Notes under the pieces: generated by a model
The model's input: the letters and a program-made list of their open reading frames with translations, nothing else
Told to the model about the DNA's origin: nothing
Databases searched by the model: none
Translations under genes and position numbers: made by a program
NCBI RefSeq assembly: GCF_019599405.1
Contig: NZ_RKLQ01000001.1
Location: 930,001 to 994,000, forward strand
Reading direction: 5' to 3'
DNA length: 64,000 bases
Source: Haloarcula salinisoli
Lineage (GTDB): Archaea > Halobacteriota > Halobacteria > Halobacteriales > Haloarculaceae
Shown here: positions 1 through 64,000 of the stretch, piece after piece
How positions within the stretch are numbered: the stretch's first letter is position 1
Layout: the number at the start of each line of letters is the position of its first letter

Positions 1-180
1 GCTATCGAAGGCCGACTCGACCGACCCGTCGGGGTCGCCGGTGACGGTGACCAGAAACCGTGGTCGGTTCCCGTGGTTGTACTGCAGTTCCAGTACGAGC
101 GTCGCCGTCGGTCTCGCGGCTGCGACGCCGACCAGCGGGAGCGCTTCGCAGGCGATATCGAACTCGGCGACGAGACCCAT
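1..180 (-). CDS. Bacterio-opsin-activator-type HTH regulator, N-terminal fragment (partial)
   Basis: Reading from the ATG at 180 leftward gives 60 codons with no stop, so the gene runs off the left edge. It begins MGLVAEFDIACEALPLV and continues with a beta-rich segment. This is how haloarchaeal bacterio-opsin-activator-like proteins start: an N-terminal sensor domain followed by a C-terminal HTH_10 domain, which here lies outside the window. Family assignment rests on remembered N-terminal similarity only. Competing frames over the same DNA give Arg-rich, low-quality translations. A TATA-like tract (ctgatatat) lies just upstream, near 200-210. Confidence 0.6.
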   Translation of the reverse strand, partial: MGLVAEFDIACEALPLVGVAAARPTATLVLELQYNHGNRPRFLVTVTGDPDGSVESAFDS

Positions 181-314
181 AGGGGCGACTCAGTGCTGAC
201 ACTGATATATCGGTCGAACTCCGGTAGCGACGCTGGTGCCGGCCCCGCGACACCGACGGCCCGTCGGGTCGTGGGGACCGACAGTCGTAACTCGGCGCTG
301 GCACAACGGTGGGT

Positions 315-1061
315 ATGACCATCCGTCACGACGGCATCACCGCGGAGTGGCTCGGCTACGCGACGCTTCGCCTGGCGAGCGACGACACCGTCGTCTATCT
401 CGACCCCGGCCGCTACGGCGTGCTCACCGGCGAGTGGGAGCCGGACACTCCTGGCGTCGGGCATCCGCCGGCACGGGACTACGCGCCCCGGGACGGTGAC
501 ATCGTCTGTGTGACCCACGTCCACCACTACGACCCGGACGGCATCCGCCGTGTGGCCAGCGAGGACGCCACGGTCGTCGCGTTCGACGGCATCAACGTCC
601 ACGCGACCGACCGCGACCTCGACCGGTTCGCGGACCTCGACTACGACGTCCGAACGGTGTCGATGGAAGCGGAGCTCCTCGTCGACGGCGTCCCCATCTG
701 GACGATGCCGGCGTACAACCGCGAGGACGGCCCGAACGTTCGCGCCGACGGCAGCCCCATCCACCCGAAGGGTATCGGCTGTGGCTTCCTCCTCGCGCTC
801 GACGACACACGGGTGTTCTGGCCCGGTGACACCGACGTCCTCGATGGCCACGCGGAACTGGACGTCTCGCTGTTCTGTCCCTCCATCGCGAGCAGCTTCA
901 CGATGGACCGTCACGACGCCGCCGACCTCGCCGAGGCGATGGACCCCGACCTCGTCCTCCCGATTCACTACAACACGTTCGAGGCGCTCGAAGCCGATTC
1001 GGGAGCGTTCGCCGAGGACGTCGCGAAACGCGGCGTCCCGGTCGTGCTGGACGAACAGTAG
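315..1061 (+). CDS. MBL-fold metal-dependent hydrolase (UlaG/UPF0173-like)
   Basis: 248 residues from the ATG at 315; a GTG two codons upstream is possible but less likely. The metal-binding HxHxxD pattern appears as THVHHYDPDG near residues 60-70. A later His in LPIHYNTFE, near the C-terminus, fits the last metal ligand of the metallo-beta-lactamase fold. The protein is soluble, with no signal peptide. UlaG-like enzymes cleave lactones or phosphodiesters, but the substrate here cannot be read from sequence. It stands alone, divergent from the partial regulator at the left edge. A second UlaG-like protein is at 59659-60489. Confidence 0.8.
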   Translation: MTIRHDGITAEWLGYATLRLASDDTVVYLDPGRYGVLTGEWEPDTPGVGHPPARDYAPRDGDIVCVTHVHHYDPDGIRRVASEDATVVAFDGINVHATDRDLDRFADLDYDVRTVSMEAELLVDGVPIWTMPAYNREDGPNVRADGSPIHPKGIGCGFLLALDDTRVFWPGDTDVLDGHAELDVSLFCPSIASSFTMDRHDAADLAEAMDPDLVLPIHYNTFEALEADSGAFAEDVAKRGVPVVLDEQ

Positions 1062-1302
1062 CCGGCCCTGTCGAGATAGTAGTGTTCGAGTACCGCCACC
1101 CCCGGGACAGCGCTGTCTCTGTCGCGCCCGGAACCCGACGACAGCTTGTACTCTGCCATATTTATTAACATGTAGGGAATTTAGACTACATATGCAACTC
1201 TGATTCGGAAAATAACTGAAAACTCGAATATATTCCCAATACCCAACTTATTGAACATTCTTGGCAGCAAAACTATTATGTCTGCTGTCCGAAATTAGCC
1301 CA

Positions 1303-1662
1303 ATGCCCGTCGCCGACGAACTTACTCTCTCCGAGCTACTCGAACTGCTCAGCCACCGTCGTCGCCGCTTCGTTCTCGGTACCCTCGACGAGACAGATGG
1401 CGACGTGCCGATGGACTCGCTGGCAAAGCGTCTCGCAGCATGGGAGGAGAGTGATTCACCGGCGGACGCAACTCCACCCGCTGTCGAGGACGTGAAACTG
1501 TCGCTCTACCACACGCATCTCCCGAAACTCGAAACGGCCGGCCTCGTCACGTTCGACTCGAGACACGTCCGTTACGACGTGGGCGAGCCGACGCCGACCG
1601 ACCTGTCACTGGACGGGCTCCTCCAGGAAGAACGAGAGCTGATGCTCGCAAACTGCTGCTGA
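1303..1662 (+). CDS. DUF7344-type winged-helix protein ending in Cys-Cys
   Basis: A 119-residue protein from the ATG at 1303; a TTG at 1261 in the same frame would add 14 unlikely residues. The body (LSELLELLSHRRRRFVLGTL, then LYHTHLPKLETAGLVTFD) is the winged-helix domain found in many haloarchaeal DUF7344 proteins, usually inferred to be DNA-binding regulators. Unlike the homologue at 63025-63549 it has no membrane helices. It ends LMLANCC, so the last two residues are cysteines, which is unusual for this family. Upstream DNA (1160-1300) is AT-rich and probably carries its promoter. Confidence 0.8.
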   Translation: MPVADELTLSELLELLSHRRRRFVLGTLDETDGDVPMDSLAKRLAAWEESDSPADATPPAVEDVKLSLYHTHLPKLETAGLVTFDSRHVRYDVGEPTPTDLSLDGLLQEERELMLANCC

Positions 1663-1702
1663 ACGGGTCTGTCGTCCCTTTCCTGGACAACGGACAGCAG
1701 AC

Positions 1703-1855
1703 TCACGACACCTCTGTGAGCGACTCGAACTCGCTCCAGCACTCACAGTCTAAGTCGTCGATAGAAGAGACCTCGTCGGGAAACGAGGAGATGGGCATCC
1801 CGTCGTCGAACTCCCCGCAGTCCTCCCGGTGCAGGGAGAAGTCGTCGCTCGACAT
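1703..1855 (-). CDS. Small acidic protein with a CxC motif (50 aa)
   Basis: A 50-residue frame from the ATG at 1855 to the TGA at 1703. It starts MSSDDFSLHREDCGEF and has a DLDCECW segment, so three Cys are present, two of them as CxC. It is very acidic, as expected of a real haloarchaeal protein, whereas the overlapping plus-strand frame (1716-1937) is Ser/Arg-rich and looks like a shadow. It lies between the DUF7344 gene and the 3' end of top6A. Function unknown. Cys pairs in proteins this small often bind zinc or act in redox, but nothing here proves that. Confidence 0.6.
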   Translation of the reverse strand: MSSDDFSLHREDCGEFDDGMPISSFPDEVSSIDDLDCECWSEFESLTEVS

Positions 1856-1926
1856 GACTGGCATACGCCCAGCTACGGAGTGGCAGCGTAAAACACGTTT
1901 GGAGCCGCCGAAATTGGCCGTCAGAC

Positions 1927-3030
1927 CTATTGGATGACGCCCATCTCAGTGAGACGTTCCGGGAGGTACGTATCAGTCACGAAGTCGAGCCCACGGGAGG
2001 CCAGCGCCTGCTGTTCGGCTTTCTTCCCGATGTCGAGCTGGAGCTCGATCTGCTCTTTCCAGAACTCCGTCTGGAAGCGTGGGTCCTCGAGCTCCGATTC
2101 CAGCGCGTTGATGTCCGAATCGGACAGTGGGTCCGTCGGGAGGTCGTACTCCACGATGTCGGCCGGTCGGATACCGATGAACTGCGCCTCGGGCGTCGCC
2201 AGGTGCTCCGAGAGATGCGCCGACTTGATAGAGCCGTAGGCGACCGAGCCGTAGATACGGTACGACCAGGGGTCCCCGTCAGTAAAGACCGTCACCGGGA
2301 GTTCCAATTCGTCGTGGAGCCGTTTGGTGATGCGGCGGGTCGCCCGCGCCGGCTGGCCCTTGAGGTGGACGACGATGACGTTGTACTCCTCGTCGAAGCC
2401 GTTCTCGACGAGCCGGTCGCGCATCCCACCGGTCTCCACGCAGAGGACGAAGTCGGCGTCGTTCTCCAGGAACTCGATGGTGTCTGGGTTGTTCGGAATC
2501 TGGTAGCCGCCTTCGCCCACGTCCTTCTGGCAGTGTATCTCCCGCTCACCGCGGCGGGTCTGCTCGCGGAGCTTCAGCGGGCCCATGATGGTCGCGCCGG
2601 ACTCCTCGGGGCGCATGTGGAAGTCCTCGCGGGTCACGTCGGAGACGATTTCTAAGTCCTCGATGAGGTCGTTTGACTCGTCCTGGCTGTTGAACTGTGC
2701 CTCCTCTAGGTCCCACGACTCCGAGAGGTAGTACAGTTCACGCAGGGTCGACGAACGGTCCTCTTCCAGTTGCTGGGCGAGGAAATCGATGGCGTACGTG
2801 GCTTTGAGCAGCTTCTCGGCGCCGGAGACGGTCTTGGCCGACCGGGTCGACTTGCGGTCCCCGTACACCCAGACGTTCATGTCCTCGTCGTACTCGATGT
2901 TCGATTTGGTCCGCGTCGGGATGGACATCGTCGGCACGTCCCCTTCGGCAAACTGGTCGTAGAACTCCTCGGCGAGGTCGATGAGCTTCTCGCGGGCAAC
3001 CTCTTCCTGTGTCTTGGTCTCTGAACTCAT
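1927..3030 (-). CDS. top6A: DNA topoisomerase VI subunit A
   Basis: A 367-residue Spo11/Top6A family protein, the DNA-cleaving subunit of the type IIB topoisomerase. The N-terminal winged-helix (5Y-CAP) domain holds the active-site tyrosine in [11 protein letters not shown] (Tyr100/101). The Toprim domain is clear in [11 protein letters not shown] and the TDGDPW metal-binding segment. Length is normal for haloarchaea. Only 2 nt separate its ATG from the stop of top6B upstream, so the two subunits are co-transcribed and probably made in equal amounts. The Top6 heterotetramer relaxes and decatenates DNA using ATP. Confidence 0.97.
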
Positions 3031-3032
3031 TG

Positions 3033-5447
3033 TCAGGCGTCCACCGTCAGTTTCTCGTCCTCGATGCCGTCGACCGAGACGGTAAAGTCGGCCGATTCGT
3101 CCACGCTATACTCCAGTACCGCTTTCTCGCCGGCCGCCACCGTCGGCGACCACTTAACGAACCACTCGCCGTCCATCTCGACGACCTGTGCGCCGTTGGT
3201 GTCTTCGGGCTCGACGGTGACGATGTCGGTCACGTCGAGTTCGGCGTTGGTGTCGTCGTTGTTCTCGACCACCAGCCGCACCGTTCCGTCCTCGACAACC
3301 CGTTCGACGAGGACGTTGTTCATGATGCGGGCCAGCGAGTCGTCGATGTTCAGCTCCTCGCTTTCCGTGACCTCGGTGAGCTTCTCGGCCATCTCCGGGA
3401 GGATGGTCGCCAGCTTGTCCTGTTTCTCCCGGCGCTGTTGCATCGACTGGCGCTTGTTCAGGTAGCTCTTGAGTTCGCGGGCTGCCTCCCGGATGGCGAG
3501 CTCTATCTCGTCTTCCATCTCGGGGACGTTCGCGATGGCGTCCTTGGATTCGCTGGTGAAGGGGACGTTCGTCGACGCGACGTGGACCATGATGACCGCT
3601 GGCCCGTTCGGGATGCCGGAGCCGCCGGGCTGGTCCAGGTTGTAGTTGCGCCAGTTGATGTTCTTGACCACGTCCGTCGTGGCACACGCCCCGCGCTGGT
3701 AGACCAGCGGGACGCGGTTTGCGAAGCGCCGTACCTCCACGGACCCCTCGGCGGGGAGGTCCCCGCCGTAGGCGATGCCGGCCTCGACGATGAACGGGTC
3801 GCCGCCGTGGACCGCCGCGTCCCGAGTGGAGGCGGCGTAGAAGTCGGCGTCGTACTCCTTGCGGAGGCCGGACTCGACCAGCTCGTCCGTGATGGGGGCC
3901 AGACAGTCCGTCGGCGGCGCGATGATGTCGGTCTCGCGCATCGCCGTCAGGAGCTGACTGGCCGTGTCGCGGTCGCCCGCCACGTCGGTGACCTTGGGCG
4001 GGTCGTCCGGCACGCGACCGGCGACGTCCCACAGCTCGTCGGTGATGTTCTCCCGGGCCGTCTCGCCGAAGGTCACGTCGTCGTGCTCTTCGGTCATGTC
4101 CGCGGCACGGTCGACGTACTCGCGGAACTCGTCGCGGGTCAGGCGGTGGCGACCTTCGTCGTTGTCCTCGGCCGTCGAGGGGTCAGCGAACTTCTCGGCC
4201 AGCCGCGAGGCGAGTCCCTCGACGGCGGCGTCGTCCTTTCGTACTGTGGTCGCAGCGTCGACCAGTTCGTAGAGATCGCTCGACTGCTCGGCGGTGACGG
4301 CAGTCCAGGCGGCTTCGACGGCGTTCGCTCGGACTGCGGAGCCGAACGTCTTGTCGTGGTCGGCTTCGGCCTCGTCGGCTGCCTCGTCGACGATTGCGAC
4401 GATGTCGTGGTGGGCGACACGGCCGCGGTCTTCGATAGCGTCGGTGACCGCGTCGGCAAAGGCCGCGGTGGCGGTCGCGCCCTTGTTCGCGACGGCGTCC
4501 TCGACGGCCGCCGCGATATCGGCGTCCTCGTGGCTCGCGGGCGGTGACCAGGCCATCCCGCGACCGAAGTGGCGGTCGTTGAAGTTCGCGATGACGCTGT
4601 CGGCCGTCTTCTGGCCGACACGGGTGAACTCGCCCTGCATGAACCCCGAAATCGAGTACGAATCGGTGGCCTCCAGCATCTTCAGGAGCGTCCCGAGTTC
4701 GACGCCGTGAGGGTGGGGCCGAATCTCCTCGGTCTCGGCCGGAAGCGATGCGCCCTCGACGCGCTCGAACTTCAGCGATTCGTCGAGACCCGGTTCCATG
4801 AACTCGATTCGGGCGTGTGGGTTGACGACCGCGGTGTCCTGGATGTAGTCCTGCAGACTCGACCGGGCCCGCATGTTGGCCTCCATCTCCAGTTCGATGC
4901 GGGTGCCGTGGGGCCGTTCCCAGGAGGTGGTCTCGTCGACGCTTATCTCGGGTTCGTTCGTGTCGGTGTCGACGATGAGTTCGAAGTACTGGGCGTCGGC
5001 CTGCCCCTTGGGGCGGGACGTAATCTTGGCGGGCTTGCCGGAGGTGAGCTGCGAGTAGAGGACCGCCGCGGAGATACCGATACCCTGCTGGCCGCGGTTC
5101 TGCTCGCGGGCGTGGAACCGGGAGCCATAGAGGAGCTTCCCGAAAATCTTCGGGAGTTGCTCCTTGGTGATGCCGGGGCCGTTGTCCTCGACGATGAGGC
5201 GGTAGTAGTCGCCGGCCTCCTGTATCTCGACGTAGATATCGGGCAGGATACCCGCCTCCTCGCAGGCGTCTAAGGCGTTGTCGACTGCCTCCTTGACGGC
5301 GGTGACCAGCGCCCTCGCACCCGAGTCGAAGCCGAGCATGTGCTTGTTCTTCTCGAAGAACTCGGCGATGGAGATGGCCCGCTGGGACTGGGCCAGCTCC
5401 TCGGCGATGCCCTCCCCGTCGCCGAGTTGCGACTGAAACGATGTCAT
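3033..5447 (-). CDS. top6B: DNA topoisomerase VI subunit B
   Basis: An 804-residue GHKL ATPase subunit of topoisomerase VI. The ATP-binding N box is EAVDNALDA (residues 53-61), followed by DNGPGI (88-93) and the RGQQGIGIS loop (118-126). An H2TH region, a transducer domain and a C-terminal Ig-like domain follow. It is much longer than the roughly 530-residue crenarchaeal protein because of an Ala/Asp-rich helical insertion (roughly residues 300-500), usual in haloarchaea. The ATG at 5447 has a TATA-like box (5473-5482) about 30 nt upstream, so translation is probably leaderless. It is divergent from gyrB. Confidence 0.97.
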
Positions 5448-5472
5448 TTCGTAGGGTAGGTACCGCCGTCGG

Positions 5473-5482
5473 GGTTAAAAGG
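5473..5482 (-). promoter_or_regulatory. TATA-like box of top6BA
   Basis: Read on the minus strand this is CCTTTTAACC. Its centre is about 30 nt before the top6B ATG, the spacing expected for a leaderless haloarchaeal transcript. Confidence 0.6.
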
Positions 5483-5506
5483 TAATCGCCACCACGGTGA
5501 AACTGA

Positions 5507-10101
<4,595 letters not shown>

Positions 10102-10105
10102 CACC

Positions 10106-10888
10106 GTGACCATCCCGACGGTTTTCGCGCATCGCGGCTTTGCCGGAAAATATCCCGAGAACACCGTCCCAGCCATGCGCGGTGCGGTCGCCGACGGTGC
10201 CGACGCCGTCGAGATAGACGTCCAGCCGACCGCTGACGGCGACGTCGTCGTCTTCCACGACCGGCGGCTGGACGGGAGCGACGGCGACTCGGCCCGCGGA
10301 CTCACCGACGCCGCTGGCGTGGTCTGGGAACAGCCGACCGAGAAAGTGACCGCGGCGCGGGTACTCGGCACCGGAGATCCCATCCCGCTGCTCTCCGACG
10401 TGCTGTCGGCGGTTCCCGAGACCGTCACTGTCAACGTCGAACTGAAGAATCCGGGGAGCGACGACGTTCGGCCCGGAGAGGCCCTCGGCGGTGCCCCGAG
10501 ACGCCAGGCCCGCCGTCGCTGGGAGCCGTTCGTCGAGTCCGTGCTTTCCGTCACCGACCGCTTCGACCACGACGTGCTGTTCTCGTCGTTCTGCGAAGGG
10601 GCGCTGGCCGCGCTCGACGACTCGGCGTCGACCGACCGGGCCGCTGTTCTGGTCGCGCCGAACTGCGCCGAGGCAGGCGAGACCCTCGCCCGGCGCTACG
10701 ACGTAGACGCGATTCACCCGCCGGTCGAGATGCTCCAGGGCGACCCCGGGCTGGCTGCCACCGCTGACGATCTCGGCACAGCCTGTAACGCCTGGACGGT
10801 CCGGACGTGGCTGGACGCCAGAGACGCGATAGAGGCCGGCGCCGACGGCATCATCGCCGACTACCCCGGCCTGCTCGAGGAACTCTAG
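10106..10888 (+). CDS. Glycerophosphodiester phosphodiesterase
   Basis: A 260-residue GDPD-family TIM barrel starting at a GTG four nt after the gyrA stop. Diagnostic residues are the N-terminal FAHRGF with PENT, the metal-binding EIDVQPTADG and the following VVFHD. The family cleaves glycerophosphodiesters to an alcohol and glycerol-3-phosphate. No signal peptide is visible, so it is probably cytoplasmic and involved in lipid headgroup recycling. The short distance to gyrA suggests read-through transcription. The 3' end overlaps the convergent arginase gene by 4 nt. Confidence 0.9.
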   Translation: MTIPTVFAHRGFAGKYPENTVPAMRGAVADGADAVEIDVQPTADGDVVVFHDRRLDGSDGDSARGLTDAAGVVWEQPTEKVTAARVLGTGDPIPLLSDVLSAVPETVTVNVELKNPGSDDVRPGEALGGAPRRQARRRWEPFVESVLSVTDRFDHDVLFSSFCEGALAALDDSASTDRAAVLVAPNCAEAGETLARRYDVDAIHPPVEMLQGDPGLAATADDLGTACNAWTVRTWLDARDAIEAGADGIIADYPGLLEEL

Positions 10889-11793
10889 AGCACCCGCTTC
10901 CCGAAGGCGCTGGCGGCTAGCTCGCAGGCGAGTTCGGCGGTCTGGTTGTGGTCGTCGAGGATTGGGTTCACCTCGACGAGGTCGAGCGAACAGAGCCGGT
11001 CGCGATGGTCGGCGACGGCTTCCATCGCGCTGTGGGCCTCCCGGTAGGAGACGCCGCCCCGGACGGGCGTGCCGACGCCCGGTGCCTCCGTGGGGTCGAG
11101 CCAGTCGAGGTCGAGCGAGACGTGCAGCCCGTCGGTCCCCTCGGTCGCTCGCCCCAGCGCCTCCTCTGTGACCGCCGGCACGCCGCGGGCGTCGATATCC
11201 GACATGGTGTAGACGGCGACGTCGCTCTCCCGAAGCAACTCTCGTTCCTTGTCGTCGACGTCCCGCAGACCCACCAGCGCGACGTTCTCTTCGCGGACGG
11301 CCGGTACGTGACCCCACCCCTCGCCACCGAAGGCGGCGTGGCCGAGGACGGCCGAGAGCGCCATTCCATGGATGTTCCCGCTCGGTGTCGTCGCCGGCGT
11401 GTTGAAATCGCCGTGGGCGTCGAACCAGACGACGCCGAGTGACTCCTCTGACGCCGCTGCGCCCGCGACGGAGCCGATGGCGATGGAGTGGTCGCCGCCC
11501 AGCACCAGCGGTGTCTCGCCGCTGTCGACGGCCCGACTGACAGCATCTCTAACGTCGGTACAGACCTCTCTCGTCTCACGGTGAAACTTCGCGCGACCGC
11601 CGTCGAACCCGGCGGCGTCCGGGTCGCGTTCTTCGGGTCTAGGCACCGAGATATCACCGCCGTCGGTACAGCTGGTCCCGATAGCTTCCAGCTGGTCCGC
11701 GAGGCCAGCGTATCTGATGGCCGACGGTCCCATATCGACACCGCGGCGGTCCGCTCCCAAATCCATCGGTACGCCGAGCACGCGGACGTCCAT
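10885..11793 (-). CDS. rocF: Arginase / ureohydrolase family
   Basis: A 302-residue ureohydrolase with all metal-site signatures: GGDHS (99-103), DAHGDFN (125-131) and SLDLDWLDP (about 226-234). The stretch after the last motif (APGVGTP, then SYREAH) matches bacterial RocF-type arginases better than agmatinases, so hydrolysis of arginine to ornithine and urea is the likely reaction. Agmatinase or formimidoylglutamase activity is not excluded. It is a stand-alone gene convergent with the glycerophosphodiesterase; the epimerase follows on the same strand after 50 nt. Confidence 0.87.
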   Translation of the reverse strand: MDVRVLGVPMDLGADRRGVDMGPSAIRYAGLADQLEAIGTSCTDGGDISVPRPEERDPDAAGFDGGRAKFHRETREVCTDVRDAVSRAVDSGETPLVLGGDHSIAIGSVAGAAASEESLGVVWFDAHGDFNTPATTPSGNIHGMALSAVLGHAAFGGEGWGHVPAVREENVALVGLRDVDDKERELLRESDVAVYTMSDIDARGVPAVTEEALGRATEGTDGLHVSLDLDWLDPTEAPGVGTPVRGGVSYREAHSAMEAVADHRDRLCSLDLVEVNPILDDHNQTAELACELAASAFGKRVL

Positions 11794-11832
11794 ACTCCTA
11801 CCTACGCACCGAACCGATAAAATCCTCCCCCG

Positions 11833-12753
11833 CTACTCGTACTGCGAACAGACCATCTCGACGCCGTCGTCGAAGGATATCTCGGGCGCCCAGCCGGTCG
11901 CTTCGCGAATCTTCGTCGAGTCGGCCATCGTGTCGTGGACGTAGACGTCTTCGGGGATAGGGTTGTCTTCATAGACCGGCTCGACGTCCGTTCCGAGGGC
12001 CTCGTTGATGCGGTCGACGAGCGTGTTGAGGCTATACTGCTCGCCGGTCCCCAGATTGTAGATGCCGGTCAGTTCGTGGTCGGCGGCCAGTTCGAGGCCG
12101 CGGACGATATCGTCGACGTGTGTGAAATCACGTGTCTGGGTCCCGTCGCCCCATATCTCCGGGCGGCGACCGTTGGCGACGTCGTCGGCGAACTGGGCGA
12201 TGAGGTTCGCGTAGTCGCCCTTGTGTGACTCGGCGCCCTCTTCCATACCCTGATACACCGAGAAGAATCGCATCCCGGCCATCGAGAGTCCGTAGTGGTT
12301 GTGGAAGTACTCGGCGTAGCGCTCACGGGCGAGCTTCGAGGCCTCGTAGCCGGTGTTGACCGACACCGGCATATCCTCGGGCGACGGCTCAGTTCGGTCA
12401 CCGTAGATAGACGACGTGGAGGCGTAGACGACGGTGTCACAGCCGTCCTCACGGGCCTGTTCGACCACGTTGACGAACCCTTCGACGTTGACCCGGGCCC
12501 CTTTGGTCGGGTTCTCCTCGTGCATCGCGTAGGAAGACAGCGCTGCCAGGTGAAAGACGACGTCCACGTCCGTCGGCAGGTCATCGTCCAGGACACTCCC
12601 CTCGACATACTCCACGTCCGCGTTTACGTTCTCCGGCGTCCCGAGATAGCCGTCGTCCAGCGCGATAACGTCGTTATCGGCAGCGAGATGGTTCGCCAGG
12701 TTGGACCCGATGAACCCGCCGCCACCGGTGACTAGCACGCGTGCTCCATTCAT
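11833..12753 (-). CDS. NAD-dependent sugar-nucleotide epimerase/dehydratase (extended SDR)
   Basis: A 306-residue extended short-chain dehydrogenase. The NAD-binding GGGGFIG is at residues 10-16 and the catalytic Tyr136-x3-Lys140 lies in NTGYEASK, preceded by STSSIYG. It resembles UDP-glucose 4-epimerases and dTDP-glucose dehydratases; the exact sugar cannot be told. Its product probably feeds surface glycans, although it lies 13 kb from the agl locus. It is divergent from an HTH regulator at 12879 with about 125 nt between the two starts. Confidence 0.88.
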   Translation of the reverse strand: MNGARVLVTGGGGFIGSNLANHLAADNDVIALDDGYLGTPENVNADVEYVEGSVLDDDLPTDVDVVFHLAALSSYAMHEENPTKGARVNVEGFVNVVEQAREDGCDTVVYASTSSIYGDRTEPSPEDMPVSVNTGYEASKLARERYAEYFHNHYGLSMAGMRFFSVYQGMEEGAESHKGDYANLIAQFADDVANGRRPEIWGDGTQTRDFTHVDDIVRGLELAADHELTGIYNLGTGEQYSLNTLVDRINEALGTDVEPVYEDNPIPEDVYVHDTMADSTKIREATGWAPEISFDDGVEMVCSQYE

Positions 12754-12846
12754 ACTGGTGGACTCTCGGGGGGCCAGTGAAAATGATGTCGTTCTCTATC
12801 TGGCCATCGCTGAGGACCAGTCGTTCCCCGGTTGGGACCACCGTCG

Positions 12847-12854
12847 CTTTTAAG
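12847..12854 (+). promoter_or_regulatory. TATA-like box for the HTH regulator
   Basis: CTTTTAAG, centred about 28 nt before the ATG at 12879. This supports that start over in-frame codons farther upstream. Confidence 0.5.
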
Positions 12855-12878
12855 GGCGGCTGTACCGAACGAAGGATT

Positions 12879-13412
12879 ATGTCTTCAATCGAGCTGACAC
12901 CCAGCCAAAAAAACATTCTGCAGGAGCTGGTAAACCTGTACCGCGAGAGCGAGAGCGCCGTCAAAGGCGAGGATATCGCCGAGAAAGTAGACCGCAACCC
13001 AGGAACCATCCGAAACCAGATGCAGAGCCTGAAAGCGCTCCAGCTGGTCGAGGGCGTCCCCGGCCCGAAGGGCGGCTACAAGCCGACCGCGACTGCCTAC
13101 GACACGCTCCAGATTCAGGAGATGGACCAGGCTGCCGAGGTCCCGCTGCGCCACAACGGTGAACTGGTCGAACACGCCAACGTCGAGGAGATAGACCTGA
13201 CCAGTGTCCACCACCCCGAGCAGTGCCGCGCCGAGATCCAGCTGCAGGGTTCTATCACGGGCTTTCACGAGGGTGACGACGTCACTGTCGGGCCGACACC
13301 CCTCTCGAAACTCCAGATTATCGGGACGCTGCAGGGCAAAGACGACACGAGCAACAAGCTCATTCTCAAGATAGACGATATGCGAGCGCCGGCCGGCGAG
13401 CCCGAACACTAG
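12879..13412 (+). CDS. Winged-helix transcriptional regulator with C-terminal sensor-like domain
   Basis: 177 residues from the ATG at 12879 (MSSIELTPSQKNILQELVNL). Residues about 10-75 form a winged helix-turn-helix (GEDIAEKVDRNPGTIRNQMQ, then LVEGVPGPKGGYKPT), of the type annotated as Rrf2-like in haloarchaea. The C-terminal half (VEEIDLTSVHHPEQCRAEIQ and a DDVTVGPTPL stretch) looks like a small beta domain conserved in homologues. There is no membrane segment. The target is unknown; the divergent epimerase is an obvious candidate because the two share a promoter region. Confidence 0.8.
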   Translation: MSSIELTPSQKNILQELVNLYRESESAVKGEDIAEKVDRNPGTIRNQMQSLKALQLVEGVPGPKGGYKPTATAYDTLQIQEMDQAAEVPLRHNGELVEHANVEEIDLTSVHHPEQCRAEIQLQGSITGFHEGDDVTVGPTPLSKLQIIGTLQGKDDTSNKLILKIDDMRAPAGEPEH

Positions 13413-13519
13413 TCTCCGCTCTCGAGGCCGACTCACTGTCGCTCCCATCTTCCACGATTTTTCACCGCTCTAACGGCGAATCCGTAGCCTTTGTATCATC
13501 CCCGTCCGGACGTCCCCCT

Positions 13520-14683
13520 ATGACCGACAAGGTCGTCGTACTCGGCGCTGGGTATGCCGGTGCAGGCGCCATCAAGAGCCTCGAAGACGAACTGAACGGT
13601 GACGCCGACGTCACCTGGATTGCCGACGTGGATTATCACCTCGTCCTCCACGAGTCCCACCGCTGTATTCGGGACCCGTCCATCCAGGACAAGGTTTCCA
13701 TTCCTGTCCACGAGATCAAACAGCCGACGACCGAGTTCATCCAGGACACCGTCACCGGCATCGACACCGACGACCGCGTCGTCGAACTCGACAACCGCGA
13801 CGGCGTCGACTACGACTACCTGCTCGTCGGTCTGGGCTCGAAGACCGCCTTCTTCGGCATCGAAGGCCTCAAAGAGTACGCCCACACGCTCAAGAGTCTC
13901 GACGACGCGCTGGGCATCCACGACGCCGTTCAGGAGGCTGCCCGCGAGGCCTCCCAGAGCGACCCCGCGCAGGTCGTCGTCGGCGGTGCCGGCCTCTCCG
14001 GTATCCAGACCTGCGGTGAGATTGCCGAGTTCCGCGACGACCACCGCGCGCCCATCGATATCCACCTCGTGGAGGGACTCGACGAGATATTCCCCGGCAA
14101 CGACCCCGAACTCCAGGGCGCGCTGCGCAAGCGCCTCGAGGAGCGTGATGTCAACATCGAGACGGGCGAGTTCATCGGTGAGGTCGACGAAGAGACCGTC
14201 TACATCGGCGACGAGGACGAACTCGACTACGACGTCCTCATCTGGACCGGCGGTATCACCGGCCGTGATTGTGTTCGAGACGTCGACCTCGAGAAAGACG
14301 AGCGCAACCACCGCATCCACTCCGAGGGCGACTTCCAGACGACGAACGAGCGCGTCTTCGCCATCGGTGACTGCGCGCTCATCGACCAGCCCGGCGAGAA
14401 CCCGGCCCCGCCCACGGCCCAGGCCGCCTGGCAGGCCGCCGAGGTCGCCGGCGAGAACCTCGCCCGCGCGGTCCGTGACCAGCCCCTGAAGACCTGGACC
14501 CACAAGGACAAGGGGACGGTCATCTCCGTCGGCGAGAAAGCGGTCGCTCACGACGTGATGGGGATGCCCATCGACACCTTCGGCGGCCTCCCGGCGAAGG
14601 TGCTCAAGAAGGGCATCGCCACGCGCTGGATCAACGACGTCACCGGTCTCGGTCGCGCCGTGAAGGCGTGGCCGGATATGTAG
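13520..14683 (+). CDS. ndh: Type II NADH dehydrogenase (FAD-dependent)
   Basis: A 387-residue two-dinucleotide-binding flavoprotein. The FAD-binding motif is at the N-terminus (VVVLGAGYAGAGA), the NADH motif about residue 155 (VVVGGAGLSGIQ), and the FAD-phosphate motif is the FAIGDCALI segment. Single-subunit NDH-2 passes electrons from NADH to quinone at the membrane face without pumping ions. Haloarchaea use it because complex I lacks the NADH module. It is monocistronic. Its stop is followed by CCACTTTTTG and a strong hairpin, and then a repeat-rich gap. Confidence 0.9.
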   Translation: MTDKVVVLGAGYAGAGAIKSLEDELNGDADVTWIADVDYHLVLHESHRCIRDPSIQDKVSIPVHEIKQPTTEFIQDTVTGIDTDDRVVELDNRDGVDYDYLLVGLGSKTAFFGIEGLKEYAHTLKSLDDALGIHDAVQEAAREASQSDPAQVVVGGAGLSGIQTCGEIAEFRDDHRAPIDIHLVEGLDEIFPGNDPELQGALRKRLEERDVNIETGEFIGEVDEETVYIGDEDELDYDVLIWTGGITGRDCVRDVDLEKDERNHRIHSEGDFQTTNERVFAIGDCALIDQPGENPAPPTAQAAWQAAEVAGENLARAVRDQPLKTWTHKDKGTVISVGEKAVAHDVMGMPIDTFGGLPAKVLKKGIATRWINDVTGLGRAVKAWPDM

Positions 14684-14692
14684 GACCCCACT

Positions 14693-14729
14693 TTTTGCAC
14701 CGTCGCGAGCGTCGCGTTGCGACGCTCGC
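14693..14729 (+). terminator. Probable ndh terminator: T-run plus hairpin
   Basis: A CTTTTT run starts about 10 nt after the ndh stop and is followed by an 11-bp perfect hairpin with a GTT loop (14705-14715 with 14719-14729). Archaeal termination needs mainly the T-run. A similar CCACTTTTT follows psmB. Confidence 0.5.
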
Positions 14730-14733
14730 TCGG

Positions 14734-14753
14734 GCAAAAACTTGGGGAAAAAC
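14734..14753 (+). repeat. Shared 20-nt intergenic motif, copy 1
   Basis: GCAAAAACTTGGGGAAAAAC lies 50 nt downstream of the ndh stop, in the sense orientation of ndh. An identical copy lies downstream of psmB, on the opposite strand, at 18470-18489. Confidence 0.8.
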
Positions 14754-15058
14754 GCGGCGTGCTCCTGTCGTGCGCCTTCGGGGAACGGTAGTTCGCGCGC
14801 CGCGGTAGGACCGGCGCCGAAGCGCCGGTTTCGAACTGCCTTTCAGATATCTCAATTCGGTAGCGGACAGCCTGCCCTTCCCCGTCTTCGTGAGCAACGA
14901 GGTCGCACAGCGACCTCGAAGCGAACGAAGGCTCGACAGAGCTTGCTCTGTCGGTTGGTCGTGGCACGGAGGCCACTCCCGGCCGACAGCGTTACGTTGG
15001 GGCCCAATACCAGCTCGGCACCGCCACAATTTTTCCATTGGCAGCAGTCGCCGAAGAC

Positions 15059-15583
15059 ATGACGAACGAGCGACAGCAAGCGTTCGATATCCGTCGCTTC
15101 CAGCCCGGTGACGGCGAGCGAGTTCGGGAGGTCCACGACCGGGCGATGAGAGGAACGCCCGAGTACCTGCCCGACCTCCCTGACGAGGACCTCGAGGCTA
15201 TCGAAGACCACTATCTCGATGCGGCCGGGGAGTTTCTTGTCGGTCACGACGGGGAGACCATCGTCGCGATGGGGGCGTACACGACGCCAGACGAGTGGAA
15301 GGATGCGTATCTCGACATCGACGGGACCACTGCAGAACTCACGCGGATGCGTGTCGACCCCGACTGGCAGGGCCGTGGCTACGGCACTGCGATGTATCGT
15401 ACGCTCGTGGAACGGGCCCGCGACGACGGGTACCGGCGCTTCGTCTTGGACACGGGGGCTGAGAACGACCGTGCCCGTGGGTTCTACGAGCGGCTCGGGT
15501 TCGAGTGTCAGTCGCGGATATCCGTCGGAAGCGAGGAGGAGACACTGGAGATGGTGCTGTATCAGCAGTCTATCGAACGCTAA
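15059..15583 (+). CDS. GNAT-family N-acetyltransferase
   Basis: 174 residues from the ATG at 15059; a TTG at 15038 would add seven residues. The acetyl-CoA binding loop is clear: TRMRVDPDWQGRGYGTAM, the motif A of GNAT proteins, followed by DTGAENDRARGFYERLGF, motif B. Substrate unknown; it may act on a small molecule or a protein N-terminus. It lies after the hairpin island and converges with the uridine phosphorylase gene after 22 nt. Confidence 0.88.
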   Translation: MTNERQQAFDIRRFQPGDGERVREVHDRAMRGTPEYLPDLPDEDLEAIEDHYLDAAGEFLVGHDGETIVAMGAYTTPDEWKDAYLDIDGTTAELTRMRVDPDWQGRGYGTAMYRTLVERARDDGYRRFVLDTGAENDRARGFYERLGFECQSRISVGSEEETLEMVLYQQSIER

Positions 15584-15605
15584 CACTGGCGACCGCGATG
15601 GCTCA

Positions 15606-16430
15606 TTACCGCTCGATGCTCAGCCCGGCGTGCCAGTGGTCGCTATTAGACGCTTCCACCGCCTCGTCCATCTTTTCCAGATAGGTGACCGCGAGGCTGG
15701 CACATTTGGCGGCTTTCGATTCTCCCTCCGTCCGAAATTCGCCCGTCTCGCGGTTGGCATAGACCGTACAGACCGCCCCGGCTCGCAGCCCGTAGATGCC
15801 CGCGAGCGTGAGGATGCTGGCGGCCTCCATCTCGAAGTTGACGACGCCGGCCTCGCGGAGTTCGTCGATGTTCGCCTCGCTGTCCCGGGCTTCGAAGCCG
15901 TCGAAGCCCGGGCGGGACTGGCCGGCATAGAAGCTGTCGGTCGAGCAGGTGGTGCCCAGATGGTAGTCGTAGCCCAGTTCCTCGGCGGCGGCGACCAGCG
16001 CAGAGACCACTCTGTGGTCCGCGCTCGCCGGGTAGTCCTCACGGACGTACTCCTTGCTGGTGCCCTCCTGTCGCACCGCGCCCGTGGTGATGACGAGGTC
16101 GCCGACGGCGGCCTCGGGAACGATGCTCCCACAGGAGCCCACCCGGAGGAGGGTGTCAGCGCCGACGCGGGCCAACTCCTCGACGGCGATAGCGGCTGAG
16201 GGAGAGCCGATACCCGTCGACGTGACCGAGATTGGCGTCCCCTCGTGGCTTCCGGTCGCGGTGCGGTACTCCCGATGGTCGCCCCGAATCTCGTGGGCTT
16301 CCCAGTCGTCGACGATGGTCTCGACCCGCTCGGGGTCACCGGGGAGCAAGACGCTGGGTGCCACGTCCCCGGGCCCGACCTCGAGGTGGTACTGCACCTC
16401 GTCGTTGGGGTCCTCGCTGTCGCCGGTCAT
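15606..16430 (-). CDS. udp: Uridine phosphorylase-type nucleoside phosphorylase
   Basis: A 274-residue PNP/UDP family enzyme. The phosphate-binding region RVGSCGSIVPEAAVGDLVI and the ribose/base region NFEMEAASILTLAG match uridine phosphorylases. It splits uridine (perhaps other nucleosides) with phosphate to base and ribose-1-phosphate. Its start overlaps the stop of cdd by 4 nt (ATGA), so cytidine deaminase output can be passed straight to it. It is the last gene of the operon transcribed leftward from 18240. Confidence 0.9.
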   Translation of the reverse strand: MTGDSEDPNDEVQYHLEVGPGDVAPSVLLPGDPERVETIVDDWEAHEIRGDHREYRTATGSHEGTPISVTSTGIGSPSAAIAVEELARVGADTLLRVGSCGSIVPEAAVGDLVITTGAVRQEGTSKEYVREDYPASADHRVVSALVAAAEELGYDYHLGTTCSTDSFYAGQSRPGFDGFEARDSEANIDELREAGVVNFEMEAASILTLAGIYGLRAGAVCTVYANRETGEFRTEGESKAAKCASLAVTYLEKMDEAVEASNSDHWHAGLSIER

Positions 16431-16822
16431 GGGTCGACGTGTTCCTTCGTGATGGTGGTTGGCAACAGTTCGCCCAGCGTGTATTCGGTCGGTTCCTCGC
16501 CTCCGTCACCCTCGGTGAGGATGCGAAAGTCTTCGTCGCAAAACTCCGAGAGCGTCTGTCGACACATCCCACAGGGCGTGACACCGTCCCGTTTCGCCGA
16601 GCTCACCGCCAGCCGGGCGAACGAGTGGTGGCCCTCGCTGACCGCAGTCCCGACGGCGACCTCCTCGGCGTGGAGGCTGTTCGAGTAGTTCGCGTTCTCG
16701 ACGTTACAGCCCGTGTAGACGGTTCCGTCGGCAGTCTCGATAGCGGCGCCGACGCGATACTCGGAGTAGGGCGCGTAGGCCGCCTCGGCGGCATCGCGGG
16801 CCGCCTCCAGCAGGTCGTCCAT
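16427..16822 (-). CDS. cdd: Cytidine deaminase
   Basis: 131 residues from the ATG at 16822. The same frame continues upstream to 17245, but that extension is Arg-rich and antisense to the neighbouring gene. The zinc site is complete: HAEEVAVG supplies His and the catalytic Glu, and PCGMCRQ supplies two Cys. NVENANYSNSLHAEE matches the substrate loop of homotetrameric CDAs. It deaminates cytidine to uridine. It sits between the phosphohexomutase-family gene (59 nt upstream) and udp (4 nt overlap), forming a pyrimidine nucleoside salvage unit. Confidence 0.93.
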   Translation of the reverse strand: MDDLLEAARDAAEAAYAPYSEYRVGAAIETADGTVYTGCNVENANYSNSLHAEEVAVGTAVSEGHHSFARLAVSSAKRDGVTPCGMCRQTLSEFCDEDFRILTEGDGGEEPTEYTLGELLPTTITKEHVDP

Positions 16823-16881
16823 ACCCCGGCCTCGCGCGGCGGGGGGAAATACCCACCGCCGTCGGACTATCGGGCCGACTG

Positions 16882-18240
16882 CTACGACCCCGCGGACTCG
16901 ACCGCCGATTCGACGACCGCTCGCACGTCCGTGACGAGCGTCTCGACCTCGTCGCTCTCGGCGTAGATGCGAACGTAGGGCTCGGTGCCGCTCGGTCGGA
17001 CGAGCGCCCACGAATCGTCGGGATAGGTGAGGCGCACGCCGTGGTCGGTGGCGACGTCGCTCTCCGGAAACGCGCCGGGGAGTTCGGTCTCTAGGGCCGC
17101 CATCACCGCGGGCTTGCGGGCGTCGGGACAGTCGACACTCACCTTCCGGTAGGGCCGTTCCGTTATCGCGGCGCGGCGCGTTGCCAGCCCCTCGGCTGCG
17201 ATCAGCCGCGTGAGGACGGCCGCGCTCGCGACGCCGTCTATCCACCCGCCGAACGCGGGGTGGATGTGCTTCCAGGGCTCGGCAGCGAAGACGACCTCGG
17301 TGCCGCTCATCGCCGCCGCTCGCACCCGAGCGATGCCCTCGTGCAACGCGCCCAGGCGGACCCGCTCGATGCGCCCACCAGCGGCTTCGACGCGCTCGTC
17401 GATGCGGCCGGAGGCGTTTGGCGTCGTCACGACCACGGGGTCGTCGACGGTCGTCGCGGCGGTGTACTGTTCGGCCAGCATCGCCAGTACGGTGTCCTCG
17501 TGGACGATAGCGCCGTCACTGTCGAGAACGACGATGCGGTCGGCGTCGCCGTCGTGTGCGAACCCCAGGTCGGCGGTCGTGTCGGCCACGAACCCGCTGA
17601 ACTGCTCCAGCGTCTCCGGCGTGGGTTTGCTCTCTCTGGCCGGGAAGTGACCGTCGACGTTGGCCTCGGTCGAGACGACGTCCGCGCCGAGGGCTCGCAG
17701 GACTCGTGGCGTCCCGACACTGGCCATCCCGTTGCCACAGTCCACAGCGACGGTCAGGCGGTCGGGGTCGGCCCCGAACCCGCGGGCGTACTCGACAACA
17801 GCACCCCGGTACGCCGGCAGCACAGCTTCGGTGAGGGAGTCGCCCCACGCGTCCCACGGCGACGGTGCGACTCCGTCCTCGACCCGACGTTCGATAGCCG
17901 CCTCGGCCTCGTCGTCGTACTCCTGGCCGTCGACGAACAGTTTCAGCCCGTTGTCCGTCGGCGGATTGTGACTCGCGGTCACCATCACGCCCCGGCGGCC
18001 CCGCGAGGCGTACGCCAGCGCGGGCGTCGGGACCTGCCCGACCCGGCTCACTTGCACACCGGTACTTTCCAGTCCCGAGGCCACGGCGTCGGCGAGCGCC
18101 GGCGACGTGACCCGCCCGTCGTAGCCCACGACGAACTCCTCGCCGTCCTGCCCCGCCGCTCGTCCGACCGACAGCGCCAGTTCGGGTGTGACCCGCTCGT
18201 CGACCCCGCCGCGAATTCCGGCCGTTCCGAACAGTTCCAT
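16882..18240 (-). CDS. Phosphohexomutase-superfamily protein (PGM/PMM/phosphopentomutase-like)
   Basis: A 452-residue alpha-D-phosphohexomutase. The phosphoserine loop is VMVTASHNPP (about residues 86-95), the metal loop is AHDGDADRIV and the sugar-phosphate loop is RPSGTEPYVRI near the C-terminus. All catalytic parts are present. The family interconverts 1- and 6-phosphates of glucose, mannose or glucosamine. Next to cytidine deaminase and uridine phosphorylase, a phosphopentomutase role (ribose-1-phosphate to ribose-5-phosphate) is a reasonable inference. A glycan-precursor role is the alternative. Confidence 0.9.
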   Translation of the reverse strand: MELFGTAGIRGGVDERVTPELALSVGRAAGQDGEEFVVGYDGRVTSPALADAVASGLESTGVQVSRVGQVPTPALAYASRGRRGVMVTASHNPPTDNGLKLFVDGQEYDDEAEAAIERRVEDGVAPSPWDAWGDSLTEAVLPAYRGAVVEYARGFGADPDRLTVAVDCGNGMASVGTPRVLRALGADVVSTEANVDGHFPARESKPTPETLEQFSGFVADTTADLGFAHDGDADRIVVLDSDGAIVHEDTVLAMLAEQYTAATTVDDPVVVTTPNASGRIDERVEAAGGRIERVRLGALHEGIARVRAAAMSGTEVVFAAEPWKHIHPAFGGWIDGVASAAVLTRLIAAEGLATRRAAITERPYRKVSVDCPDARKPAVMAALETELPGAFPESDVATDHGVRLTYPDDSWALVRPSGTEPYVRIYAESDEVETLVTDVRAVVESAVESAGS

Positions 18241-18601
18241 ACCTCTATTGCGATTTCTCGCTGTTTAGTTCTCCCGGCTCAGGTAGCCCGGCGCGCGCTG
18301 TCGCGCCCCCGTGGCGCGACGATACTGTGCGAGGGATGAGTAGCGCAGGCGAGTATTACGAGCCGAGCAACGGAGTCGGCTGGGGAGGGTGTGGCTGTCT
18401 GCTGTGGTGAGCATACGGCGCGAGCGATAGCGAGCGCCGTTTCACCGGACTCGCGTAGCGAGTCCGGCGGTTTTTCCCCAAGTTTTTGCGAGGAGCGGGT
18501 TGCGGGCCTGTGGCCCGCAACCGTATGACGTGGCGGCGAAGCCGCCACGCTGTTCCCGCAGGGCCGGAGGCCCGAGGAAACCCGACGAAGTAAAAAGTGG
18601 T
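18241..18601. other. Intergenic hairpin island downstream of psmB
   Basis: No convincing gene in 361 bases. It holds four perfect hairpins with 3-nt loops: 18445-18467 (10 bp), 18498-18522 (11 bp), 18529-18549 (9 bp) and 18561-18573 (5 bp). It also holds the second copy of the 20-nt motif and, on the minus strand just after the psmB stop, CCACTTTTTAC. It lies between the 3' end of psmB and the promoter of the phosphohexomutase gene. Confidence 0.7.
18470..18489 (-). repeat. Shared 20-nt intergenic motif, copy 2
   Basis: The minus strand reads GCAAAAACTTGGGGAAAAAC, identical to 14734-14753. It lies about 113 nt downstream of the psmB stop and in the sense orientation of psmB, as copy 1 is relative to ndh. 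Confidence 0.8.
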
Positions 18602-19318
18602 CTAGATGAGCTCGTCGAAGTCGTAGCCGTTGATATCCACGCCCTCGCTCGTCACGTCGGCCAGGTAGATACCGTTGCCCGAGCCGGTGTCACGTTCGGC
18701 GGCGGCGTTGATGGCGGCGGCGGCGACTTCTTTGGCTTCCTCGTTGGTCATGTCGTCCTCGTAGCGGTCCTCCAGGGTCCCGTAGGCGACGGTGAGGCCC
18801 GAGCCCGTCACCGTGTAATCGTCCTGCATGACGCCGCCGGCGGGATCGATGGAGTAGACGTGGTGGCCGTCCTCGTCGACACCGCCGAGGATTGGGTTGA
18901 TAGCGAAGAAGGGACCACCGCGGGCGAAGTTCCCGGCCAGCGTCGAGAGGGCCTGCATGCTCATGTCCTCGCCGCGACGGGCCTCGTAGAGGTTGACCTC
19001 GGCGCGCAGCGAGCGGATAAAGGACTGGGCGCCGCCGACGCTACCGACGAGAGTCAGCGCGGCGTTCGGGTGGATCTGCTCTACCTTCTGGACGTTCTTG
19101 TTGGAGACGAACCGACCGCCCAGCGAGGCTCGCATATCGGTAGCGATGACGACGCCCTCGCTGGTCGTGATGCCGATGGTGGTCGTCCCGGTCTTGTTAA
19201 CTTTCTCGGTCTCCTGGCCTGAGCGGTCGGGCAAGGACCCGACCTCCGGCTCGTAGGGGTCCGTCTGGAACCGGTCGGCTGTCGGTGGCTGGGAGAGCGG
19301 TGAGTTCGGCTCGTTCAT
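18602..19318 (-). CDS. psmB: Proteasome subunit beta
   Basis: A 238-residue 20S proteasome beta subunit. The propeptide should be removed after Gly44, leaving the catalytic threonine as the new N-terminus (KTG then TTTIGITT). The catalytic core (GVVIATDMRASLGGRFVSNKN) and the GSGLTVAYGTLE segment are standard. It forms the two inner rings of the 20S particle with alpha subunits encoded elsewhere. A TATA-like tract (19341-19350) lies about 29 nt before the ATG. The 3' side carries a T-run and several hairpins. Confidence 0.97.
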   Translation of the reverse strand: MNEPNSPLSQPPTADRFQTDPYEPEVGSLPDRSGQETEKVNKTGTTTIGITTSEGVVIATDMRASLGGRFVSNKNVQKVEQIHPNAALTLVGSVGGAQSFIRSLRAEVNLYEARRGEDMSMQALSTLAGNFARGGPFFAINPILGGVDEDGHHVYSIDPAGGVMQDDYTVTGSGLTVAYGTLEDRYEDDMTNEEAKEVAAAAINAAAERDTGSGNGIYLADVTSEGVDINGYDFDELI

Positions 19319-19340
19319 TACCGCCCGGTAGCAGTCGGGC

Positions 19341-19350
19341 GCTGATAAAA
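19341..19350 (-). promoter_or_regulatory. TATA-like box of psmB
   Basis: The minus strand reads TTTTATCAGC, centred about 29 nt upstream of the psmB ATG. Confidence 0.55.
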
Positions 19351-19371
19351 CTGTGGTGACGTGGCTGCATA

Positions 19372-19450
19372 TACGGATTGTTGTAGCTGTGTCACGGTGA
19401 TTGGCCGACCGTGGGTCGGCAATACCGGGACGAGACTACAACAATCTGTA
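19372..19450. repeat. 15-bp inverted repeat with 49-nt loop
   Basis: TACGGATTGTTGTAG (19372-19386) pairs with CTACAACAATCTGTA (19436-19450) with one mismatch. It sits between the stop of the small membrane protein (19451) and the psmB promoter, so it may end that transcript. Its 79-nt length recalls a tRNA, but no cloverleaf or T-loop is present. Confidence 0.55.
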
Positions 19451-19621
19451 TCACTTCCGGGACTGGTCGTAGGCCTGGTTGAGCCCGTCGACGGCGCGGT
19501 CGATGGGGAGGCGAAGGCCGAGTCGCTCGGTGACCATCGCCACCGGCAGCAGGACGATGCCGGCGAGCAGGGTGAGCTGGTACAGTGCGAATATCGTTGC
19601 GGTGTGCAGTCGGGCAGCCAT
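19451..19621 (-). CDS. Small membrane protein (56 aa)
   Basis: A frame from the ATG at 19621 to the TGA at 19451. It starts MAARLHTATIFALYQLTLLA, followed by a hydrophobic run GIVLLPVAMV that makes one membrane helix, and then a short polar tail (RAVDGLNQAYDQSRK). The overlapping plus-strand frames are less protein-like. A TATA-like AGTATATAAC lies at 19651-19660, about 35 nt upstream. Function unknown. The gene is followed by the inverted repeat at 19372-19450 and is on the same strand as psmB. Confidence 0.65.
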   Translation of the reverse strand: MAARLHTATIFALYQLTLLAGIVLLPVAMVTERLGLRLPIDRAVDGLNQAYDQSRK

Positions 19622-19896
19622 TATCGCTTCACTCCTCCCTGGGCCAACCCAGTATATAACTATTCGGGCCCATACTGGCGTGTGTCCGATAGTTCGTGAG
19701 GGATGAAGGCGCCGCAGTCTTGCGATTCAGTCTGAGTTGTAGCTGGGGCAACTGAAACAGGCCTTCGTCGGGGTCGGGGCGTAACTCGGCGACAAGGTTG
19801 GTCCCTACTTCTCATAAGTTATAGATATAGTAACCGTGACGTGCGCGGCGTCCGCGAACCGCAACTAACGAGTAGCCAGCCTTCCTGAACTGAACT

Positions 19897-20265
19897 ATGA
19901 ACTATCTCGTGGCGATGGAAGCCGCCTGGTTGGTCCGTGACGTAGAGGATATCGACGATGCTATCGGCGTCGCCGTCAGCGAAGCGGGCAAGCGCCTCAA
20001 CGAGTCCGACATGGACTACGTCGAGGTCGAAGTCGGCGCGACGGGCTGTCCGGCCTGTGGTGAGCCGTTCGACTCGGCGTTTATCGCTGCTGACACCGCC
20101 CTCGTAGGCCTGGTCCTGGAGATAGATATCTTCAACGCTGAATCCGTCGAGCACGCCCAGCGCATCGCGAAAAGCGAGGTCGGTGGCGCTCTGCGAGACG
20201 TCCCACTGAAAGTCATCGAAGTGTTCGAGACCGAGGAAGACGACGACGCCGAAGCCGAAGCCTGA
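19897..20265 (+). CDS. DUF555/UPF0212 family protein
   Basis: A 122-residue protein (MNYLVAMEAAWLVRDVEDID) matching the archaeal UPF0212/DUF555 family as I recall it. A CPACGEPF motif in the middle gives a CPxCG-type half zinc site. The C-terminus is an acidic EEDDDAEAEA tail. Function unknown. A TATA-like tract (about 19819-19830) lies about 70 nt upstream, so unlike most genes here it probably has a short 5' leader. The HTH-CBS gene follows after about 125 nt. Confidence 0.8.
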   Translation: MNYLVAMEAAWLVRDVEDIDDAIGVAVSEAGKRLNESDMDYVEVEVGATGCPACGEPFDSAFIAADTALVGLVLEIDIFNAESVEHAQRIAKSEVGGALRDVPLKVIEVFETEEDDDAEAEA

Positions 20266-20360
20266 GACGGATTGGCGTAGTGGTTACCGAGACGCCGACC
20301 CGGCGGGCAGCCTATCCGAGATGGCTTTCCACCAGTTCGGCTGACTGTGGTTACCCGGGG

Positions 20361-20370
20361 TTTTTTAATT
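20361..20370 (+). promoter_or_regulatory. TATA-like box for the HTH-CBS gene
   Basis: TTTTTTAATT centred 25 nt before the ATG at 20391, fitting a leaderless start and arguing against the upstream in-frame codons. Confidence 0.55.
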
Positions 20371-20390
20371 ACCCAGAGTTATGGCGTACT

Positions 20391-20933
20391 ATGGACTTGC
20401 CGACGCCCGAGGACCTGCGGGAGCGCCGAAACGAACTGGAGCTCACTCAGAGCGAGCTGGCCGAACACGCCGACGTCTCACAGCCGCTCATCGCCCGCAT
20501 AGAAGGCGGTGACGTGGACCCGCGCCTCTCGACTCTGCGCCGCATCGTCAACGCACTGGAGGAAGCCGAGGGCGGCATCATCCGTGCCCGTGACGTGATG
20601 AACTCTCCTGTAGTGAGCGTGGCGCCTGACGATTCGGTCCATCAGAGCAAGGAACTGATGGACGAGAAAGGGTACTCTCAGGTGCCCGTCATCCGCGACG
20701 GCTCACCGCAAGGGCTCATCGGCAACTCCGACATCCGCCAGCGCCCGGAGGAGAACGTCGGCGAACTCCCCGTCGCCGAGGTGATGCACGAATCCATCGC
20801 CACCGTCGAACCCGACGCCACCATCGACGAGGTCGACGCCTATCTCAACCATAACGCGGCGGTGATGGTCGTCGAGGACGGCCGGACCGTCGGCGTCATC
20901 ACCGAGGCCGATATCGCTCGAACCGTCAGTTGA
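20391..20933 (+). CDS. XRE-type HTH regulator with paired CBS domains
   Basis: 180 residues from the ATG at 20391. Residues 5-60 form a Cro/C1-type helix-turn-helix (LRERRNELELTQSELAEHA, then DVSQPLIARIEGG). Two CBS motifs follow: ARDVMNSPVVSVAP with QVPVIRDGSPQGLIG, and VAEVMHESIATVEP with VMVVEDGRTVGVIT. CBS pairs bind adenine nucleotides, so DNA binding is probably tuned to energy or nucleotide state. The architecture is common and conserved in Euryarchaeota. Target genes are not evident. Confidence 0.9.
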   Translation: MDLPTPEDLRERRNELELTQSELAEHADVSQPLIARIEGGDVDPRLSTLRRIVNALEEAEGGIIRARDVMNSPVVSVAPDDSVHQSKELMDEKGYSQVPVIRDGSPQGLIGNSDIRQRPEENVGELPVAEVMHESIATVEPDATIDEVDAYLNHNAAVMVVEDGRTVGVITEADIARTVS

Positions 20934-21031
20934 GCGAACCACCCGGCGTATGGGTGTGGTTCTCTCATTCGGACAGTAGGCGGCTACTCCCCCGAAAACC
21001 CGTGTCGCAACTATAATACGGGGATACGCGA

Positions 21032-21181
21032 ATGATATTATCTGTGACTATATCAGAGAGTCCACTGGATACTCATCTGAAGGCCGCTCTCCGGGAGGCG
21101 GAGGACGACACTGCGCGGTACCATATCCGTGAGGCCCTCCAGCTGCGAATCGTCGAAGAGACGGCCCCTGACGGCTGCTGA
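21032..21181 (+). CDS. Small haloarchaeal protein (49 aa)
   Basis: Frame from the ATG at 21032 to the TGA at 21181, beginning MILSVTISESPLDTHLKAAL and continuing with an amphipathic helix (YHIREALQLRIVEE). It ends in PDGC. A TATA-like ACTATAATAC (21010-21019) lies about 18 nt before the ATG but 29 nt before an in-frame GTG at 21044. If the mRNA is leaderless the true start may be that GTG (45 aa). Function unknown; it is probably a small regulator or an interaction partner. Confidence 0.6.
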   Translation: MILSVTISESPLDTHLKAALREAEDDTARYHIREALQLRIVEETAPDGC

Positions 21182-21253
21182 GGTCGACCGACGTCCACTG
21201 AACGACGCCGTCACCACGTCCGCCCCCTCCGCGAGTCCCCACTGAGATGCTGG

Positions 21254-22264
21254 TCAGTCCCGCAGCGTCAGCCCACGAATCGAGACCGCTTCTTCGCCGT
21301 CCTCGACGTGTCCGATAACACGAGCGTCCTCGCTCGCCTCGACGACCGCCTCGGCGTCCGCTTCCGGAAGCGCCGCGACGAACCCGGTCCCCATGTTGAA
21401 CGTTCGGTGCATCTCCTCGTCGGAGACGGTGCCCTCCTCCTGGACGAACTCGAAGACGGGCTGGGGGTCGAACGCGTCCGTAATCTCGTAGTGGTACGCG
21501 CCCATCCGCGTGAGGTTCGTCCACCCGCCGCCGGTGACGTGGGCGGCGGCGTGGGTCTCGGCGTCACGCAGCGGCACCAGCACCTCGCTGTAGATACGCG
21601 TCGGCGTCAGCAGCGTATCGGCGATGGACTGCTCGGGTTCGGGCGGGAACGGGTCGGTGTAGTCGTGGTTTCTGGTCACGGCCTCGCGGGCCAGCGTCAG
21701 CCCGTTCGAGTGGATGCCCGAAGATGGCCAGCCGACGATGGCGTCGCCGGGCTCGGCCTCGCCCGGGAAGACGGCGTCTTTGGGCGCCAGTCCGGCACAG
21801 GTACCGGCGATGTCCAGCCCCTTGATGACGTCGGGCATCACGGCCGTCTCCCCGCCGACGAGTGCGACGCCCGCGCGCTTGGCGCCCTCGCGCAGACCCG
21901 CACCGATCTCTTCGCTCGTTTCCTCGTCCGGTGTCTCGACGGCGAGATAGTCGACGAACGCGACGGGTTCGACACCAGCGGCCAGCAGGTCGTTGGCGTT
22001 CATCGCCATGCAGTCGATGCCGATGGTGGAGTAGTCGTCGATGGCCTCCGCCACCAGGAGTTTGGTCCCGACGCCGTCGGTGGCCAGCGCCAGATACTGG
22101 TCGCCGATGTCCACGAGGCCGGCGTAGTCGCCCTCGAACTCGCCTGCGGCGCCGATGAGCGCCTTCGTCGCCGCCTCGCTCGCGTCGATGTCGACACCCG
22201 TCTCGGCGTAGGTCAGCCCCTCCGCCTCGTCCGCTTCGTCCTCGCTCACGTTGTCCTCGGTCAT
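21254..22264 (-). CDS. purM: Phosphoribosylformylglycinamidine cyclo-ligase (AIR synthetase)
   Basis: 336 residues from the ATG at 22264 (MTEDNVSEDEADEAEGLTYA). The PurM ATP-grasp-like fold is shown by TYAETGVDID, ATDGVGTKLLVA, the IGIDCMAMNANDLLAAGVEP region and LVGGETAVMPD. The IHSNGLTL and HVTGGGWTNL motifs line the FGAM site. It converts FGAM to AIR with ATP in purine synthesis. A short acidic N-terminal extension is haloarchaeal. A start at 22291 would add nine residues with no support. Monocistronic. Confidence 0.96.
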   Translation of the reverse strand: MTEDNVSEDEADEAEGLTYAETGVDIDASEAATKALIGAAGEFEGDYAGLVDIGDQYLALATDGVGTKLLVAEAIDDYSTIGIDCMAMNANDLLAAGVEPVAFVDYLAVETPDEETSEEIGAGLREGAKRAGVALVGGETAVMPDVIKGLDIAGTCAGLAPKDAVFPGEAEPGDAIVGWPSSGIHSNGLTLAREAVTRNHDYTDPFPPEPEQSIADTLLTPTRIYSEVLVPLRDAETHAAAHVTGGGWTNLTRMGAYHYEITDAFDPQPVFEFVQEEGTVSDEEMHRTFNMGTGFVAALPEADAEAVVEASEDARVIGHVEDGEEAVSIRGLTLRD

Positions 22265-22321
22265 ACCGAAGACGGTGCGTGGGGCGGGCAAAAGAGCATC
22301 GTTCCCCGCTGTAGCACTTAG

Positions 22322-22960
22322 TCAGAGCACGAACAGCGCACCCACCGCGAGGACGAGCGACGGAATCGCGACGACGGCCCAGACGAGCGTGCTCCAGGCG
22401 CGAATCTTGCGACCGTCCAGCGGGCCAAAGGGAAGCATGTTGAACCCCGCCAACAGGAGGTTTATCTGGAGGCCGCGAGTTGTCAGATCAGCCAGGAAGC
22501 CACTCGTCCCAGTGGTCAGAACGAGGAAAAACGGGACCAGGAAGACGACCGAGAGCAAGAGGTTCGTCACTGGTCCCGCGAGCGCGATAAGGCCGTTCTG
22601 TTTCGCGGTGAGGCGGCCCCGGTGGACGACGGCCCCCGGCGCCGCAAAGAGGAAGCCGACCATCGCACCGACGATGGCGACGCCGAGCATCCGGTAGTCG
22701 GCACGGAACGCCGCGACCTGACCGAACCGGACCGCGACGACCTTGTGGGCGAGTTCGTGCAAGAGGAACCCGACGCCGACTGTCAGCAGGCTTATGACGA
22801 GGGTCTCGGCGACGACGACGGCGCTCAGCCCCGCGATGGCGCCGCCGGAGTCGAGTGCGGCGATGAGTTCGCGCTCCAGGAGGAGCGTGAACGCGACTCC
22901 GAGTGCGAGCCACGCGACGGCGAGGTCCCGTAGCTCCCGCTGACTGAACTGGAGTTCCAT
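22322..22960 (-). CDS. Site-2-protease-like M50 membrane metalloprotease
   Basis: 212 residues from the ATG at 22960; a GTG one codon earlier gives a GTGA overlap with the upstream gene. Several membrane helices are evident. The zinc motif HELAH (HExxH) lies in a helix near residue 68, and the second S2P motif is NMLPFGPLDGRKI near residue 175. It should cut proteins inside the membrane. It is the second gene of a pair with the TraB-family gene at 22960-24483. Confidence 0.9.
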   Translation of the reverse strand: MELQFSQRELRDLAVAWLALGVAFTLLLERELIAALDSGGAIAGLSAVVVAETLVISLLTVGVGFLLHELAHKVVAVRFGQVAAFRADYRMLGVAIVGAMVGFLFAAPGAVVHRGRLTAKQNGLIALAGPVTNLLLSVVFLVPFFLVLTTGTSGFLADLTTRGLQINLLLAGFNMLPFGPLDGRKIRAWSTLVWAVVAIPSLVLAVGALFVL

Positions 22961-24483
22961 CACAACACCCCGACGAGTATCTGTGCTCCCTGCTCGATGC
23001 CGGCCCAGAGAAGGCGCGTCACACCGTCGATACCGCCGATGTCGGCCGCCAGATAGGGCAACAGGAGCGGAAAGACCACGTAGGAGGCGACGGCGCTGCC
23101 GACGTTGGCCAGCGCGACGATGAGGATGAGCCGGAAGAGCGGGACGGCCCGCATCCGCGCCATCAGGTCGGCGATGGGGGCCTCCTCGTCGCTCAGTATC
23201 TCGTTGAGTTTCCCGATGTCACCGACGTTGACGGAGATGTACCGCAGTTCGACGTAGCCGGCGAACCAGCCGGCCGCAAGCAGCGGGAAGAGGCTCGTCA
23301 GCCAGCCAAAGAGGCCCGCCGCGGCGGCGGAAGACCAGTGTGCGCCCGCCAGCTTCGCTAACCCGCCCGCACAGACGGCGTTGACGACGACGAGCGCGAC
23401 GAACAGCTCCAGAAGGACGGCCTGGCTCGCACCACCGAGGATGAGCAGGCCAAAGAAGACGAGGAAGGCCAGTCCAATGGCGTAGCCCACGAGTTTGTAC
23501 AGTGAAAATCGGCCGCCGCTCTCGGTGCCGACCAGCGATTCCATCGGCGGGAGTTCCTCGGGGTGGTCGAGGTAGCGCTCGATGCCCTCCCGGTGGCCCG
23601 CTCCGACGATGGCGACGACGTGATAGCCCGCCTCGCGGAGTTCGACCAGCCGGTGGGCGATGAAGGCGTCGCGCTCGTCGATGAGCGCCTCGGCGCCGCC
23701 GGGGGAGAACTGCCGGAACTCCTCCATCATCGCGCTCACGACGTCGGTGTCGGTCATCTGCTCGATGTCGAACGCCTCGACGCTATCCGGGTCGCCCCGC
23801 AGGCGTCCCAGCAGATAGGCAAGGGGGAGTCCCACGAGGAGACTCGCAGTGACGATGACGAGCAGTGTATCGAGCAATCCGACGAGCGCGCCCGGTATCG
23901 TTCCGCCGAAGCCGCCCGCCGGAAGCAGGACGGTCCCGAGGAAGGCGCTGGCCACCACGGCGAACCCACCGCCGAAGACGGCACCGACGGTCAGCCCGAC
24001 GGTGAGTGGTGGGCCCAGCTCGCCCAGCAGGCTCCCCAGCAACGTCAGCTTCTCACGGGCCGTCAATCGGGCCCAGAACCGCTGGACGGTGGTCTGGATG
24101 TCCCGGTCGACCAGGGCGAGGCCCAGTCCGAGTTCCTCGGCGGTGTCGATGGCGGCTTTCATGTCGGCGCCCGGCTCGACATCGAAGCGGTCGCCGAGGC
24201 GAGCCTGGACGTAGGATAGCATCCAGTAGGCCAGGAACTGAAAGACCGTGTTCCCCCGGAGGAGGTCGCTCGCTTCGAGGTCCTCGGGCGTCTCCCCCTG
24301 CATCTGACGGTACCGGCCCTCGTCGAGCTCGACGGCCACGATGTCGGGCCGGCGCTCCTCGAGTGTCGATTCCACTTCCTCGACGCTCTGCTCGGAAACG
24401 TGGGCGGTCCCCACGACTTCGACGGACCCCTCGCCTCTCGGCTCGGGAAACTCGTCGTCCGCCGATGCCGCGTGTTCGGTCAT
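22960..24483 (-). CDS. TraB/GumN-family membrane protein
   Basis: 507 residues from the ATG at 24483 (preceded by an in-frame GTG). The N-terminal half has the TraB signature: VEVVGTAHVSEQSVEEVES, then IVAVELDEGRY and the later VAIVGAGHREG. The C-terminal half has about six hydrophobic segments, typical of the archaeal version. The TraB/GumN fold is thought to be a protease-related scaffold; biochemical function is not established. It is translationally coupled to the M50 protease, so the pair may act together in membrane protein processing. Confidence 0.85.
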   Translation of the reverse strand: MTEHAASADDEFPEPRGEGSVEVVGTAHVSEQSVEEVESTLEERRPDIVAVELDEGRYRQMQGETPEDLEASDLLRGNTVFQFLAYWMLSYVQARLGDRFDVEPGADMKAAIDTAEELGLGLALVDRDIQTTVQRFWARLTAREKLTLLGSLLGELGPPLTVGLTVGAVFGGGFAVVASAFLGTVLLPAGGFGGTIPGALVGLLDTLLVIVTASLLVGLPLAYLLGRLRGDPDSVEAFDIEQMTDTDVVSAMMEEFRQFSPGGAEALIDERDAFIAHRLVELREAGYHVVAIVGAGHREGIERYLDHPEELPPMESLVGTESGGRFSLYKLVGYAIGLAFLVFFGLLILGGASQAVLLELFVALVVVNAVCAGGLAKLAGAHWSSAAAAGLFGWLTSLFPLLAAGWFAGYVELRYISVNVGDIGKLNEILSDEEAPIADLMARMRAVPLFRLILIVALANVGSAVASYVVFPLLLPYLAADIGGIDGVTRLLWAGIEQGAQILVGVL

Positions 24484-24730
24484 CACGCCCGGCTACACAG
24501 TCACTTCCTTTACCGTTGTCGGGTCTGCCCACGCAGTTCGGTCGGCCCAGACAATGACAAACTGTAAAGAGGTGTCAGGTAACCACGTCTCGTTGCCAGA
24601 AAATTACTACTAAATTACAGGAGAGTCTAGAAGTAAACACCATACAGCGGTAGATAACCAGTTAGTAAGTGCCTTACCACTGTTTTAGCAACTATGATAT
24701 GTGTGGACACCAACTGATAAACTGAGACAC

Positions 24731-25006
24731 ATGCACGACCTGACTGGGTTTCAGCGTGACCTGTTGTACGTAATCGCCGGACTGGACGAACCGCACGGAC
24801 TCGCAATCAAGGAGGAGCTGGAAGGGTACTACGAGAGCGAGGTCAACCACGGACGGCTCTACCCCAACCTCGACACACTCGTCGAGAAAGGGCTCGTCGA
24901 GAAGGGCCAGCGGGACCGGCGGACCAACTTCTACACGCTGACCCGACGCGGTGAGCGCGAGCTCGACGCGAGACAGGACTGGGAGTCACAGTACGTCGCG
25001 GCCTGA
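24731..25006 (+). CDS. PadR-family transcriptional regulator
   Basis: 91 residues from the ATG at 24731; ten extra codons from 24701 lack support. The PadR winged helix is typical: LTGFQRDLLYVIAGLDEPHG, EELEGYYESEVNHGRLYPNL and the wing KGQRDRRTNFYTLT. It has no C-terminal effector domain, as usual for the short haloarchaeal form. It is preceded by an AT-rich, gene-free 247-nt stretch (24484-24730) that should hold its promoter. Possible control of the next gene (25092) is inference from distance. Confidence 0.88.
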   Translation: MHDLTGFQRDLLYVIAGLDEPHGLAIKEELEGYYESEVNHGRLYPNLDTLVEKGLVEKGQRDRRTNFYTLTRRGERELDARQDWESQYVAA

Positions 25007-25091
25007 CGCCAGCGAGCTGGTCACCCGCCGGGCCGGCCAGCGTATGGCGCGGTCGATGACGTTTATCTTTCTCGCTGTCGAAGGGGGGCCT

Positions 25092-25547
25092 ATGACACTT
25101 GATGTCGCTGTCCCCGACCGACCGACGCTCTCGGCTGCTGTCGAGGCGACGGAGTACGACGACGTGGACGTACAGGGCGACGAGTACCGACGCGAAGAGC
25201 TCGCCGAGGCCCTGGCCGACGGCGCCTGGTCGGACGCATTCAGCGAGTGGGCCACCGACACCGGCCTCGACGAGGAGACCTGGGCAATCGTCACCGACCT
25301 CGATCTGATTGCCGAGTTCGATTTCTTCTGGGACTCCTTTGCGGGGCGGGTCGGCTACCACGCTCCCGGCTTGCCGGAGAACTGGCGTGAGCGGGAGATT
25401 CACCCCGACATCGAGTCCTGGGAGACCGTCTCGTCGATAAACGCCGGGCTGACCGAACTCGGCCAGGTCGTCTGTGACGTGCTGGCCGACGACTACCTCG
25501 ACTGGGAGGCCCAGGAGGTCGACGCCGGCGACCTCCCCGACTTCTAG
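25092..25547 (+). CDS. Conserved haloarchaeal hypothetical protein
   Basis: 151 residues from the ATG at 25092, with a TATA-like GACGTTTATC about 28 nt upstream. It is very acidic, soluble, rich in Trp (ETWAIV, WDSFAG, ENWRER, WETVSS) and without recognisable motifs. I do not recognise the family. The codon pattern is that of a real gene. It lies 85 nt after the PadR gene and before the HEWD gene. Confidence 0.7.
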   Translation: MTLDVAVPDRPTLSAAVEATEYDDVDVQGDEYRREELAEALADGAWSDAFSEWATDTGLDEETWAIVTDLDLIAEFDFFWDSFAGRVGYHAPGLPENWREREIHPDIESWETVSSINAGLTELGQVVCDVLADDYLDWEAQEVDAGDLPDF

Positions 25548-25626
25548 AGCGACCTCCGGCTCCATCTATGGATAAAACGCTGCGTGGACCGGCACGCTGA
25601 TAACTGTTCACGGGCATGGCTCAAAT

Positions 25627-25806
25627 ATGACAGCGATTACCTCACCACGCGAACGGGAGTGCGAGCGCTGTGGGCGACGTGACGTGTGGGACGACGAGGA
25701 AATCACCTGGCGAATCGCCGTCGTCGACGACGAGAAACAGTCCGGCAATCCACATTGTCTCCACGAGTGGGATATCAACGGGACGTTCAAACCGGTCGAC
25801 TCCTGA
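25627..25806 (+). CDS. HEWD-family small zinc-ribbon-like protein (59 aa)
   Basis: Frame from the ATG at 25627 to the TGA at 25806. It contains ECERCGRRDVWDDEE, a CxxC knuckle, and then PHCLHEWDINGTF. The HEWDINGTF segment is the signature for which this haloarchaeal family is named, as I recall. CxxC plus the later Cys/His could bind one zinc. Function unknown. It lies just before the 3' end of aglB, which is on the other strand. Confidence 0.8.
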   Translation: MTAITSPRERECERCGRRDVWDDEEITWRIAVVDDEKQSGNPHCLHEWDINGTFKPVDS

Positions 25807-25892
25807 CGAGTTGCGGTACCGTCGGTCCTCGCGGGTAGTTCTGCGTCTCTGTTCTTTCGAGGGGGAGCGCAGCGAAAACGAGTCGGCAGTGC

Positions 25893-28800
25893 CTACGGCG
25901 CCGGCTCGGCTGCCGGTCGCGCGAGGCTACCTGCGGTATCGTTCGTGGTGGTCTCGTTCGTGGACGTATCGTCGGTCGACGAGCCGTCGGTCGAGCCGTC
26001 CGTTGTCGTGTTCGTGCTGGTGTCGTTGGTCTCGACCGTCTGGTTGCCTTCCGGGACTGTCAGTTCGACCGTCGTAGCCGACTCGTTCTCGCCGATGACC
26101 TGGCCTTCGGTGACCGTAGCGGTTCCGTTGAGCGGGTACGACGCCGTCGGTCCGACGGGGATACTGAACTCGTAGGGGCCCTGGGCTCGGACGCCCACGT
26201 CCGTGTACCCCTCGTCGGTGCCCCAGGCCTCGTAGCCGGTCGTCGAGTACGGGACGGTCATCTCGAAGCGGCCGTCCGCACCGACATCAACCCGCTGGGT
26301 GTAGGTGAAGCTCTCCCCGGTGACGTTGTTGCGCATCGGGACAGACGCCTCGACGGTGGTGTTTGCCGGGGCAGTGCCCTCGATGGTCCCTCCCTCCACG
26401 CGTTCGAATATCTTGGTCCACGCGGGGTTGGTGTGGTCCATGATGCCGGCGGCCTGGTCGGGCTGGCAGTACGTCTGGTTGCCGATGGGCATGGTGGTCT
26501 GGTTCGCCGTACAGTCACCGGTCGTGGACCGCTGGTTCGGAAGCTGCCCGAAGGCGGACTCGATGAGCTGGAACTGGTTGTGCGCCCCGGAGCTGTAGGC
26601 GCTTCGCTCGCTGGAGCCGACGTAGCGGTAGTGTTCCAGGGCCGAAACCCGCTCACCGGGCTGGGCACCGAACCCACCGATCTGTGAGGTCGCGTCCGAC
26701 TCGGTGTAGTTCCGGGCCGCCTCCATCGTCCTGAACCGCTTTACAGCGGGGCTCCCATCGGCGGGTGTCGCACGGACGGTCTGTCCGCTCCGGGTGGCCG
26801 CGGTGTCCCAGTCGACGACGTAGACGAACGGCTGGCTCGCGCTCTGTGGCTCCTTTGCGCTCCCGTGGTACTCGTAGAGCCGGACGACCATACTCTCGTA
26901 GTAGTCCTGCGTCCGATAGTTGAAGTACTGCTGACTCTGTCGGCTCCGAATCGTCCCGAAATAGTCGCTCCTGGAGACGTTCGATTTGTCGTAGAACCGG
27001 GGCGGTGCGAAGAACTTCCCCTGGCCGGGCCCGCCGTAGGTGTTTGCCATCTTCCAGTCGACGGCCACGTACCTGGTCTTCGCGTCGTCCTCGTCGGTCT
27101 CGTTGAGCACCGAGTTGGCCTCTGTCTCGGTGGGCGAGAGCAGGAAGTTCGCGGCCGTGGTCGCTCCCTGCTGGAACGGGTTCGCGTTCGGAATCCGCTC
27201 GCCCTGAACCGTAATGATGTGGCCGTAGTCCCACCACGACATCACGCCGTACTCGCCTTCGCCGTAGTCGTAGTCGCTGCGGTCGGCATAGGTGCCGTAG
27301 TACTCAAGCGTCCCGTTGCCACCGGTCCCGTAGGCACCTTCCTGTGGCGAGTTCGCCTGGAGCCAGTCCATGCTCTCTGTCCAGGCGGCCGGTTCCTGAC
27401 CGGGACCCGCCTGCTCGCCGACTTCCACCGCCGTCGGCGAGAAGAAGTACGCCGCACCCGGCGCGAACAGGAGCGGCCCGGTCAGAATCAACACGAGCGC
27501 GACGATAGTGATAACCTCGTAGGCCGCGACACCGTCGTCGAACGAGAAGTCGGTCCAGCGGACCACGTAATCGACGGCGACTGCGGAAAGTGCGGCCACG
27601 GGGAAGACGAGATAGACACCGAATCGGATCTGCGTGAACGATGCGGCCAGGATGAACGCGAACCAGACGACCATGAGGAACCGATCTGCGCTCGCGTCCC
27701 GGTCGAATATCTGGTTGAACAACACGAGCAGAGCGCCGATAATAGCAGCGAACAGCGCGAGTCCATGGTACTGGTAGAGGCGATCCGGATCATCGAGTGG
27801 CGTCGCCTCACCGACAGATGTCACGGTGGCAGCCGGGCTTTCGGTGAAGCCGATGACCCGCAGCACCTGGTTGACGAAGTAGCTGAACAGGTCCGGCGTC
27901 AGCACTGCAGTCAGTATCGTAATCGTTGCCAGAATGCCACCGACAGCGACCGGGTAGAGATTTCGGTCGTAATCGTTGGCCTCCACGAACCGAGCGAGCC
28001 AGGCCATAAACACACAGCCACCGGCGATAGCGGCCGCCAGCAGCACCTGCAAGAGCGTGTGGTCCACTGCCGATATGCTCAGCGACTGGAGGACCGCCAG
28101 CTGCAACACGGCAACCGTTCCCAGACTCACAGTGCCGACGATGGCTGCGTGTTCCGGGCTCTTTCCGCGGACGAATTCGATGGTCAGCCAGAGCAGGAAG
28201 AAGGTTCCGAGGATGCCCAGCAGGAGGACGGCCGGCGGCCACGTCCAGAGGTACAGCGAGATAGCGACGCCGGCGAGTATCGAGTAGCCGACCGTCGCCC
28301 TGAGCGCCGGGACGTCGCGGTCGAGGAACTGCTCGTACACTGGCTTGTCTCGTTCGCCGACCGATAGTGCGACCATCACGGCGAGTATAGAGGTCACCTG
28401 CAACAGTCCTTCGGCGACCTGGTGGTCGTAGAACCCGACGATACTCCGCTGGAGGAAGAGCCCGGCCGAGAGGGCGAGTATACCGGCTGCGGTCACACCG
28501 CCGATGCGACCGGCCAGCCGGCGACCCATGTAATAGGTGGGAATCGCGGCAAGGGTCCCCATCACAGCCGGCGCGAAGAGGGCGACCATCGCAACCGTAT
28601 GGGCGCTTGGGTCGCCCAGTCCGATGATGAGCGCAATGGTACCGAACACCTGGTCCATCAGCGTGCCGAACTGTCCCGACCGCGTGCCATACGGGAAGTA
28701 CGTCCACGGGTCGAACGGCATCGTGGCTGGCCAGTTCTCGACGACGTACATCGTCGAGCGGTAGTGATACCACGGGTCAGTCCCAGAAAAGAGGACCTCA

Positions 28801-28955
28801 CCGTCGACGATATACTCCGAGTAGTTCTGGGCTCGATTCCACAACATGAACCCGAGTACGAGGAGGAGGGCTGGTACGTGATACCATGTTTTGACCCTGT
28901 CCAACGTGGACTCAGGTTCGGGGTTTTCGGCGGAAGTCCCCCGTGAGTGACTCAT
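25893..28955 (-). CDS. aglB: Oligosaccharyltransferase AglB (STT3 family)
   Basis: A 1020-residue archaeal oligosaccharyltransferase that moves the lipid-linked glycan onto Asn in N-X-S/T sequons. The N-terminal half is multi-helical, with the external-loop motif FSGTDPWYHYR. The catalytic WWDYG motif is near residue 572 (GVMSWWDYGHI). The soluble C-terminal domain ends in a Thr/Asn-rich tail containing four sequons of its own. A TATA-like AGGCTTATGC (28980-28989) lies about 30 nt upstream. It is divergent from the GT2 gene at 29063 and marks the left edge of the glycan locus. Confidence 0.97.
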   Translation of the reverse strand: MSHSRGTSAENPEPESTLDRVKTWYHVPALLLVLGFMLWNRAQNYSEYIVDGEVLFSGTDPWYHYRSTMYVVENWPATMPFDPWTYFPYGTRSGQFGTLMDQVFGTIALIIGLGDPSAHTVAMVALFAPAVMGTLAAIPTYYMGRRLAGRIGGVTAAGILALSAGLFLQRSIVGFYDHQVAEGLLQVTSILAVMVALSVGERDKPVYEQFLDRDVPALRATVGYSILAGVAISLYLWTWPPAVLLLGILGTFFLLWLTIEFVRGKSPEHAAIVGTVSLGTVAVLQLAVLQSLSISAVDHTLLQVLLAAAIAGGCVFMAWLARFVEANDYDRNLYPVAVGGILATITILTAVLTPDLFSYFVNQVLRVIGFTESPAATVTSVGEATPLDDPDRLYQYHGLALFAAIIGALLVLFNQIFDRDASADRFLMVVWFAFILAASFTQIRFGVYLVFPVAALSAVAVDYVVRWTDFSFDDGVAAYEVITIVALVLILTGPLLFAPGAAYFFSPTAVEVGEQAGPGQEPAAWTESMDWLQANSPQEGAYGTGGNGTLEYYGTYADRSDYDYGEGEYGVMSWWDYGHIITVQGERIPNANPFQQGATTAANFLLSPTETEANSVLNETDEDDAKTRYVAVDWKMANTYGGPGQGKFFAPPRFYDKSNVSRSDYFGTIRSRQSQQYFNYRTQDYYESMVVRLYEYHGSAKEPQSASQPFVYVVDWDTAATRSGQTVRATPADGSPAVKRFRTMEAARNYTESDATSQIGGFGAQPGERVSALEHYRYVGSSERSAYSSGAHNQFQLIESAFGQLPNQRSTTGDCTANQTTMPIGNQTYCQPDQAAGIMDHTNPAWTKIFERVEGGTIEGTAPANTTVEASVPMRNNVTGESFTYTQRVDVGADGRFEMTVPYSTTGYEAWGTDEGYTDVGVRAQGPYEFSIPVGPTASYPLNGTATVTEGQVIGENESATTVELTVPEGNQTVETNDTSTNTTTDGSTDGSSTDDTSTNETTTNDTAGSLARPAAEPAP

Positions 28956-28979
28956 TGGTCTGAGACAGTCCCAAGGCCC

Positions 28980-28989
28980 GCATAAGCCT
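28980..28989 (-). promoter_or_regulatory. TATA-like box of aglB
   Basis: The minus strand reads AGGCTTATGC, centred 30 nt upstream of the aglB ATG. Confidence 0.45.
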
Positions 28990-29062
28990 TTTGACCTCGC
29001 CTCGTTGCGGAGTCCAGTTCGGATAGAAACGCCTAACCGAGCCGGTGGTACATTCTCACATC

Positions 29063-29998
29063 ATGCGCGTATCGGTCGTCCTATGTACGCATACCCTGGA
29101 GCGGTACGATGACTGTTGCGAGGCGGCCGAGAGCGTTCTCGGGCAGTCCCACGAGGACGTCGAACTGGTGCTAGTCTCGGACGGGAACGACGAACTGTAC
29201 GAACAGTTCCAGGCCGATTTCGGGGACAATGACGACGTGCTGTGTACACGGACCGAGGAGAACGTCGGCCTCGCAGCAGCCCGGAACGCTGGGACGGCCA
29301 TCGCCACGGGCGACATCTTCGCCTTCTTCGACGACGACGCTATCGCCGACAGGGACTGGCTCGCGGAACTGGTCTCGGTCTACGAGCAGCGGGACGTCCC
29401 CGCTGCCGGCGGCCGGATGGTGCCCTACTGGGTGGCCGGCAAGCCCAAATTTCTTCCCGAGGAGTTCTACTGGCTCGTCGGCGTCACCCACCAGGGTTTC
29501 GGACCGAACGGCGACCCCGATGAGGCCGGGGAGGTTCGGAACACGTTCGGCTCGAACATCTCCTTTCGTCGCGAGGTGTACGAGACGCTGGGTGGGTTCG
29601 AGCCCGAAATCGGAGGCCGGACCGGCGAGAAGAACCTCCAGGCCGAGGAGCCAGAACTGTGTGCCCGGATGCAAAGCGAGTTCGGACACGGGGTCTACTA
29701 CACGCCCGAGGCAAAGGTGGCCCACAAGGTGTTCGACTACCGGACTGACCCTGGCTGGCTCCTCGACCGGGCGTTCTGGCAGGGCTACTCCAAACGAGGG
29801 ATGGAGGTGCTCGTTCCAGAGTCAACCGGTGATGAGTCGGACTTCCTTCGGCAGCTCCTGTTTGACTCGGTACCGGATAGGGTCGGTGACCTGGTCAAGT
29901 CGCCGTCCGTGGCGGCTGCCCTGCAGTTGTTCACGCTATTCGTCCTGACCGGGTGTGTCGGTGCGGGCTATCTCTACGGCGTCTCGGTGTGGGGGTAA
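29063..29998 (+). CDS. aglG: GT2 glycosyltransferase, AglG/AglI/AglE-like
   Basis: 311 residues from the ATG at 29063 (MRVSVVLCTHTLERYDDC). GT-A fold family 2: VLVSDGNDE, then the metal-binding AFFDDDAIADRDW, then a second motif region with NISFRREV. A hydrophobic C-terminal stretch (FTLFVLTGCVGAGYLYGVSV) anchors it in the membrane. It resembles the glucuronosyl/hexosyltransferases AglG/AglI/AglE that extend the dolichol-phosphate sugar in Haloferax. The exact step is not certain. It is divergent from aglB. Confidence 0.8.
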   Translation: MRVSVVLCTHTLERYDDCCEAAESVLGQSHEDVELVLVSDGNDELYEQFQADFGDNDDVLCTRTEENVGLAAARNAGTAIATGDIFAFFDDDAIADRDWLAELVSVYEQRDVPAAGGRMVPYWVAGKPKFLPEEFYWLVGVTHQGFGPNGDPDEAGEVRNTFGSNISFRREVYETLGGFEPEIGGRTGEKNLQAEEPELCARMQSEFGHGVYYTPEAKVAHKVFDYRTDPGWLLDRAFWQGYSKRGMEVLVPESTGDESDFLRQLLFDSVPDRVGDLVKSPSVAAALQLFTLFVLTGCVGAGYLYGVSVWG

Positions 29999-30301
29999 CA
30001 TAAGTCGGTTCGATACCCCGTTCCGTCTTCGGTTCAAAGCGGAGGACGGCAACAGCAGGCGAACAACGAGGAATTGACCCCACCGCGCTGTGAATCAAAT
30101 ATTGGTTCCCGATGAGAGCGTTCTTTTCCCAAAAGGGACAGTCGTGAAACCGGCCCAGCGGCGTGCATGGCCGTATTAATCGAAGCTACGTCCAGTGGAA
30201 TACGATTTCAGATTGCATGGGGAACAGAACAATCACTGCGTATCAGACTCCTGGGCGAGGACCGAGGAATATATTACCAGCCCATTCGCCATTTCTGGTA
30301 G
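29999..30301. other. Non-coding gap upstream of the GT4 gene
   Basis: No credible gene in about 300 nt. It is AT-richer than its surroundings, with a small tccc-aaaa-ggga inverted repeat near 30128-30139 and the TATA-like AATATATTA at 30268-30276, about 30 nt before the ATG at 30302. Confidence 0.6.
30268..30276 (+). promoter_or_regulatory. TATA-like box of the GT4-flippase operon
   Basis: AATATATTA, the strongest TATA match in the window, at leaderless spacing before 30302. Confidence 0.6.
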
Positions 30302-31420
30302 ATGCGTGTCCTCTATTTGACCGAGGAGGCGATTTCCTTTTCCGATGCGATGGTTAGAGGGGGTGCCATCCACGTCCGAAACGTCGTCACTGGCCTCCGC
30401 GATCGTGGTCACGACGTGACGCTGCTTGACTGGAACTTGGCCCCTGAACGCGGGTTCCAGCGCTCTATCTCTCCCCGAACTCGATTTGTATGGGGTCCAC
30501 TCCTGACATTAGACCGTGCCGTCGACATCGGCAGACAGCAGGATATCGACGTAGTCGTTTCGAAGACCCGTAAAACGTATTTACCAGGTTTGGTAGCTGC
30601 CCGACGGCTGGGTGTTCCCCACGTCGTCCACGTCGGCTCTAGCTTGAACCCGCCCGTTGACGGGCTAGGGGAACAGCTTGACAATGCGTCGTTTTCAGCG
30701 CGCCTTCGCGCTCCCCACGACGGATACCTCGTTGTCTGTGACTACATTGGCAGACAACTCCGCAATCGAGGTGTTTCCAACGACCGAATCTTCGACGTTC
30801 GCAACGCTGTCGATGTGGATAAATTTCACCCAGAATCGGTCCCGACCCCGCTGGCCGAACATTTCCGGGAGCAAATCGACGCTAGCGGGGCTAATCAGGG
30901 CACTCACAACCTGGGATTCGTCGGTGGGCTACAGCCCTACAAGGGCCTCGACGACCTTGCGGGCGCGCTTGACCAAACGGAGCGCGACTGGCACGTGCTG
31001 GTGGCGGGTGACGGCCCGGAGCGCGACCGCCTTGCGGCCCGCTTTGGCGAGCGCGCTACCTTTCTCGGCTCGGTTCCCTACGAGCAGGTGCCCGCGCTCT
31101 TCCACGAGTTCGACGCGTTTTGTCTCCCCTCACATACCGAGGGGCTGCCACGAGTCGTTCTCGAAGCGCAGGCGACGGCCACACCCGTGATTGCTACCCG
31201 CGTGGGCGGCGTTCCGGAAGTAATCGATGACGGCGAGACAGGGCTATTGTGTCCGCCCCAGCGACCGGCGGCACTGGCCGCGGCGCTGGAGAGGCTGGCG
31301 AGCGACGAGTCGGAGTGTGAGCGACTCGGCAACCGGGGCCGCGCCGCCGTCGAAACCGAGTTCTCGTGGCCGGCGTTGTACGAGCGCTACGAGCGGGCGC
31401 TCCGACAGGTGATCGAATGA
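30302..31420 (+). CDS. GT4 glycosyltransferase
   Basis: A 372-residue GT-B family 4 glycosyltransferase. The N-terminal domain starts MRVLYLTEEAISFSD. The C-terminal domain has FVGGLQPYKGLDDL and the nucleotide-sugar E-x7-E motif in SHTEGLPRVVLEAQATATPV, then RVGGVPEVIDDGETG. No membrane anchor; it probably works on the cytoplasmic face on lipid-linked sugar. Its stop overlaps the flippase start (ATGA). It has few GATC sites, like the chromosome to its left, so the base-composition shift begins right after it. Confidence 0.9.
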   Translation: MRVLYLTEEAISFSDAMVRGGAIHVRNVVTGLRDRGHDVTLLDWNLAPERGFQRSISPRTRFVWGPLLTLDRAVDIGRQQDIDVVVSKTRKTYLPGLVAARRLGVPHVVHVGSSLNPPVDGLGEQLDNASFSARLRAPHDGYLVVCDYIGRQLRNRGVSNDRIFDVRNAVDVDKFHPESVPTPLAEHFREQIDASGANQGTHNLGFVGGLQPYKGLDDLAGALDQTERDWHVLVAGDGPERDRLAARFGERATFLGSVPYEQVPALFHEFDAFCLPSHTEGLPRVVLEAQATATPVIATRVGGVPEVIDDGETGLLCPPQRPAALAAALERLASDESECERLGNRGRAAVETEFSWPALYERYERALRQVIE

Positions 31421-32949
31421 GTGACCTCGACCAAGCGGTTCGGGACGTGGTGAAGGGTGCAAGTATCGTCTACGTCGGCCTTTTTTTGGAATTGCTGATC
31501 GCGTTCGTCGCACAGGTCGTTGCTGCGCGGTACCTCTCGGTCGGCGACTTCGGAGGGTTGACCGCCGGAACCGCACTGCTTGACGTCGGCTCGATCGTCG
31601 CTGGACTCGGGTTGGCCTCGGGATTGACACGATATCTCCCCCGTGTCGAAGCCGCCCAGAAGCGGCTGCTCGGGCTGTTTACTGTGGGGGTGACGGGGCT
31701 GACTTCGACGATTCTCGGGACCGGCGTTGCGCTCAACGCTTCGTTCATCGCGACACGGATATTCGGTGACCCGTCGGTCACGGTCAGCATCCGGATCTTT
31801 GGGATGGCGATCCCGTTCGCGGCACTGCTGAACGTCGCGGTCGGTGGCATCCGCGGCCAGGAGCGATCGACCGACCGCGTCCTCGTGAAGAACATCGTCC
31901 AGCCGCTGGCCCGCATGACGCTCGTCGCCGCGGCCGTCTGGTACGGGCTGGGACAGGCCGGCCTGGCAGGGGCCTACGCCGTTCCCTACGCGGTCAGTGC
32001 GATCATCGGGCTGGCCCTGTTTTACCGATCACTGCCCGACGTGTCGACGGTCGTCGAAACCAACTTGGTGAGCGAAGTCACCCGGTACTCGCTCCCGTTT
32101 ACGATCAGTGACGTCTCGTCGTTCGTCTACCGGAGCAGCGATATCTTCCTCGTGCTCTACTTTCTGGGCGGCGCGGCCACCGGAATCTACGGCGTCGCCT
32201 ACGCGGCAGTCAGTTTCATGGGGATGTTCTCGACGGCGTTCAACTTCCTGGGTACGCCCATCGCCAGCAGACTCGAAAACGAGGGTGATATCGAGGAAGT
32301 GATGGAGCTGTTTCGATCCGTCGTCCGGTGGTTGATCGTCGCCAGCGTCTGTGCACTGGTGCCACTAGCTGTGTTCGCCACTGACTTCATCTCGATCATC
32401 TATCAGTCGAAATACGCAAGTGGTGGCCCAGTCCTGGCGGTACTGGCGCTTGGGTTTGCTGCGAAGAACGTCCTCAGTATTCATAATTCCATCCTGCAAG
32501 CGGTCGCCAGATCCAAGACGCTTTCGGCCAATACCGTTATAGCGGCCGTCAGTAACCTCCTACTCAACGTTCTGCTCATCCCACGGTTCGGGCTCGTCGG
32601 TGCGGCCATCGCGACACTGCTCTCTTTCCTGATTCGGGACGGACTGGCAGCAGTCCAGGTGTACTTGACGCTGGGGAGCTCGCCGCTCACACCGAGTGCG
32701 CTTCGCCCCCTGGTGCCCGCAGTCCCTTTTCTCTTGATCGTCTGGACCGTCGTCGCGCCCGCCACGCCGGGAACTTTCCTGTGGTTGCTGGCCGTGACTG
32801 GACTCACCGCGACCGTCTACACCGTGGTCGTGCTGGTCGCGTTCGGCCTCTCCGAAACGGAATTGATGATCATCCGGTCGGCCGAAGAGCAGTACGGCCT
32901 CGACTTCTCCCGGATAGACTGGCTGATTACCAGACTGGCTAAACGATAA
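31417..32949 (+). CDS. Wzx/AglR-type polysaccharide flippase
   Basis: 510 residues from the ATG at 31417, overlapping the GT4 stop by 4 nt. It is almost wholly hydrophobic with about 12-14 helices (VYVGLFLELLIAFVAQVVA at the start). The polysaccharide-biosynthesis family signature is seen in AARYLSVGDFGGLTAG and in the second half FIYQSKYASGGPVLAVLALG-like region. It should move the lipid-linked oligosaccharide across the membrane before AglB acts. Coupling to the GT4 supports this. It is the first gene of the GATC-rich block. Confidence 0.9.
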   Translation: MSDLDQAVRDVVKGASIVYVGLFLELLIAFVAQVVAARYLSVGDFGGLTAGTALLDVGSIVAGLGLASGLTRYLPRVEAAQKRLLGLFTVGVTGLTSTILGTGVALNASFIATRIFGDPSVTVSIRIFGMAIPFAALLNVAVGGIRGQERSTDRVLVKNIVQPLARMTLVAAAVWYGLGQAGLAGAYAVPYAVSAIIGLALFYRSLPDVSTVVETNLVSEVTRYSLPFTISDVSSFVYRSSDIFLVLYFLGGAATGIYGVAYAAVSFMGMFSTAFNFLGTPIASRLENEGDIEEVMELFRSVVRWLIVASVCALVPLAVFATDFISIIYQSKYASGGPVLAVLALGFAAKNVLSIHNSILQAVARSKTLSANTVIAAVSNLLLNVLLIPRFGLVGAAIATLLSFLIRDGLAAVQVYLTLGSSPLTPSALRPLVPAVPFLLIVWTVVAPATPGTFLWLLAVTGLTATVYTVVVLVAFGLSETELMIIRSAEEQYGLDFSRIDWLITRLAKR

Positions 32950-32990
32950 GCTCGAAAATCAATACTCATAACCCACCGGTTCGCCAGTGT

Positions 32991-33851
32991 ATGCATATGA
33001 GTATCGACCCGCAACACGCCCTCTCCGAGGTCCGCAAGAACTACGGTTCGTTCAACTGGTGGCGCAATCGGGTGGTCGTGCCCTTCGTCTTCGGGACCGC
33101 AACGCGGCTCCACCCGGGCTATCCCGGGTACGGTGAGGCAGTCCATGTCATGGAGGAAGACTGGGACACGCTGATTGTGCTCGACGCCTGTCGGGCCGAC
33201 TACTTCGAACAGGTTGCCGAGATGGACCGGTACGACGAGTACAGCAGCCGAATCAGCCTCGGCAGTCACTCCAGTGAGTGGACACGCCGCAACTTCCAGG
33301 GGAAACGGTTCGGCGACACCGTCTACGTCTCGGCGAACCCCCACACCTCGCTGGAAGCCGGCGACAGCTTCCATCATATCTACGAGCTCTGGGAGACCGA
33401 CTTTGACGACGAGGCCGGTGTGGTCCCTCCCGACGCGGTCCGGGACGCCGCCATCGAGGCCCACGAACAGTACCCCGACAAGCGACTGATCGTCCACTTC
33501 ATGCAACCCCACGGCCCATTTCTCGGGAGCGATGTCCAGGTCACCGACGAATCCTCCTACTGGCAGGCCTACGCAGAGAACCTCGACTACGTACTCCCGT
33601 TCGTCCACGAAATCATCGATGCCGTCCACGAAAAGACAGTGGTCACCGCCGACCACGGGCAGGCTTACACTGGGGGCATCAAAGATTATCTGGGGATCGG
33701 CGGACACAAACCCCGGCTCCGGTTCCCCTCGTTGGTAGAGGTCCCATGGGCCGTCGTCGAGGGCGACCGGCGCGAAATCGTGGCCGGCGAGATCAACCGA
33801 GCGGAGGGCGAACAGGTTCAGGACCGACTCAAGGATCTGGGCTACCTGTAG
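32991..33851 (+). CDS. Short alkaline-phosphatase-superfamily (sulfatase-like) protein
   Basis: 286 residues from the ATG at 32991; a second ATG two codons later is equally possible. Superfamily metal sites are visible: VLDACRADYF (Asp65) and the TADHGQAY segment, then GIGGHKPR. The nucleophile loop is GSHSSEWTRR, so the nucleophile would be Ser or Thr; there is no sulfatase CxPxR. It is shorter than the other two sulfatase-like proteins nearby. It ends DRLKDLGYL, a C-terminal signature shared with three neighbours. It overlaps the convergent methyltransferase gene by 23 nt. Confidence 0.78.
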   Translation: MHMSIDPQHALSEVRKNYGSFNWWRNRVVVPFVFGTATRLHPGYPGYGEAVHVMEEDWDTLIVLDACRADYFEQVAEMDRYDEYSSRISLGSHSSEWTRRNFQGKRFGDTVYVSANPHTSLEAGDSFHHIYELWETDFDDEAGVVPPDAVRDAAIEAHEQYPDKRLIVHFMQPHGPFLGSDVQVTDESSYWQAYAENLDYVLPFVHEIIDAVHEKTVVTADHGQAYTGGIKDYLGIGGHKPRLRFPSLVEVPWAVVEGDRREIVAGEINRAEGEQVQDRLKDLGYL

Positions 33852-34557
33852 CCGACTCGTCCAACTCGAACCCTGTGGTATCGATGATAAAAACCGGGTC
33901 ACCCCTCTCGTTTTTGAACTCCTTCGTATGCTCGAACATCTGGGCCCGACGGATGTCGATGGCGTCACCGTACAGCGCCTCCAGACGACCTGTATAATAC
34001 TCCATACTATCGGCTGGGTCGAGCAGTCCGTTTTCGTTTTTGAGTAGCGGTCGATCTCCTGGCGGCTCGTATACCAGAACGTCACACCGGTCCATGACGA
34101 CCTGGAACATCCACTCGGCAGTGTCTAGTCCGGACGCTTTCTCCCAGTGGTGATGAACCGTCATGAACAGGATCACGTCCACCTCCGGAAGCTTGGTGAC
34201 GTTCGCTGAATTGATGTCCCATTTGACGAACCCGCACCCGTCGATGTTATCTGCCCGCTCTCTCGCACGTTGAACTCTCGATTCCTTGTAATCGATACCA
34301 AGTGAGAAGGCTCCGGTAGCCGCCGCCCGTCTCGTAAAAAAACCTTCTGCACAGCCGATATCGATGACCGACCCGGCGTCCGAAACCTCCGGCTCTATAT
34401 ACTCCCACCGCTCGTGATTGTCGACACGCTCGCCGTGGTAGTCGACATCTGTCCGGTTGAAAAACCTATAGTAAATGAAATCTTTGATACCACGACCAAC
34501 CTCTGATGCACCGCCCGTCGTATATAACTCTTTGACCCTCTGTAATTTTGCTCTCAT
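33829..34557 (-). CDS. SAM-dependent methyltransferase
   Basis: 242 residues from the ATG at 34557; a GTG four codons upstream is possible. Motif I is SVIDIGCAEGFFTRR (about 64-78), followed by an acidic loop SLGIDYKES and motif IV region EVDVILFMTVHHHWEKA. It looks like a small-molecule or sugar O-methyltransferase of glycan loci (compare AglP, which methylates hexuronic acid), but the substrate is not readable. It is divergent from the ParB-like gene, and both starts fall in an AT-rich 69-nt gap. Confidence 0.82.
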   Translation of the reverse strand: MRAKLQRVKELYTTGGASEVGRGIKDFIYYRFFNRTDVDYHGERVDNHERWEYIEPEVSDAGSVIDIGCAEGFFTRRAAATGAFSLGIDYKESRVQRARERADNIDGCGFVKWDINSANVTKLPEVDVILFMTVHHHWEKASGLDTAEWMFQVVMDRCDVLVYEPPGDRPLLKNENGLLDPADSMEYYTGRLEALYGDAIDIRRAQMFEHTKEFKNERGDPVFIIDTTGFELDESATGSPDP

Positions 34558-34626
34558 GAAAATTGCCACTCAGGATTAGCCTGGGTAATCGAAGTAATTA
34601 AAACTATACTTTTTCTCCTTTAGGTA

Positions 34627-35493
34627 ATGAACCTCCGGTCCGTCAGTCGCCAGGCGTGGCTGAGACTCCGGGATACGGGGATTCGGTCACTGGTACGTGC
34701 AGGAATATCGTTCGTATTCGTGGCACTCGGTCGACTGTACAATCGTGGTCTGGTACGCGCCCGACATTATCGACACAGACGACGGTACGGCGGGAGTGCT
34801 CCTGAGCCGTACGGAGTCATTTTTATCGACCCCACCGAGGTCGAACGGCGGATCTACCCGTACGTTGGGAACGAACTGTCGGAATACGGCACATACATTC
34901 GCGACGGGAACTGGGACCGGAGCTATACGGAGCGTACGATCCAGTATCTTCCTGACATTCCACAGCACACTCAGCTCGTGTTTCCACTGGAGGAATCGCT
35001 ATTCTTCACGACGATCAGAGCCTGGATCGAGGACGACGACGAGTGGAAAGAGACCGACTGGTACGCGTTGGACACCCAGTACAAATCGGTTGCGAAGGCG
35101 GAGCAACGGCTGGACCAGATCGAGACGCTGTACGAGGAGATCGTTTCCGGCAACTATCTGAGCCAAGCGACGTTGTCGAACCGGAACCCACACTCGCGGT
35201 CGGTACTCAGATACGCGTTGTTACCGCCTGCACATTTCGAGGTCGAAGTGGCGATCGGCCGTGATGGGGAGATATTCTTCGTCGATGGAAAACATCGGTT
35301 TTCGATAGCAAAATACACTGAAGCCGAACGGATCCCTGTCCGGGTGGTGGTCCGCCACGAGGCGTGGCAGGAGTTGCGTCAGGAGATACACGACACGAAA
35401 GCGGTCTCGGAGCTGAGTTCACGGGCGCGATCCCACCTGTCGCACCCGGATATGGCCGATCTCACGGACGACGGCCTCACCGAATCGGAGTAG
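34627..35493 (+). CDS. ParB/sulfiredoxin-fold-like protein in a glycan locus
   Basis: 288 residues. The C-terminal third contains EVAIGRDGEIFFVDGKHR followed by FSIAKYTEAERIPVRVVVRH. This strand-DGxHR-helix-strand layout is that of ParB/Srx domains (GxHR motif, here DGKHR near 219-223). Members outside chromosome segregation include small-molecule kinases. The N-terminal part has no clear domain; a basic helix at the very start (RQAWLRLRDTGIRSLV) may sit on the membrane. Its role here is unknown. Tail-to-tail with the sulfatase-like gene (4 nt apart). Confidence 0.65.
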   Translation: MNLRSVSRQAWLRLRDTGIRSLVRAGISFVFVALGRLYNRGLVRARHYRHRRRYGGSAPEPYGVIFIDPTEVERRIYPYVGNELSEYGTYIRDGNWDRSYTERTIQYLPDIPQHTQLVFPLEESLFFTTIRAWIEDDDEWKETDWYALDTQYKSVAKAEQRLDQIETLYEEIVSGNYLSQATLSNRNPHSRSVLRYALLPPAHFEVEVAIGRDGEIFFVDGKHRFSIAKYTEAERIPVRVVVRHEAWQELRQEIHDTKAVSELSSRARSHLSHPDMADLTDDGLTESE

Positions 35494-35496
35494 CGG

Positions 35497-36882
35497 TCAC
35501 TGTTTGTATCCCAGGTCTTCGAGTCGCTGTTTCACGGCCTCGCTTTCGTCGACCTCCGGAAGCGTGATATCGGTCGCATCGGCTTCGTCGAGATACGTCT
35601 GCATTTGCGTTTTGTGCTCGTCGACGACGGCCGGATGGTGGTCGCTTACGTCCTCCAGCTCGTCGGGATCGTTCATCAGGTCATACAGCTCGATGACACC
35701 ATCGGCGGTTCGCCAGAAGCACTTCCACCGGTCGGTTCGGCTGGCGAGAGTTTTCCCCCCTCGGCCCGTACAGAGCGCCATCTCCTCACCCCCGACAGGA
35801 GCGTCGAGATCGGTCCCCATAGTGGTAGAACTGATACATGGAGCCCGGCTCACCCCCTGCATGCGCTCGGGCGTCTCGATGTCGACCAGATCGAACATCG
35901 TCGGTCCGAGATCTATCAGTGACACCTGCTCGTCGACACGTTCGTTTGTCAGCCCTGGCGCACGGATGATGAGGGGCACTCGAAGGAGTTCGTCGTAGAG
36001 ATACGGGTGATGGCCAAAGCGGTCGTGTTCGCCGAAGGCTTCGCCGTGGTCGGCGGTGACGACGATTGCCGTGTCGTCGAGGATGCCACGCGTTTCGAGG
36101 TCGTCGAGCAGTCGTTCGATGGTCTCGTCGACCAGGCGAATCTCGCCGTCGTACAATGAGAGCAGATCCGCGACATCGTCGTCGGTCAGCTCCTCGGGAT
36201 TTTCCTGCATCATACCGTTGAGGTTGGCTTTGCGACGGGTCGACAGCGTCTCCAGGCCCTGCTTTTCGAGATGTTCGTCCGGCGGGGTGAAGGGGTAGTG
36301 AACGTCCATGTAGTGGAGCCACATGAAAAACGGCTGGTCGCCGTCCCACTCCTCGTCGAGCCAGCGGGTCGCCCGGTCGGTGATCTCCGGGGCACGGACG
36401 TACGCGGAGGTATCGGCCGTCATCTGGAACATGTGGTACCCTCGCCGGAGCAGTTTGTAGAGCAGGCCGTCGGGATCGAGACGTTCGTCGACGAAGTTCT
36501 TGAGCGTCCAGGCGTCGTCGTCGTCCTCGCCGCCGTCGTTGAACGTATCGAAGCCGTGGTTGTAGTTTTTTTCGGGACCGAGATGCGGGTTCGAGTGGTA
36601 CCCGACGGTGGTCCAGCCGGCGTCACGGAACGTCTCCGAGAGGAAGGGGCGCTGTTCGTCGAGATATCGGTAGCCACCGTACATGAGCGGGTGCGTTCCG
36701 GTGAGGATCGTGGGGAAACTCGATGGCGTGTTGGGACCGTTCGCGACCGCTTGATCGAACGAAACGAACTCCTCGGCCAGTCGGTTGAGCGTCGGTGCCC
36801 GGGTGGCACTGTCCGGCATCCCGAGTGTGCGGTCGTACCGGAGACTGTCCACAGTAATCAGAATGACGTTACGAACTCCCAT
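35497..36882 (-). CDS. Sulfatase-like alkaline-phosphatase-superfamily enzyme, no formylglycine cysteine
   Basis: A 461-residue enzyme. The N-terminal metal Asp is in ILITVDSLRYDR (Asp12), and the second metal site is VVTADHGEAFGEHDRFGHH. Aligning the LTG landmark with sulfatases places Thr52 (NTPSSFPTILTG) where the formylglycine Cys should be, and Phe56 where the conserved Arg should be. So it is probably not a true sulfatase; Thr-nucleophile relatives are phospho-group transferases or phosphodiesterases. No signal peptide or helix. It ends KQRLEDLGYKQ and is divergent from its paralogue at 36983. Confidence 0.85.
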   Translation of the reverse strand: MGVRNVILITVDSLRYDRTLGMPDSATRAPTLNRLAEEFVSFDQAVANGPNTPSSFPTILTGTHPLMYGGYRYLDEQRPFLSETFRDAGWTTVGYHSNPHLGPEKNYNHGFDTFNDGGEDDDDAWTLKNFVDERLDPDGLLYKLLRRGYHMFQMTADTSAYVRAPEITDRATRWLDEEWDGDQPFFMWLHYMDVHYPFTPPDEHLEKQGLETLSTRRKANLNGMMQENPEELTDDDVADLLSLYDGEIRLVDETIERLLDDLETRGILDDTAIVVTADHGEAFGEHDRFGHHPYLYDELLRVPLIIRAPGLTNERVDEQVSLIDLGPTMFDLVDIETPERMQGVSRAPCISSTTMGTDLDAPVGGEEMALCTGRGGKTLASRTDRWKCFWRTADGVIELYDLMNDPDELEDVSDHHPAVVDEHKTQMQTYLDEADATDITLPEVDESEAVKQRLEDLGYKQ

Positions 36883-36982
36883 TGGTCACTTCTTTTCTGA
36901 GGTGACTCATCAGTGTTTTCGTTGGGCAGACTCCCGGGGGCGAACCCGAAAGAATACAACGGATATCTGCGAACGAGGACCT

Positions 36983-38446
36983 ATGTCTCGACCGCACGTC
37001 TTTCTGATTACTGCGGACGGTCTCCGGTACGACAGACTTTCTCACTCCGGCAACGACGTAGAGACCACCCCGACACTCGATAAATTGGCCAACTCGGGTG
37101 CCGTCTGTCACAACACCATCGCCACCGGGACCGGTACCCGGACGAGTTTTCCGGGCATCCTCACCTCGTCGTACCCGCTGATGTACGGCGGGTTCTCCCA
37201 GATGACACGCCACCGTCTCCCGATCAGTGAGCTGTTCCAGGAACGGGGCTACGTCACACTCGGTGTCAACACGAACGCACAGTTGCACACGCGGTTCGGC
37301 TGGGACCGCGGGTACGATGTCTACTACGACAGCGAGCAAACGACGGTCAACAATCCCGTCGGCGCGTTCACGCAACCGGACGACGACACTGACGACGAGC
37401 AGTCGTTCATCGATGCAAACCTGGAGGAGCTGAAATCCGAGGTGTACGAGCGCCTCGACCACGACGGGGCGCTGTTCCGGACGTTAGAAACTGCCTACCG
37501 GCAGATAGAGGGTCGAACACCGCCATACGACCGGGCTGTCGAAACGGTCGACCGCACGCTCTCGTTCATCGATCAGGCACCCGACGACGAACCGCTGTTC
37601 GTCTGGATTCACTTCATGGAGACACACTCGCCGTACTTCCCGCCCGGTGACTACCGGACGAAGTATCTCAGCGAGCGGGTCTCGGACGGGCGGATCTGGC
37701 GGCTCAACGACCGGCTCCACACCGAACCCGACAGCCTGACCGAGGCGGAGGTCTCCATCATCTCACAGCTGTACAACGGTTCGCTCCGGTATCTCGACGA
37801 CCAGATTGGCCGGCTGTTCGACGGCCTGCGAGAGCGAGACCTGTGGGACGACAGCGCCGTCGCCTTCAGTGCCGACCACGGCGAGCAGTTCCGCGAACAC
37901 GGGGAGCTGACCCACTGTGCCAAGCCCTATGAGGAGGGCGTCCATGTTCCCCTGTTGTTCAGGATTCCCGACGAGCACCTGACCGACATCGACGGTGTGA
38001 CCTCGACCATCGACATCGCCCCGACACTGCTCGATATCGCCTTCGACGACCCCCGCCCGTCCGAAAAGTACCACGGCCAGTCGCTAGTGCCGGTGCTCGG
38101 GGGCGAGGCCGAGATCGACGGCGACCGTGCGGTGTTCAGCCAGGACGCCTCCGAGGCGGGGCGCGAGACGAACCTCGCCCACCGGATCACGGGCTGTCGA
38201 ACCGCCGACTGGAAGTACATAACGTCCGTCCAGGACGACTTCGAGACGTTACTCTTTGCCCTCCAGTCTGACCCCGGTGAACAGGAGAACGTGGTTGCGG
38301 ACCACCCGGACGTTCGAGACGCGTTCGCCGACCGGGTCGAACGCCACTACCAGCAGTCGGCCTACACCGACTACGAGATCGCCGACGCGGTCGACACCGG
38401 CCACGTCAGCGAGCGCCTGCAGGCGCTGGGCTATCTCGACGAGTGA
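36983..38446 (+). CDS. Second sulfatase-like alkaline-phosphatase-superfamily enzyme
   Basis: 487 residues from the ATG at 36983 (MSRPHVFLITADGLRYDR). The frame extends upstream to 36785 but there it overlaps the divergent paralogue. Layout is the same as 35497-36882: metal Asp12, then Thr52 in GTRTSFPGILTS at the nucleophile position, Phe56 in place of Arg, and FSADHGEQFREHGELTH. It ends SERLQALGYLDE. The two paralogues are head to head with about 100 nt between starts, so they may share a promoter region. Confidence 0.85.
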   Translation: MSRPHVFLITADGLRYDRLSHSGNDVETTPTLDKLANSGAVCHNTIATGTGTRTSFPGILTSSYPLMYGGFSQMTRHRLPISELFQERGYVTLGVNTNAQLHTRFGWDRGYDVYYDSEQTTVNNPVGAFTQPDDDTDDEQSFIDANLEELKSEVYERLDHDGALFRTLETAYRQIEGRTPPYDRAVETVDRTLSFIDQAPDDEPLFVWIHFMETHSPYFPPGDYRTKYLSERVSDGRIWRLNDRLHTEPDSLTEAEVSIISQLYNGSLRYLDDQIGRLFDGLRERDLWDDSAVAFSADHGEQFREHGELTHCAKPYEEGVHVPLLFRIPDEHLTDIDGVTSTIDIAPTLLDIAFDDPRPSEKYHGQSLVPVLGGEAEIDGDRAVFSQDASEAGRETNLAHRITGCRTADWKYITSVQDDFETLLFALQSDPGEQENVVADHPDVRDAFADRVERHYQQSAYTDYEIADAVDTGHVSERLQALGYLDE

Positions 38447-39181
38447 TCAGAGGTCGTGTTCGTCCGCGAAGGCAGGATAGAACGCACGGACGTCGTCGGG
38501 CGTGCCGAGGACGTGGACGCGGTCAGTCGGCACCGAGACGAGATCGATATCGTCACCCTGGTCGACTAGCCAGTTGTACAGCGGTGCGATGTACGTCTCG
38601 CCGTACTCGGCTTTCACGTCCCCGGCGGCAGCCTCGTAAGCCGCCCTGAACCGACCCCAGGATTCGAACTGGTAGAAGCCGATGGTCGCGGCGTCGGAGA
38701 CGCGCTCTTTCTCGGTGACACGGGTGACGGAGCCGTCGGCGTCGGTCTCGACGAAACTCCAGCGCTCGCCCTCGGGTGAAAAGACGGGAATCGAGTGACC
38801 CAGTCCTACGTCGTCGGCCCGGAGTTCACCCGGCTCGATGTAGGTGTCGATGTTGAAGATGGCCATCGTCTCCTCGTCGGGAACTAGGTCGTCGGCGTAC
38901 ATCGCCGTCGAGGCCTGGCCGTCTGTTACCTCCGGGACCGACACCGTCTCGTACTCCTCTATCCCGACACGTTCACAGTGGGTGGCGATAACGTCGTCGA
39001 CGTCGTGGTCGGCGCGGGTGACGAACACGAACGAGTCGTCCGTGAAATCCGACAGTCCGTCGAGTGCGTACTCGAACATCGTCCGTCCGTCGATCTCGAT
39101 GAGGAACTTCGGCCCCTCGATGCCTGCCTCTTTGAACCGGCTGCCACGTCCCGCCATCGTGATGACGACCGTTCTGCTCAT
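38447..39181 (-). CDS. Sugar/small-molecule nucleotidyltransferase
   Basis: 244 residues from the ATG at 39181; 17 upstream codons of the frame are Arg-rich and antisense. The nucleotidyltransferase signature MAGRGSRF (9-16) and PKFLIEIDGRTM (24-35) are clear, and FNIDTYIE supplies the catalytic Asp. Size and lack of a hexapeptide repeat fit single-domain enzymes of capsule loci that make CDP- or other NDP-linked groups. It overlaps the upstream fusion gene by 4 nt (ATGA) and is the last of four coupled genes. Confidence 0.87.
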   Translation of the reverse strand: MSRTVVITMAGRGSRFKEAGIEGPKFLIEIDGRTMFEYALDGLSDFTDDSFVFVTRADHDVDDVIATHCERVGIEEYETVSVPEVTDGQASTAMYADDLVPDEETMAIFNIDTYIEPGELRADDVGLGHSIPVFSPEGERWSFVETDADGSVTRVTEKERVSDAATIGFYQFESWGRFRAAYEAAAGDVKAEYGETYIAPLYNWLVDQGDDIDLVSVPTDRVHVLGTPDDVRAFYPAFADEHDL

Positions 39182-40845
39182 AGGTCCCCTCGCGCGGCGG
39201 CGAACTTTTCGATTCCGGTTGCGAGCATACACTGCTGGCGCTGGGTACTGTCGCTGTGGAGCGGCACCATACTCAGATACAGGAGCGATTCGAGCAGTTT
39301 CACGTCCTGCACATCCTCGGGATACTCCTGTGCGAGCTGGTCGTCGAACAGTTCCTCCCGGCGGTCGTGAACTGGGTCCGTGTGCGTCTCGAAGGAGACC
39401 TGCTCCTCGGAGACGGACACGTCGAACAGGTCGTTGATGATGAACTCGTAGTGGCCCGAGACACTGTGGCGAAGCTTCGCCAGATCGTACCGGTAGTCCC
39501 CGTAGATCGTGTGGGGACCGAACGCCCCGCGAGGGTCGATCAGTTTCGGGATGTTGTTTCGCACGTCGAAGAGCACGTTCGGGAAACAGAGATCTCCGTG
39601 GATCACGCTCAGTCTATCCCGTTCGAGGAGGCAACTCTCCGTGAGTGTGTCCCGGAGTATGTCGAGGATTGCCGGCACCGTCGGGTAGGTCTCGCCGTTG
39701 ACGGTGATCTCGCCTGGCTCGAAGAAGGGGTCCAGACCGGCCATCCCCTCGGCCCGGCGGAGTCGGTTGACGGTCTTCTCGTAGTACATCTCTTCGAGCG
39801 TTTCGGTTATCTCGGCGGGGTCGGTCTCCAGCTGGAACTCCTGGAACCGCTCCAGCAGGGTAAACAGTGAACTGTAGATGTTGCTCCAGAGGTGGAGGCC
39901 GTGTGAGCCGTAGATGTAGATGTCGCTCAGCGTCGGGTATCCGATGTACTCCATGGTAATCGACGGGTCGACGTAGGAGTCCGAGTAGTCGTAGATCTGC
40001 GGGATGTACGGGCGGAGCTGTTTGGGGAGTTTCTTGAACCAGGAGATCTCGTTACGGAGGGTATCGCTGTCTTCGCTGGATTTCGTTATCGTGTTCGTGG
40101 CGACGTCGATGCTGTTGAACTCTCGAACGTTCAGCGAGTCACGCTTGTTCTGGTAGTAGGTATCGAGGTGGCCGATGTCGACCCAGCGGTCGGCTTCGAG
40201 CAACTGGGACGGCTGATTCGACAGGTACGACTGGAGCGCGACGTAGAAGGGGTCCAGCTTGCCGTCGTCCCCGCCACAGGCTGCCTTCAGCAGCGTCCAG
40301 TAATCCGCCGGGGCAGTCAGCTTGAACTGTCCGGTGAACACGTTCCGTGGGCTGTCGAACACCCGGCTGAACTTCTCGGTGATCGAGTCGATTTCGCCAT
40401 CGTCCGTCTTCGAGAAGGAAGTCCACCGGTAGGCATGCGAGACCTCCGAGCAAGAGACCGTGCTCGCGTCGACCCCGTAGCCGACCGGCGAGACGATGGT
40501 GTCCGCGAAATTAATGTACAGATCTGCGTCATCGAGCGACCGCCTGTCGGCGATCTGGCTGAGCGAGTCTGCCACCGTCTCGCCGAGAGAGGTTGTCCCC
40601 GAGACGTCGAGCAGCGTCCACTCCCGGTCCAGCCGGTCCAGCATCGACGCGAGCTTCTCGATTTGCTCGTCACCGGCCACGTACAGATCCATGTCGTGTT
40701 CCTCGTACTCCGCGGCGATATGTTCGATTGCCGGCTTCCCGTCGAAGGGAATCATCGCGGTCGCGATCGGCCCGAGATCGAACTTCAGCTCGTCGGGGAC
40801 CAGCACGGCCGAGGGCACCAGTAGGATATCCTCATTCGTCGCCAT
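39178..40845 (-). CDS. Nucleotidyltransferase-like / APH-type kinase fusion
   Basis: 555 residues in two parts. Residues 1-250 resemble the nucleotidyltransferase fold (LVPSAVLVPDEL, MIPFDGKPAIEHI) but lack the GxGxR signature, so this half may be inactive. Residues about 260-520 form a phosphotransferase of the APH/choline-kinase type: VIHGDLCFPNVLFD (HxDxxxxN, about 416-428) and LIDPRG (about 436), the metal Asp. Fusions of this kind occur in bacterial capsule loci. A role in phosphorylating a glycan substituent is inference. It overlaps the next upstream gene by 14 nt. Confidence 0.8.
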   Translation of the reverse strand: MATNEDILLVPSAVLVPDELKFDLGPIATAMIPFDGKPAIEHIAAEYEEHDMDLYVAGDEQIEKLASMLDRLDREWTLLDVSGTTSLGETVADSLSQIADRRSLDDADLYINFADTIVSPVGYGVDASTVSCSEVSHAYRWTSFSKTDDGEIDSITEKFSRVFDSPRNVFTGQFKLTAPADYWTLLKAACGGDDGKLDPFYVALQSYLSNQPSQLLEADRWVDIGHLDTYYQNKRDSLNVREFNSIDVATNTITKSSEDSDTLRNEISWFKKLPKQLRPYIPQIYDYSDSYVDPSITMEYIGYPTLSDIYIYGSHGLHLWSNIYSSLFTLLERFQEFQLETDPAEITETLEEMYYEKTVNRLRRAEGMAGLDPFFEPGEITVNGETYPTVPAILDILRDTLTESCLLERDRLSVIHGDLCFPNVLFDVRNNIPKLIDPRGAFGPHTIYGDYRYDLAKLRHSVSGHYEFIINDLFDVSVSEEQVSFETHTDPVHDRREELFDDQLAQEYPEDVQDVKLLESLLYLSMVPLHSDSTQRQQCMLATGIEKFAAARGDL

Positions 40846-42019
40846 ACTCGTACCACCCTGGACCGAAATCCGCCGGGAAATCCGCCGGTTCTACCGTGTC
40901 ACGAAAGAGGTCGCCCATACTCTCCTCTGGCCACGCCGCATCACGATAGAGGTTTCGACTGCGGTGGTCACCCGTGAACCGCTCGTCCGTGAACGGTACC
41001 ACGGCGAACAGGAGCCGGTGACCCTGGTGGTAGATCTCCTCCCCGACGTTTTTCGCCAGTTGCGTGAGTTTCTCCTCGAATGGCTTGTCGAGAAAGTCGG
41101 CTTTGACCGGATAGCGACGGCCAAAGGTTACAGGCCGGTAGCCGTAACACCGAACCCGAAGGTTCTGTTTCAACTCTTTCCATCGCAGCCGGCGGAACAG
41201 TTTCGATTCCTGCATCTCGTGGTTCTCGCGCAATCTGGTGACGTACTCCCCCCCGGTGATGTCGAACCGACGGAGGTAGTTCGCCTGGACACTCCTGCCG
41301 TAGTCCTCGGGGAAGTCTTCGGCCGCCACGTGGACGAATCCGTACTCCGGGACGAACGTACTCGGTCGCACGCCCGCGTACGGCTGGGTCTTCTCCCTGT
41401 CGTCCCACCAGAGATCGGTCGTCTTGTCCGAATAGTAGAAGAAGTTCGACCGGCCGACGTTCCCCAGCAGGAGCAACATCAGCATATTGTGGATCGCGGT
41501 ATGGGGAAGCAGATCCCGGGGGTCGAACTCGAAGAAGGAACGCTCCGCAAAACCGTCCGACTCGAACAAGAAAAACTGGTCCATGACGCTCCCGAGCCAG
41601 AACTTGGGTCGCCGGTAGGACGATCCCATCCCCCGGACAGCGGCGTGTTTCTCCGAGTCGTCGAGCCGGTCAACCAGACCGAGCAGCTTCGACTCATCAA
41701 GTGGCCAGGCGTCGGCGTGGAGATGCATCACGTACTCACAGCCAGCGTCCATCGCGCCGCGACAGCTCCGTTGCATCGAGTCCAGGATGCGGCTGTTGAG
41801 GTTGATATCGGCCCGCAATCCTGACATCTCGGGTGTGTACTCGATCTCTGCGCCCTGAACAAAATGATCCACGTCGATGGGTTCGATCCGACTCGCCGCG
41901 TCCGGATGGTTGCTACAGACGGAGATGTAGTACTCCTCTTCGAAGTTGTGGCGCAGAATATCGACGAGTACCCCGAGGTCGTCGAACTTGTCGTACAGCG
42001 AGACGGCGATTCCGATCAT
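40832..42019 (-). CDS. Glycosyltransferase-like protein of unknown family
   Basis: 395 residues. The N-terminus (MIGIAVSLYDKFDDLGVLVD) and the YVMHLHADAWPLDESKL segment (Asp103 in an HADA motif) look like a GT-A nucleotide-binding core with a DxD-like site. The C-terminal 200 residues (TTDLWWDDREKTQ, FVHVAAEDFPEDYGR) match nothing I recognise. No signal peptide or helices. It is tied by overlaps to the HAD gene (4 nt) and the fusion gene (14 nt), so it probably transfers the group those enzymes activate. Confidence 0.6.
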   Translation of the reverse strand: MIGIAVSLYDKFDDLGVLVDILRHNFEEEYYISVCSNHPDAASRIEPIDVDHFVQGAEIEYTPEMSGLRADINLNSRILDSMQRSCRGAMDAGCEYVMHLHADAWPLDESKLLGLVDRLDDSEKHAAVRGMGSSYRRPKFWLGSVMDQFFLFESDGFAERSFFEFDPRDLLPHTAIHNMLMLLLLGNVGRSNFFYYSDKTTDLWWDDREKTQPYAGVRPSTFVPEYGFVHVAAEDFPEDYGRSVQANYLRRFDITGGEYVTRLRENHEMQESKLFRRLRWKELKQNLRVRCYGYRPVTFGRRYPVKADFLDKPFEEKLTQLAKNVGEEIYHQGHRLLFAVVPFTDERFTGDHRSRNLYRDAAWPEESMGDLFRDTVEPADFPADFGPGWYEYGDE

Positions 42020-42420
42020 GAGTCGAGGGCCCTGGCGTCGGTTTCCAGCAGTGCCAGGATCTCCTCCCGGGAGTTGTTCATGAACTCACCGGGACGAATC
42101 GCCTTGTCGTCGACGTAGAACCCGTCGTGGCCACACCACGGCTTACCGTAGTGGATCTCGTCGTACGGAACGTCGTGTTCCTCAAGCCAGTCGAGCAAAA
42201 TCGGGGCGGTCTCGGCGTTTATCTTTCCGGTGCGACCCTCGTGGGTGTTCATGTTCCGCGCCGTGTAGAGAACGATATAAAAACCCTCCTCATGGTATGA
42301 GCGCAGGCGCGAGAGCACCGCCTCCTTGGGTTCGCGCTCGGAGTAGGGGGTGTCGTCGTCCTTCTCGACCAGCACCCCGTCGATATCGAAAACGACTCTA
42401 TCGTGTTTCTCGACGGTCAT
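42016..42420 (-). CDS. HAD-superfamily phosphatase of capsule-locus type
   Basis: A 134-residue HAD protein. The nucleophile motif is VVFDIDGVLVE (Asp12, Asp14), motif II is LYTARNMNTHEGR, and the late acidic motif is FYVDDKAIRP. The compact capless form with YGKPWCGHDGFYVDDKA is typical of capsule clusters, where it stands beside nucleotidyltransferases. It is the first gene of the four-gene operon, with a TATA-like tract (42441-42450) about 25 nt upstream. Confidence 0.85.
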   Translation of the reverse strand: MTVEKHDRVVFDIDGVLVEKDDDTPYSEREPKEAVLSRLRSYHEEGFYIVLYTARNMNTHEGRTGKINAETAPILLDWLEEHDVPYDEIHYGKPWCGHDGFYVDDKAIRPGEFMNNSREEILALLETDARALDS

Positions 42421-42440
42421 CGTCTGGACCGAGAAGAGGA

Positions 42441-42450
42441 TTATAAATAA
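42441..42450 (-). promoter_or_regulatory. TATA-like box of the HAD-GT-kinase-nucleotidyltransferase operon
   Basis: The minus strand reads TTATTTATAA, centred 25 nt before the HAD ATG at 42420, so the four coupled genes probably have their own promoter. Confidence 0.55.
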
Positions 42451-42568
42451 AATCTACGTATGCGTCCCCCCCAGCAGGCCGTGTCTGGAGTTCTCCGTCG
42501 GGGCGTGTCGGAGACTCTCCCGGTGGCCGGGAAGGCGTCTCCCAGGAGCGAAGAAGGCAGCGGTCCCG

Positions 42569-43360
42569 TCAGCAGAGCTCACTCGCCGTCACGAACGCCG
42601 CGGGGGCGACCGGGTCAAGCAGTCGTTCGACACGATTGCGGAACTCACTGCCGGCGTTTTCCAGATCGGCGTGATGGGTGGTCGCGTCGTAAGGATGCAT
42701 GTACATGGAGAACCCGTTCGACTCGGCACGGAGCCACGAGAGAGCACGCAAGCCTGAGCAACCGCGCCTGTCACTCCGTAACGCGTTCGCGGTCGCAGTG
42801 AGTTCGCGGTTCGGGAACAATCGTAGACCCACCAGTGAGAGCAGGGGTGGACGCGCATACGTCGTCGGAAGTTCGAACAGACCAGAGTCGAGGGTGAACG
42901 GATTCTGTCTGGCCGTCAGCGACTCCGGAAGGTAATTCGTGTATCTGACGTTGATTGACGCGTCTACCTCGAATCCAAGTTCCTGGAGCACCTCGAACGT
43001 CGTCTCGCTGGCGCTATGTCGACCGGCACGGAACGCCGTCACCTCACGTTTGTCCACGCTGGCCACCTCGGCGAGTGTCGAACGGGTCCTTCTGATCAAT
43101 TCACGTTGACGGTCCGCGTCGAGTTCCGCGAGCTGGTCGTGTTCGTGGCCGAATTCGCGGGGATGAACGTGGACACCAATCTCGTGGTCAGCGGCGAGGT
43201 CAGCGACGACCTCTGGCAGTTCGGTAGCGATTCGATGAGTCGCGTAGACGGTCCCACGAGGGACGACGTCGTCGAACCAGTCCATTGCTTCGGCGACTCC
43301 GTCGAGTGTGTCATCCTTGTTGGGTTCGAGGTCAACGGAAAAAGCAACCCACTCAGTCAT
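42569..43360 (-). CDS. Polysaccharide deacetylase-family protein (NodB-like), 1
   Basis: 263 residues. The NodB homology fold is seen in FSVDLEPNKDD (motif 1 Asp), EIGVHVHPREFGHEHDQL (His metal ligands) and TAFRAGRHSAS (motif 3). The YMHPYDATTHH segment near the C-terminus fits the last motif. No signal peptide, so it acts in the cytoplasm, probably on a sugar or lipid-linked glycan. Deacetylase activity is by family only. It lies 52 nt after the GT4 gene upstream on the same strand and is the last of the operon from 48007. Confidence 0.82.
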   Translation of the reverse strand: MTEWVAFSVDLEPNKDDTLDGVAEAMDWFDDVVPRGTVYATHRIATELPEVVADLAADHEIGVHVHPREFGHEHDQLAELDADRQRELIRRTRSTLAEVASVDKREVTAFRAGRHSASETTFEVLQELGFEVDASINVRYTNYLPESLTARQNPFTLDSGLFELPTTYARPPLLSLVGLRLFPNRELTATANALRSDRRGCSGLRALSWLRAESNGFSMYMHPYDATTHHADLENAGSEFRNRVERLLDPVAPAAFVTASELC

Positions 43361-43412
43361 CCCTTCGACGTTGCCGGCCCTCCGATATTTATATTATCAT
43401 TGCTGGTCGCGC

Positions 43413-44501
43413 TCACTTCTTGCCGGCTGTCTCGACAAGCGCGTCCGCGTACGCCTCGCGCAGCCGGTCGGGATTAAACCTCTCACCAAGTGTCGCTGGG
43501 TCGTGCTCGCCAGTGAGCAGGTCCGCCAGTTCGGCGTCGTCCTCGAAACTTGCACTGGCTGCCGTTGCGCTGTCGCCTACATTACGGGCGACCGTGGGTG
43601 TGCCACAGGCCGCTGCCTCCAACAGCACGTTCGGTAGCCCCTCGATGAGAGACGGGTGGACGACGAGATCAGCCGCCCTGTAGTAATCAGGCATGGCAAC
43701 GAAGTCGACGCGGCCCAGCGGTTCGACACCGTGAGTGGCCGCCAGCTCCGGCCGCATCGGCCCGTCACCGATAACGTACCACCGGAACGGTTCACCACAA
43801 CCGTACAGCTCCTCGGCCGTCTCGACGAGTGTCCGCATCCCTTTCCGCTCGGTGAGCCGGCCCACGGTCAGGAAGATTCGTTCCTCATCAGGGAACCCGA
43901 GTTCACGAGCGAGTTCTCGCTCACGCTCGGCCGGGACGGGCGAGAACTTTTCGCGGTCGACAGGCTGTGGAATCTCTGTGACTGGTATATCGTCGTTTCG
44001 GCGCTTTATTTCGGAGCGACCGTGGGGGCCTAGCACTATAACGCGTTCACTCCCGTGAACCGGGACGCGACCAAAGAGGTTGTTCAGCGCGAACGCCTTC
44101 ACTGCACTCACGCCCTCGGAGAAGCGGAACTCGTTGAAGTTGTCGCCCGCGAACCGTGTGAGAACGGGCGTCCCCGTCCGACGGCCGGCAATGGTAGTCG
44201 CACAGCCATGCAACGGGAACTTCGTAACTTGCCAGAGGAGGTCCGGCTCCTGTTCGTTCGCGTAGGTCGTCACCACCTGTGTGAGCGTCCGTAACGTCCC
44301 GATAGCCCTCTCAGTTTCCGACAGCCCCGGGTCGACCGGGGTGTACCCATCTACGTCCTCTCCACATCCCTCCCGAATGAGTAGGTCACAGTTCAGGTCG
44401 TGTCCTGCGTCGGTCAGCAATCGCCGGACATTTTCGAGGAAAGTCCGGACGTTGCCGGGTAGTCGCGTCCCGCCGACGACGCCTACACGTAGCTCAGTCA
44501 T
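43413..44501 (-). CDS. GT4 glycosyltransferase
   Basis: A 362-residue GT-B enzyme. The N-terminal domain starts VGVVGGTRLPGNVRTFLENV. The C-terminal domain has FLTVGRLTERKGMRTLVE and the E-x7-E motif in PSLIEGLPNVLLEAAACGTP. Soluble, with an Arg-rich linker (KRRNDD). The acceptor is unknown. It overlaps the upstream deacetylase gene by 8 nt. Together with the other genes of the 48007-42569 run it probably builds a second branch or repeat of the surface glycan. Confidence 0.88.
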   Translation of the reverse strand: MTELRVGVVGGTRLPGNVRTFLENVRRLLTDAGHDLNCDLLIREGCGEDVDGYTPVDPGLSETERAIGTLRTLTQVVTTYANEQEPDLLWQVTKFPLHGCATTIAGRRTGTPVLTRFAGDNFNEFRFSEGVSAVKAFALNNLFGRVPVHGSERVIVLGPHGRSEIKRRNDDIPVTEIPQPVDREKFSPVPAERERELARELGFPDEERIFLTVGRLTERKGMRTLVETAEELYGCGEPFRWYVIGDGPMRPELAATHGVEPLGRVDFVAMPDYYRAADLVVHPSLIEGLPNVLLEAAACGTPTVARNVGDSATAASASFEDDAELADLLTGEHDPATLGERFNPDRLREAYADALVETAGKK

Positions 44502-45306
44502 TCGTCGTTACGTCAGACAGCGTAATTGGTTCGTCCTCTTCGGCGAGCGTTGCACAGAGGTCACGGAACGCGTCGAATCCGTCTGCGAGGCGCATACAGG
44601 CCGGATGAGCCAACACAGTTGCAGTCTCACCGGTCGCCCGGTGCTCCGAGACGTAGTCTACTACCCACTCACACCAGTCCTCGGGCTGGTGGCTCTCAGT
44701 TCCGAACGGTCCGGAAAAGTCTTCGACCGCGGTCGTTCCGGGTTTCCGGAACGCGTGGTAGACGTGTTCGTGGTCCGGTGGCGTGTTTATCGGCACGACC
44801 GTCAGGTCGTCCTCCCGTCGGACCGTTCCGTCGGGTTCGACTGCATCCGAGAAGTGCGTGAATCCGTGCGCGGCGAGTAGGCCAGCCGTATGCTCGTCGT
44901 GGCGGTACGCATGGTCTCGCCACGACGTTATCCGCGCGCCGACCGCTTCGAAGGCGGCAACGGTCTTCCGTATTTCGTAGGACTGGAACGGTCGCGGCCC
45001 GTTCCACGAGCCCACCCGTCCACCAGAGGCCTTGCCAAGTGCGCGCCACACGCTGTGTACCGGTGTGGTGAACGCCCAGTAGTTGTGGCCACCGAGTTCG
45101 ACGTTAGCCATCGATACCAGCCGCTCCACCAGCGCCGGTTCCTCGGCGATACACCTGCCAGTACAGAACAGCGTCACCGGCACGCCGTACTCGGCGGCGA
45201 TTTCGGCGTATTCCACGGCCGCCTCGACTTCTGTCCCGTCCAGGTACGGCTGGTCACGGGTCTCCATCGACATGTGGTGGACGTCGCCGGTAATCGCGAC
45301 TGTCAT
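44494..45306 (-). CDS. Polysaccharide deacetylase-family protein, 2
   Basis: A 270-residue NodB-like protein. Motif 1 is AITGDVHHMSME (Asp8 region), motif 2 is NVELGGHNYWAF, and a later SWRDHAYRHDEH supplies more His. VLFCTGRC-like and GVPVTLFCTGRC segments match the family strand pattern. Distantly related to the deacetylase at 42569. It is translationally coupled on both sides (4 nt overlap with the phosphodiesterase gene upstream, 8 nt with the GT4 downstream). Substrate unknown. Confidence 0.8.
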   Translation of the reverse strand: MTVAITGDVHHMSMETRDQPYLDGTEVEAAVEYAEIAAEYGVPVTLFCTGRCIAEEPALVERLVSMANVELGGHNYWAFTTPVHSVWRALGKASGGRVGSWNGPRPFQSYEIRKTVAAFEAVGARITSWRDHAYRHDEHTAGLLAAHGFTHFSDAVEPDGTVRREDDLTVVPINTPPDHEHVYHAFRKPGTTAVEDFSGPFGTESHQPEDWCEWVVDYVSEHRATGETATVLAHPACMRLADGFDAFRDLCATLAEEDEPITLSDVTTND

Positions 45307-46817
45307 TCGAGGTAGCCGAGGTCTTCGAGTCGGTCCTGGACGTCCTCGCGCGCTGCGTCGGTTGCGGCCTCGAAGGGGAGCGGGTCACAGGTCGCCACAT
45401 CCCTATCGTCGAATAGCGGGAGTGGCTCGCCGTCCATATCCGTGGGGACGGAACAATCGACGCTGTGTAGCACGGTCGGTGCCACGTCGGTAATCGAAAT
45501 CGGGCCGTCGAGGTCGGTCGCGTCGACGTCCGGCCCGTCGGCGAGGAAGAGTCCAGTCCGGACGTTCTCGGCTTCCCAGTGACCCACATCGCTGAAGATG
45601 GGGTTCGAGCCGATTGCACCGCTGGCGTGGACGCCCGGCCGCTGGTCGAACACTATCTCCGGCGCATCCTCGACGTACGGGCCCTCGTAGGCCTCCTCAC
45701 GGCGCATCACCTGCCGGGCGATAGGCTCACCAGCATCGTTTTCCAGTGCTGCGAGGTCGTCTATCAATCGCTTTACTGTGTCGGGGTCGTCGTCGATGAC
45801 GTAGACGAGCCCCTGACCGCTCGCAACGGCCGACGATTGCTCCCAGTCGACCTTCTCCAGTTTCTGCTCGCGTTTGAATCCCTCCTCGTCTTCGGGAATC
45901 TGTTCTGTGAGACGGTCTGGTGCTAGCCTGGTTACGAGGCTATGGATGCCGAGGTTGTGAGCGAGCTTCGAGAGGCGCTTCTTGTTGACTCCGTACCTGT
46001 CGAAAACGTCCGCTGTCTCAGTCTTCGTAACGAGATACCCCTCTGACTCGAGCCAGGAGTTGACGTAGAACACTGTGTCCACGTCTTTGCATCCGTGGTC
46101 CGACATCAACAACAGGGTGGCGTCAGGGTGGTCGTCCCGAATCGCTCCAATCTGCTCGTCAATGACCTCCCAGGCACGGCGGGTCGGCTCGCCGCGCCAG
46201 AAGAAGTGCTGGAGGACGTTGATATAGAAGACGGTGCAGTGGGCTACGTCGACGTCTTCCGCTTCGAGTTGCTCTCGGAACGTCTCCAGCCGCTGCTCGA
46301 TCAGTTCGACCAGTCCGTCAGCCTCTTCGCGATCTTCCTTCCCAGTGACTGGCGATTCTGGGTGCAGACGGTACCCGTCTGTGTCGAGCCGCTCGCCCAG
46401 TTCTGGCGGGTGGGTGTACGCATCCTGCTCACTCCCGGGACCACCGGCAATCATGTACTCGTCAACCTCGAACGGCGGGTACGTCATCGGGAGGTTCATG
46501 ATACCGGCCGTCTGACCGTTCTCGTTCAGGTAGTCCCAGTAGTTCGCGCTCTTGAACGAACGCGAATCTGGTGTCGTGAGCGTCCGTCGGTCGGTGTCGA
46601 TAGTTTCCCACCAGAATACGCCGAGTTTTCCCGGATTCTTCCCAGTCGAGTAACACCGCCAGTTCGGACAGGTAACCGGCGGGAAACAGCTGTGCATGTC
46701 GGTCCATACCCCCTCTTCTTTGAGGGCCTGGATGTTCGGAAGTCTCCCGTCGTCCAACCACGGTTCGAGCAACGCCCAGTTGGCCCCGTCAAGTCCAAGT
46801 ACGATTGTCTCAGTCAT
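45303..46817 (-). CDS. NPP-type alkaline-phosphatase-family enzyme
   Basis: 504 residues of the type I phosphodiesterase/nucleotide pyrophosphatase branch. The first metal Asp is in VLGLDGANWALL (Asp10), the likely nucleophile is Thr49 in PPVTCPNWRCYSTG, and the second metal site is LLMSDHGCKDVD. The NPGKLGVFWWE segment matches phosphodiesterases common in haloarchaeal glycan loci. No signal peptide. It ends QDRLEDLGYLE, almost the same C-terminus as the three sulfatase-like proteins. It overlaps both neighbours by 4 nt. Confidence 0.85.
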   Translation of the reverse strand: MTETIVLGLDGANWALLEPWLDDGRLPNIQALKEEGVWTDMHSCFPPVTCPNWRCYSTGKNPGKLGVFWWETIDTDRRTLTTPDSRSFKSANYWDYLNENGQTAGIMNLPMTYPPFEVDEYMIAGGPGSEQDAYTHPPELGERLDTDGYRLHPESPVTGKEDREEADGLVELIEQRLETFREQLEAEDVDVAHCTVFYINVLQHFFWRGEPTRRAWEVIDEQIGAIRDDHPDATLLLMSDHGCKDVDTVFYVNSWLESEGYLVTKTETADVFDRYGVNKKRLSKLAHNLGIHSLVTRLAPDRLTEQIPEDEEGFKREQKLEKVDWEQSSAVASGQGLVYVIDDDPDTVKRLIDDLAALENDAGEPIARQVMRREEAYEGPYVEDAPEIVFDQRPGVHASGAIGSNPIFSDVGHWEAENVRTGLFLADGPDVDATDLDGPISITDVAPTVLHSVDCSVPTDMDGEPLPLFDDRDVATCDPLPFEAATDAAREDVQDRLEDLGYLE

Positions 46818-48007
46818 TGGTAACAGTCACCCGCCGTCCGGAACTGGTTGTACCGCCGGACGACGCTGGATTTGAGTTGCTGTTGAAAGGCCTGTGTTGA
46901 GAAGATTTCGACTCCTTTGCGCAGGTCACCCCCGACTCCGTCGTCTTCGAACCGGTCGATAGCACTTCGTATCCCCGCCGGCGACCCATCGTGACACAAC
47001 CCGTTCTCGCCATCCTCGAAGAACAACCCGGGGAATCCCTCGTCACGTGTCAAGACGGCCTTTCCGCTCGCGTTTGCCTCGATGGGAACAATCCCGAAGT
47101 CTTCCTCGTGGCCGTTGAATACCAGCGCACGACAGGTGGCCAGAAGGTCTCGCTTCTCACTCTCGCTCACGAACCCGCGGTAGTCGATCTCGTCAGCTCC
47201 ACGGATCGTTTCCATCACGCTCTCGTCGACATCACCACGACCGCCGGCCACCACGAGCTTGTTGTCGCTCCCGGCGAAGGCCTCAACGACTTCGGGGACG
47301 CCTTTTTCATTGTCCAAACGGCCGAGGTGGAGGTAAAATCCCTCCTCGTCGTGGTTCTCGTACTCGTCGATATCGACAGGAGGGTAGAGTACTTCAGCAT
47401 CTCGCTGGTAATACTTCCGGATGCGACGGGCGATAATAGGGCTGTTTGCAAAGTAGCCATCGACCCGGAGATCCACCGTGGCATCCCGGATTCGCAGATA
47501 CCGAATCAGTGGTCGTGCGAGTTGCCCCACTACTGAATCTTTCCTGTCGTGGTAGAGATCGTAGAGCCATCGCGGCGGGGAGTGACAGTAGTTCAGGTGG
47601 AGGGCGTCGTCAGGTGTAATGACTGCACGCGCCGTAGCGCCGGACGTGATTATCACGTCCGGATCACCGTACTCGCGCCAGTCGACGTCTTCCCAGAGAG
47701 CATACTCGAAGAGTCGCCCGACTTGAGCCTGAAGTCTCCGGAGTGGGGCTAGACGGAGATTTCGGGTCACGTCGACGAACCTGACATCTCCGTACGGGTT
47801 GGAGGAGTCCGGGTCGGGCTCTCCGATCGTGTATATCCGCTCGCAATTCAAGGCCTCAGCGAGTCTTGTGGCCAGATATTCCGAGCCGCCCCACGCATTG
47901 ACGTGCCAGTGGGAGATTGCGATATCGAGATCAGAGAGCGTCCGACCGTCGGACGCCCCGTCCCAGGTGTCGACATTTTGCTCATCAGCGCTCGCCTGGG
48001 ATTCCAT
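46814..48007 (-). CDS. GT4 glycosyltransferase (WbaZ-like)
   Basis: A 397-residue GT-B enzyme and first gene of the operon. The N-terminal part contains ISHWHVNAWGGSEYLATRLA and NYCHSPPRWLYDLYHDR, typical of mannosyl/rhamnosyl transferases. The C-terminal part contains HLGRLDNEKGVPEVVEAF and the E-x7-E-like GHEEDFGIVPIEANASGKA. Soluble. A TATA-like AGAGTTATCA (48031-48040) lies about 28 nt upstream. GATC sites are frequent in this gene (seven in 47.0-48.0 kb), unlike the genes directly after it. Confidence 0.88.
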   Translation of the reverse strand: MESQASADEQNVDTWDGASDGRTLSDLDIAISHWHVNAWGGSEYLATRLAEALNCERIYTIGEPDPDSSNPYGDVRFVDVTRNLRLAPLRRLQAQVGRLFEYALWEDVDWREYGDPDVIITSGATARAVITPDDALHLNYCHSPPRWLYDLYHDRKDSVVGQLARPLIRYLRIRDATVDLRVDGYFANSPIIARRIRKYYQRDAEVLYPPVDIDEYENHDEEGFYLHLGRLDNEKGVPEVVEAFAGSDNKLVVAGGRGDVDESVMETIRGADEIDYRGFVSESEKRDLLATCRALVFNGHEEDFGIVPIEANASGKAVLTRDEGFPGLFFEDGENGLCHDGSPAGIRSAIDRFEDDGVGGDLRKGVEIFSTQAFQQQLKSSVVRRYNQFRTAGDCYQ

Positions 48008-48030
48008 ATCTTCCCGAAGATAGGGGCCAG

Positions 48031-48040
48031 TGATAACTCT
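48031..48040 (-). promoter_or_regulatory. TATA-like box of the 48007-42569 operon
   Basis: The minus strand reads AGAGTTATCA, centred 28 nt before the ATG at 48007. It lies in a 239-nt gap after the TrmB gene in which no gene is seen. Confidence 0.5.
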
Positions 48041-48246
48041 TGTCGAACACGCTGGCTGCCGCTTCCGTCCACATTTCGCCAGACCGCCTGATTAGGGCGA
48101 GTACGGTCGTCCAATGACCGACTCGGCGACTCGGCTGGTGTCCTTTCCGAGGGAAGCACGGTACAGACTGTTCTCTGTGGCCTGTTGGTGCCGCGGGAGA
48201 GACTATTGGTAGGCAATCTCGTGGGTGACATAGTTCCTGGAAAGAC

Positions 48247-49092
48247 CTATCTAGCGGGGCCAGCCACACTCTCGTACTCCCACACGAGGTCGAAGTACCG
48301 CTTCATACCCGCGACGAAGGAGCCGTTCTCGGTGAGCGCGGCCTGACGCATGTGGTTCGGGACGTCAGGTTCCTCCACCAGCAGGATGGCCTCGCCGCTG
48401 TCGTAGTCCATGCTCGGGTCGACGAGTGTGCCGCGCCACGGAAGTTTCTCCGTGCTGAATCGGACCCCGACCTCGGGGAGGTCGGTTTCCAGCTGCTCGA
48501 CCATCTCAGCCTGCACCGCGGCTTTCTCGGGCGGGAGCTGGTCCGGATGCAGGAACAGCACCGACACGTCGACGCCGCGCTCGACAGCGCCGGCGAGGGC
48601 GCTCTCGACGCTGTCGAGGTAGGCGAAGCTGTTTGTGATGATGCCGAGTGTCTCCTCGGCATCGGCATAGAGGCGGCGGGTCTCGCGCTCGCTGGGTTCG
48701 CCGACGTCGACAACGTGGAACAGCTCGGCAGTCGGGGAGATGTCCTCGCTGGCGCGCTCGAACTGCGGGCCGTACTCCGCCAGGAACGACTCGCGGTTTT
48801 CCTCGATGTCGGCCGCGAACGCCTCGTAGGACTGGCGGCTGTTCTCGATGGCCCGGTCGAGTATTTCTTCGGGCGCCTTGGGCTGGTACTCCTTGGGTCG
48901 GCCGGGCACCACCTTGATGAACCCGCGGTCGGCCAGAGACTCCAGCACGCCGTAGATACGGGCTTTCGGGATACCGGTCGCCTCCGCGAGGTTCGGTGCG
49001 GTAGTTCGTCCGAGCGTCAGCAACTGCTCGATGGCCGTCGTCTCGTACTCGGTCAGCCCAACGCGGTCGAACACGTCGGACGTTTCGGTCAT
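48247..49092 (-). CDS. TrmB-family transcriptional regulator
   Basis: 281 residues. The N-terminal winged helix is GLTEYETTAIEQLLTLGRTT with PNLAEATGIPKARIYGVLE and the wing VVPGRPKEYQPK. A coiled-coil linker (about 85-120) and a PLD-like effector region (LGIITNSFAYLDSVESAL) follow. TrmB proteins often bind sugars and control sugar or central metabolism genes. It lies upstream of the glycan operon on the same strand and is divergent from the CGC protein at 49177, so either could be a target; this is inference. Confidence 0.9.
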   Translation of the reverse strand: MTETSDVFDRVGLTEYETTAIEQLLTLGRTTAPNLAEATGIPKARIYGVLESLADRGFIKVVPGRPKEYQPKAPEEILDRAIENSRQSYEAFAADIEENRESFLAEYGPQFERASEDISPTAELFHVVDVGEPSERETRRLYADAEETLGIITNSFAYLDSVESALAGAVERGVDVSVLFLHPDQLPPEKAAVQAEMVEQLETDLPEVGVRFSTEKLPWRGTLVDPSMDYDSGEAILLVEEPDVPNHMRQAALTENGSFVAGMKRYFDLVWEYESVAGPAR

Positions 49093-49140
49093 ACTCCCTC
49101 TTCATCACCCGGAAGGTAAAACGCGCGGGAAACGCCCGAA

Positions 49141-49150
49141 AGTATTTATT
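49141..49150 (+). promoter_or_regulatory. TATA-like box of the CGC small protein gene
   Basis: AGTATTTATT, centred about 31 nt before the GTG at 49177, in the 84-nt gap shared with the divergent TrmB gene. Confidence 0.5.
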
Positions 49151-49176
49151 GGGTGCTCAAGATAGTTACTCGCAAC

Positions 49177-49293
49177 GTGAGTAACCAGCAATCCGAAACC
49201 CGCGAACGTGACGATGCACACCTCCAGGACGTCGAGGACGGCTGTGGCTGTGTCGAGGTGTGGGAACACATGAGCGAAGACCGCGAGGAGTGA
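49177..49293 (+). CDS. Small CGC-motif protein (38 aa)
   Basis: Frame from the GTG at 49177 to the TGA at 49293. It begins MSNQQSETRERDDAHLQDVE and continues DGCGCVEVWEHMSEDREE. The DGCGCxEVWEH block is a pattern I recall in tiny haloarchaeal proteins. Two Cys in CxC spacing could bind metal in a dimer. The promoter spacing, acidic composition and clean stop support a real gene although it is too short for most gene finders. It is divergent from TrmB. Confidence 0.7.
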   Translation: MSNQQSETRERDDAHLQDVEDGCGCVEVWEHMSEDREE

Positions 49294-49341
49294 CTCTCAG
49301 ACAGTCGCATATTATCGCAGTTTCTCTGCCACGTGAACGCC

Positions 49342-49482
49342 GCCCTCCGACTGCTCGCTAGCAATCAATTTGCCTGCTACGACAGCGACTCACTCCTCGA
49401 AAGCCCTCGACTGCTCGCTAGCAATCGATTTGCCTGCTACGCCCACTGCTCACTTCCCGAAAGCCCTCGACTGCTCGCGGGC
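49342..49482. repeat. 60-bp tandem repeat, about 2.3 copies
   Basis: CTGCTCGCTAGCAAT begins at 49351 and 49411 and its degraded form CTGCTCGCGG at 49471, an exact 60-nt period. Units share CCCTC-GACTGCTCGCTAGCAA, then TTTGCCTGCTACG, with a more variable second half. Confidence 0.85.
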
Positions 49483-49603
49483 GCTGTGACGGATACCTCG
49501 CTTCGCTCGGTAGTGCCGCCACAGCGCTCCACGGCTCACTCCGTTCGCCGTTTCGCCACGAGGAATCTCCCTGCGGTCGATTCCTCGCGCCCGCGACCCG
49601 TCT

Positions 49604-49742
49604 CGCCCTTTCAGTCCACCAGGGATTGCCTGCCCTCCCCCGGGTCGCGCGACGGAGCGCACTCCCGGCCGCGAAGCCGTTTCATCGGCTGAGTCGGGGA
49701 AGGGCAGGCTGACGGCGGAGAACCTGGCGGACTGGAAGGGCG
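49604..49742. repeat. Long imperfect inverted repeat (139 nt span)
   Basis: CGCCCTTTCAGTCCACCAGG (49604-49623) is complementary to CCTGGCGGACTGGAAGGGCG (49723-49742) at 18 of 20 positions. Inside, GCCTGCCCTCCCC (near 49628) faces GGGGAAGGGCAGGC (near 49696). It could form a long hairpin or be the remains of a small mobile element. Confidence 0.65.
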
Positions 49743-49799
49743 AGCTCGGTCGGCGCGGGTGCGCGGGCCCTATCCGAGCGAAGCGAGGATATCCCGCAC

Positions 49800-49988
49800 A
49801 GCCGGGTCGAGCGGGCGAGGGCTTCCGAGTGCTACAAACCAGTACAGTCGCTGTCGACAACGAATACTAGCCGGGTCGAGCGGGCGAGGGCTTCCGAGTG
49901 CGACAAACCAGTACAGTCGCTGTCGACAACGATTACTAGCCGGGTCGAGCGGGTGAGACCACTGTCCTGTCCAGGGACAAGAATTGCT
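49800..49988. repeat. 69-bp tandem repeat, two full copies plus a shorter third
   Basis: Units start with AGCCGGGTCGAGCGGG at 49800, 49869 and 49938, and AGCCGGGG starts again at 49989. The first two units differ at only a few positions. The third is 51 nt with a different middle (a TGTCCTGTCCAGGGACA hairpin). Units are contiguous, with no spacers. Confidence 0.88.
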
Positions 49989-50000
49989 AGCCGGGGACCC

Positions 50001-50010
50001 GTATTTATTT
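50001..50010 (+). promoter_or_regulatory. TATA-like box of aglJ
   Basis: GTATTTATTT centred about 30 nt before the aglJ ATG at 50036, directly after the 69-bp repeats. Confidence 0.55.
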
Positions 50011-50035
50011 GAGTGCGCGTGGCAGATGGTCGACA

Positions 50036-51040
50036 ATGGCCGACCGTGACGACGTCTGTGTGCTGCTCCCTGCCTACAACGAGGCCGAGACTATCGAGTC
50101 CGTCATCGAGGGATTTCACGAGCAGGGATTCGACAACGTCCTCGTCGTCGACGGCGGGAGCACGGACGATACGTACGAACTTGCCGAAGCCGCCGGTGCC
50201 CGCGTCGTCGAGCAGTCGGGCGACGGCAAAGGGCAGGCCATCCGTGAAGCCGTCCGCATATATATCGAGGTGCCATACGTGTTGATGGCCGACGCCGACG
50301 AGACGTATCTGGCAGGCGATGCGGACCGGATGCTCGAACCGCTCTTCGAGGGACGGGCCGAGCACGTCATCGGCGACCGCTTTGCCGACATGAAACCCGA
50401 CGCGATGACGCGGCTCAACCAGGTCGGTAATCGTCTCATCAACGGGGCGTTCTCGCTCATCCACGGCCACGACTACGCCGACATCCTCAGTGGGTATCGC
50501 GCCTTCACTCGCGAGTCGTTCCTGCGGCTCTCACTGTCCGCGGAGGGGTTTGGCATCGAGACCGAGATGGCCGTCGAGTGCGTGAAACACGGAGTCCGAA
50601 CCGTCGTCGTCCCGATAACCTACCTGCCACGCCCCGACGAGTCCGAGACGAACCTCCGACCGGTTCGGGACGGTGGGCTGATAATCGTGACGCTCTACCA
50701 GATGGCCAAGACCAACAACCCCCTCTTTTACTTCGGCAGCGTCGGCGTCTCTACCATCGGGATAGGTGGACTGCTCGGCATCTACGTCCTCTATGACTGG
50801 TTCGTCAACGGCATCTCACACAACGTGATTGCTACTGTGGGTGGTATCGCCGTGGTGCTTGGTATTCAGCTGCTGATGTTCGGCGTTCTCTCGGACATGA
50901 TCGTGACCGTAAACCGGGAACAGACACAGCAACTCGAGGAAATCGCGAATCGACTGAGCAACGAGCGCCAGCCAACCCAGCAGTCCGAGATCGACGGCGA
51001 GACGGATACACCGGCATCGCCCAACAACCGCCAGAATTGA
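50036..51040 (+). CDS. aglJ: AglJ-type dolichol-phosphate glycosyltransferase (GT2)
   Basis: 334 residues from the ATG at 50036. GT2 motifs: LLPAYNEAETIESVIEGF at the start, VVDGGSTDDT (38-47) and the metal-binding MADADET (Asp86, Asp88). Acceptor-side motifs IGDRFADMKP and LSGYRAFTRE match AglJ, which adds the first hexose to dolichol phosphate. Two C-terminal helices (about 237-297) anchor it. A hydrophilic tail (TPASPNNRQN) follows. The start is set by a TATA box and overrides an upstream in-frame codon at 50009. It marks the right edge of the glycan locus. Confidence 0.92.
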   Translation: MADRDDVCVLLPAYNEAETIESVIEGFHEQGFDNVLVVDGGSTDDTYELAEAAGARVVEQSGDGKGQAIREAVRIYIEVPYVLMADADETYLAGDADRMLEPLFEGRAEHVIGDRFADMKPDAMTRLNQVGNRLINGAFSLIHGHDYADILSGYRAFTRESFLRLSLSAEGFGIETEMAVECVKHGVRTVVVPITYLPRPDESETNLRPVRDGGLIIVTLYQMAKTNNPLFYFGSVGVSTIGIGGLLGIYVLYDWFVNGISHNVIATVGGIAVVLGIQLLMFGVLSDMIVTVNREQTQQLEEIANRLSNERQPTQQSEIDGETDTPASPNNRQN

Positions 51041-51083
51041 GCGGAGCGAGACGCGGTCAGTGGCCCGATGCCACTGGGAGAGT

Positions 51084-51410
51084 TCAGAACGGAACCAGCG
51101 CCCGCAGCTGTGTCAGCAGGCTGTTTGACGCCGACGCTCGCTTGCGCTCGAACGTGGGATGCAGGGCGTTGAACAGCTCCTGTTCCGAGTCGAACTCTGT
51201 CGCCGTCGCCATTTCGAGGGCGTCCCCGACAGTCATGCTGTGGCCGGCGGAGTCGATGGGCACAGTGATATCGCCCGCCTGCTCGCGCACCTCGCGGGCG
51301 GTCGCGGGGTAGTCGATGGTCTCCTCGCCGAGTTTGGCGTCCAGCGCGGCGATACCGAACTCGATAGCGGTCGGCTCCTCGGTGTCGTCGGCCGGTGGCT
51401 GTACACCCAT
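51084..51410 (-). CDS. DUF5789-family haloarchaeal protein
   Basis: A 108-residue acidic protein (MGVQPPADDTEEPTAIEFGI, then LDAKLGEETIDYPATAREV and DITVPIDSAGHS). It matches what I recall of the haloarchaea-specific DUF5789 family. No motif suggests an enzyme. Soluble. It is convergent with aglJ, with 43 nt between stops, and precedes the HxlR gene on the same strand. Confidence 0.75.
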   Translation of the reverse strand: MGVQPPADDTEEPTAIEFGIAALDAKLGEETIDYPATAREVREQAGDITVPIDSAGHSMTVGDALEMATATEFDSEQELFNALHPTFERKRASASNSLLTQLRALVPF

Positions 51411-51489
51411 TGTCAGTACCGTGGGGCTTCAGCGTGGAAAAGGCTGTGTTCGCCAGGCCATAGCATCGCTCACGTGACCGTACGGCGGT

Positions 51490-51864
51490 TCAGTCGGCCG
51501 TCTCGGTCTCGCCCGCCGCCCCATCGCAGGAGACGAGCCACTCCTCGGCCCAGGCCGTTATCTCGTCGAACACCGGACACAGGGACTCGCCTTTCGGGGT
51601 GAGTCGGTAGTACGTCGCGACCGGTGCGTCCTCCTCCAGACGGCGTTCGACGAACCCGGTCTCCTGGAGGTCGTCGAGGACTCGGGAGAGTGTGCGGGAA
51701 CTGGCATCGGTGGCCCGCTTGAGCTCGTTGAACCGGCGCTCGCCGTTCTGGAGTTCGTGGAGGACGACGAGGCGCCACTTCGATCCGACCTGTTCGATAG
51801 ACTCGATGACGGGGCAGGCGTCGTCGCTTGCCGCTTGCTCGTCTGCGAAGATTTCTGATGACAT
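51490..51864 (-). CDS. HxlR-family transcriptional regulator
   Basis: 124 residues from the ATG at 51864; the longer frame to 52095 crosses the promoter. The HxlR winged helix is standard: ACPVIESIEQVGSKWRLVVL, RRFNELKRATDASSRTLSR and the wing ERRLEEDAPVATYYRLT. A Cys near the start (Cys17) is typical of HxlR proteins that sense electrophiles or oxidants. It is divergent from a DoxX gene at 52001 across 136 nt containing a TATATAGG tract, a classic regulator-target pair. Confidence 0.9.
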   Translation of the reverse strand: MSSEIFADEQAASDDACPVIESIEQVGSKWRLVVLHELQNGERRFNELKRATDASSRTLSRVLDDLQETGFVERRLEEDAPVATYYRLTPKGESLCPVFDEITAWAEEWLVSCDGAAGETETAD

Positions 51865-52000
51865 CGGTGTGACCTGGTATCTCCTATGTCCGGGAAGCGA
51901 TATATAGGTTCGCATCCGAACCAAGTAACGTAATGAAACCACACGTCCGTCCGTTGATGAATCGCCACACGACAGCCCGCCGTCCGGGGGTATCGGCCTG

Positions 52001-52420
52001 ATGGCCTTCGAGACCGCCGGTGCGGCCGAACTCTTCCTGGTCGCGCGGCTCCTCTTCGGCGGGGTGCTTGCCTTTACTGGCCTGAACCACTTCATGAACG
52101 CCGAGGGGATGATACCGTACGCCGAGGCGAAGGGACTGCCCGCGCCGGCGGGGGCCGTCTACGGGAGCGGTGGCCTGCTCGTGTTCAGTGGCCTGCTCCT
52201 CATCGTCGGCGCCTATCCCGTCGTCGCGGCGGGGGCGCTCGCGGCCTTCCTGCTTGCCTCGGCCGTCACGATGCACGACTTCTGGGCGGTCCCCGAGGAC
52301 CAACAGCAAGACGAGATGACGCAGTTCCTGAAGAACGTCGCGCTGGCGGGCGGCGCCATCGCCCTGCTGGCTGTCGCCGGGACGGCCTGGCCGTACAGCC
52401 TGGCGCTGGGCGTCTTCTAA
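52001..52420 (+). CDS. DoxX-family membrane protein
   Basis: 139 residues with four hydrophobic helices (ELFLVARLLFGGVLAFTGLN at the start). The DoxX pattern includes LNHFMNAEGMIPYA and the VTMHDFWAV segment. DoxX proteins are quinone-linked or redox-stress membrane proteins; the exact role here is unknown. It is divergent from the HxlR regulator, suggesting redox- or stress-controlled expression. The rhomboid gene follows 47 nt downstream. Confidence 0.88.
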   Translation: MAFETAGAAELFLVARLLFGGVLAFTGLNHFMNAEGMIPYAEAKGLPAPAGAVYGSGGLLVFSGLLLIVGAYPVVAAGALAAFLLASAVTMHDFWAVPEDQQQDEMTQFLKNVALAGGAIALLAVAGTAWPYSLALGVF

Positions 52421-52467
52421 CCCGCTGTCGCCAATTTCAAACCCCCCCGGTGCCGATGTGTTCCTGA

Positions 52468-54102
52468 ATGCTCCAGTCCTCGCTCGTCGAGTCGCTGGCC
52501 CTCGTGCCCGTTCGGCCGCTGGTCGTCGTCGTCTCGGTTCTCGCGACCGCCGTCGCCGTCCAGCGGCTAGTCGGCGAACGGCTCACTGCCGGGCTGCGCC
52601 GACGCCTGTTGCTCGGTGTGCCGTGGGGGACGCTGCTGACGATAACCGGCGTCCTCGCGGTCTACCTCTTCGTCCAGGGGGCGTACTGGCACTCGGACCT
52701 CCTCGTGACGCCGTTCCGGACGTGGTCGTACTATTACCCGCTGGGGCTGCTCATGGGGCCGTTCACACACGCGAGCGTCGGCCACATCACCGGGAATCTG
52801 CTCGGGACGCTCGTCTACGGCACGGTCGTCGAGTACGCCTGGGGGCACTACCCCCAGGGACGCGGTGAGGCGTCGTTCAGTTCGGTGTGGACGAACCCCT
52901 TCGCCAGAATACTGGCTGTCCCGGTCGTCATGTTTCTCGTGGGCGTGTTCACGGGGGTTTTCGCGCTCGGTCCGGTCGTCGGCTTCTCCGGCGTGGTGTT
53001 CGCACTCGCTGGCTTCGCGCTGGTGACGCGACCGTACCTGTTCCTCGGGGCGTTCCTGGGGAGCCGTATCATAGACCTCGTCTACACCGCGCTCCTGTCG
53101 CCGGAGCCGACCATCGGCGGGAGCGTCCAGTACGTCACGCCGTGGTGGGCCAACATCGCCATCCAGGGCCACGCTATCGGGCTGCTGGCCGGCGTGTTCC
53201 TCGGGACGGCGTTGCTCCGAGCGCGCTCGGAGCGGCCGGATCCCGGCGCGGTGTTTTTCGCCACACTGGTCTTCGCCGTGGTTCAGGGCCTCTGGGCGGT
53301 GTACATCCCGGTCGGCAACGGGCGATACACCCTGTTTCGCTGGCTCGGGACCGCCCTCGTACTCCTGCTCTCGGTGCTGGTCTCCGCCGCGACGCTGTAC
53401 ACCGACCGGCGGGCGCTCCCGGACTTCGATGGCGGGTGGCCGTCGGTCGCGGGCTTTGCGCTCATGGTCGCCCTCGCGGCGCTCTGTCTCGCGTCGGTGC
53501 CGGCAAACGGGGCCTCGCTGGGCGACGGGGACCTCCCCGAGGACGGACTGCAGGTCCGCGATTACGTCGTCACCTACCAGGAAGACGTTCGAAACGCCTA
53601 CGTCGACAGTATGCCCCTGCCGCCGACGGCCCAGCAGAACATCACCGAGAGCGGCGTCATCGTCGCCAGCGCCGACCGCGAGATATGGACGGTCGCGGTC
53701 TCCCGGTCGCGACTGGCGCTCCAGGGGGACGCGACCGTCACCGTCGGCGGCGCCGACTGGCGCGAGACGGTCCAGGTCGAGCGGGAAAGCTGGTCGGTGG
53801 CAGGCAACGACAGCGTCTACAGCGTGGCCCTGGCACGCCAGAACGGCCCGTCTCGGACCGTCTACACCTCCGACCCATCGACCCTCGACGGGCGTATTGA
53901 CGGGCAAAACCTCTCGCTCCGGCCGGTCGGGAGCGGCTTCGAGATCTCGGTCCGCCAGAACGGTACCACAGTCGACCGCGGCCCGGTGCCGGCGAATATG
54001 TCGAGCCGGAGTATCGGCGGCCTCACGTTCGAGCGCAACCGGTCGCGGCTGTACGCCGCCGGCAACGGGACGCGAGTCATCGTCGCCCGGGAAGGGGACT
54101 AG
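52468..54102 (+). CDS. Rhomboid-family intramembrane serine protease with C-terminal extracellular domain
   Basis: 544 residues. The rhomboid core has the external-loop FTHASVGHITGNLLG motif, the catalytic Ser near residue 173 in VVGFSGVVFALAG, and the catalytic His near 233 in IQGHAIGLLAG. A second set of helices follows to about residue 345. The last 190 residues are soluble, beta-rich and contain N-glycosylation sequons (QNITES, QNLS, QNGT, GNGT), so they probably face outside. The fusion of rhomboid with such a domain is haloarchaeal. Substrate unknown. Confidence 0.88.
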   Translation: MLQSSLVESLALVPVRPLVVVVSVLATAVAVQRLVGERLTAGLRRRLLLGVPWGTLLTITGVLAVYLFVQGAYWHSDLLVTPFRTWSYYYPLGLLMGPFTHASVGHITGNLLGTLVYGTVVEYAWGHYPQGRGEASFSSVWTNPFARILAVPVVMFLVGVFTGVFALGPVVGFSGVVFALAGFALVTRPYLFLGAFLGSRIIDLVYTALLSPEPTIGGSVQYVTPWWANIAIQGHAIGLLAGVFLGTALLRARSERPDPGAVFFATLVFAVVQGLWAVYIPVGNGRYTLFRWLGTALVLLLSVLVSAATLYTDRRALPDFDGGWPSVAGFALMVALAALCLASVPANGASLGDGDLPEDGLQVRDYVVTYQEDVRNAYVDSMPLPPTAQQNITESGVIVASADREIWTVAVSRSRLALQGDATVTVGGADWRETVQVERESWSVAGNDSVYSVALARQNGPSRTVYTSDPSTLDGRIDGQNLSLRPVGSGFEISVRQNGTTVDRGPVPANMSSRSIGGLTFERNRSRLYAAGNGTRVIVAREGD

Positions 54103-54109
54103 CGACGAA

Positions 54110-54736
54110 TCAGCGCCACTCGATACGGAAGAGCTCGGCGTCGATGCTCCGGCGGTCGTCCTCGTGGAAGTCGAACTGGTGGGGGATATCGAACTCGGCG
54201 GCGAAGGCGTGGGTCACCTCGCCACCGTTGTCGACCGCGAACGACTCGACGAACTCACTGCTGCCGGCGTTGTGCAGCGAGTAGGAGACGCTCGCTATCT
54301 CGGCGGCGGTCGCGAGAAACGCGCGGTCGGCGTGCTCGTTGCCCGACTGGGCGCCGAAGGGCGGGTTCATCACGACCGTCGTCTCGGCGGCCGGCGGACA
54401 GAGCGGGACCGCCGTCGCGTCGGCACGGACCCACGACACCGACGTCGTCGACCCGACTTTCCGTTCGTTTGTCCGAGCTGTCGACAGCGGGCCGGGGTCG
54501 ATATCCACGCCCACGACGGTCTCGGGACCGCGCAGGGCCGCGGCGAGCGCGAGCATCCCGGTCCCACAGCCCAGGTCCACCACCGTCCGGTCCTGCACGT
54601 CGCCCTCCAGGTCGGCCCGATGGACCAGGTGCGCAGCCAGGTCCGGCGGGGTCCGGTACTGTTCGAGGTCGGCTCTCGGGTCCGTGAAGCCGGCGACGAC
54701 GCCGAGTTGCTGTGCGAGCGCGCTTTTGGTCGCCAT
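54110..54736 (-). CDS. METTL5-family RNA N6-adenine methyltransferase
   Basis: 208 residues from the ATG at 54736 (16 upstream codons lack support). Motif I is VVDLGCGTGMLAL (53-65), the acidic motif is VGVDIDP, and the catalytic NPPF is at 124-127, followed by GAQSGNEHADRAF. NPPF-type enzymes methylate exocyclic amines. The METTL5 family acts on rRNA in eukaryotes, and archaeal members probably do likewise or act on tRNA. The N-terminal region QYRTPPDLAAHLVH is typical of the family. Convergent with the rhomboid gene. Confidence 0.85.
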   Translation of the reverse strand: MATKSALAQQLGVVAGFTDPRADLEQYRTPPDLAAHLVHRADLEGDVQDRTVVDLGCGTGMLALAAALRGPETVVGVDIDPGPLSTARTNERKVGSTTSVSWVRADATAVPLCPPAAETTVVMNPPFGAQSGNEHADRAFLATAAEIASVSYSLHNAGSSEFVESFAVDNGGEVTHAFAAEFDIPHQFDFHEDDRRSIDAELFRIEWR

Positions 54737-54790
54737 CAGGCGCAATACACCTGAGTCATGTAAAAACCTTTTTAAAATGCACACCAGTTA

Positions 54791-56725
54791 TCATGCTTTC
54801 GGGAGTTCGACGACGAAGACTGCACCGCCTTTGTCGCTCTCCTCGACCCGTATCTGCCCGCCGTAGCTCGCTATCATCGCGTCGACGAAGTAGAGGCCAA
54901 AGCCGGTCCCACCGGAGTCGGTACTCTTGCCGCCACGCTCGAAGATTCGATCCCTGACGTCCGGGGCGATGCCCGGTCCGTCGTCCGCGATTCTGACGGT
55001 GACCGTCTCCTCGTCCACCGAAGTCGTCACCTCGACGGCGACGCCGGGCTCCTCGTCTTGGCCGTGGCTGTCCGTCGAACCGTGCTCTACTGCATTGGTG
55101 AGGATGTTGCCGAAGACGTCGTGCAGGAGGTCGTCGGCGGTCACCGCGACGTCGCTGTGGACCGAGACGTCGACCGTCGCGCCGGGTGTCATCGAGGCGG
55201 CCCTGCGTGCGGCCGATTCGACAACCGGGGCTAGCTCGACCGGTTTGGTCTCGGCAGACGCCTCGTCCGAGAGCGTCTGCAACACCGACCGGACCTTCCG
55301 CGTGAGGTCGACGATATCGTCGCTCCACTCGACGATGGTCTCGGCGTACGCCCCGTGGTCGCCATCCAGCTCCGAGGCGAGCATATCGCCCCTGGCGCGG
55401 ATGACGTTCATGCCGTTGAGGATGTCGTGGCGCAGGATGCTGTTGAAAAACTCCATCTGGTCGCGACGGCGTTGCAACGCCTCGTTCGAGGCCGCGAGTT
55501 CCGCCCGCTGGTCGTTTAGTTCCGTCTCGCGAGCGACCCGGTCGAGCGCTGCGGTCGCCGTACTCGAGAGGATATCCAGAAGGTGGCGCTCGGACTCGTC
55601 GAACGGCTCGACGGTCGTCGAGCCGACACACAACAACCCGTGGTCGTCGAGGGGCAGACACAGCAACGTTCCGAGGGGGACGCCGGGCGCCGACGGGGCA
55701 TCGAGTTCCGTGTAGTCCTCGATGACGGCGGGCTCGCCCGCGTCGAAGATAGCCATCTCGTCGGAGCCGGGTTCCATGTCCGGGAGGTCTTTCGGGATGT
55801 CGACGCCGGCGAACTCGATCGCCGTCTCCGTGGCGCCGACGGGGTAGAGAACGGTATCGTCGCCGTCGTACGCCCACATCGCCGCGATGGGCCGGTCGAT
55901 GACTCGCTCGGCTATCTCCGTGACCCGCTCGGCGACGGCCGCTTCGGTGTGGGTGTACAGCAGATCGTTGGTGGCCTCGCTGAGTGCGTCGACGCGCTCT
56001 TCGCGGCGCTTCAGCTCCGTGATGTTGCGGGCGACGCCGACGACCTGGGCGACCTCGCCGGCCTCGAAGACGGGCTGGTACCACGTCTCGAACACCAGGT
56101 CCTCGACCGACTGTGTCACCCGAACCTCGTCGCCCGCCAGCGCCTCCTCTGCGGCGTCGATAATCTCCGGGTAGTCGGCGTAGACGTCGAAGATGGAGGC
56201 GCCGGTCAACTCCCCTTGCTCCAGCCCCAGCGCACTGAGACCCTTCCCGGCCGAGTGGGTGAAGGTACCGTCAGCGTCGAGGGCGAAGACGACGACTGGG
56301 AGGTTGTTCACCATCGTCCGGACCTGCTCGCTCCACTGGATACGGTCCCGGTCGCGTTCCCGACCCTCGGTTGGCTCCCGAACGAAGGCGACGACCCGAA
56401 CCGTTCCGTCGACGTCGAGGCGCTCTAACGTGACCTCGACGGAGCGTTGTTGGCCCTCGGGCCCGACGACCTCCCACGCCACATGGTGGTCGCCGTCGTC
56501 GGCCGCTCGCCTGATAGCGGCGACCGCCTCCTCGGTCGTGAACCCCGCCGTGCTTATCTCGCCGACCGTCGCTCCCACAAGTTGCTCGCAGTCGCGCCCG
56601 ACGAGCTCACAGGCCGCCTGATTGGCGTCGAGGATACGGCCGGTCTCGGGGTGGTGTACCATGACCGGTTCCGGCGTCGCATCGAAAATATTCGCATAGA
56701 TACTATCGTCCATGTCCGCGGGCAT
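54791..56725 (-). CDS. PAS-PAS-GAF sensor histidine kinase
   Basis: 644 residues from the ATG at 56725 (another ATG at 56713 is possible). Two PAS domains (about 8-120 and 130-250; NIFDATPEPVMVHHPETGR and NNLPVVVFALDADGTF) are followed by a GAF domain (about 265-400). The HisKA-like phosphorylation site is His431 in NSILRHDILNGMN, the haloarchaeal pattern. The ATPase has NILTNAVEHG, ADDGPGIAP and GGTGFGLYFV. No membrane helix, so it is a cytoplasmic sensor. No response regulator is adjacent, as is common for orphan haloarchaeal kinases. Confidence 0.93.
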   Translation of the reverse strand: MPADMDDSIYANIFDATPEPVMVHHPETGRILDANQAACELVGRDCEQLVGATVGEISTAGFTTEEAVAAIRRAADDGDHHVAWEVVGPEGQQRSVEVTLERLDVDGTVRVVAFVREPTEGRERDRDRIQWSEQVRTMVNNLPVVVFALDADGTFTHSAGKGLSALGLEQGELTGASIFDVYADYPEIIDAAEEALAGDEVRVTQSVEDLVFETWYQPVFEAGEVAQVVGVARNITELKRREERVDALSEATNDLLYTHTEAAVAERVTEIAERVIDRPIAAMWAYDGDDTVLYPVGATETAIEFAGVDIPKDLPDMEPGSDEMAIFDAGEPAVIEDYTELDAPSAPGVPLGTLLCLPLDDHGLLCVGSTTVEPFDESERHLLDILSSTATAALDRVARETELNDQRAELAASNEALQRRRDQMEFFNSILRHDILNGMNVIRARGDMLASELDGDHGAYAETIVEWSDDIVDLTRKVRSVLQTLSDEASAETKPVELAPVVESAARRAASMTPGATVDVSVHSDVAVTADDLLHDVFGNILTNAVEHGSTDSHGQDEEPGVAVEVTTSVDEETVTVRIADDGPGIAPDVRDRIFERGGKSTDSGGTGFGLYFVDAMIASYGGQIRVEESDKGGAVFVVELPKA

Positions 56726-56801
56726 ACACAAGAAACAACGACGGATAACAAGACAGTATCCCCGCAGTTCTTACGAACTGAAATAGGGGGTCGATGTCGG
56801 G

Positions 56802-57848
56802 CTACCAGGTACCGTGGAACGTGTCGAACTCCAGCTCTTCCAGCTCCTTCTCGCCGATGGCGATCTCGTACTCGCCGGGGGTGAGCATCGGCTTCTTGAA
56901 CTGCGGGCCGTCGTCGGTCGTGATGCGGGGACAGCCGGTGTTGACGTAGGCGTCCATGCCGAAGTTCGTGAGCCGGTCGGGAGTGACCTCGTCCATCGTG
57001 ATGAGGTAGGCGTCGTCGTTGTTCTCGACGATTTCCTGGGCCTGGTCCCAGCGGCCCTGGCCGATCTTCGTACAGAAGATGACGCCCCAGCTCTCGGCGT
57101 CCATCGCGCGGTGGACCGCGCCGTAGCGCTGCTTCATGAACTTCTCCGTGTCCGCGATGGTGACGGCGTTGTTGACGGGGTCGGCGATGATGACCTTCTT
57201 GTCGGGGTGTTCCATCGCGAGCCCGAGCGGGTGGAACTTCCCGCCGCCGACATACAAAATCTGGTCGGCGTCGACGTCGGCGCTGGCGTAGTTGCAGCCA
57301 AGCACCTGCCCTTCGTGGGTGAGCCGTTCGTCACCACGCTGGGTGTGGACGGTGTAACCTCGCTCTTCGAGCCACTCGCGCATCTCGCCGAACTTGTTCA
57401 TGTGCTGGGCCGTCGTCACGAGCCCCACGTCGGGGTCCTCGTCGGGGTCGGTGAGCTCCTCCTCGAAGGCCTGCTCCATGATGGGTGTGACTTCGACGTT
57501 GGAAAATAGTGGGACGTAGATTATCTTGTCAGACTCCTTCATGGGGGAGTGGCCGAAGTGGACGAAGACGTCCGTGCGTCGCATCATGTAGGTGTCCAGG
57601 TCACAGGCGCCGTAACATGGCTGGCCCGACATCATCACCTGGACGTCGTCTGGGAGCTCCTGGCGCAGGTCGTCAGTGACTGCCGGGCCGCGGCGTTTCA
57701 GTCCCTCGGGGAACTGCAGCCCGACGGTCTCGGCGTCGCGCTCCTCGACCTCCTCGACGATGCGGTCTATCTCGTAGTCCCACTCACGGTCGTGCTTCAG
57801 CGAGAGGCCCGTATTGCGAAGGTCCCCCTCGGTTCGCTCTTGGCTCAT
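56802..57848 (-). CDS. dph2: Diphthamide synthase subunit Dph2
   Basis: 348 residues from the ATG at 57848; the frame to 58034 overlaps the divergent gene's promoter. The three cysteines that hold the non-classical radical-SAM 4Fe-4S cluster are present: Cys82 (PCYGACDLD), Cys185 (VLGCNYAS) and Cys306 (VNTGCPRIT). It transfers the 3-amino-3-carboxypropyl group of SAM to a His of elongation factor 2, the first step of diphthamide. Archaeal Dph2 is a homodimer. It is divergent from the CC-tail locus. Confidence 0.95.
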   Translation of the reverse strand: MSQERTEGDLRNTGLSLKHDREWDYEIDRIVEEVEERDAETVGLQFPEGLKRRGPAVTDDLRQELPDDVQVMMSGQPCYGACDLDTYMMRRTDVFVHFGHSPMKESDKIIYVPLFSNVEVTPIMEQAFEEELTDPDEDPDVGLVTTAQHMNKFGEMREWLEERGYTVHTQRGDERLTHEGQVLGCNYASADVDADQILYVGGGKFHPLGLAMEHPDKKVIIADPVNNAVTIADTEKFMKQRYGAVHRAMDAESWGVIFCTKIGQGRWDQAQEIVENNDDAYLITMDEVTPDRLTNFGMDAYVNTGCPRITTDDGPQFKKPMLTPGEYEIAIGEKELEELEFDTFHGTW

Positions 57849-57922
57849 TGCACTGCTATATCCGTTCGAGTGGGATAACCTCGGCGTTTCCGACCGCGTC
57901 AGTCCCCTTCCCCCTTCGGCAC

Positions 57923-57931
57923 ATCTATACC
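57923..57931 (+). promoter_or_regulatory. TATA-like box of the YlbF/CC-tail gene
   Basis: ATCTATACC, centred 28 nt before the ATG at 57955, fitting a leaderless transcript. Confidence 0.5.
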
Positions 57932-57954
57932 GCACGAGTCCCAACGCGGTGGTA

Positions 57955-58353
57955 ATGAGCGTCGAAACCGAGAACGTCACCGAAATCGACGACGACCACG
58001 TCGATAAGCTCGCGGCCGAACTCGGCGAGAGCATCGCCCAGCTCCCGGTCTACCAGGAGTTCCTGCAGGCGAAGGCGAAAGTCGAGAACGACGCCGACGC
58101 CCAGCGAGCCATCGAGGAGTTCGAGCAGCTTCGCGAGGAGTTCCAGATGGCCCGCCAGACCGGCCAGGCAACCCAGGAGGACCTCCGGAAGGTCCAGGAG
58201 GCCCAGGAGGAGCTCCACGACATCGCTTCGATGAGTGAGTACCTCGAACTCCAGAACGAGCTCGAGGCCCGTCTCGCGGAGATAAACGACCTCGTCTCCG
58301 AGCAGCTCGAGGTCGACTTCGGCGAGAAGGCCGGCGGCTGCTGTCAGGACTGA
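57955..58353 (+). CDS. hcsL: YlbF-family coiled-coil protein with Cys-Cys tail (halo-CC-star HcsL type)
   Basis: 132 residues. Residues 10-115 form long amphipathic helices with the YlbF/YmcA pattern (LGESIAQLPVYQEFLQAKAK, EEFEQLREEFQMARQTGQ). The protein ends FGEKAGGCCQD, a detached tail with adjacent cysteines. In Bacillus, YlbF-YmcA-YaaT form an iron-sulfur-binding complex that affects RNase Y, so the Cys pair here may also bind a cluster or take part in disulfide chemistry. I recall the RefSeq name halo-CC-star HcsL for such proteins, with moderate certainty. Its partner is at 59020. Confidence 0.8.
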   Translation: MSVETENVTEIDDDHVDKLAAELGESIAQLPVYQEFLQAKAKVENDADAQRAIEEFEQLREEFQMARQTGQATQEDLRKVQEAQEELHDIASMSEYLELQNELEARLAEINDLVSEQLEVDFGEKAGGCCQD

Positions 58354-58566
58354 AGGGTCCGTTCTTGCGGTCTGCTTTTTCCGGCCGATAGCTCCGCTGA
58401 CGCCCCCACGAAGCCGCTGGTGCGGCGGTGGTCGTGTCACTGCATCGCGAATCGAGCACGGCGGGTGTCCCGTAACACTGACTACTGGGGAGCTAGCTGT
58501 CTGCACTGCTGGCAGGCGAGAAGGCATATACGCATAGAGAACACAGCTACCTAACGATTCGAGAGT

Positions 58567-58986
58567 ATGGTGGGGGCGAGGCCGGTCAGGGATATCACGA
58601 CCTTCGTGAGTTGCTACCTCCTCCTATCCCTGCCCCCGTTTCTCTACCTGAATCGGGGCCTGTCCACGCTGGTCACGGACATCGCCCTGCTGGCGACTGT
58701 CGGCATGGTAGCGTTGGTCCTCGTCACGTCGCTGTTTTTCATCAGCGAAGGGGTCGAGCGCTACACCAACTTCTTTTTCGACGTTACCGACGTCTACTCC
58801 GTCTTCGTCGACCTGGCGTTCGTCCTCGCAGCTGTCTCGTGGTGGGCCGTTCCGGAACTCGCGACCCGATTCGAGTGGGGGGCCCAGCTTCGGTACGTCC
58901 TCACGGCCATTATCGTCTGTCACGTCCCGATGGTCCTGCTTCTCTCCCTGCTGACTATCATTGGTCGCGCCCAGACGGCCTCGTGA
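58567..58986 (+). CDS. Four-helix membrane protein between the two CC-tail genes
   Basis: 139 residues with four hydrophobic segments (TFVSCYLLLSLPPFLYL, DIALLATVGMVALVLVTSLF, VFVDLAFVLAAVSWWAV, VLTAIIVCHVPMVLLLSLL). Between helices 2 and 3 is ISEGVERYTNFFFDVTDVYS. I do not recognise a family. It lies 213 nt after the YlbF-type gene and only 33 nt before the 36-residue CC-tail gene, so it and the small gene probably share a transcript. A TATA-like GCATATACGCAT is near 58524-58535. Confidence 0.72.
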   Translation: MVGARPVRDITTFVSCYLLLSLPPFLYLNRGLSTLVTDIALLATVGMVALVLVTSLFFISEGVERYTNFFFDVTDVYSVFVDLAFVLAAVSWWAVPELATRFEWGAQLRYVLTAIIVCHVPMVLLLSLLTIIGRAQTAS

Positions 58987-59019
58987 AGCGGTCCCAGTAT
59001 CGCCACACAGGGTTGGCTC

Positions 59020-59130
59020 GTGGCAACTCCCAGTACCGTGTCCGACACCGCCGACGACAGAGACTGGGTCCACGTCGAACAGTTCGCGGGCGACCTCGCC
59101 GAGAAGGCCGGCGGCTGCTGTCAGTACTGA
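59020..59130 (+). CDS. hcsS: 36-residue Cys-Cys-tail protein (halo-CC-star HcsS type)
   Basis: Frame from the GTG at 59020 (or the in-frame GTG at 59038) to the TGA at 59130. It contains DDRDWVHVEQFAGDL and ends AEKAGGCCQY. The last 33 nt match the 3' end of the gene at 57955 at 30 positions, 25 of them in one unbroken run, yet the rest is unrelated. The acidic composition and the conserved tail support translation. I recall RefSeq halo-CC-star HcsS for such short proteins, with moderate certainty. Confidence 0.72.
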   Translation: MATPSTVSDTADDRDWVHVEQFAGDLAEKAGGCCQY

Positions 59131-59185
59131 CTCTGTCTTCTCCGTTCGATACCCAGCGAACTGCCGTCGCTCAGCGCCGCGACCG

Positions 59186-59497
59186 CTACCGACTCTCGAA
59201 CTGCGTCATGAACACGCCCAGCGCAACGAGGGCGGCAAAGGCGCTGATACCGCGCTGGATCAGAAACACCAAATCGACGTACGTCCGGGCGAATCCCTCG
59301 CCGACGGTGTACATCAGAACGCGAAACACCAGCAACAGTTCACCGACTACGGTGGCGACGACGAGACCGCCGGCGACGACGACGAGGGCGTAGCAGGCGT
59401 AACGCGCGATTCGTCTGATCGGGACTTCCTCGTCGGGACCGAACTGGCGGGCTTGTTTCGCGAGCACGGGGAGGAACGTGCGGAGCATGCACGACAT
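59186..59497 (-). CDS. Small membrane protein, unknown family
   Basis: 103 residues from the ATG at 59497, or 100 from the one at 59488; the longer frame to 59641 is not protein-like. It has a basic N-terminal stretch (AKQARQFGPDEEVPIRRIAR) and then about three hydrophobic segments (YALVVVAGGLVVATVVGELL, LLVFRVLMYTVGEGFA, GISAFAALVALGVFM). No known motif. It converges with the CC-tail locus, with 55 nt between stops. Possibly part of the same membrane function, but only proximity suggests this. Confidence 0.65.
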   Translation of the reverse strand: MSCMLRTFLPVLAKQARQFGPDEEVPIRRIARYACYALVVVAGGLVVATVVGELLLVFRVLMYTVGEGFARTYVDLVFLIQRGISAFAALVALGVFMTQFESR

Positions 59498-59658
59498 ACC
59501 TGTGGGGTTAGTCAAAGTGGTGTCGACTCGACGACAGAATCTCCCGGCCGGTTCACGGACCAGCGGCTCGTGTTTCACGCCGACGAGCGGACCCACGGCG
59601 TCGGGGGACGGCCTCGTCGGTCGTAAGGCCTTAGCCGCCACCCTGCGCAGAGTTCGCC

Positions 59659-60489
59659 ATGACAGTCGAATCCGACTGGGGCGATTGGCTCCTGCGCGCG
59701 GTCGAAGACGCCGACCCCGACGGACTGGCGATCTGGTATCTGGGCTGTAACGGCTTCATCGTCAAGTCCAGCGGCGGTACGACGGTCTTTATCGACCCGT
59801 ATCTGGGCATCGGCGACCCGCCCCGGACGGTGCGGATGGTGCCGGTGCCGTTCGAGCCCTCCGACGTCACGGAGGCCGACGCCGTCCTGGGGACTCACGA
59901 GCACACCGACCACGTCCACGGCCCCTCGCAGGCGCCCATCCTCGCGGCGACGGGCGCCACCTACTACACGACCGACAGCGGTCACGAGGTCATCAACGAG
60001 GAGGACTGGAAAGGGAACTGGTCGGTCACCGACGACCAGCTCGAAGAGATCGAGGAGGGCGACCGACTCGAACTCGGCGACCTGACCGTCCACGTCGAGC
60101 CGGCCAACGACCCCGACGCCGACCACCCCGTCTCCTTCGTCTTCGAGCACGAGTCGGGCACGTTCTTCCACGGCGGCGACGCACGGCCCGGCGCGTTCGA
60201 GCCGGTGGGTGAGCGATACGACATCGACCTCGGCGTACTGGCGTTTGGCACGGTGGGGATGATTCCGGACTCGGAGACCCGTGAGCCAAAACGGACCAAG
60301 TGGTACAACGACGAGAACATGATAATCGAGGCGGCCAACGAACTGGAGCTCGACACCCTGTTGCCGACCCACTGGGACATGTGGAAGGGGATGACTACGG
60401 AGCCGACGGTGCTGCACAACCACGCAGCGAGCTTCGACTATCCGGAGACGCTACAGATCGTCGAGATCGGCGACCGCGTCGACCTCTAA
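59659..60489 (+). CDS. UlaG-like MBL-fold metallohydrolase
   Basis: 276 residues. The metal motif is THEHTDHVHG (HxHxDH, complete), preceded by FIVKSSGGTTVFIDPYLGIG. Further ligands are in HGGDARPG and the C-terminal LPTHWDMWKG. UlaG family enzymes open L-ascorbate-6-phosphate lactone or cleave related phosphoesters; the true substrate is unknown. Cytoplasmic. It is on the plus strand after the convergent pair and before the coiled-coil gene. Confidence 0.88.
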   Translation: MTVESDWGDWLLRAVEDADPDGLAIWYLGCNGFIVKSSGGTTVFIDPYLGIGDPPRTVRMVPVPFEPSDVTEADAVLGTHEHTDHVHGPSQAPILAATGATYYTTDSGHEVINEEDWKGNWSVTDDQLEEIEEGDRLELGDLTVHVEPANDPDADHPVSFVFEHESGTFFHGGDARPGAFEPVGERYDIDLGVLAFGTVGMIPDSETREPKRTKWYNDENMIIEAANELELDTLLPTHWDMWKGMTTEPTVLHNHAASFDYPETLQIVEIGDRVDL

Positions 60490-60554
60490 TCGGTCGCCGA
60501 TTCGAGTGTCCACTCACAATCTGACGGCGTCGGAGTACCTTTATTACTCGAGGG

Positions 60555-60570
60555 GTATGGAATAGCATAC
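60555..60570. promoter_or_regulatory. Inverted repeat directly before the coiled-coil gene start
   Basis: GTATG-GAATAG-CATAC, 5-bp perfect arms with a 6-nt spacer, ends at the base before the ATG at 60571. A TATA-like ACCTTTATTAC lies upstream (about 60536-60546). A regulator bound here would block transcription initiation; this is inference. Confidence 0.4.
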
Positions 60571-61737
60571 ATGAGTGATTCGCAAGCGTATGAGGCGATT
60601 ACTGTCGCCTCGGATGGGGTCAGTGTCACCAAGCGATTCGAGGCCGACGAGTTCCCCGTTCCCGCTATCGCGTTCAACGTCGTGTCGAAACGCTCCGAAA
60701 CCGTCAATCTCCGGCTAGTCGATACGGTCCCGGACGACGTGGCCGTCGAGGACCTGGGCTTTCACCCCGAGTACGGCTCCGAGTTCTGGGATATCAACGA
60801 CGACCAGATAACCTTCGAGAAGGAGATCGAGGCCGACAGCGACTACACCACGGTGTACGGCATCCGGGCCACCGGTACCGACGACGTCGAGAAGTTCCTC
60901 ACGGAACCGACAATCGAGAGCGTCGACCCGCCGCTGGACGAGTCCGAAGAAGACCTCGTGGGCGGTGACAACGACGCTGTCAAAGATGTCATCGCGGGCG
61001 AATCCGACAGCGTGCCCGGGCTCGAGGACGAGGAGGACGAGGACATCGAGACGCTGAATCTGAAAGACCCCAACAACGAGGGGGAACCGGCCGCCGACGG
61101 CGAAGCCAGTGCCGACGGCGAGGACACAGAGGACGGCGGGGCGGCTGCCGACGGCGAGGCGCCAGCGACGGGCAACGTCGTCGCGGCGATGGCCAACGAG
61201 ATTCGGCAGAACAACGTCTCGGCACAGGACGTCAAACTCCTCAAGCGAGCCCTCGACGCGGTCTCCCAGGACAGCGACCCGGAGGGCGGCGTCAACACGG
61301 CCCGAATCAACCGCATCCAGAACGACATCGCGGACCTGCGCGCGTACACGGACGCGCTCGAGGAGTTCCTCGCCGAGAACGGCACCGGTGACGAGATAAT
61401 CGAGGAGTACGGCGAACGGCTCGACAGCTTCGAGAGCCAGCTCGACTCCTTCGAATCGGAGATAGAGAGCGCCAAATCGGCTGCCGAGGCCGCCACTGAC
61501 GAGATAGACGAGCTCGGTGGGAGCGTCGACTCGCTCGAGGATGGCCTCGAAGACGTCGAGGGCTCCGTCGACGCCGTCGAGGGCGAGCTGGACGACCTCG
61601 AAGCGGAAATCGAGGACGTCCGGGAGGAAATCGGCGACGGGGAGCTGGACGACCGGCTCTCGACGGTCGAGGACGACATCGTGCAGCTCAAGGAGTGGCG
61701 CGAGCAGCTCTCCTCGGTCATCGGCGGCGGCGAGTAA
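60571..61737 (+). CDS. Haloarchaeal beta-domain / acidic linker / coiled-coil protein
   Basis: 388 residues in three parts. Residues 1-110 form a beta-rich domain (VSVTKRFEADEFPVPAIAFN, TVNLRLVDTVPDDVA). Residues about 120-205 are a disordered Asp/Glu/Gly linker with repeated ADGEA. Residues about 215-388 are a helical region ending in a long coiled coil (SFESQLDSFESEIESAK, then LEDGLEDVEGSVDAVEGE). The N-terminal part recalls archaeal surface-protein-like beta domains, but there is no signal peptide. Family not recognised. It may be a scaffold or chromosome-associated protein. Confidence 0.75.
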   Translation: MSDSQAYEAITVASDGVSVTKRFEADEFPVPAIAFNVVSKRSETVNLRLVDTVPDDVAVEDLGFHPEYGSEFWDINDDQITFEKEIEADSDYTTVYGIRATGTDDVEKFLTEPTIESVDPPLDESEEDLVGGDNDAVKDVIAGESDSVPGLEDEEDEDIETLNLKDPNNEGEPAADGEASADGEDTEDGGAAADGEAPATGNVVAAMANEIRQNNVSAQDVKLLKRALDAVSQDSDPEGGVNTARINRIQNDIADLRAYTDALEEFLAENGTGDEIIEEYGERLDSFESQLDSFESEIESAKSAAEAATDEIDELGGSVDSLEDGLEDVEGSVDAVEGELDDLEAEIEDVREEIGDGELDDRLSTVEDDIVQLKEWREQLSSVIGGGE

Positions 61738-61818
61738 TACTGCCAGCTGTAACAAACTGAAGTAATTCGCGGTGGCGAATATCTTTACGAACTTACAGCC
61801 GGCAGTGTAACCGAACTC

Positions 61819-61826
61819 GTTTTATC
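61819..61826 (+). promoter_or_regulatory. TATA-like box for the HisG-like gene
   Basis: GTTTTATC, centred 28 nt before the ATG at 61850; supports that start over the four-codon-longer alternative. Confidence 0.5.
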
Positions 61827-61849
61827 CGCGCCGACGATTGAGTGGGGTA

Positions 61850-62746
61850 ATGACGACGACCAGAGTGGCCGTCCCCCGCAAAGGTCGGCCTCTCGAAGCC
61901 GTGCTGGAGCGTCTCGCAGCCCGGACCGGGACCACCGAGCTGGCCGACGAGATCATCTCGACGCTTCGCTACGAGAAGGACCTGACGAAGGGGAACCAGT
62001 CCGCCGACGAGGATATCTACGGTCGTATCGCCGACTACTCCGACATCGAGGACCCGACTCGACCCGAGTTCACGCTGTTGCGGGACGACCGCGACGGGAT
62101 GCCTCGACGGGTCGTCTTCGACAGCGTCACCGTCCCGACCGACCGCGGCGACGTGCAACTCGTCGGTCGGGAAGAGCCGTTCCGGGCCCTGCGGACCCAC
62201 GAGTTCGCGCTGGGCTTTGACAGCGCGGACCTCGTGTTGGAGGAGGTCGTCGAACTGCAGGACGACCCCCTGCGGACTATCGACGAGATAAACGACCGCA
62301 TCGACCCGCTGGACACCGACGTCCGGGTGGCGACCGGGCTCGGTGATACGGTCTACCACACGCTGCTGGCGACGCCGACCGTCGTCGATAGCCAGGACCG
62401 GCCCCTCGACCGGGAGTTCGTTCGGAACTACGCGGGCGAACTCTGTATCTCCCCGCGGTACGAACGGCTCATCGAAGCCGTCATCGGGACGGCCGCGCTG
62501 GACGATATCACCTTCACCTACCCCGAGAACGGGCAGGAAGAAGAAGCGGCTATCGCCGACACCGGATTCGGCGTCTACCTCACGGTTACCGGGTCGACCG
62601 CCCGGGACCACGACCTCGAACTGGGCGACCGACTCTTCCCCAGCGAGACCGTCCTGCTGGAGAACCGTTCCGAGCGAACCCCGGTGACCGAACAGGTCGC
62701 GGAGCTGTTCACCGAACCCGAAGCGACCGCACTCCAGTCGCTCTGA
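61850..62746 (+). CDS. Haloarchaeal protein with HisG-like N-terminus, function unknown
   Basis: 298 residues from the ATG at 61850. It opens TRVAVPRKGRPLEAVLERLA, close to the VAVPxKGR opening of ATP phosphoribosyltransferase (HisG), which lies at the substrate site. The HisG PRPP loop is not evident. The middle (RTHEFALGFDSADLVLEEVVEL) looks like the second alpha/beta lobe. It may be a degenerate or repurposed HisG-fold enzyme, or the similarity may be only local. Soluble, monocistronic, with a leaderless-type promoter. Confidence 0.7.
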   Translation: MTTTRVAVPRKGRPLEAVLERLAARTGTTELADEIISTLRYEKDLTKGNQSADEDIYGRIADYSDIEDPTRPEFTLLRDDRDGMPRRVVFDSVTVPTDRGDVQLVGREEPFRALRTHEFALGFDSADLVLEEVVELQDDPLRTIDEINDRIDPLDTDVRVATGLGDTVYHTLLATPTVVDSQDRPLDREFVRNYAGELCISPRYERLIEAVIGTAALDDITFTYPENGQEEEAAIADTGFGVYLTVTGSTARDHDLELGDRLFPSETVLLENRSERTPVTEQVAELFTEPEATALQSL

Positions 62747-63024
62747 GAGTAGGCCGCCCCTGTCGGCCGGCCGCGACGCGACCGTGGACCGTCGTCCCCG
62801 GCAAACCGGTGTCGAACTATTTTGGCTGTCGCTATCTATCAGTTCGCTCGCGCCGTCGCCACGCAGTCGAGGACTCCGTTATTGGGACCTACGACGCCGG
62901 TAACTCCCGCCGTCTGTCGGGTAACGACGCTGTAACAAATGGGTACCCGGCGCTCGGTTTGCTCGTAACGTGGCTGTCAATCGGCTGATGAACCGCTCCA
63001 CCAGCAACCACGGCGACGTATGCG

Positions 63025-63549
63025 ATGGATCAAAACAACACCGAACTCACACGCGATCGCATCTTCGACATACTCAGTAGTCCCCGGAGACGGTACGTGC
63101 TCTATTTCCTGCGGACGGAGCCGAACCCGATTCAGCTGACCGACCTGGCCGAGCACGTCGCTGCCTGGGAGAACGATACGACCGTCGAAGAGCTATCGAC
63201 CCAGCAGCGAAAGCGCGTCTACGTCTCGCTGTACCAGACGCATCTCCCGAAACTGGCCGAGTCCGGACTCGTCAACTACGACGAGGAGTCCGGTGACGTC
63301 TCTATCGCCGCGAAAGCCAGCGAAATAGACCCACTACTGGGCGAACAGCGCCAGGAACCGGCCTGGTACATCTACTACTTCGGGCTGGCGGTGTTGAGTA
63401 CGCTCCTGGTCGTGGTGTCGGTGGCCGGGCTGGCTATCCCACAGGTCGCCCTCGCCGTGGGAATCATCGCCGCGTTCGTACTCCTGACTACCGTCCACGT
63501 GGTGTACGAGTGGCGCCAGCAGTCGCCCCCTGCGGAGTTTCGCGAGTGA
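63025..63549 (+). CDS. DUF7344 winged-helix protein with two C-terminal membrane helices
   Basis: 174 residues. Residues 10-100 are the DUF7344 winged helix (ILSSPRRRYVLYFLRTEP, LTDLAEHVAAWENDTTVEEL, LYQTHLPKLAESGLVNYD). Two membrane helices follow (YYFGLAVLSTLLVVVSVAGL and VALAVGIIAAFVLLTTVHVV). A membrane-tethered DNA-binding domain suggests a sensor that signals from the membrane without a kinase. The preceding 278-nt gap (62747-63024) has no gene. Related in the HTH part to 1303-1662. Confidence 0.88.
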   Translation: MDQNNTELTRDRIFDILSSPRRRYVLYFLRTEPNPIQLTDLAEHVAAWENDTTVEELSTQQRKRVYVSLYQTHLPKLAESGLVNYDEESGDVSIAAKASEIDPLLGEQRQEPAWYIYYFGLAVLSTLLVVVSVAGLAIPQVALAVGIIAAFVLLTTVHVVYEWRQQSPPAEFRE

Positions 63550-63619
63550 GAGTATACGGACTGCTGAAGCGTCTGTTCGATTGGTGCGACCGGACCGACC
63601 CAGACCACAACAGTCCGTC

Positions 63620-63730
63620 TCAGTCTGCGTCTTCGGGCAACAGTTGCTCGGGCGTTCGCAGATACGTCGGCGTGTTCGCAAATTCCGTCATCCGCTCGAG
63701 CTCGCTCTCAGTGATGTGTTCTGGCATCAT
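63620..63730 (-). CDS. Small protein (36 aa)
   Basis: Frame from the ATG at 63730 (a second ATG at 63727) to the TGA at 63620: MMPEHITESELERMTEFANT, then PTYLRTPEQLLPEDAD. Acidic, with one amphipathic helix and a Pro-rich second half. The overlapping plus-strand frame (63510-63764) is Ser/Arg-rich and crosses the end of the DUF7344 gene. Convergent with that gene. Function unknown. Confidence 0.55.
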   Translation of the reverse strand: MMPEHITESELERMTEFANTPTYLRTPEQLLPEDAD

Positions 63731-64000
63731 AGGTGTGCTCTGCAGGGGAGCGGTTAGTAATTGAGTTCATAGCAACCGGAATGAAGGCTATACTACGGTC
63801 GCAAACGACAGGGTCCCGAGAGCGCTGCAGTCACCCGCTTGCGGGCCCCAAACCCGGTTAGCGGCCAGGTATACGGTGGATAACCGCCGGCCGGAGTGTG
63901 TCGTTCCGATGGGGTTACAGCGTAGCGACCGTCGGCGGCGCCGGTCTCGACCACGTGACCGTCCCCAGCTGTCGGGACCGTGCTGAACCGACCGGAGCGG

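Follow-up and report, generated by a model that had tools for sequence, protein, structure and literature searches.

A surface-glycan cassette with neutral GATC content in a haloarchaeal chromosome that avoids GATC

The palindrome GATC is a frequent target of DNA-cutting defence enzymes. In the 64,000-nt stretch of a Haloarcula-group chromosome analysed here (the window), it is sparse over most of the sequence and dense in one 11-kb block of glycan genes, and this raises the question of whether the block has gained GATC sites or its surroundings have been purged of them, and by what agent. Restriction-site avoidance, as well as low GATC in Haloarcula and Haloferax, is already in print: Restriction-target palindromes are scarce in host chromosomes, at times after loss of the system, with GATC named as an outlier (Rusinov 2015, PMC4687349), the chromosomes of Haloarcula and Haloferax were described as low in GATC (Ouellette 2018, PMC5867850), and the avoidance of GATC by haloviruses has been attributed to host restriction (PMC3622292, PMC7230728, PMC2194725).

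GATC content of the block and of the chromosome

A sequence-only reading of the window had described a sharp GATC-rich block in a GATC-poor chromosome, with hand counts of about 20, 70 and 35 sites. The recount confirms the contrast, with 22 sites in 1–31416 (0.70/kb), 73 in 31417–42420 (6.63/kb) and 32 in 42421–64000 (1.48/kb); the supposed richness of the block, in contrast, does not hold against a codon-shuffle null that preserves the protein sequence and each gene's own codon usage. For the nine called genes of the block, 64 sites were seen and 64.5 ± 4.2 expected, which corresponds to a codon-based observed-to-expected ratio (O/E) of 0.99, whereas the ratio in the flanks is 0.18–0.29 (left arm, 23 genes, 20 seen and 114.2 ± 7.9 expected; right arm, 14 genes, 17 seen and 59.2 expected). 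Four genes in 42421–48260 contain 10 sites with 20.1 expected. Consequently, the anomaly is the rest of the chromosome and not the block. The null was computed on the calls of our own ORF caller, which cover about 68–83% of the five loci printed; genes missing from it include 30302–31420, 34627–35493 and 42569–43360, so that the null takes in 64 of the block's 73 sites.

Under the same null, one chromosome sample (C1) contained 190 sites with 1020.8 expected and another (C2) 135 with 677.9 expected, together 325 against 1698.7 in 427 sampled genes (codon O/E 0.19–0.20). Old chromosomal sequence thus holds about one-fifth of the GATC sites that its codons would give. Intergenic DNA is affected as well (10 seen, 72.5 expected; O/E 0.14), so that the short palindrome is scarcer than a proper null predicts by codon nulls and in intergenic DNA alike, as is characteristic of restriction-site avoidance. 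Measured in 99 ten-kb windows along the sampled main contigs, Markov O/E has a median of 0.17 and exceeds 0.5 in only four windows, all of which overlap the glycan cassette; many similar blocks in core genes are therefore not present in this sample. Stretch L040, which is without readable bases, was left out.

A variable cassette site beside AglB

The block lies within a variable glycosylation cassette site (30000–48260), which is delimited by breaks of blastn synteny at about 30.0 and 48.26 kb. The conserved, purged left flank contains the gene of the AglB oligosaccharyltransferase (25893–28955, reverse strand; Pfam STT3/AglB; 5 GATC seen, 13.4 expected) and ends with a GT2 glycosyltransferase gene (29045–29998, forward; Pfam; 0 seen, 2.3 expected), at which homology to relatives stops; it resumes at the purged gene of a TrmB-type regulator in the conserved right flank (48247–49092, reverse; Pfam; 0 seen, 2.4 expected). 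A GT4 glycosyltransferase gene (30302–31420, forward; Pfam) adjoins the block on the left and has GATC at 30401 and 31411 only. The left edge had been placed between this gene and the flippase, and the dense stretch indeed begins at the flippase start. This polysaccharide flippase (31366–32949, forward; Pfam; 15 seen, 11.4 expected) is the first gene of the block and is followed by a methyltransferase-like protein of the small-molecule type (33829–34569, reverse; weak NCBIfam matches below cut-offs; 3 seen, 2.8 expected), two sulfatase-superfamily enzymes assigned by Pfam (35497–36882, reverse, 9 seen, 7.1 expected; 36785–38446, forward, 6 seen, 8.1 expected), a nucleotidyltransferase-like protein (38447–39232, reverse; Pfam, NCBIfam below cut-off; 2 seen, 3.5 expected), a phosphotransferase-like protein with a weak APH match (39178–40845, reverse; Pfam below cut-off; 14 seen, 14.4 expected), a protein that matched no Pfam or NCBIfam family (40832–42019, reverse; 9 seen, 7.2 expected) and, as the last gene, a HAD phosphatase of the capsule type (42016–42420, reverse; NCBIfam EcbF-BcbF, somewhat below cut-off; 2 seen, 2.2 expected). 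An edge after the HAD gene was likewise correctly placed, but it is not where unpurged sequence ends: Past three purged cassette genes encoding a GT4 enzyme, an unknown protein and a phosphodiesterase (43413–46817, reverse; Pfam; in total 3 seen, 12.1 expected), there is a second unpurged gene, which encodes a GT4 glycosyltransferase (46814–48007, reverse; Pfam; 7 seen, 7.5 expected).

Five relatives have the same flanks and other cassette content (6.4–8 kb). Both differing content between shared flanks and a signature unlike the host, here the codon O/E of the block against that of its flanks, are features of genomic islands; a tRNA gene at the edge is another, and no tRNA was found within the window. 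As in the haloarchaeal cell-surface genomic islands (PMC4535781), surface-glycan genes vary between conserved flanks; the GATC state, which is used here, does not enter into the description of those islands consulted for this comparison. Haloarcula rara carries a different cassette at the same site that is likewise unpurged (GATC 1.14 compared with 0.29 for the flank); in two of seven relatives the cassette is no less purged than the flank, which we count against the reading preferred below. Judged by these sequence comparisons, cassettes turn over at the AglB-adjacent site, and they may also be moved by recombination in the flanks.

The glycan genes had been suggested to come from a lineage without GATC avoidance. 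Acquisition is supported by the differing content between the same flanks and by the phosphotransferase-like protein, which was found in none of seven congeners. A non-avoiding donor is not: Relatives of this protein occur in three of 144 other genomes (four of 145 with its own), and the two good ones, both 48% identical, are split between a GATC-poor and a GATC-rich genome. The donor search with this one block protein among the 145 genomes identified no donor lineage. For one block gene family, sites seen and expected are 14 and 14.6 here, 17 and 17.1 in a GATC-rich genome, and 2 and 8.6 in a GATC-poor one. GATC-dense stretches are also known from Hfx. volcanii, where their cause was left between selected function and gene acquisition (Ouellette 2018, PMC5867850); word, class and the presence of dense stretches agree with our case, which goes further in that one such stretch is linked to the exchange of a glycan cassette and assessed with a codon null.

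Avoidance acts on DNA and is still ongoing

The isoleucine codon ATC accounts for 23% of cases after G compared with 88–96% after other bases. Its place after G is taken by ATT (37%) and ATA (40%), with ATA counted 449 times and ATT 411 times, though both are rare elsewhere. Moreover, only 29 of 95 remaining GATC sites are kept in comparison with Haloarcula rara, whereas 404 of 533 GTAC sites are kept at equal flank identity, and changes are found at all four GATC positions. The use of ATT and ATA alike together with the fast turnover of surviving sites indicates ongoing selection at the DNA level and rules out codon preference as the cause; that both codons and all four positions are involved further distinguishes loss through selection from base-specific mutation. 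Avoidance of GATC thus acts on the DNA itself and continues. The earlier view that the host selects against GATC stands on the codon null, the ATT/ATA use, the intergenic deficit and this turnover, while its remark on Glu-Ile-Asp is only partly borne out: Among 38 occurrences in the 427 core genes, GAG ATA GAC is common (14), but so are forms with ATC (GAA ATC GAC 14, GAG ATC GAC 9; GAG ATT GAT 1), and the block has only three (GAG ATC GAC 2, GAA ATC GAC 1). An active liking for GATC in GATC-rich lineages, at first deduced from Asp GAT before C, was rejected, as this is a general T-before-C habit common to Asn, His, Tyr and Phe.

The under-representation of a short restriction-target palindrome in a host chromosome is of the kind described by Rusinov 2015 (PMC4687349); in addition, purging is seen here in codons, in intergenic DNA and in fast turnover, and it switches within genera. 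While haloviruses have zero or nearly zero sites (PMC3622292, PMC7230728, PMC2194725), the cellular chromosome keeps about one-fifth.

Restriction and its alternatives

By CGATCG per Mb as a proxy (low, <310; high, at least 700; cut-offs chosen after the counts were seen), 54 of 145 Halobacteriales genomes are GATC-low, 10 middle and 81 high, and five genera contain both low and high genomes. GATC has been reported as over-represented in most Halobacteria genomes, with an orphan Dam methylase (cHG W; Fullmer 2019, PMC6471742); its frequency differs across the class there, together with methylase content, as it does here, but 54 of the sampled genomes are GATC-poor by our proxy. Strong D12/Dam-type methylases (27; 6 in low, 3 in middle and 18 in high genomes) do not by themselves separate the states (p 0.11).

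Of the 54 low genomes, 15 encode a nuclease of the DpnII, MutH/Sau3AI or unpaired Mrr type, against none of the 81 high ones, in a comparison uncorrected for kinship; with Dam-paired Mrr included, the contrast falls to 17 of 54 and 6 of 81. Genome G031, with its Mrr and Dam-type genes about 8 kb apart, was counted as neither paired nor unpaired. Nucleases of these families are thus associated with GATC-poor relatives. Within the genus, 6 of 32 genomes encode a full-length Mrr-type nuclease, whose family is elsewhere paired with a Dam-type methylase and has putative GATC specificity; Hfx. volcanii HVO_0682, a possible member of the family, is reported to cut methylated GATC, and the weak Mrr-like Haloferax proteins (L176–L178) resemble chiefly one another. 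Pfam Mrr_cat, found in 127 of 145 genomes, is uninformative, as is the absence of DpnI from all 145, for which the controls were silent too. Against restriction, 39 of the 54 low genomes lack all three nuclease types, and the genome studied here likewise encodes none of them (DpnII-type, Sau3AI/MutH-type, Mrr-type) and no Dam-family methylase, the prerequisite of Dam-type methylation. Its single D12 protein, on C4, scores 18.4 bits, where the dam cut-off is 114.85, and PF05869, a Dam model and the wrong one for this purpose, gave no match. In this respect, among the families compared, the chromosome departs from the avoidance in PMC4687349. The proposal that past restriction systems are the selecting agent therefore gains from the clustering of nucleases in GATC-poor relatives and loses from their absence here; they are nevertheless the best-supported cause of the deficit.

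We consider it likely that the block is a recently acquired, as yet unpurged glycan island, and that recurrent GATC restriction keeps the chromosome around it poor in the site. Continuing selection acts on the DNA itself, most likely through nucleases gained and lost (DpnII-type, Sau3AI/MutH-type, Mrr-type). Foreign surface-glycan DNA (31.4–42.4 kb) would have entered the cassette site beside AglB recently relative to the time that purging takes and would so have retained a neutral number of sites, while the genes at 43.4–46.8 kb would be longer resident or stem from a purged donor. Restriction as the cause and the recency of the block are both what we infer from these patterns.

Other explanations fare less well. 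An artefact of lower G+C or protein content could appeal to the 60.1% G+C of the block compared with 64.4% in the left arm; it is practically eliminated by the per-gene codon null, by purged intergenic DNA, and by stretch L030 (61.0% G+C, O/E 0.15) and sample C6 (62.4%, O/E 0.14), which are purged at similar G+C and rule out lower G+C as the cause of the contrast. Mutational loss, in which a methylated or lesion-prone C of GATC turns into T and the block is merely younger, would be in line with the frequent replacement by GATT and AATC (37 of the listed single-step cases opposite a lone GATC) and with loci of Halorussus, Haloferax and Haladaptatus in which ATT outnumbers ATA after G, an excess that also counts against our reading (codon contexts in other lineages were counted in 39 of 79 named loci). 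Yet GGTC and GACC are as common (41) and ATA matches ATT after G, on which grounds cytosine deamination was rejected and such a loss appears very improbable. About equally improbable is a DNA-binding or repair activity, such as a nicking repair enzyme, that makes unmethylated GATC costly: Mismatch-repair nicking was raised in PMC4687349, many low genomes lack every nuclease searched and intergenic DNA is affected too, but MutH-family matches occur in only 4 of 145 genomes, and the one tested was closest to Sau3AI.

Somewhat less remote, though still unlikely, is that alleles poor in GATC are transferred more readily between neighbours with different GATC methylation and restriction, so that recombination would favour site loss with no nuclease of the host's own; rarely exchanged DNA should then be less purged. 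This idea, put forward for other prokaryotes in PMC4687349, suits a genome without these nucleases and relatives in which Dam-paired Mrr, DpnII and Sau3AI-type systems are found alongside unpaired Mrr proteins; moreover, 38 of the 42 genomes reported to have methyl-directed GATC systems avoid the word, which was termed surprising (PMC4687349). A speculation of comparably low probability is that in GATC-purged haloarchaea a lone GATC-directed nuclease without a methylase serves as restriction without modification and as a site-eroding drive. The missing word would mark the host as self, which would allow a chromosomal nuclease to be kept. These cells have many genome copies each. Occasional self-cuts might be repaired from copies without the site, converting GATC away to any replacement base, and new arrivals such as the glycan cassette would be the exception, with erosion still to come.

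On the reading of a recently acquired island under recurrent restriction, the GATC pattern probably records defence pressure together with recent gene transfer. Lack of purging tells recent from old DNA within one cassette, and it is seen likewise in the other cassette at the same site in Haloarcula rara. If this is general, the GATC deficit would serve as a clock for how long foreign genes have resided in purged haloarchaea, and the search for the agent can draw on a natural comparison within the five genera with both GATC states.

GATC content of the block and of the chromosome

The window (C1:930001-994000 of a 4.03 Mb genome in 10 contigs) contains 22, 73 and 32 GATC sites in 1-31416, 31417-42420 and 42421-64000, respectively, by direct count. 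To obtain an expectation, we shuffled synonymous codons within each gene of our own ORF calls, keeping protein and codon usage, and read off the expected number of sites (O/E, observed/expected). The called genes of the surface-glycan block at 31417-42420 carry 64 GATC against 64.5 ± 4.2 expected, whereas the left arm carries 20 against 114.2 ± 7.9 and the right arm 17 against 59.2. Thus, the contrast described by the sequence-only reading stands, but the supposed richness does not: The block is ordinary in GATC and the surrounding chromosome is purged.

The deficit recurs in the sampled genome (about a fifth, window included), with 190 of 1020.8 expected sites on C1 and 135 of 677.9 on C2; C4 (O/E 0.58) and C5 (0.72) are purged less and have a lower G+C content. 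Under the same shuffle, other tetramers on C1 yield O/E values of 1.01 (GTAC), 0.69 (CTAG), 0.51 (CATG) and 1.40 (GAAC). The median GATC Markov O/E over 99 ten-kb windows of the sampled main contigs is 0.17; 4 of the 99 exceed 0.5, all overlapping the cassette at 30000-48260, so that numerous similar blocks in core genes, which the earlier reading had set against itself, did not appear in this sample. Somewhat raised GATC (ten-kb O/E up to 0.48) was seen in three main-contig stretches, L013:1-15000, L006 and the end of L015, which are possibly older islands.

Routes of site loss and turnover

In 427 core genes, ATC makes up 96%, 93% and 88% of isoleucine codons following C, T and A, respectively, whereas after G the shares are 23% ATC, 37% ATT and 40% ATA. 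Aspartate before C is GAT in 2.2%, and the before-C/before-other ratio of T-ending codons, 1.9-6.9 for His, Phe, Tyr and Asn, is 0.20 for Asp. C-to-T decay was rejected as the route of loss, as it cannot yield ATA, yet ATA makes up 40% after G. Because intergenic DNA is purged too (10 GATC against 72.5 expected in 150 pieces, 26,882 bases; GTAC O/E 1.02 in the same pieces), translation is not the cause.

Haloarcula rara, whose AglB is 87% identical in the best segment, could be aligned around the window over 146,124 bases, mostly at 87-94% identity, which places our genome in the Haloarcula group. The alignment holds 95 GATC sites in our genome and 109 in H. rara, of which 29 are common to both; for other words, 404/533 (GTAC), 181/238 (CATG), 274/389 (AGCT) and 136/198 (TGCA) of our sites are kept, at equal mean flank identity of the compared words (about 0.92). 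The replacements facing a lone GATC show changes spread across all four positions. GATC sites are gained and lost quickly, and selection has therefore acted recently in one lineage or in both. Codon shuffle, intergenic deficit and fast turnover together bear out the earlier proposal that the host selects against GATC.

Across lineages (counts from 39 of the 79 named loci), the isoleucine shift after G is present in Halorussus, Haloferax, Haloprofundus, Halomarina/Halobium and Haladaptatus loci, and slight or absent in GATC-rich lineages. One result speaks against this picture of selection: Following G, ATT is used more than ATA in the loci of Halorussus, Haloferax and Haladaptatus, so that the routes of GATC loss are unequal across lineages.

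The glycan cassette

Homology to five relatives breaks at about 30.0 kb and returns near 48.26 kb; in between, these relatives carry 6.4-8 kb of unlike sequence. In two further loci, from H. rara and H. pellucida, the homology is confined to the AglB-side flank. The cassette encodes a flippase, sulfatase-superfamily enzymes, a nucleotidyltransferase-like protein, glycosyltransferases and a capsule-type HAD phosphatase, and 46975-47940 is 69% identical, in opposite orientation, to part of the H. rubra cassette. Relatives of the protein encoded at 39178-40845 occur in 3 of 144 other genomes and are absent from all seven congeners. Differing content between fixed flanks and this distribution favor the suggested foreign origin of the glycan genes; on a donor free of GATC avoidance the two good relatives of this protein point both ways, as one resides in a GATC-rich genome (G040; 17 GATC against 17.1 expected) and one in a GATC-poor genome (G057; 2 against 8.6). 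With 14 against 14.6 in the gene studied here, the purging state of this family follows the host genome.

The codon O/E of the cassette lies above that of the AglB-side flank in five of seven relatives (H. rara, 1.14/0.29; H. rubra, 0.78/0.14; QS_6_64_34, 0.35/0.00 with two cassette genes; H. salina, 1.25/0.86; H. pellucida, 0.47/0.37) and below it in two (H. amylovorans, 0.45/0.60; QH_8_67_36, 0.21/0.38). Our cassette is purged at 43.4-46.8 kb and unpurged at 46.8-48.0 kb, and is therefore a mosaic whose parts differ in residence time or donor. The GT4 gene at 46814-48007 is the second unpurged gene of the cassette, separated from the block by purged genes.

GATC state and candidate nucleases across Halobacteriales

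With CGATCG as a proxy for GATC, 145 genomes range from 47 to 11,565 sites per genome; cut-offs per Mb, chosen after the counts were known, divide them into 54 low, 10 middle and 81 high genomes, and low and high members occur together in five genera. This survey agrees with the GATC densities tabulated in PMC5867850 (per kb: Haloferax 0.50-0.65, Haloarcula main chromosomes 2.1-2.7, Natronomonas pharaonis 0.71, N. moolapensis 7.9). Three Halobellus loci (L074, L081, L085) have CATG Markov O/E values of 0.08, 0.10 and 0.14 with GATC near normal, and another palindrome thus seems to be purged in that lineage; AGCT is markedly depleted (Markov O/E 0.24-0.27) in L043, L057, L060 and L116 (H. pellucida, two Halorussus, one Halostella).

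Three nuclease families were compared over the same 145 genomes: MutH/Sau3AI (PF02976), DpnII (PF04556) and an Mrr-type protein of about 340 aa. None of the three was found in our genome, and the methylase search, directed at the D12 class, returned one adenine methylase on C4 (L154:5661-6773; G000:C4:80454-81182), not Dam by score and adjoining a 704-aa open frame. MutH/Sau3AI occurs in four genomes, all low; the G124 protein matches a Sau3AI structure chain (E 2.8e-10), and the neighbors scanned at the four loci are one methylase each of the N6/N4, C5 and D12 types and a PglZ protein. The latter, part of BREX-type defence systems, adjoins the Sau3AI/MutH-type nuclease of G092 (L211:2160-3260). 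A GATC enzyme, NphI, has been described from N. pharaonis. DpnII occurs in three low genomes and one middle genome, by coordinates adjoining a strong D12 methylase in three of the four.

The Mrr-type protein lies beside a Dam-type methylase in eight genomes (two low, six high); in nine genomes, all low, it lies apart from one, whether additionally or exclusively. G108 has both arrangements, and in G123 a Dam-type gene is present elsewhere. The neighboring genes, as seen at L146-L151 in several genomes, resemble a putative restriction-modification pair whose nuclease is of the Mrr type. The Asp and Q-x-K residues of the nuclease motif are invariant in 14 of 14 aligned members, paired and unpaired. 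Ten proteins neighboring the unpaired form at five loci include no methylase, and housekeeping genes (RIO1 kinase, topoisomerase I, PcrB) are among the neighbors. Unpaired Mrr, DpnII and MutH together mark 15 of 54 low and 0 of 81 high genomes (p 2.8e-7, kinship ignored, several of the 15 being congeners); with Dam-paired Mrr, the figures are 17 of 54 and 6 of 81 (p 3.8e-4, kinship ignored, genome G031 included). A full-length Mrr protein is present in 6 of 32 genomes of the genus. PADLOC classes these proteins as type IV methyl-directed, and Mrr may therefore cut methylated GATC only.

In our literature search, which reached few subscription journals, no study was found that examines the chromosomal GATC of haloarchaea at codon level or for turnover. 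Avoidance of a site can be the relic of lost restriction systems, and GATC avoidance has also been suggested to ease exchange between strains of differing methylation (both discussed in Rusinov 2015, PMC4687349); we keep this easing of transfer as a rival explanation. In the restriction reading, which we favor, the chromosome would bear the mark of long GATC restriction, with enforcement continuing, and the exposure of the block to that restriction would have been too short for purging.

Follow-up and report, generated by a model that had tools for sequence, protein, structure and literature searches.

The closest described relatives of the operon reported here are the EcbF/BcbF cassettes of bacteria, in which a HAD phosphatase is encoded together with a nucleotidyltransferase-kinase fusion and a BcbE-like nucleotidyltransferase (NTase). 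These proteins carry names without assigned chemistry: the open-access literature yielded no biochemical work on the cassette, whether bacterial or archaeal, and nothing usable on EcbF/BcbF, on GDP-, UDP- or CDP-fructose, or on the composition of the Pasteurella capsule. The GmhA-HddA-GmhB-HddC pathway to NDP-heptose has the same proposed chemistry, with an anomeric kinase (HddA, a GHMP kinase), a HAD phosphatase and a nucleotidyltransferase, and the LicA/LicC system likewise pairs a kinase with a nucleotidyltransferase, both of folds broadly like those seen here. Homologues of the HAD and the fusion also belong to a phage arabinosylation cassette (RB69/Thanatos and Minot types), which presumably supplies an arabinose donor and has phage DNA cytosine as its target. 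The RB69 fusion ORF052_053c, homologous to TH1_060 of Thanatos, has a presumed role in making UDP-arabinose (PMC12838424); the Thanatos paper could assign no function to the Thanatos fusion.

The operon lies in a 64 kb window, the whole stretch of Haloarcula salinisoli DNA analysed here, and comprises four minus-strand genes of which successive members overlap by 4, 14 and 4 nt. The features are as follows:

42440..42447, minus strand: TATA element TTTATAAT of the operon promoter (sequence match)
42016..42420 (42420-42016), minus strand: HAD phosphatase, 134 aa (ORF)
40832..42019 (42019-40832), minus strand: GT-like protein, GT-A-fold glycosyltransferase by its model, 395 aa (ORF)
39178..40845 (40845-39178), minus strand: fusion of a nucleotidyltransferase fold and an APH-like kinase, 555 aa (ORF)
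40126..40845, minus strand: N-terminal part of the fusion (~residues 1-240), NTase fold without GxGxR...K, with D115 and WxDxGH kept
39181..40125, minus strand: C-terminal part of the fusion (~residues 241-555), APH-like kinase with HGDxxxxN, DPRG and YDxAK intact
38447..39181 (39181-38447, from ATG), minus strand: separate NTase, 244 aa (ORF)
25893..28955, minus strand: AglB oligosaccharyltransferase, given as context (PF02516, PF22627, PF18079)

The element TTTATAAT precedes the first ATG of the operon by 20-27 nt, a distance that fits leaderless transcription in haloarchaea, and occurs once within the window, compared with a chance expectation of 0.03. The operon is bordered upstream by a 148-nt gap and downstream by a convergent gene of the alkaline phosphatase (AlkP) superfamily. 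AglB is encoded 10 kb away, and the surroundings contain glycosyltransferase, flippase and polysaccharide deacetylase-like genes. The arrangement described in the initial annotation, four overlapping genes with a TATA box of their own, was confirmed by the ORFs and by the single occurrence of TTTATAAT.

The product of the first gene matches TIGR01689, the family of the EcbF/BcbF capsule phosphatases, with an E value of 1.3e-43 over positions 3-123 of 126. Its score of 147.9 bits is under the curated cut-off of 162 bits, which makes it, as judged from sequence, a close relative of EcbF/BcbF and not a formal member of the family, unlike the corresponding HAD from an E. coli K locus, which clears the cut-off with 202.6 bits. 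The protein also matches PDB 1xpj (E 1e-40), and the HAD catalytic residues (DxD, K, DD), namely D12, D14, K93, D104 and D105, are invariant in 85 sequences. The product of the second gene gave no Pfam, NCBIfam or PHROG match. Its AlphaFold (AF2) model, with a pLDDT of 75 and a low-confidence C-terminus, resembles GT-A enzymes in Foldseek and VIA comparisons (best Z 13.4), and an H-x-H-x-D-x-W motif, invariant among eight homologues, stands where the classical DxD would be. On this model the second gene encodes a GT-A-fold glycosyltransferase with a putative metal-binding motif, and we propose that it transfers an activated sugar.

The fusion protein was modelled with a pLDDT of 93.9, and the structure search, which covered the N-domain alone, assigned this domain to the sugar-nucleotidyltransferase fold (VIA Z ~23). 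However, the G-rich NTP loop and the catalytic Lys of that fold are lost, while D115 and WxDxGH are retained. A G-rich loop with Arg and Lys is absent from the window fusion and is not conserved in 85 aligned fusions, among which a single regular-expression match to the loop was found (L033, whose called start is possibly too early). The kinase part matches APH (PF01636) at E 4e-4, below the Pfam cut-off, and its residues H416, G417, D418, N423, D437, R439, Y453 and K457 are invariant in 86 of 86 fusions. The separate NTase, which matches the solved structure 4evw (E 2.5e-27), has the G-rich loop and catalytic Arg/Lys, with G11, R15, K25 and D112 invariant in all 76 separate NTases compared, and has no WxDxG motif. 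It is probably, as far as its sequence can tell, the enzyme that forms the NDP-sugar. An intact separate NTase next to a fused domain without the loop suggests a division of labour, and on the simplest reading of these sequences catalysis would fall to the kinase, the HAD and the separate NTase. The fused domain would then be a degenerate module, perhaps serving in substrate binding or assembly; that the two NTase domains share one active site, one contributing the loop and the other WxDxGH, is only an idea. Structure prediction and active-site comparison, both of which the initial annotation had called for, thus agree with its four domain calls: a TIGR01689-like HAD, a GT-like protein modelled as a GT-A fold, a fusion of an NTase-fold domain with an APH-like kinase, and a 4evw-like NTase, with catalytic residues kept in the kinase, the HAD and the separate NTase and the loop lost from the fused N-domain.

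Of 292 haloarchaeal genomes, five, one in each of five genera, encode the HAD, and precisely these five encode the fusion; this conservation indicates that the gene set is not a chance assembly. A sixth, weak haloarchaeal match to the fusion (G041) is a different protein. The GT-A gene is present in the five cassette genomes and in one more of the 292, and the separate NTase adjoins the cassette in each of the five carriers. Since descent of the cassette is shared, this co-occurrence counts linkage and joint transfer and not five independent events. The gene order is HAD-GT-fusion-NTase in the window and NTase-fusion-HAD in the other four haloarchaea, where a full-length GT gene is adjacent in one, ~2 kb off in another and 10-29 kb off in two. 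The distance between AglB and the cassette is 10, ~21 and ~53 kb in three of the five genomes, and AglB is far off in the remaining two.

A scan of the genome collection with the HAD alignment gave 298 stretches encoding relatives. Among the best 80 of these, found with the HAD alone, the fusion and the NTase stood beside the HAD in 75 loci, most commonly in the order HAD-fusion-NTase. The three proteins, their adjacency, their conserved residues and, apart from the GT gene, their order are the same in the bacterial cassette and in the window; one difference is the GT-A gene, which is part of the window operon and goes with the cassette in five of five haloarchaeal genomes. Where examined, the cassette loci are bacterial capsule, O-antigen and LPS-core polysaccharide loci from several phyla. 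In Vibrio mimicus the cassette belongs to the LPS-core cluster, where WaaA and WavE flank it, and the V. mimicus HAD and NTase are nearly identical to 1xpj and 4evw, respectively, which we take to be V. cholerae proteins. In the E. coli O15:H18 ST69 K locus it is accompanied by genes for a galactosyltransferase-like protein, a TagF-like phosphopolymerase and an acyltransferase. Comparison by hhalign showed the GT-A protein to be unrelated to WavE and to the acyltransferase protein of this K locus. Judged by these sequence searches, the four-gene set is rare in haloarchaea, and three of its genes correspond to a cassette that is widespread in capsule and LPS loci of bacteria. The haloarchaeal and bacterial fusions share ~22-35% identity overall. 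In the tree the haloarchaeal fusions form one clade (SH-aLRT 99), placed next to a marine archaeon MAG (support 92) and apart from the Vibrio and E. coli fusions (~25-28% identity), and given this distance their substrate could differ.

The phage relatives differ from the window operon in several respects. In phage Minot the genes for the fusion and the HAD stand in a row with those for a KdsD-like isomerase (TIGR00393, E 6e-31) and a thymidylate-synthase homologue, whereas the Pfam scan of genes surrounding the window operon gave no such isomerase. The Planchet fusion has a canonical NTP loop and the Minot fusion keeps it in part, in contrast to its loss from the window fusion, and no separate NTase gene of the window type was seen near either phage fusion. 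In cyanophage S-SKS1 the NTase is fused to a RibB domain, a hint of other substrates. The likeness of the RB69/Thanatos fusions to that of the window rests on published homology and not on an alignment of our own; a search of viral contigs with the fusion, within the related-locus search, returned no relative.

We consider it quite likely that these genes follow a general kinase-phosphatase-nucleotidyltransferase logic. The substrate would be a sugar phosphate supplied by central metabolism, whose anomeric hydroxyl the kinase half of the fusion would phosphorylate. The HAD phosphatase, small and cap-less, would take off the original terminal phosphate, the separate NTase would join the remaining anomeric phosphate to an NTP to give an NDP-sugar, and the GT-A protein would move the sugar onto a glycan. 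Alternatively, the phosphatase may act first to release free fructose, followed by the kinase; in the phage versions the substrate would be D-arabinose 5-phosphate. The obligate HAD argues for the removal of a pre-existing sugar phosphate, comparable to the GmhB step in heptose activation, and not for the addition of a phospho-substituent. In contrast to the NDP-heptose pathway, the kinase here is APH-like and fused, no isomerase is recognised and the HAD belongs to a different subfamily. On balance we favour the reading that the operon makes a nucleotide-activated sugar, with fructofuranose from fructose 6-phosphate as the best candidate, and transfers it to a surface glycan. The operon, its promoter element, the folds, the conserved or lost residues, the co-occurrence and the tree are observations, on which the reaction order, the nucleotide, the sugar and the acceptor are inferred; the acceptor, from gene position, is possibly the AglB N-glycan.

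As for the sugar, D-fructofuranose derived from fructose 6-phosphate is put forward, tentatively, as the best candidate. From its lineage and gene content, and not from serology, the ST69 K locus is probably that of K52. Fructose occurs in the V. cholerae LPS core and also in E. coli K4. In the V. cholerae core, as in K52, every residue but fructose has a housekeeping donor, so that elimination points to fructose. K52 is the commonest K type in the E. coli O15:H18 ST69 lineage (PMC13171598), and the title of Hofmann 1985, as cited in PMC5566550, describes the K52 capsule as fructose-containing. By this elimination in K52 and the Vibrio core, the sugar of the cassette is probably fructofuranose or a related furanose. 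The ring configuration of D-fructofuranose 6-phosphate is also that of D-arabinofuranose 5-phosphate, so that one enzyme family could serve both sugar phosphates. No isomerase was recognised, by eye, beside the haloarchaeal or bacterial cassettes inspected, which fits a substrate taken straight from central metabolism. Addition of fructose does not require the cassette: C. jejuni HS:1, which lacks it, relies on one protein, HS1.08, to attach fructofuranose (PMC7901785). Carried to its most specific form, the proposal is that the cassette makes NDP-beta-D-fructofuranose through a phosphorylation at C2 of the fructose-2,6-bisphosphate type, removal of the 6-phosphate by the HAD and nucleotidyl transfer, and would thereby supply the missing fructose donor of the V. 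cholerae core and of some fructose-containing capsules, and in haloarchaea serve to fructosylate a surface glycan; we regard this version as speculative.

An alternative that we consider somewhat unlikely keeps the same enzyme logic with another sugar, such as arabinofuranose, xylulose, a heptose or some other furanose, and confines fructose to the Vibrio and K52 branches. It is favoured by the KdsD-like isomerase beside the phage relatives, by the grouping of the haloarchaeal fusions with the marine archaeon MAG apart from those of Vibrio and E. coli, and by the presence of D-xylulose and L-sorbose besides fructose in C. jejuni capsules (PMC10919079). However, as the haloarchaeal loci have no recognised isomerase, a pentose or heptose phosphate would have to come from elsewhere in the cell.

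The phospho-linked decoration suggested in the initial annotation, on the logic of LicA/LicC or of the phosphoramidate MeOPN, would mean that the kinase and the nucleotidyltransferase activate a non-sugar group such as choline, ethanolamine or an amide, and now appears improbable. A kinase and a nucleotidyltransferase are indeed present, and LicC and PntC are among the structural matches of the N-domain, yet at Z ~22 they are roughly tied with the sugar enzymes GlmU and UDP-glucose pyrophosphorylase, and the LicC-like domain has no NTP loop, for which reason the fusion is not a LicC-LicA-like bifunctional enzyme. The choline-kinase family PF01633 gave no match to the kinase at E values up to 1 (HMMER default filters), the HAD is obligate here although LicA/LicC have no need of one, and the annotated neighbourhoods of the relatives consist of capsule, O-antigen and LPS-core sugar genes and of phage sugar-modification genes; the relatives themselves are neither choline genes nor glutamine-phosphoramidate genes. 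For the phosphoramidate analogy, the MeOPN genes encode proteins of 170, 253, 200 and 779 aa (PMC7901785); Pfam and NCBIfam searches found no glutamine kinase or amidotransferase-type match in the four proteins, and in Pfam the ATP-grasp and amidotransferase families are absent from the operon. AlkP-superfamily proteins do occur near the operon and had been taken as a pointer to phospho-decoration, but they are not specific to cassette loci. What stands of the earlier proposal, and is well supported, is the nucleotide activation of a component of a surface glycan, with a kinase and an NTase encoded 10 kb from AglB; neither analogy is supported.

A further reading, which we judge very improbable, has the nucleotide attached to the terminal phosphate; the resulting NDP-alditol or NDP-6-sugar would serve phosphodiester transfer, as with CDP-glycerol and CDP-6-glucitol, and the HAD and the kinase would belong to a different branch. 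TagF-like phosphopolymerases in some cassette loci are in line with it; however, the Phaeobacter locus carries its own TagD, neither the Vibrio core nor the haloarchaeal loci have a recognised TagF-like gene, and the kinase and the HAD would be left superfluous. Finally, a regulatory or salvage cassette, in which the fusion would scavenge free sugar and the HAD serve as a housekeeping repair phosphatase, with no glycan being fed, can draw on the free-sugar kinases known among APH-like enzymes and on the absence of a direct assay from the open-access literature, but is hardly credible given that different phyla share the fixed linkage of the three genes, the loci examined being polysaccharide loci, and that in haloarchaea the co-occurrence with the GT-A protein is exact.

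To our knowledge, neither fructose nor a related furanose has been described in haloarchaeal N-glycans. If the favoured reading, activation of fructose or a related furanose followed by transfer to a surface glycan, is true, the operon would offer a set of genes for an unusual sugar donor that can be tested directly, and would predict, for a minority of haloarchaeal species, a sugar new to their N-glycans. One enzymatic logic would then join the polysaccharides of bacteria, the arabinosylation of phage DNA and the surface glycans of archaea.

Three alkaline-phosphatase-superfamily proteins flank the operon region:

window 35497-36882, without an obvious sulfatase C/S-x-P-x-R motif, Thr near the motif position
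window 36986-38446, likewise without an obvious C/S-x-P-x-R motif, Thr near its position
window 45303-46817, the third of the three

Similar proteins occur near two loci (L014 and L016) of the cassette of HAD phosphatase, nucleotidyltransferase-APH-like kinase fusion and separate nucleotidyltransferase, and also in the cassette-less L017 of haloarchaeon G041, so they are not cassette-specific. L017 itself (7376-9623) encodes a distinct 604-aa nucleotidyltransferase-APH-like fusion with a canonical-looking N-terminus. The genes beside it code for a KdsC-like HAD and for an epimerase-like protein, and the group is possibly a parallel cassette.

In Halobacterium sp. TGN-42-S1 (G023), a truncated remnant of the GT-A glycosyltransferase-fold gene adjoins the cassette, with a full copy 29 kb away (L013:10031-10201 and L108). 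A marine archaeon MAG carries fusion and nucleotidyltransferase as a single 794-aa ORF (L072:10369-12753), preceded by an HAD gene and followed downstream by a GT-A homologue. Among bacteria, the HAD gene in three Stappiaceae loci (L056, L062 and L068) is oriented opposite to the nucleotidyltransferase and fusion genes; in the tree, the fusions from these loci sit on a very long branch. The fusion annotation of E. coli MLI104K2 (O92-type wzm/wzt; L104:8372-9911) is split into pieces, reflecting either sequencing errors or a broken gene.

In cyanophage S-SKS1, a cassette-type nucleotidyltransferase is joined to a full RibB domain (L012:3517-4941; TIGR00506 score above cut-off), which hints at a substrate derived from ribulose-5-phosphate.

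Follow-up and report, generated by a model that had tools for sequence, protein, structure and literature searches.

On sequence grounds, the ylbF product of a Haloarcula genome is a haloarchaeal protein of the Com_YlbF family whose C-terminal Cys-Cys pair is invariant in the loci examined. The gene lies in a 64-kb window, the whole stretch of DNA that was analysed, and is followed by a gene for a membrane protein and by a short frame that ends in nearly the same tail (Table 1). We give about even chances to the joint reading in which the tails of a YlbF oligomer would ligate a metal or an Fe-S cluster, the short frame would be a by-product and the membrane gene a passenger. Most knowledge of YlbF proteins comes from Bacillus, where they work with RicT and RNase Y; a widespread archaeal branch, apparently devoid of both, would show what the fold and the tail do alone, and Haloferax volcanii could serve to test this. 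Among named organisms, the closest relative seen for the source genome (G000) is Haloarcula rara, with ~93% identity over the neighbouring genes. All the features given in a preliminary description of the locus are present, namely ylbF, the membrane-protein frame between the tails and the short frame.

Table 1. Features of the ylbF locus, with positions in the 64-kb window.
Feature	Position	Strand	Description
dph2 (diphthamide synthesis enzyme)	56802..57848	-	TIGR03682, 347.2 bits against a cut-off of 202.8; divergent neighbour of ylbF
ylbF	57955..58353	+	132-aa helical protein of the Com_YlbF family; PF06133, 77.8 bits against a cut-off of 23.9
ylbF tail	C129-C130		DFGEKAGGCCQD; the only two cysteines of the protein, which ends EKAGGCCQD
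3' end of ylbF, origin of the duplicated stretch	58299..58353	+	matches 59076-59130 at 48 of 55 nt
139-aa protein with four hydrophobic segments	58567..58986	+	no Pfam or NCBIfam family above cut-off; lineage-restricted
Short frame	59020..59130	+	36 aa from GTG 59020, ends AEKAGGCCQY; no orthologue found
Short frame, alternative start	59038	+	inner GTG; 30 aa
Partial duplicate of the ylbF 3' end	59076..59130	+	shares frame and stop with the ylbF end; 6 of its 7 differences change the amino acid

The earlier assignment of the first protein to the YlbF type was borne out by its PF06133 score, the match extending over residues 18-118. Its structure model is all-helical (pLDDT 82.7), and the best fold match of the model is RicF (6prk_A; TM 0.82 by target length, Foldseek probability 1.00, E 1.0e-3), with RicA and other members of the family ranking next; in a sequence-profile search, RicF and RicA likewise rank with the closest solved structures. 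In profile searches, Com_YlbF matches were obtained in 21 of 21 Haloarcula genomes and in 103 of 145 genomes of the class (HcsL paralogues, described below, are included in this count), the remaining 42 having none. The source genome has a single match, and a match is also present in H. volcanii, used as a control. An excerpt of PMC10067837 reports a YlbF that is raised in aerial hyphae.

The preliminary description held that its proposal would fall if the tail were not conserved in orthologues; the Cys-Cys pair, followed by two to three residues, was found at the C terminus in 84 of 84 loci, in proteins with 47-100% identity to that of the window. These loci represent at most 83 genomes, given that L031 and G029 are one genome, they may contain further repeats of G genomes (L033-L037), and they cover part of the 103 class genomes positive for Com_YlbF. 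Genomes fetched because they miss the exact AGGCC pattern are among them, and some of these read GACC. Loci found by the Pfam model were not selected for the tail, because the PF06133 match ends before it. C129 and C130 are among the 18 of 132 positions with a conservation of at least 99%, and the mean conservation is 0.84 for residues 119-132 vs 0.70 for residues 21-118. The pair is preceded by a conserved glycine and followed by an acidic residue, and no further cysteine is found outside the last seven residues in 77 of the 84 loci. In the model, residues 124-132 are unordered (pLDDT < 50). A tail so well kept on an archaeal YlbF is worth a metal assay.

The best analogy for such a tail is one of those already suggested in the preliminary description, a metal or Fe-S cluster. 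In an excerpt of PMC6751060, RicF C134 and C146 together with RicA C141, residues near or at the C termini, are reported to ligate [4Fe-4S] cluster 2 of Bacillus subtilis with RicT C167, and loss of the RicF or the RicA tail to break the complex with RicT. The window protein has in common with RicF (YlbF) and RicA (YmcA) the fold, the family profile (PF06133) and cysteines at or near the C terminus; in contrast, the haloarchaeal cysteines are down to one Cys-Cys pair in the tail. The source genome also differs from the RicAFT system in that it has a single Com_YlbF match, and neither RicT nor RNase Y turned up in the 13 Haloarcula genomes searched: PSP1/RicT gave no match at E <= 1, whereas control genomes did give matches, and for RNase Y there were only weak partial matches, none of them above the cut-off. 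By this analogy, the YlbF tail is predicted to hold a metal or an Fe-S cluster, and probably does. Because no RicT match and no RNase Y match above the cut-off was obtained in 13 of 13 genomes, the site would be built from the tails of several YlbF chains or with another partner. YlbF would thus work as a homo-oligomer, or with some partner, and its flexible tails would bring at least two Cys-Cys pairs together to ligate the metal, most likely an Fe-S cluster as in RicA/RicF, but without RicT. The low confidence of the modelled tail counts against the predicted site, and no geometry in the model supports it.

A vicinal disulfide or a docking tag would account equally well for a pair of adjacent cysteines in each chain. 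In the corresponding alternative, the tail would join YlbF to a partner through a vicinal or mixed disulfide, with no metal at all. It is favoured by the presence of just these two cysteines per chain in 77 of the 84 loci, and by their position between a conserved glycine and an acidic residue in a tail that is unordered in the model; nonetheless, the nearest characterised relatives use their C-terminal cysteines for an Fe-S cluster (excerpt of PMC6751060), and we regard a redox or docking role as possible but rather unlikely.

The second tail, in the short frame, is real at the DNA level, as had been noticed (EKAGGCCQD and EKAGGCCQY). Within the last 33 nt the 25-nt identical run was recovered (58323-58347 and 59100-59124), although the alignment gives 31 matching positions and not the 30 first counted. 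The two bodies had been called unrelated, which is incorrect, as at least the last 18 codons are common to both genes: the alignment extends the duplicate beyond what was first noticed, with frame and stop shared, which makes the latter half of the short frame a copy of the ylbF 3' end. Over these 55 nt, a search of the whole source genome gives E = 1.5e-12. In the window, only two exact direct repeats are longer than the 25-nt run, and both belong to an array at ~49.8 kb. This direct repeat array spans 49348-49934 and contains exact repeats of 33, 30, 21, 20 and 19 nt. With EKAGGCCQ taken as encoded in both frames, the codon usage of five genes of the window would yield the same 24 nt with a probability of ~0.01, and the 24 nt upstream of these codons show 18 matches against a mean of 9.0 in in-frame coding windows (P = 0.001); therefore, the similarity reflects a copy and not chance. 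The copy carries one difference in its last 30 nt and six in the preceding 25 (Fisher P = 0.039), which hints at preservation of the tail, and the GC content at the three codon positions of the short frame (0.67, 0.50, 0.83) bears a weak resemblance to that of coding sequence. A DNA search of the source genome with the stretch returned 41 matches, including the short-frame copy and the end of ylbF; three weaker ones were read and taken for chance.

The idea of a modular tail common to two conserved proteins did not hold, as the short frame, within the scope of the searches, is private to the source genome. Of 32 Haloarcula genomes, 30 contain the tail pattern, and it occurs twice in the source genome only. 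When 242 genomes of the class, the source included, were searched with the 36-aa sequence, matches at E <= 1 were obtained in 87; the best one in the source genome is the short frame itself, and the other 241 genomes gave no convincing relative in the rows read and the 19 loci aligned, which were YlbF tails or weak matches to chance or shadow frames. Those in G133, G091, G241 and G169 resemble shadow frames of a different gene. Plasmid records gave no match to 58960-59190. In H. rara, G029 and G007 the interval from the membrane gene to the next gene is shorter and the stretch with the short frame is absent; the term insertion rests mainly on this length, because the intergenic sequence aligns poorly among these genomes. 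A class-wide search for the GGCCx pattern, a check proposed in the preliminary description, gave matches in 239 of 391 genomes, 11 of them with two. The second match was read in six of the ten other genomes (G009, G001, G204, G371, G250 and G091, leaving G056, G110, G266 and G271), where it falls in chance-like frames, none of which is a copy of the YlbF tail.

The short frame is best read as a lineage-private, possibly expressed, partial duplication. We infer that a small duplication, landing behind the membrane gene, left it there as a by-product. Its translation product, if there is one, would be a short acidic peptide with a second Cys-Cys tail, able at most to contribute to the putative YlbF cluster or to compete for it. 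The short frame may offer a clear example of how a tail is duplicated.

A different pair of proteins with similar tails, HcsL and HcsS, is present in some other Haloarcula genomes. The locus had been named as this halo-CC-star pair, a term not found in the literature searched; the name is wrong here, given that the window YlbF scores 58.7 bits against the HcsL model (NF041416), whose cut-off is 140. The 36-aa frame was also rejected as HcsS (NF041415, cut-off 55), with no family match at E <= 1, and a profile search of the source genome gave no HcsS above the cut-off. In contrast, the two members of the pair that were tested, both from other Haloarcula genomes, one HcsL (from locus L029; 165.3 bits vs 140) and one HcsS (84 vs 55), both pass the NCBIfam cut-offs. 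As in the window, the pair consists of a long and a short protein with similar tails, and HcsL is likewise YlbF-like with a terminal Cys-Cys (hhalign probability 98.7% for HcsL vs YlbF). The differences are that HcsL ends in the Cys-Cys itself (GGGCC followed by the stop in 7 of 7 loci), whereas the window YlbF has QD beyond it (CCQD), and that the 36-aa frame is devoid of the HcsS body. In six of the seven loci an HcsS-like frame ending in CC and a stop overlaps the end of hcsL, with none at L026. When four of these six frames were compared (L025, L028, L110 and L112, with L027 and L029 left out), the last 33 residues of HcsS aligned to the last helix and Cys-Cys tail of YlbF/HcsL (hhalign probability 92.5%), and HcsS matched the HcsL model with E = 0.006. 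From these alignments we propose that HcsS is a cut-down YlbF that keeps the last helix and the tail, which, if true, would explain the halo-CC-star pair.

By the same logic, the short frame might be a functional mini-YlbF, a tail donor joining YlbF as HcsS may join HcsL. HcsS/HcsL suggests that a truncated tail donor has evolved once beside a full-length YlbF, and within the copy the tail has diverged less than the rest. However, a second tail is found in none of the 31 other Haloarcula genomes and an orthologue in none of the 241 other class genomes; the short frame keeps 18 codons only, without the helix that HcsS retains, and six of its seven differences change the amino acid. The tail also shows no synonymous change, so that a recent copy or gene conversion fits as well as selection. 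Taken together, we consider a functional mini-YlbF unlikely. We hold with similarly low confidence the broader proposal of a RicT-free YlbF in which the Cys-Cys tails of several chains would build one Fe-S cluster, and whose tail module would have been copied into HcsS and, freshly, into the 36-aa frame.

Dph2 is an Fe-S enzyme, and in 62 of 76 haloarchaeal loci its gene and ylbF lie in divergent orientation, at distances from 93 nt to ~5 kb. This count is of loci with at least 1.4 kb upstream, with one genome counted twice (L031 = G029) and with flanks of different lengths; where a short flank showed no dph2, a longer one was taken, and the 14 loci without the gene comprise 13 with ~6 kb of flank and one (L035) with 3 kb. 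The tailed YlbF might serve Dph2, keeping or reducing its [4Fe-4S] cluster in aerobic haloarchaea as Dph3 does in eukaryotes; we judge such a role of YlbF quite improbable. The divergent arrangement within the fetched flank of these 62 loci speaks for it, as do excerpts of PMC3541065, which names Dph2, Dph5 and Dph6 as the core pathway of archaea and lists Dph3 for yeast, and of PMC11048331, where Dph3 is an iron-binding electron carrier that activates Dph1-Dph2. Against it, the distance varies and further genes, an MBL-fold gene among them, travel with the block, which may be plain synteny; furthermore, Dph2 is present in 58 of 59 archaeal genomes according to an excerpt of PMC3541065, whereas 42 of the 145 class genomes are without Com_YlbF. 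Since conservation extends to further genes of the block, the link to diphthamide synthesis is a lead only.

A DNA or RNA element (a terminator or a recombination site), in place of a protein tail, would agree with a match at the DNA level that ends at the stop codon, but this reading of the shared stretch was disfavoured as very improbable: the folding of the two copies is no better than that of shuffled sequences (z 0.45 and -0.35), no terminator-like site lies at the stretch, the peptide is kept across genomes while codons vary, and full-length ylbF orthologues were seen that keep the peptide and lose the DNA stretch.

The membrane protein between the two tails was confirmed as a frame with hydrophobic segments (Table 1), but its co-occurrence with the tail, a check proposed in the preliminary description, is limited to 5 of 32 Haloarcula genomes. 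In each of these five carriers the gene is located behind ylbF. Among the 145 class genomes, matches at E <= 0.001 were found in four, the source included; the one in G140 is a 47% relative with an inner stop, on a contig other than that of ylbF, and the remaining two are marginal. The membrane gene would then be a lineage-restricted passenger.

Several other features were observed downstream of the short frame. A fast-evolving, membrane-protein-like frame lies at 59186-59641 on the minus strand, which is not in the corresponding interval of G029 and G007 and has ~41% identity in H. rara. The palindrome TAAGGCCTTA (59624-59633), ~25 nt before the MBL-fold gene (59659), is conserved in position in H. 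rara, G029 and G007, and is a possible operator or promoter element. The MBL-fold gene is followed by a gene for an acidic 388-aa coiled-coil protein (60571-61737), and this order is kept in many relatives.
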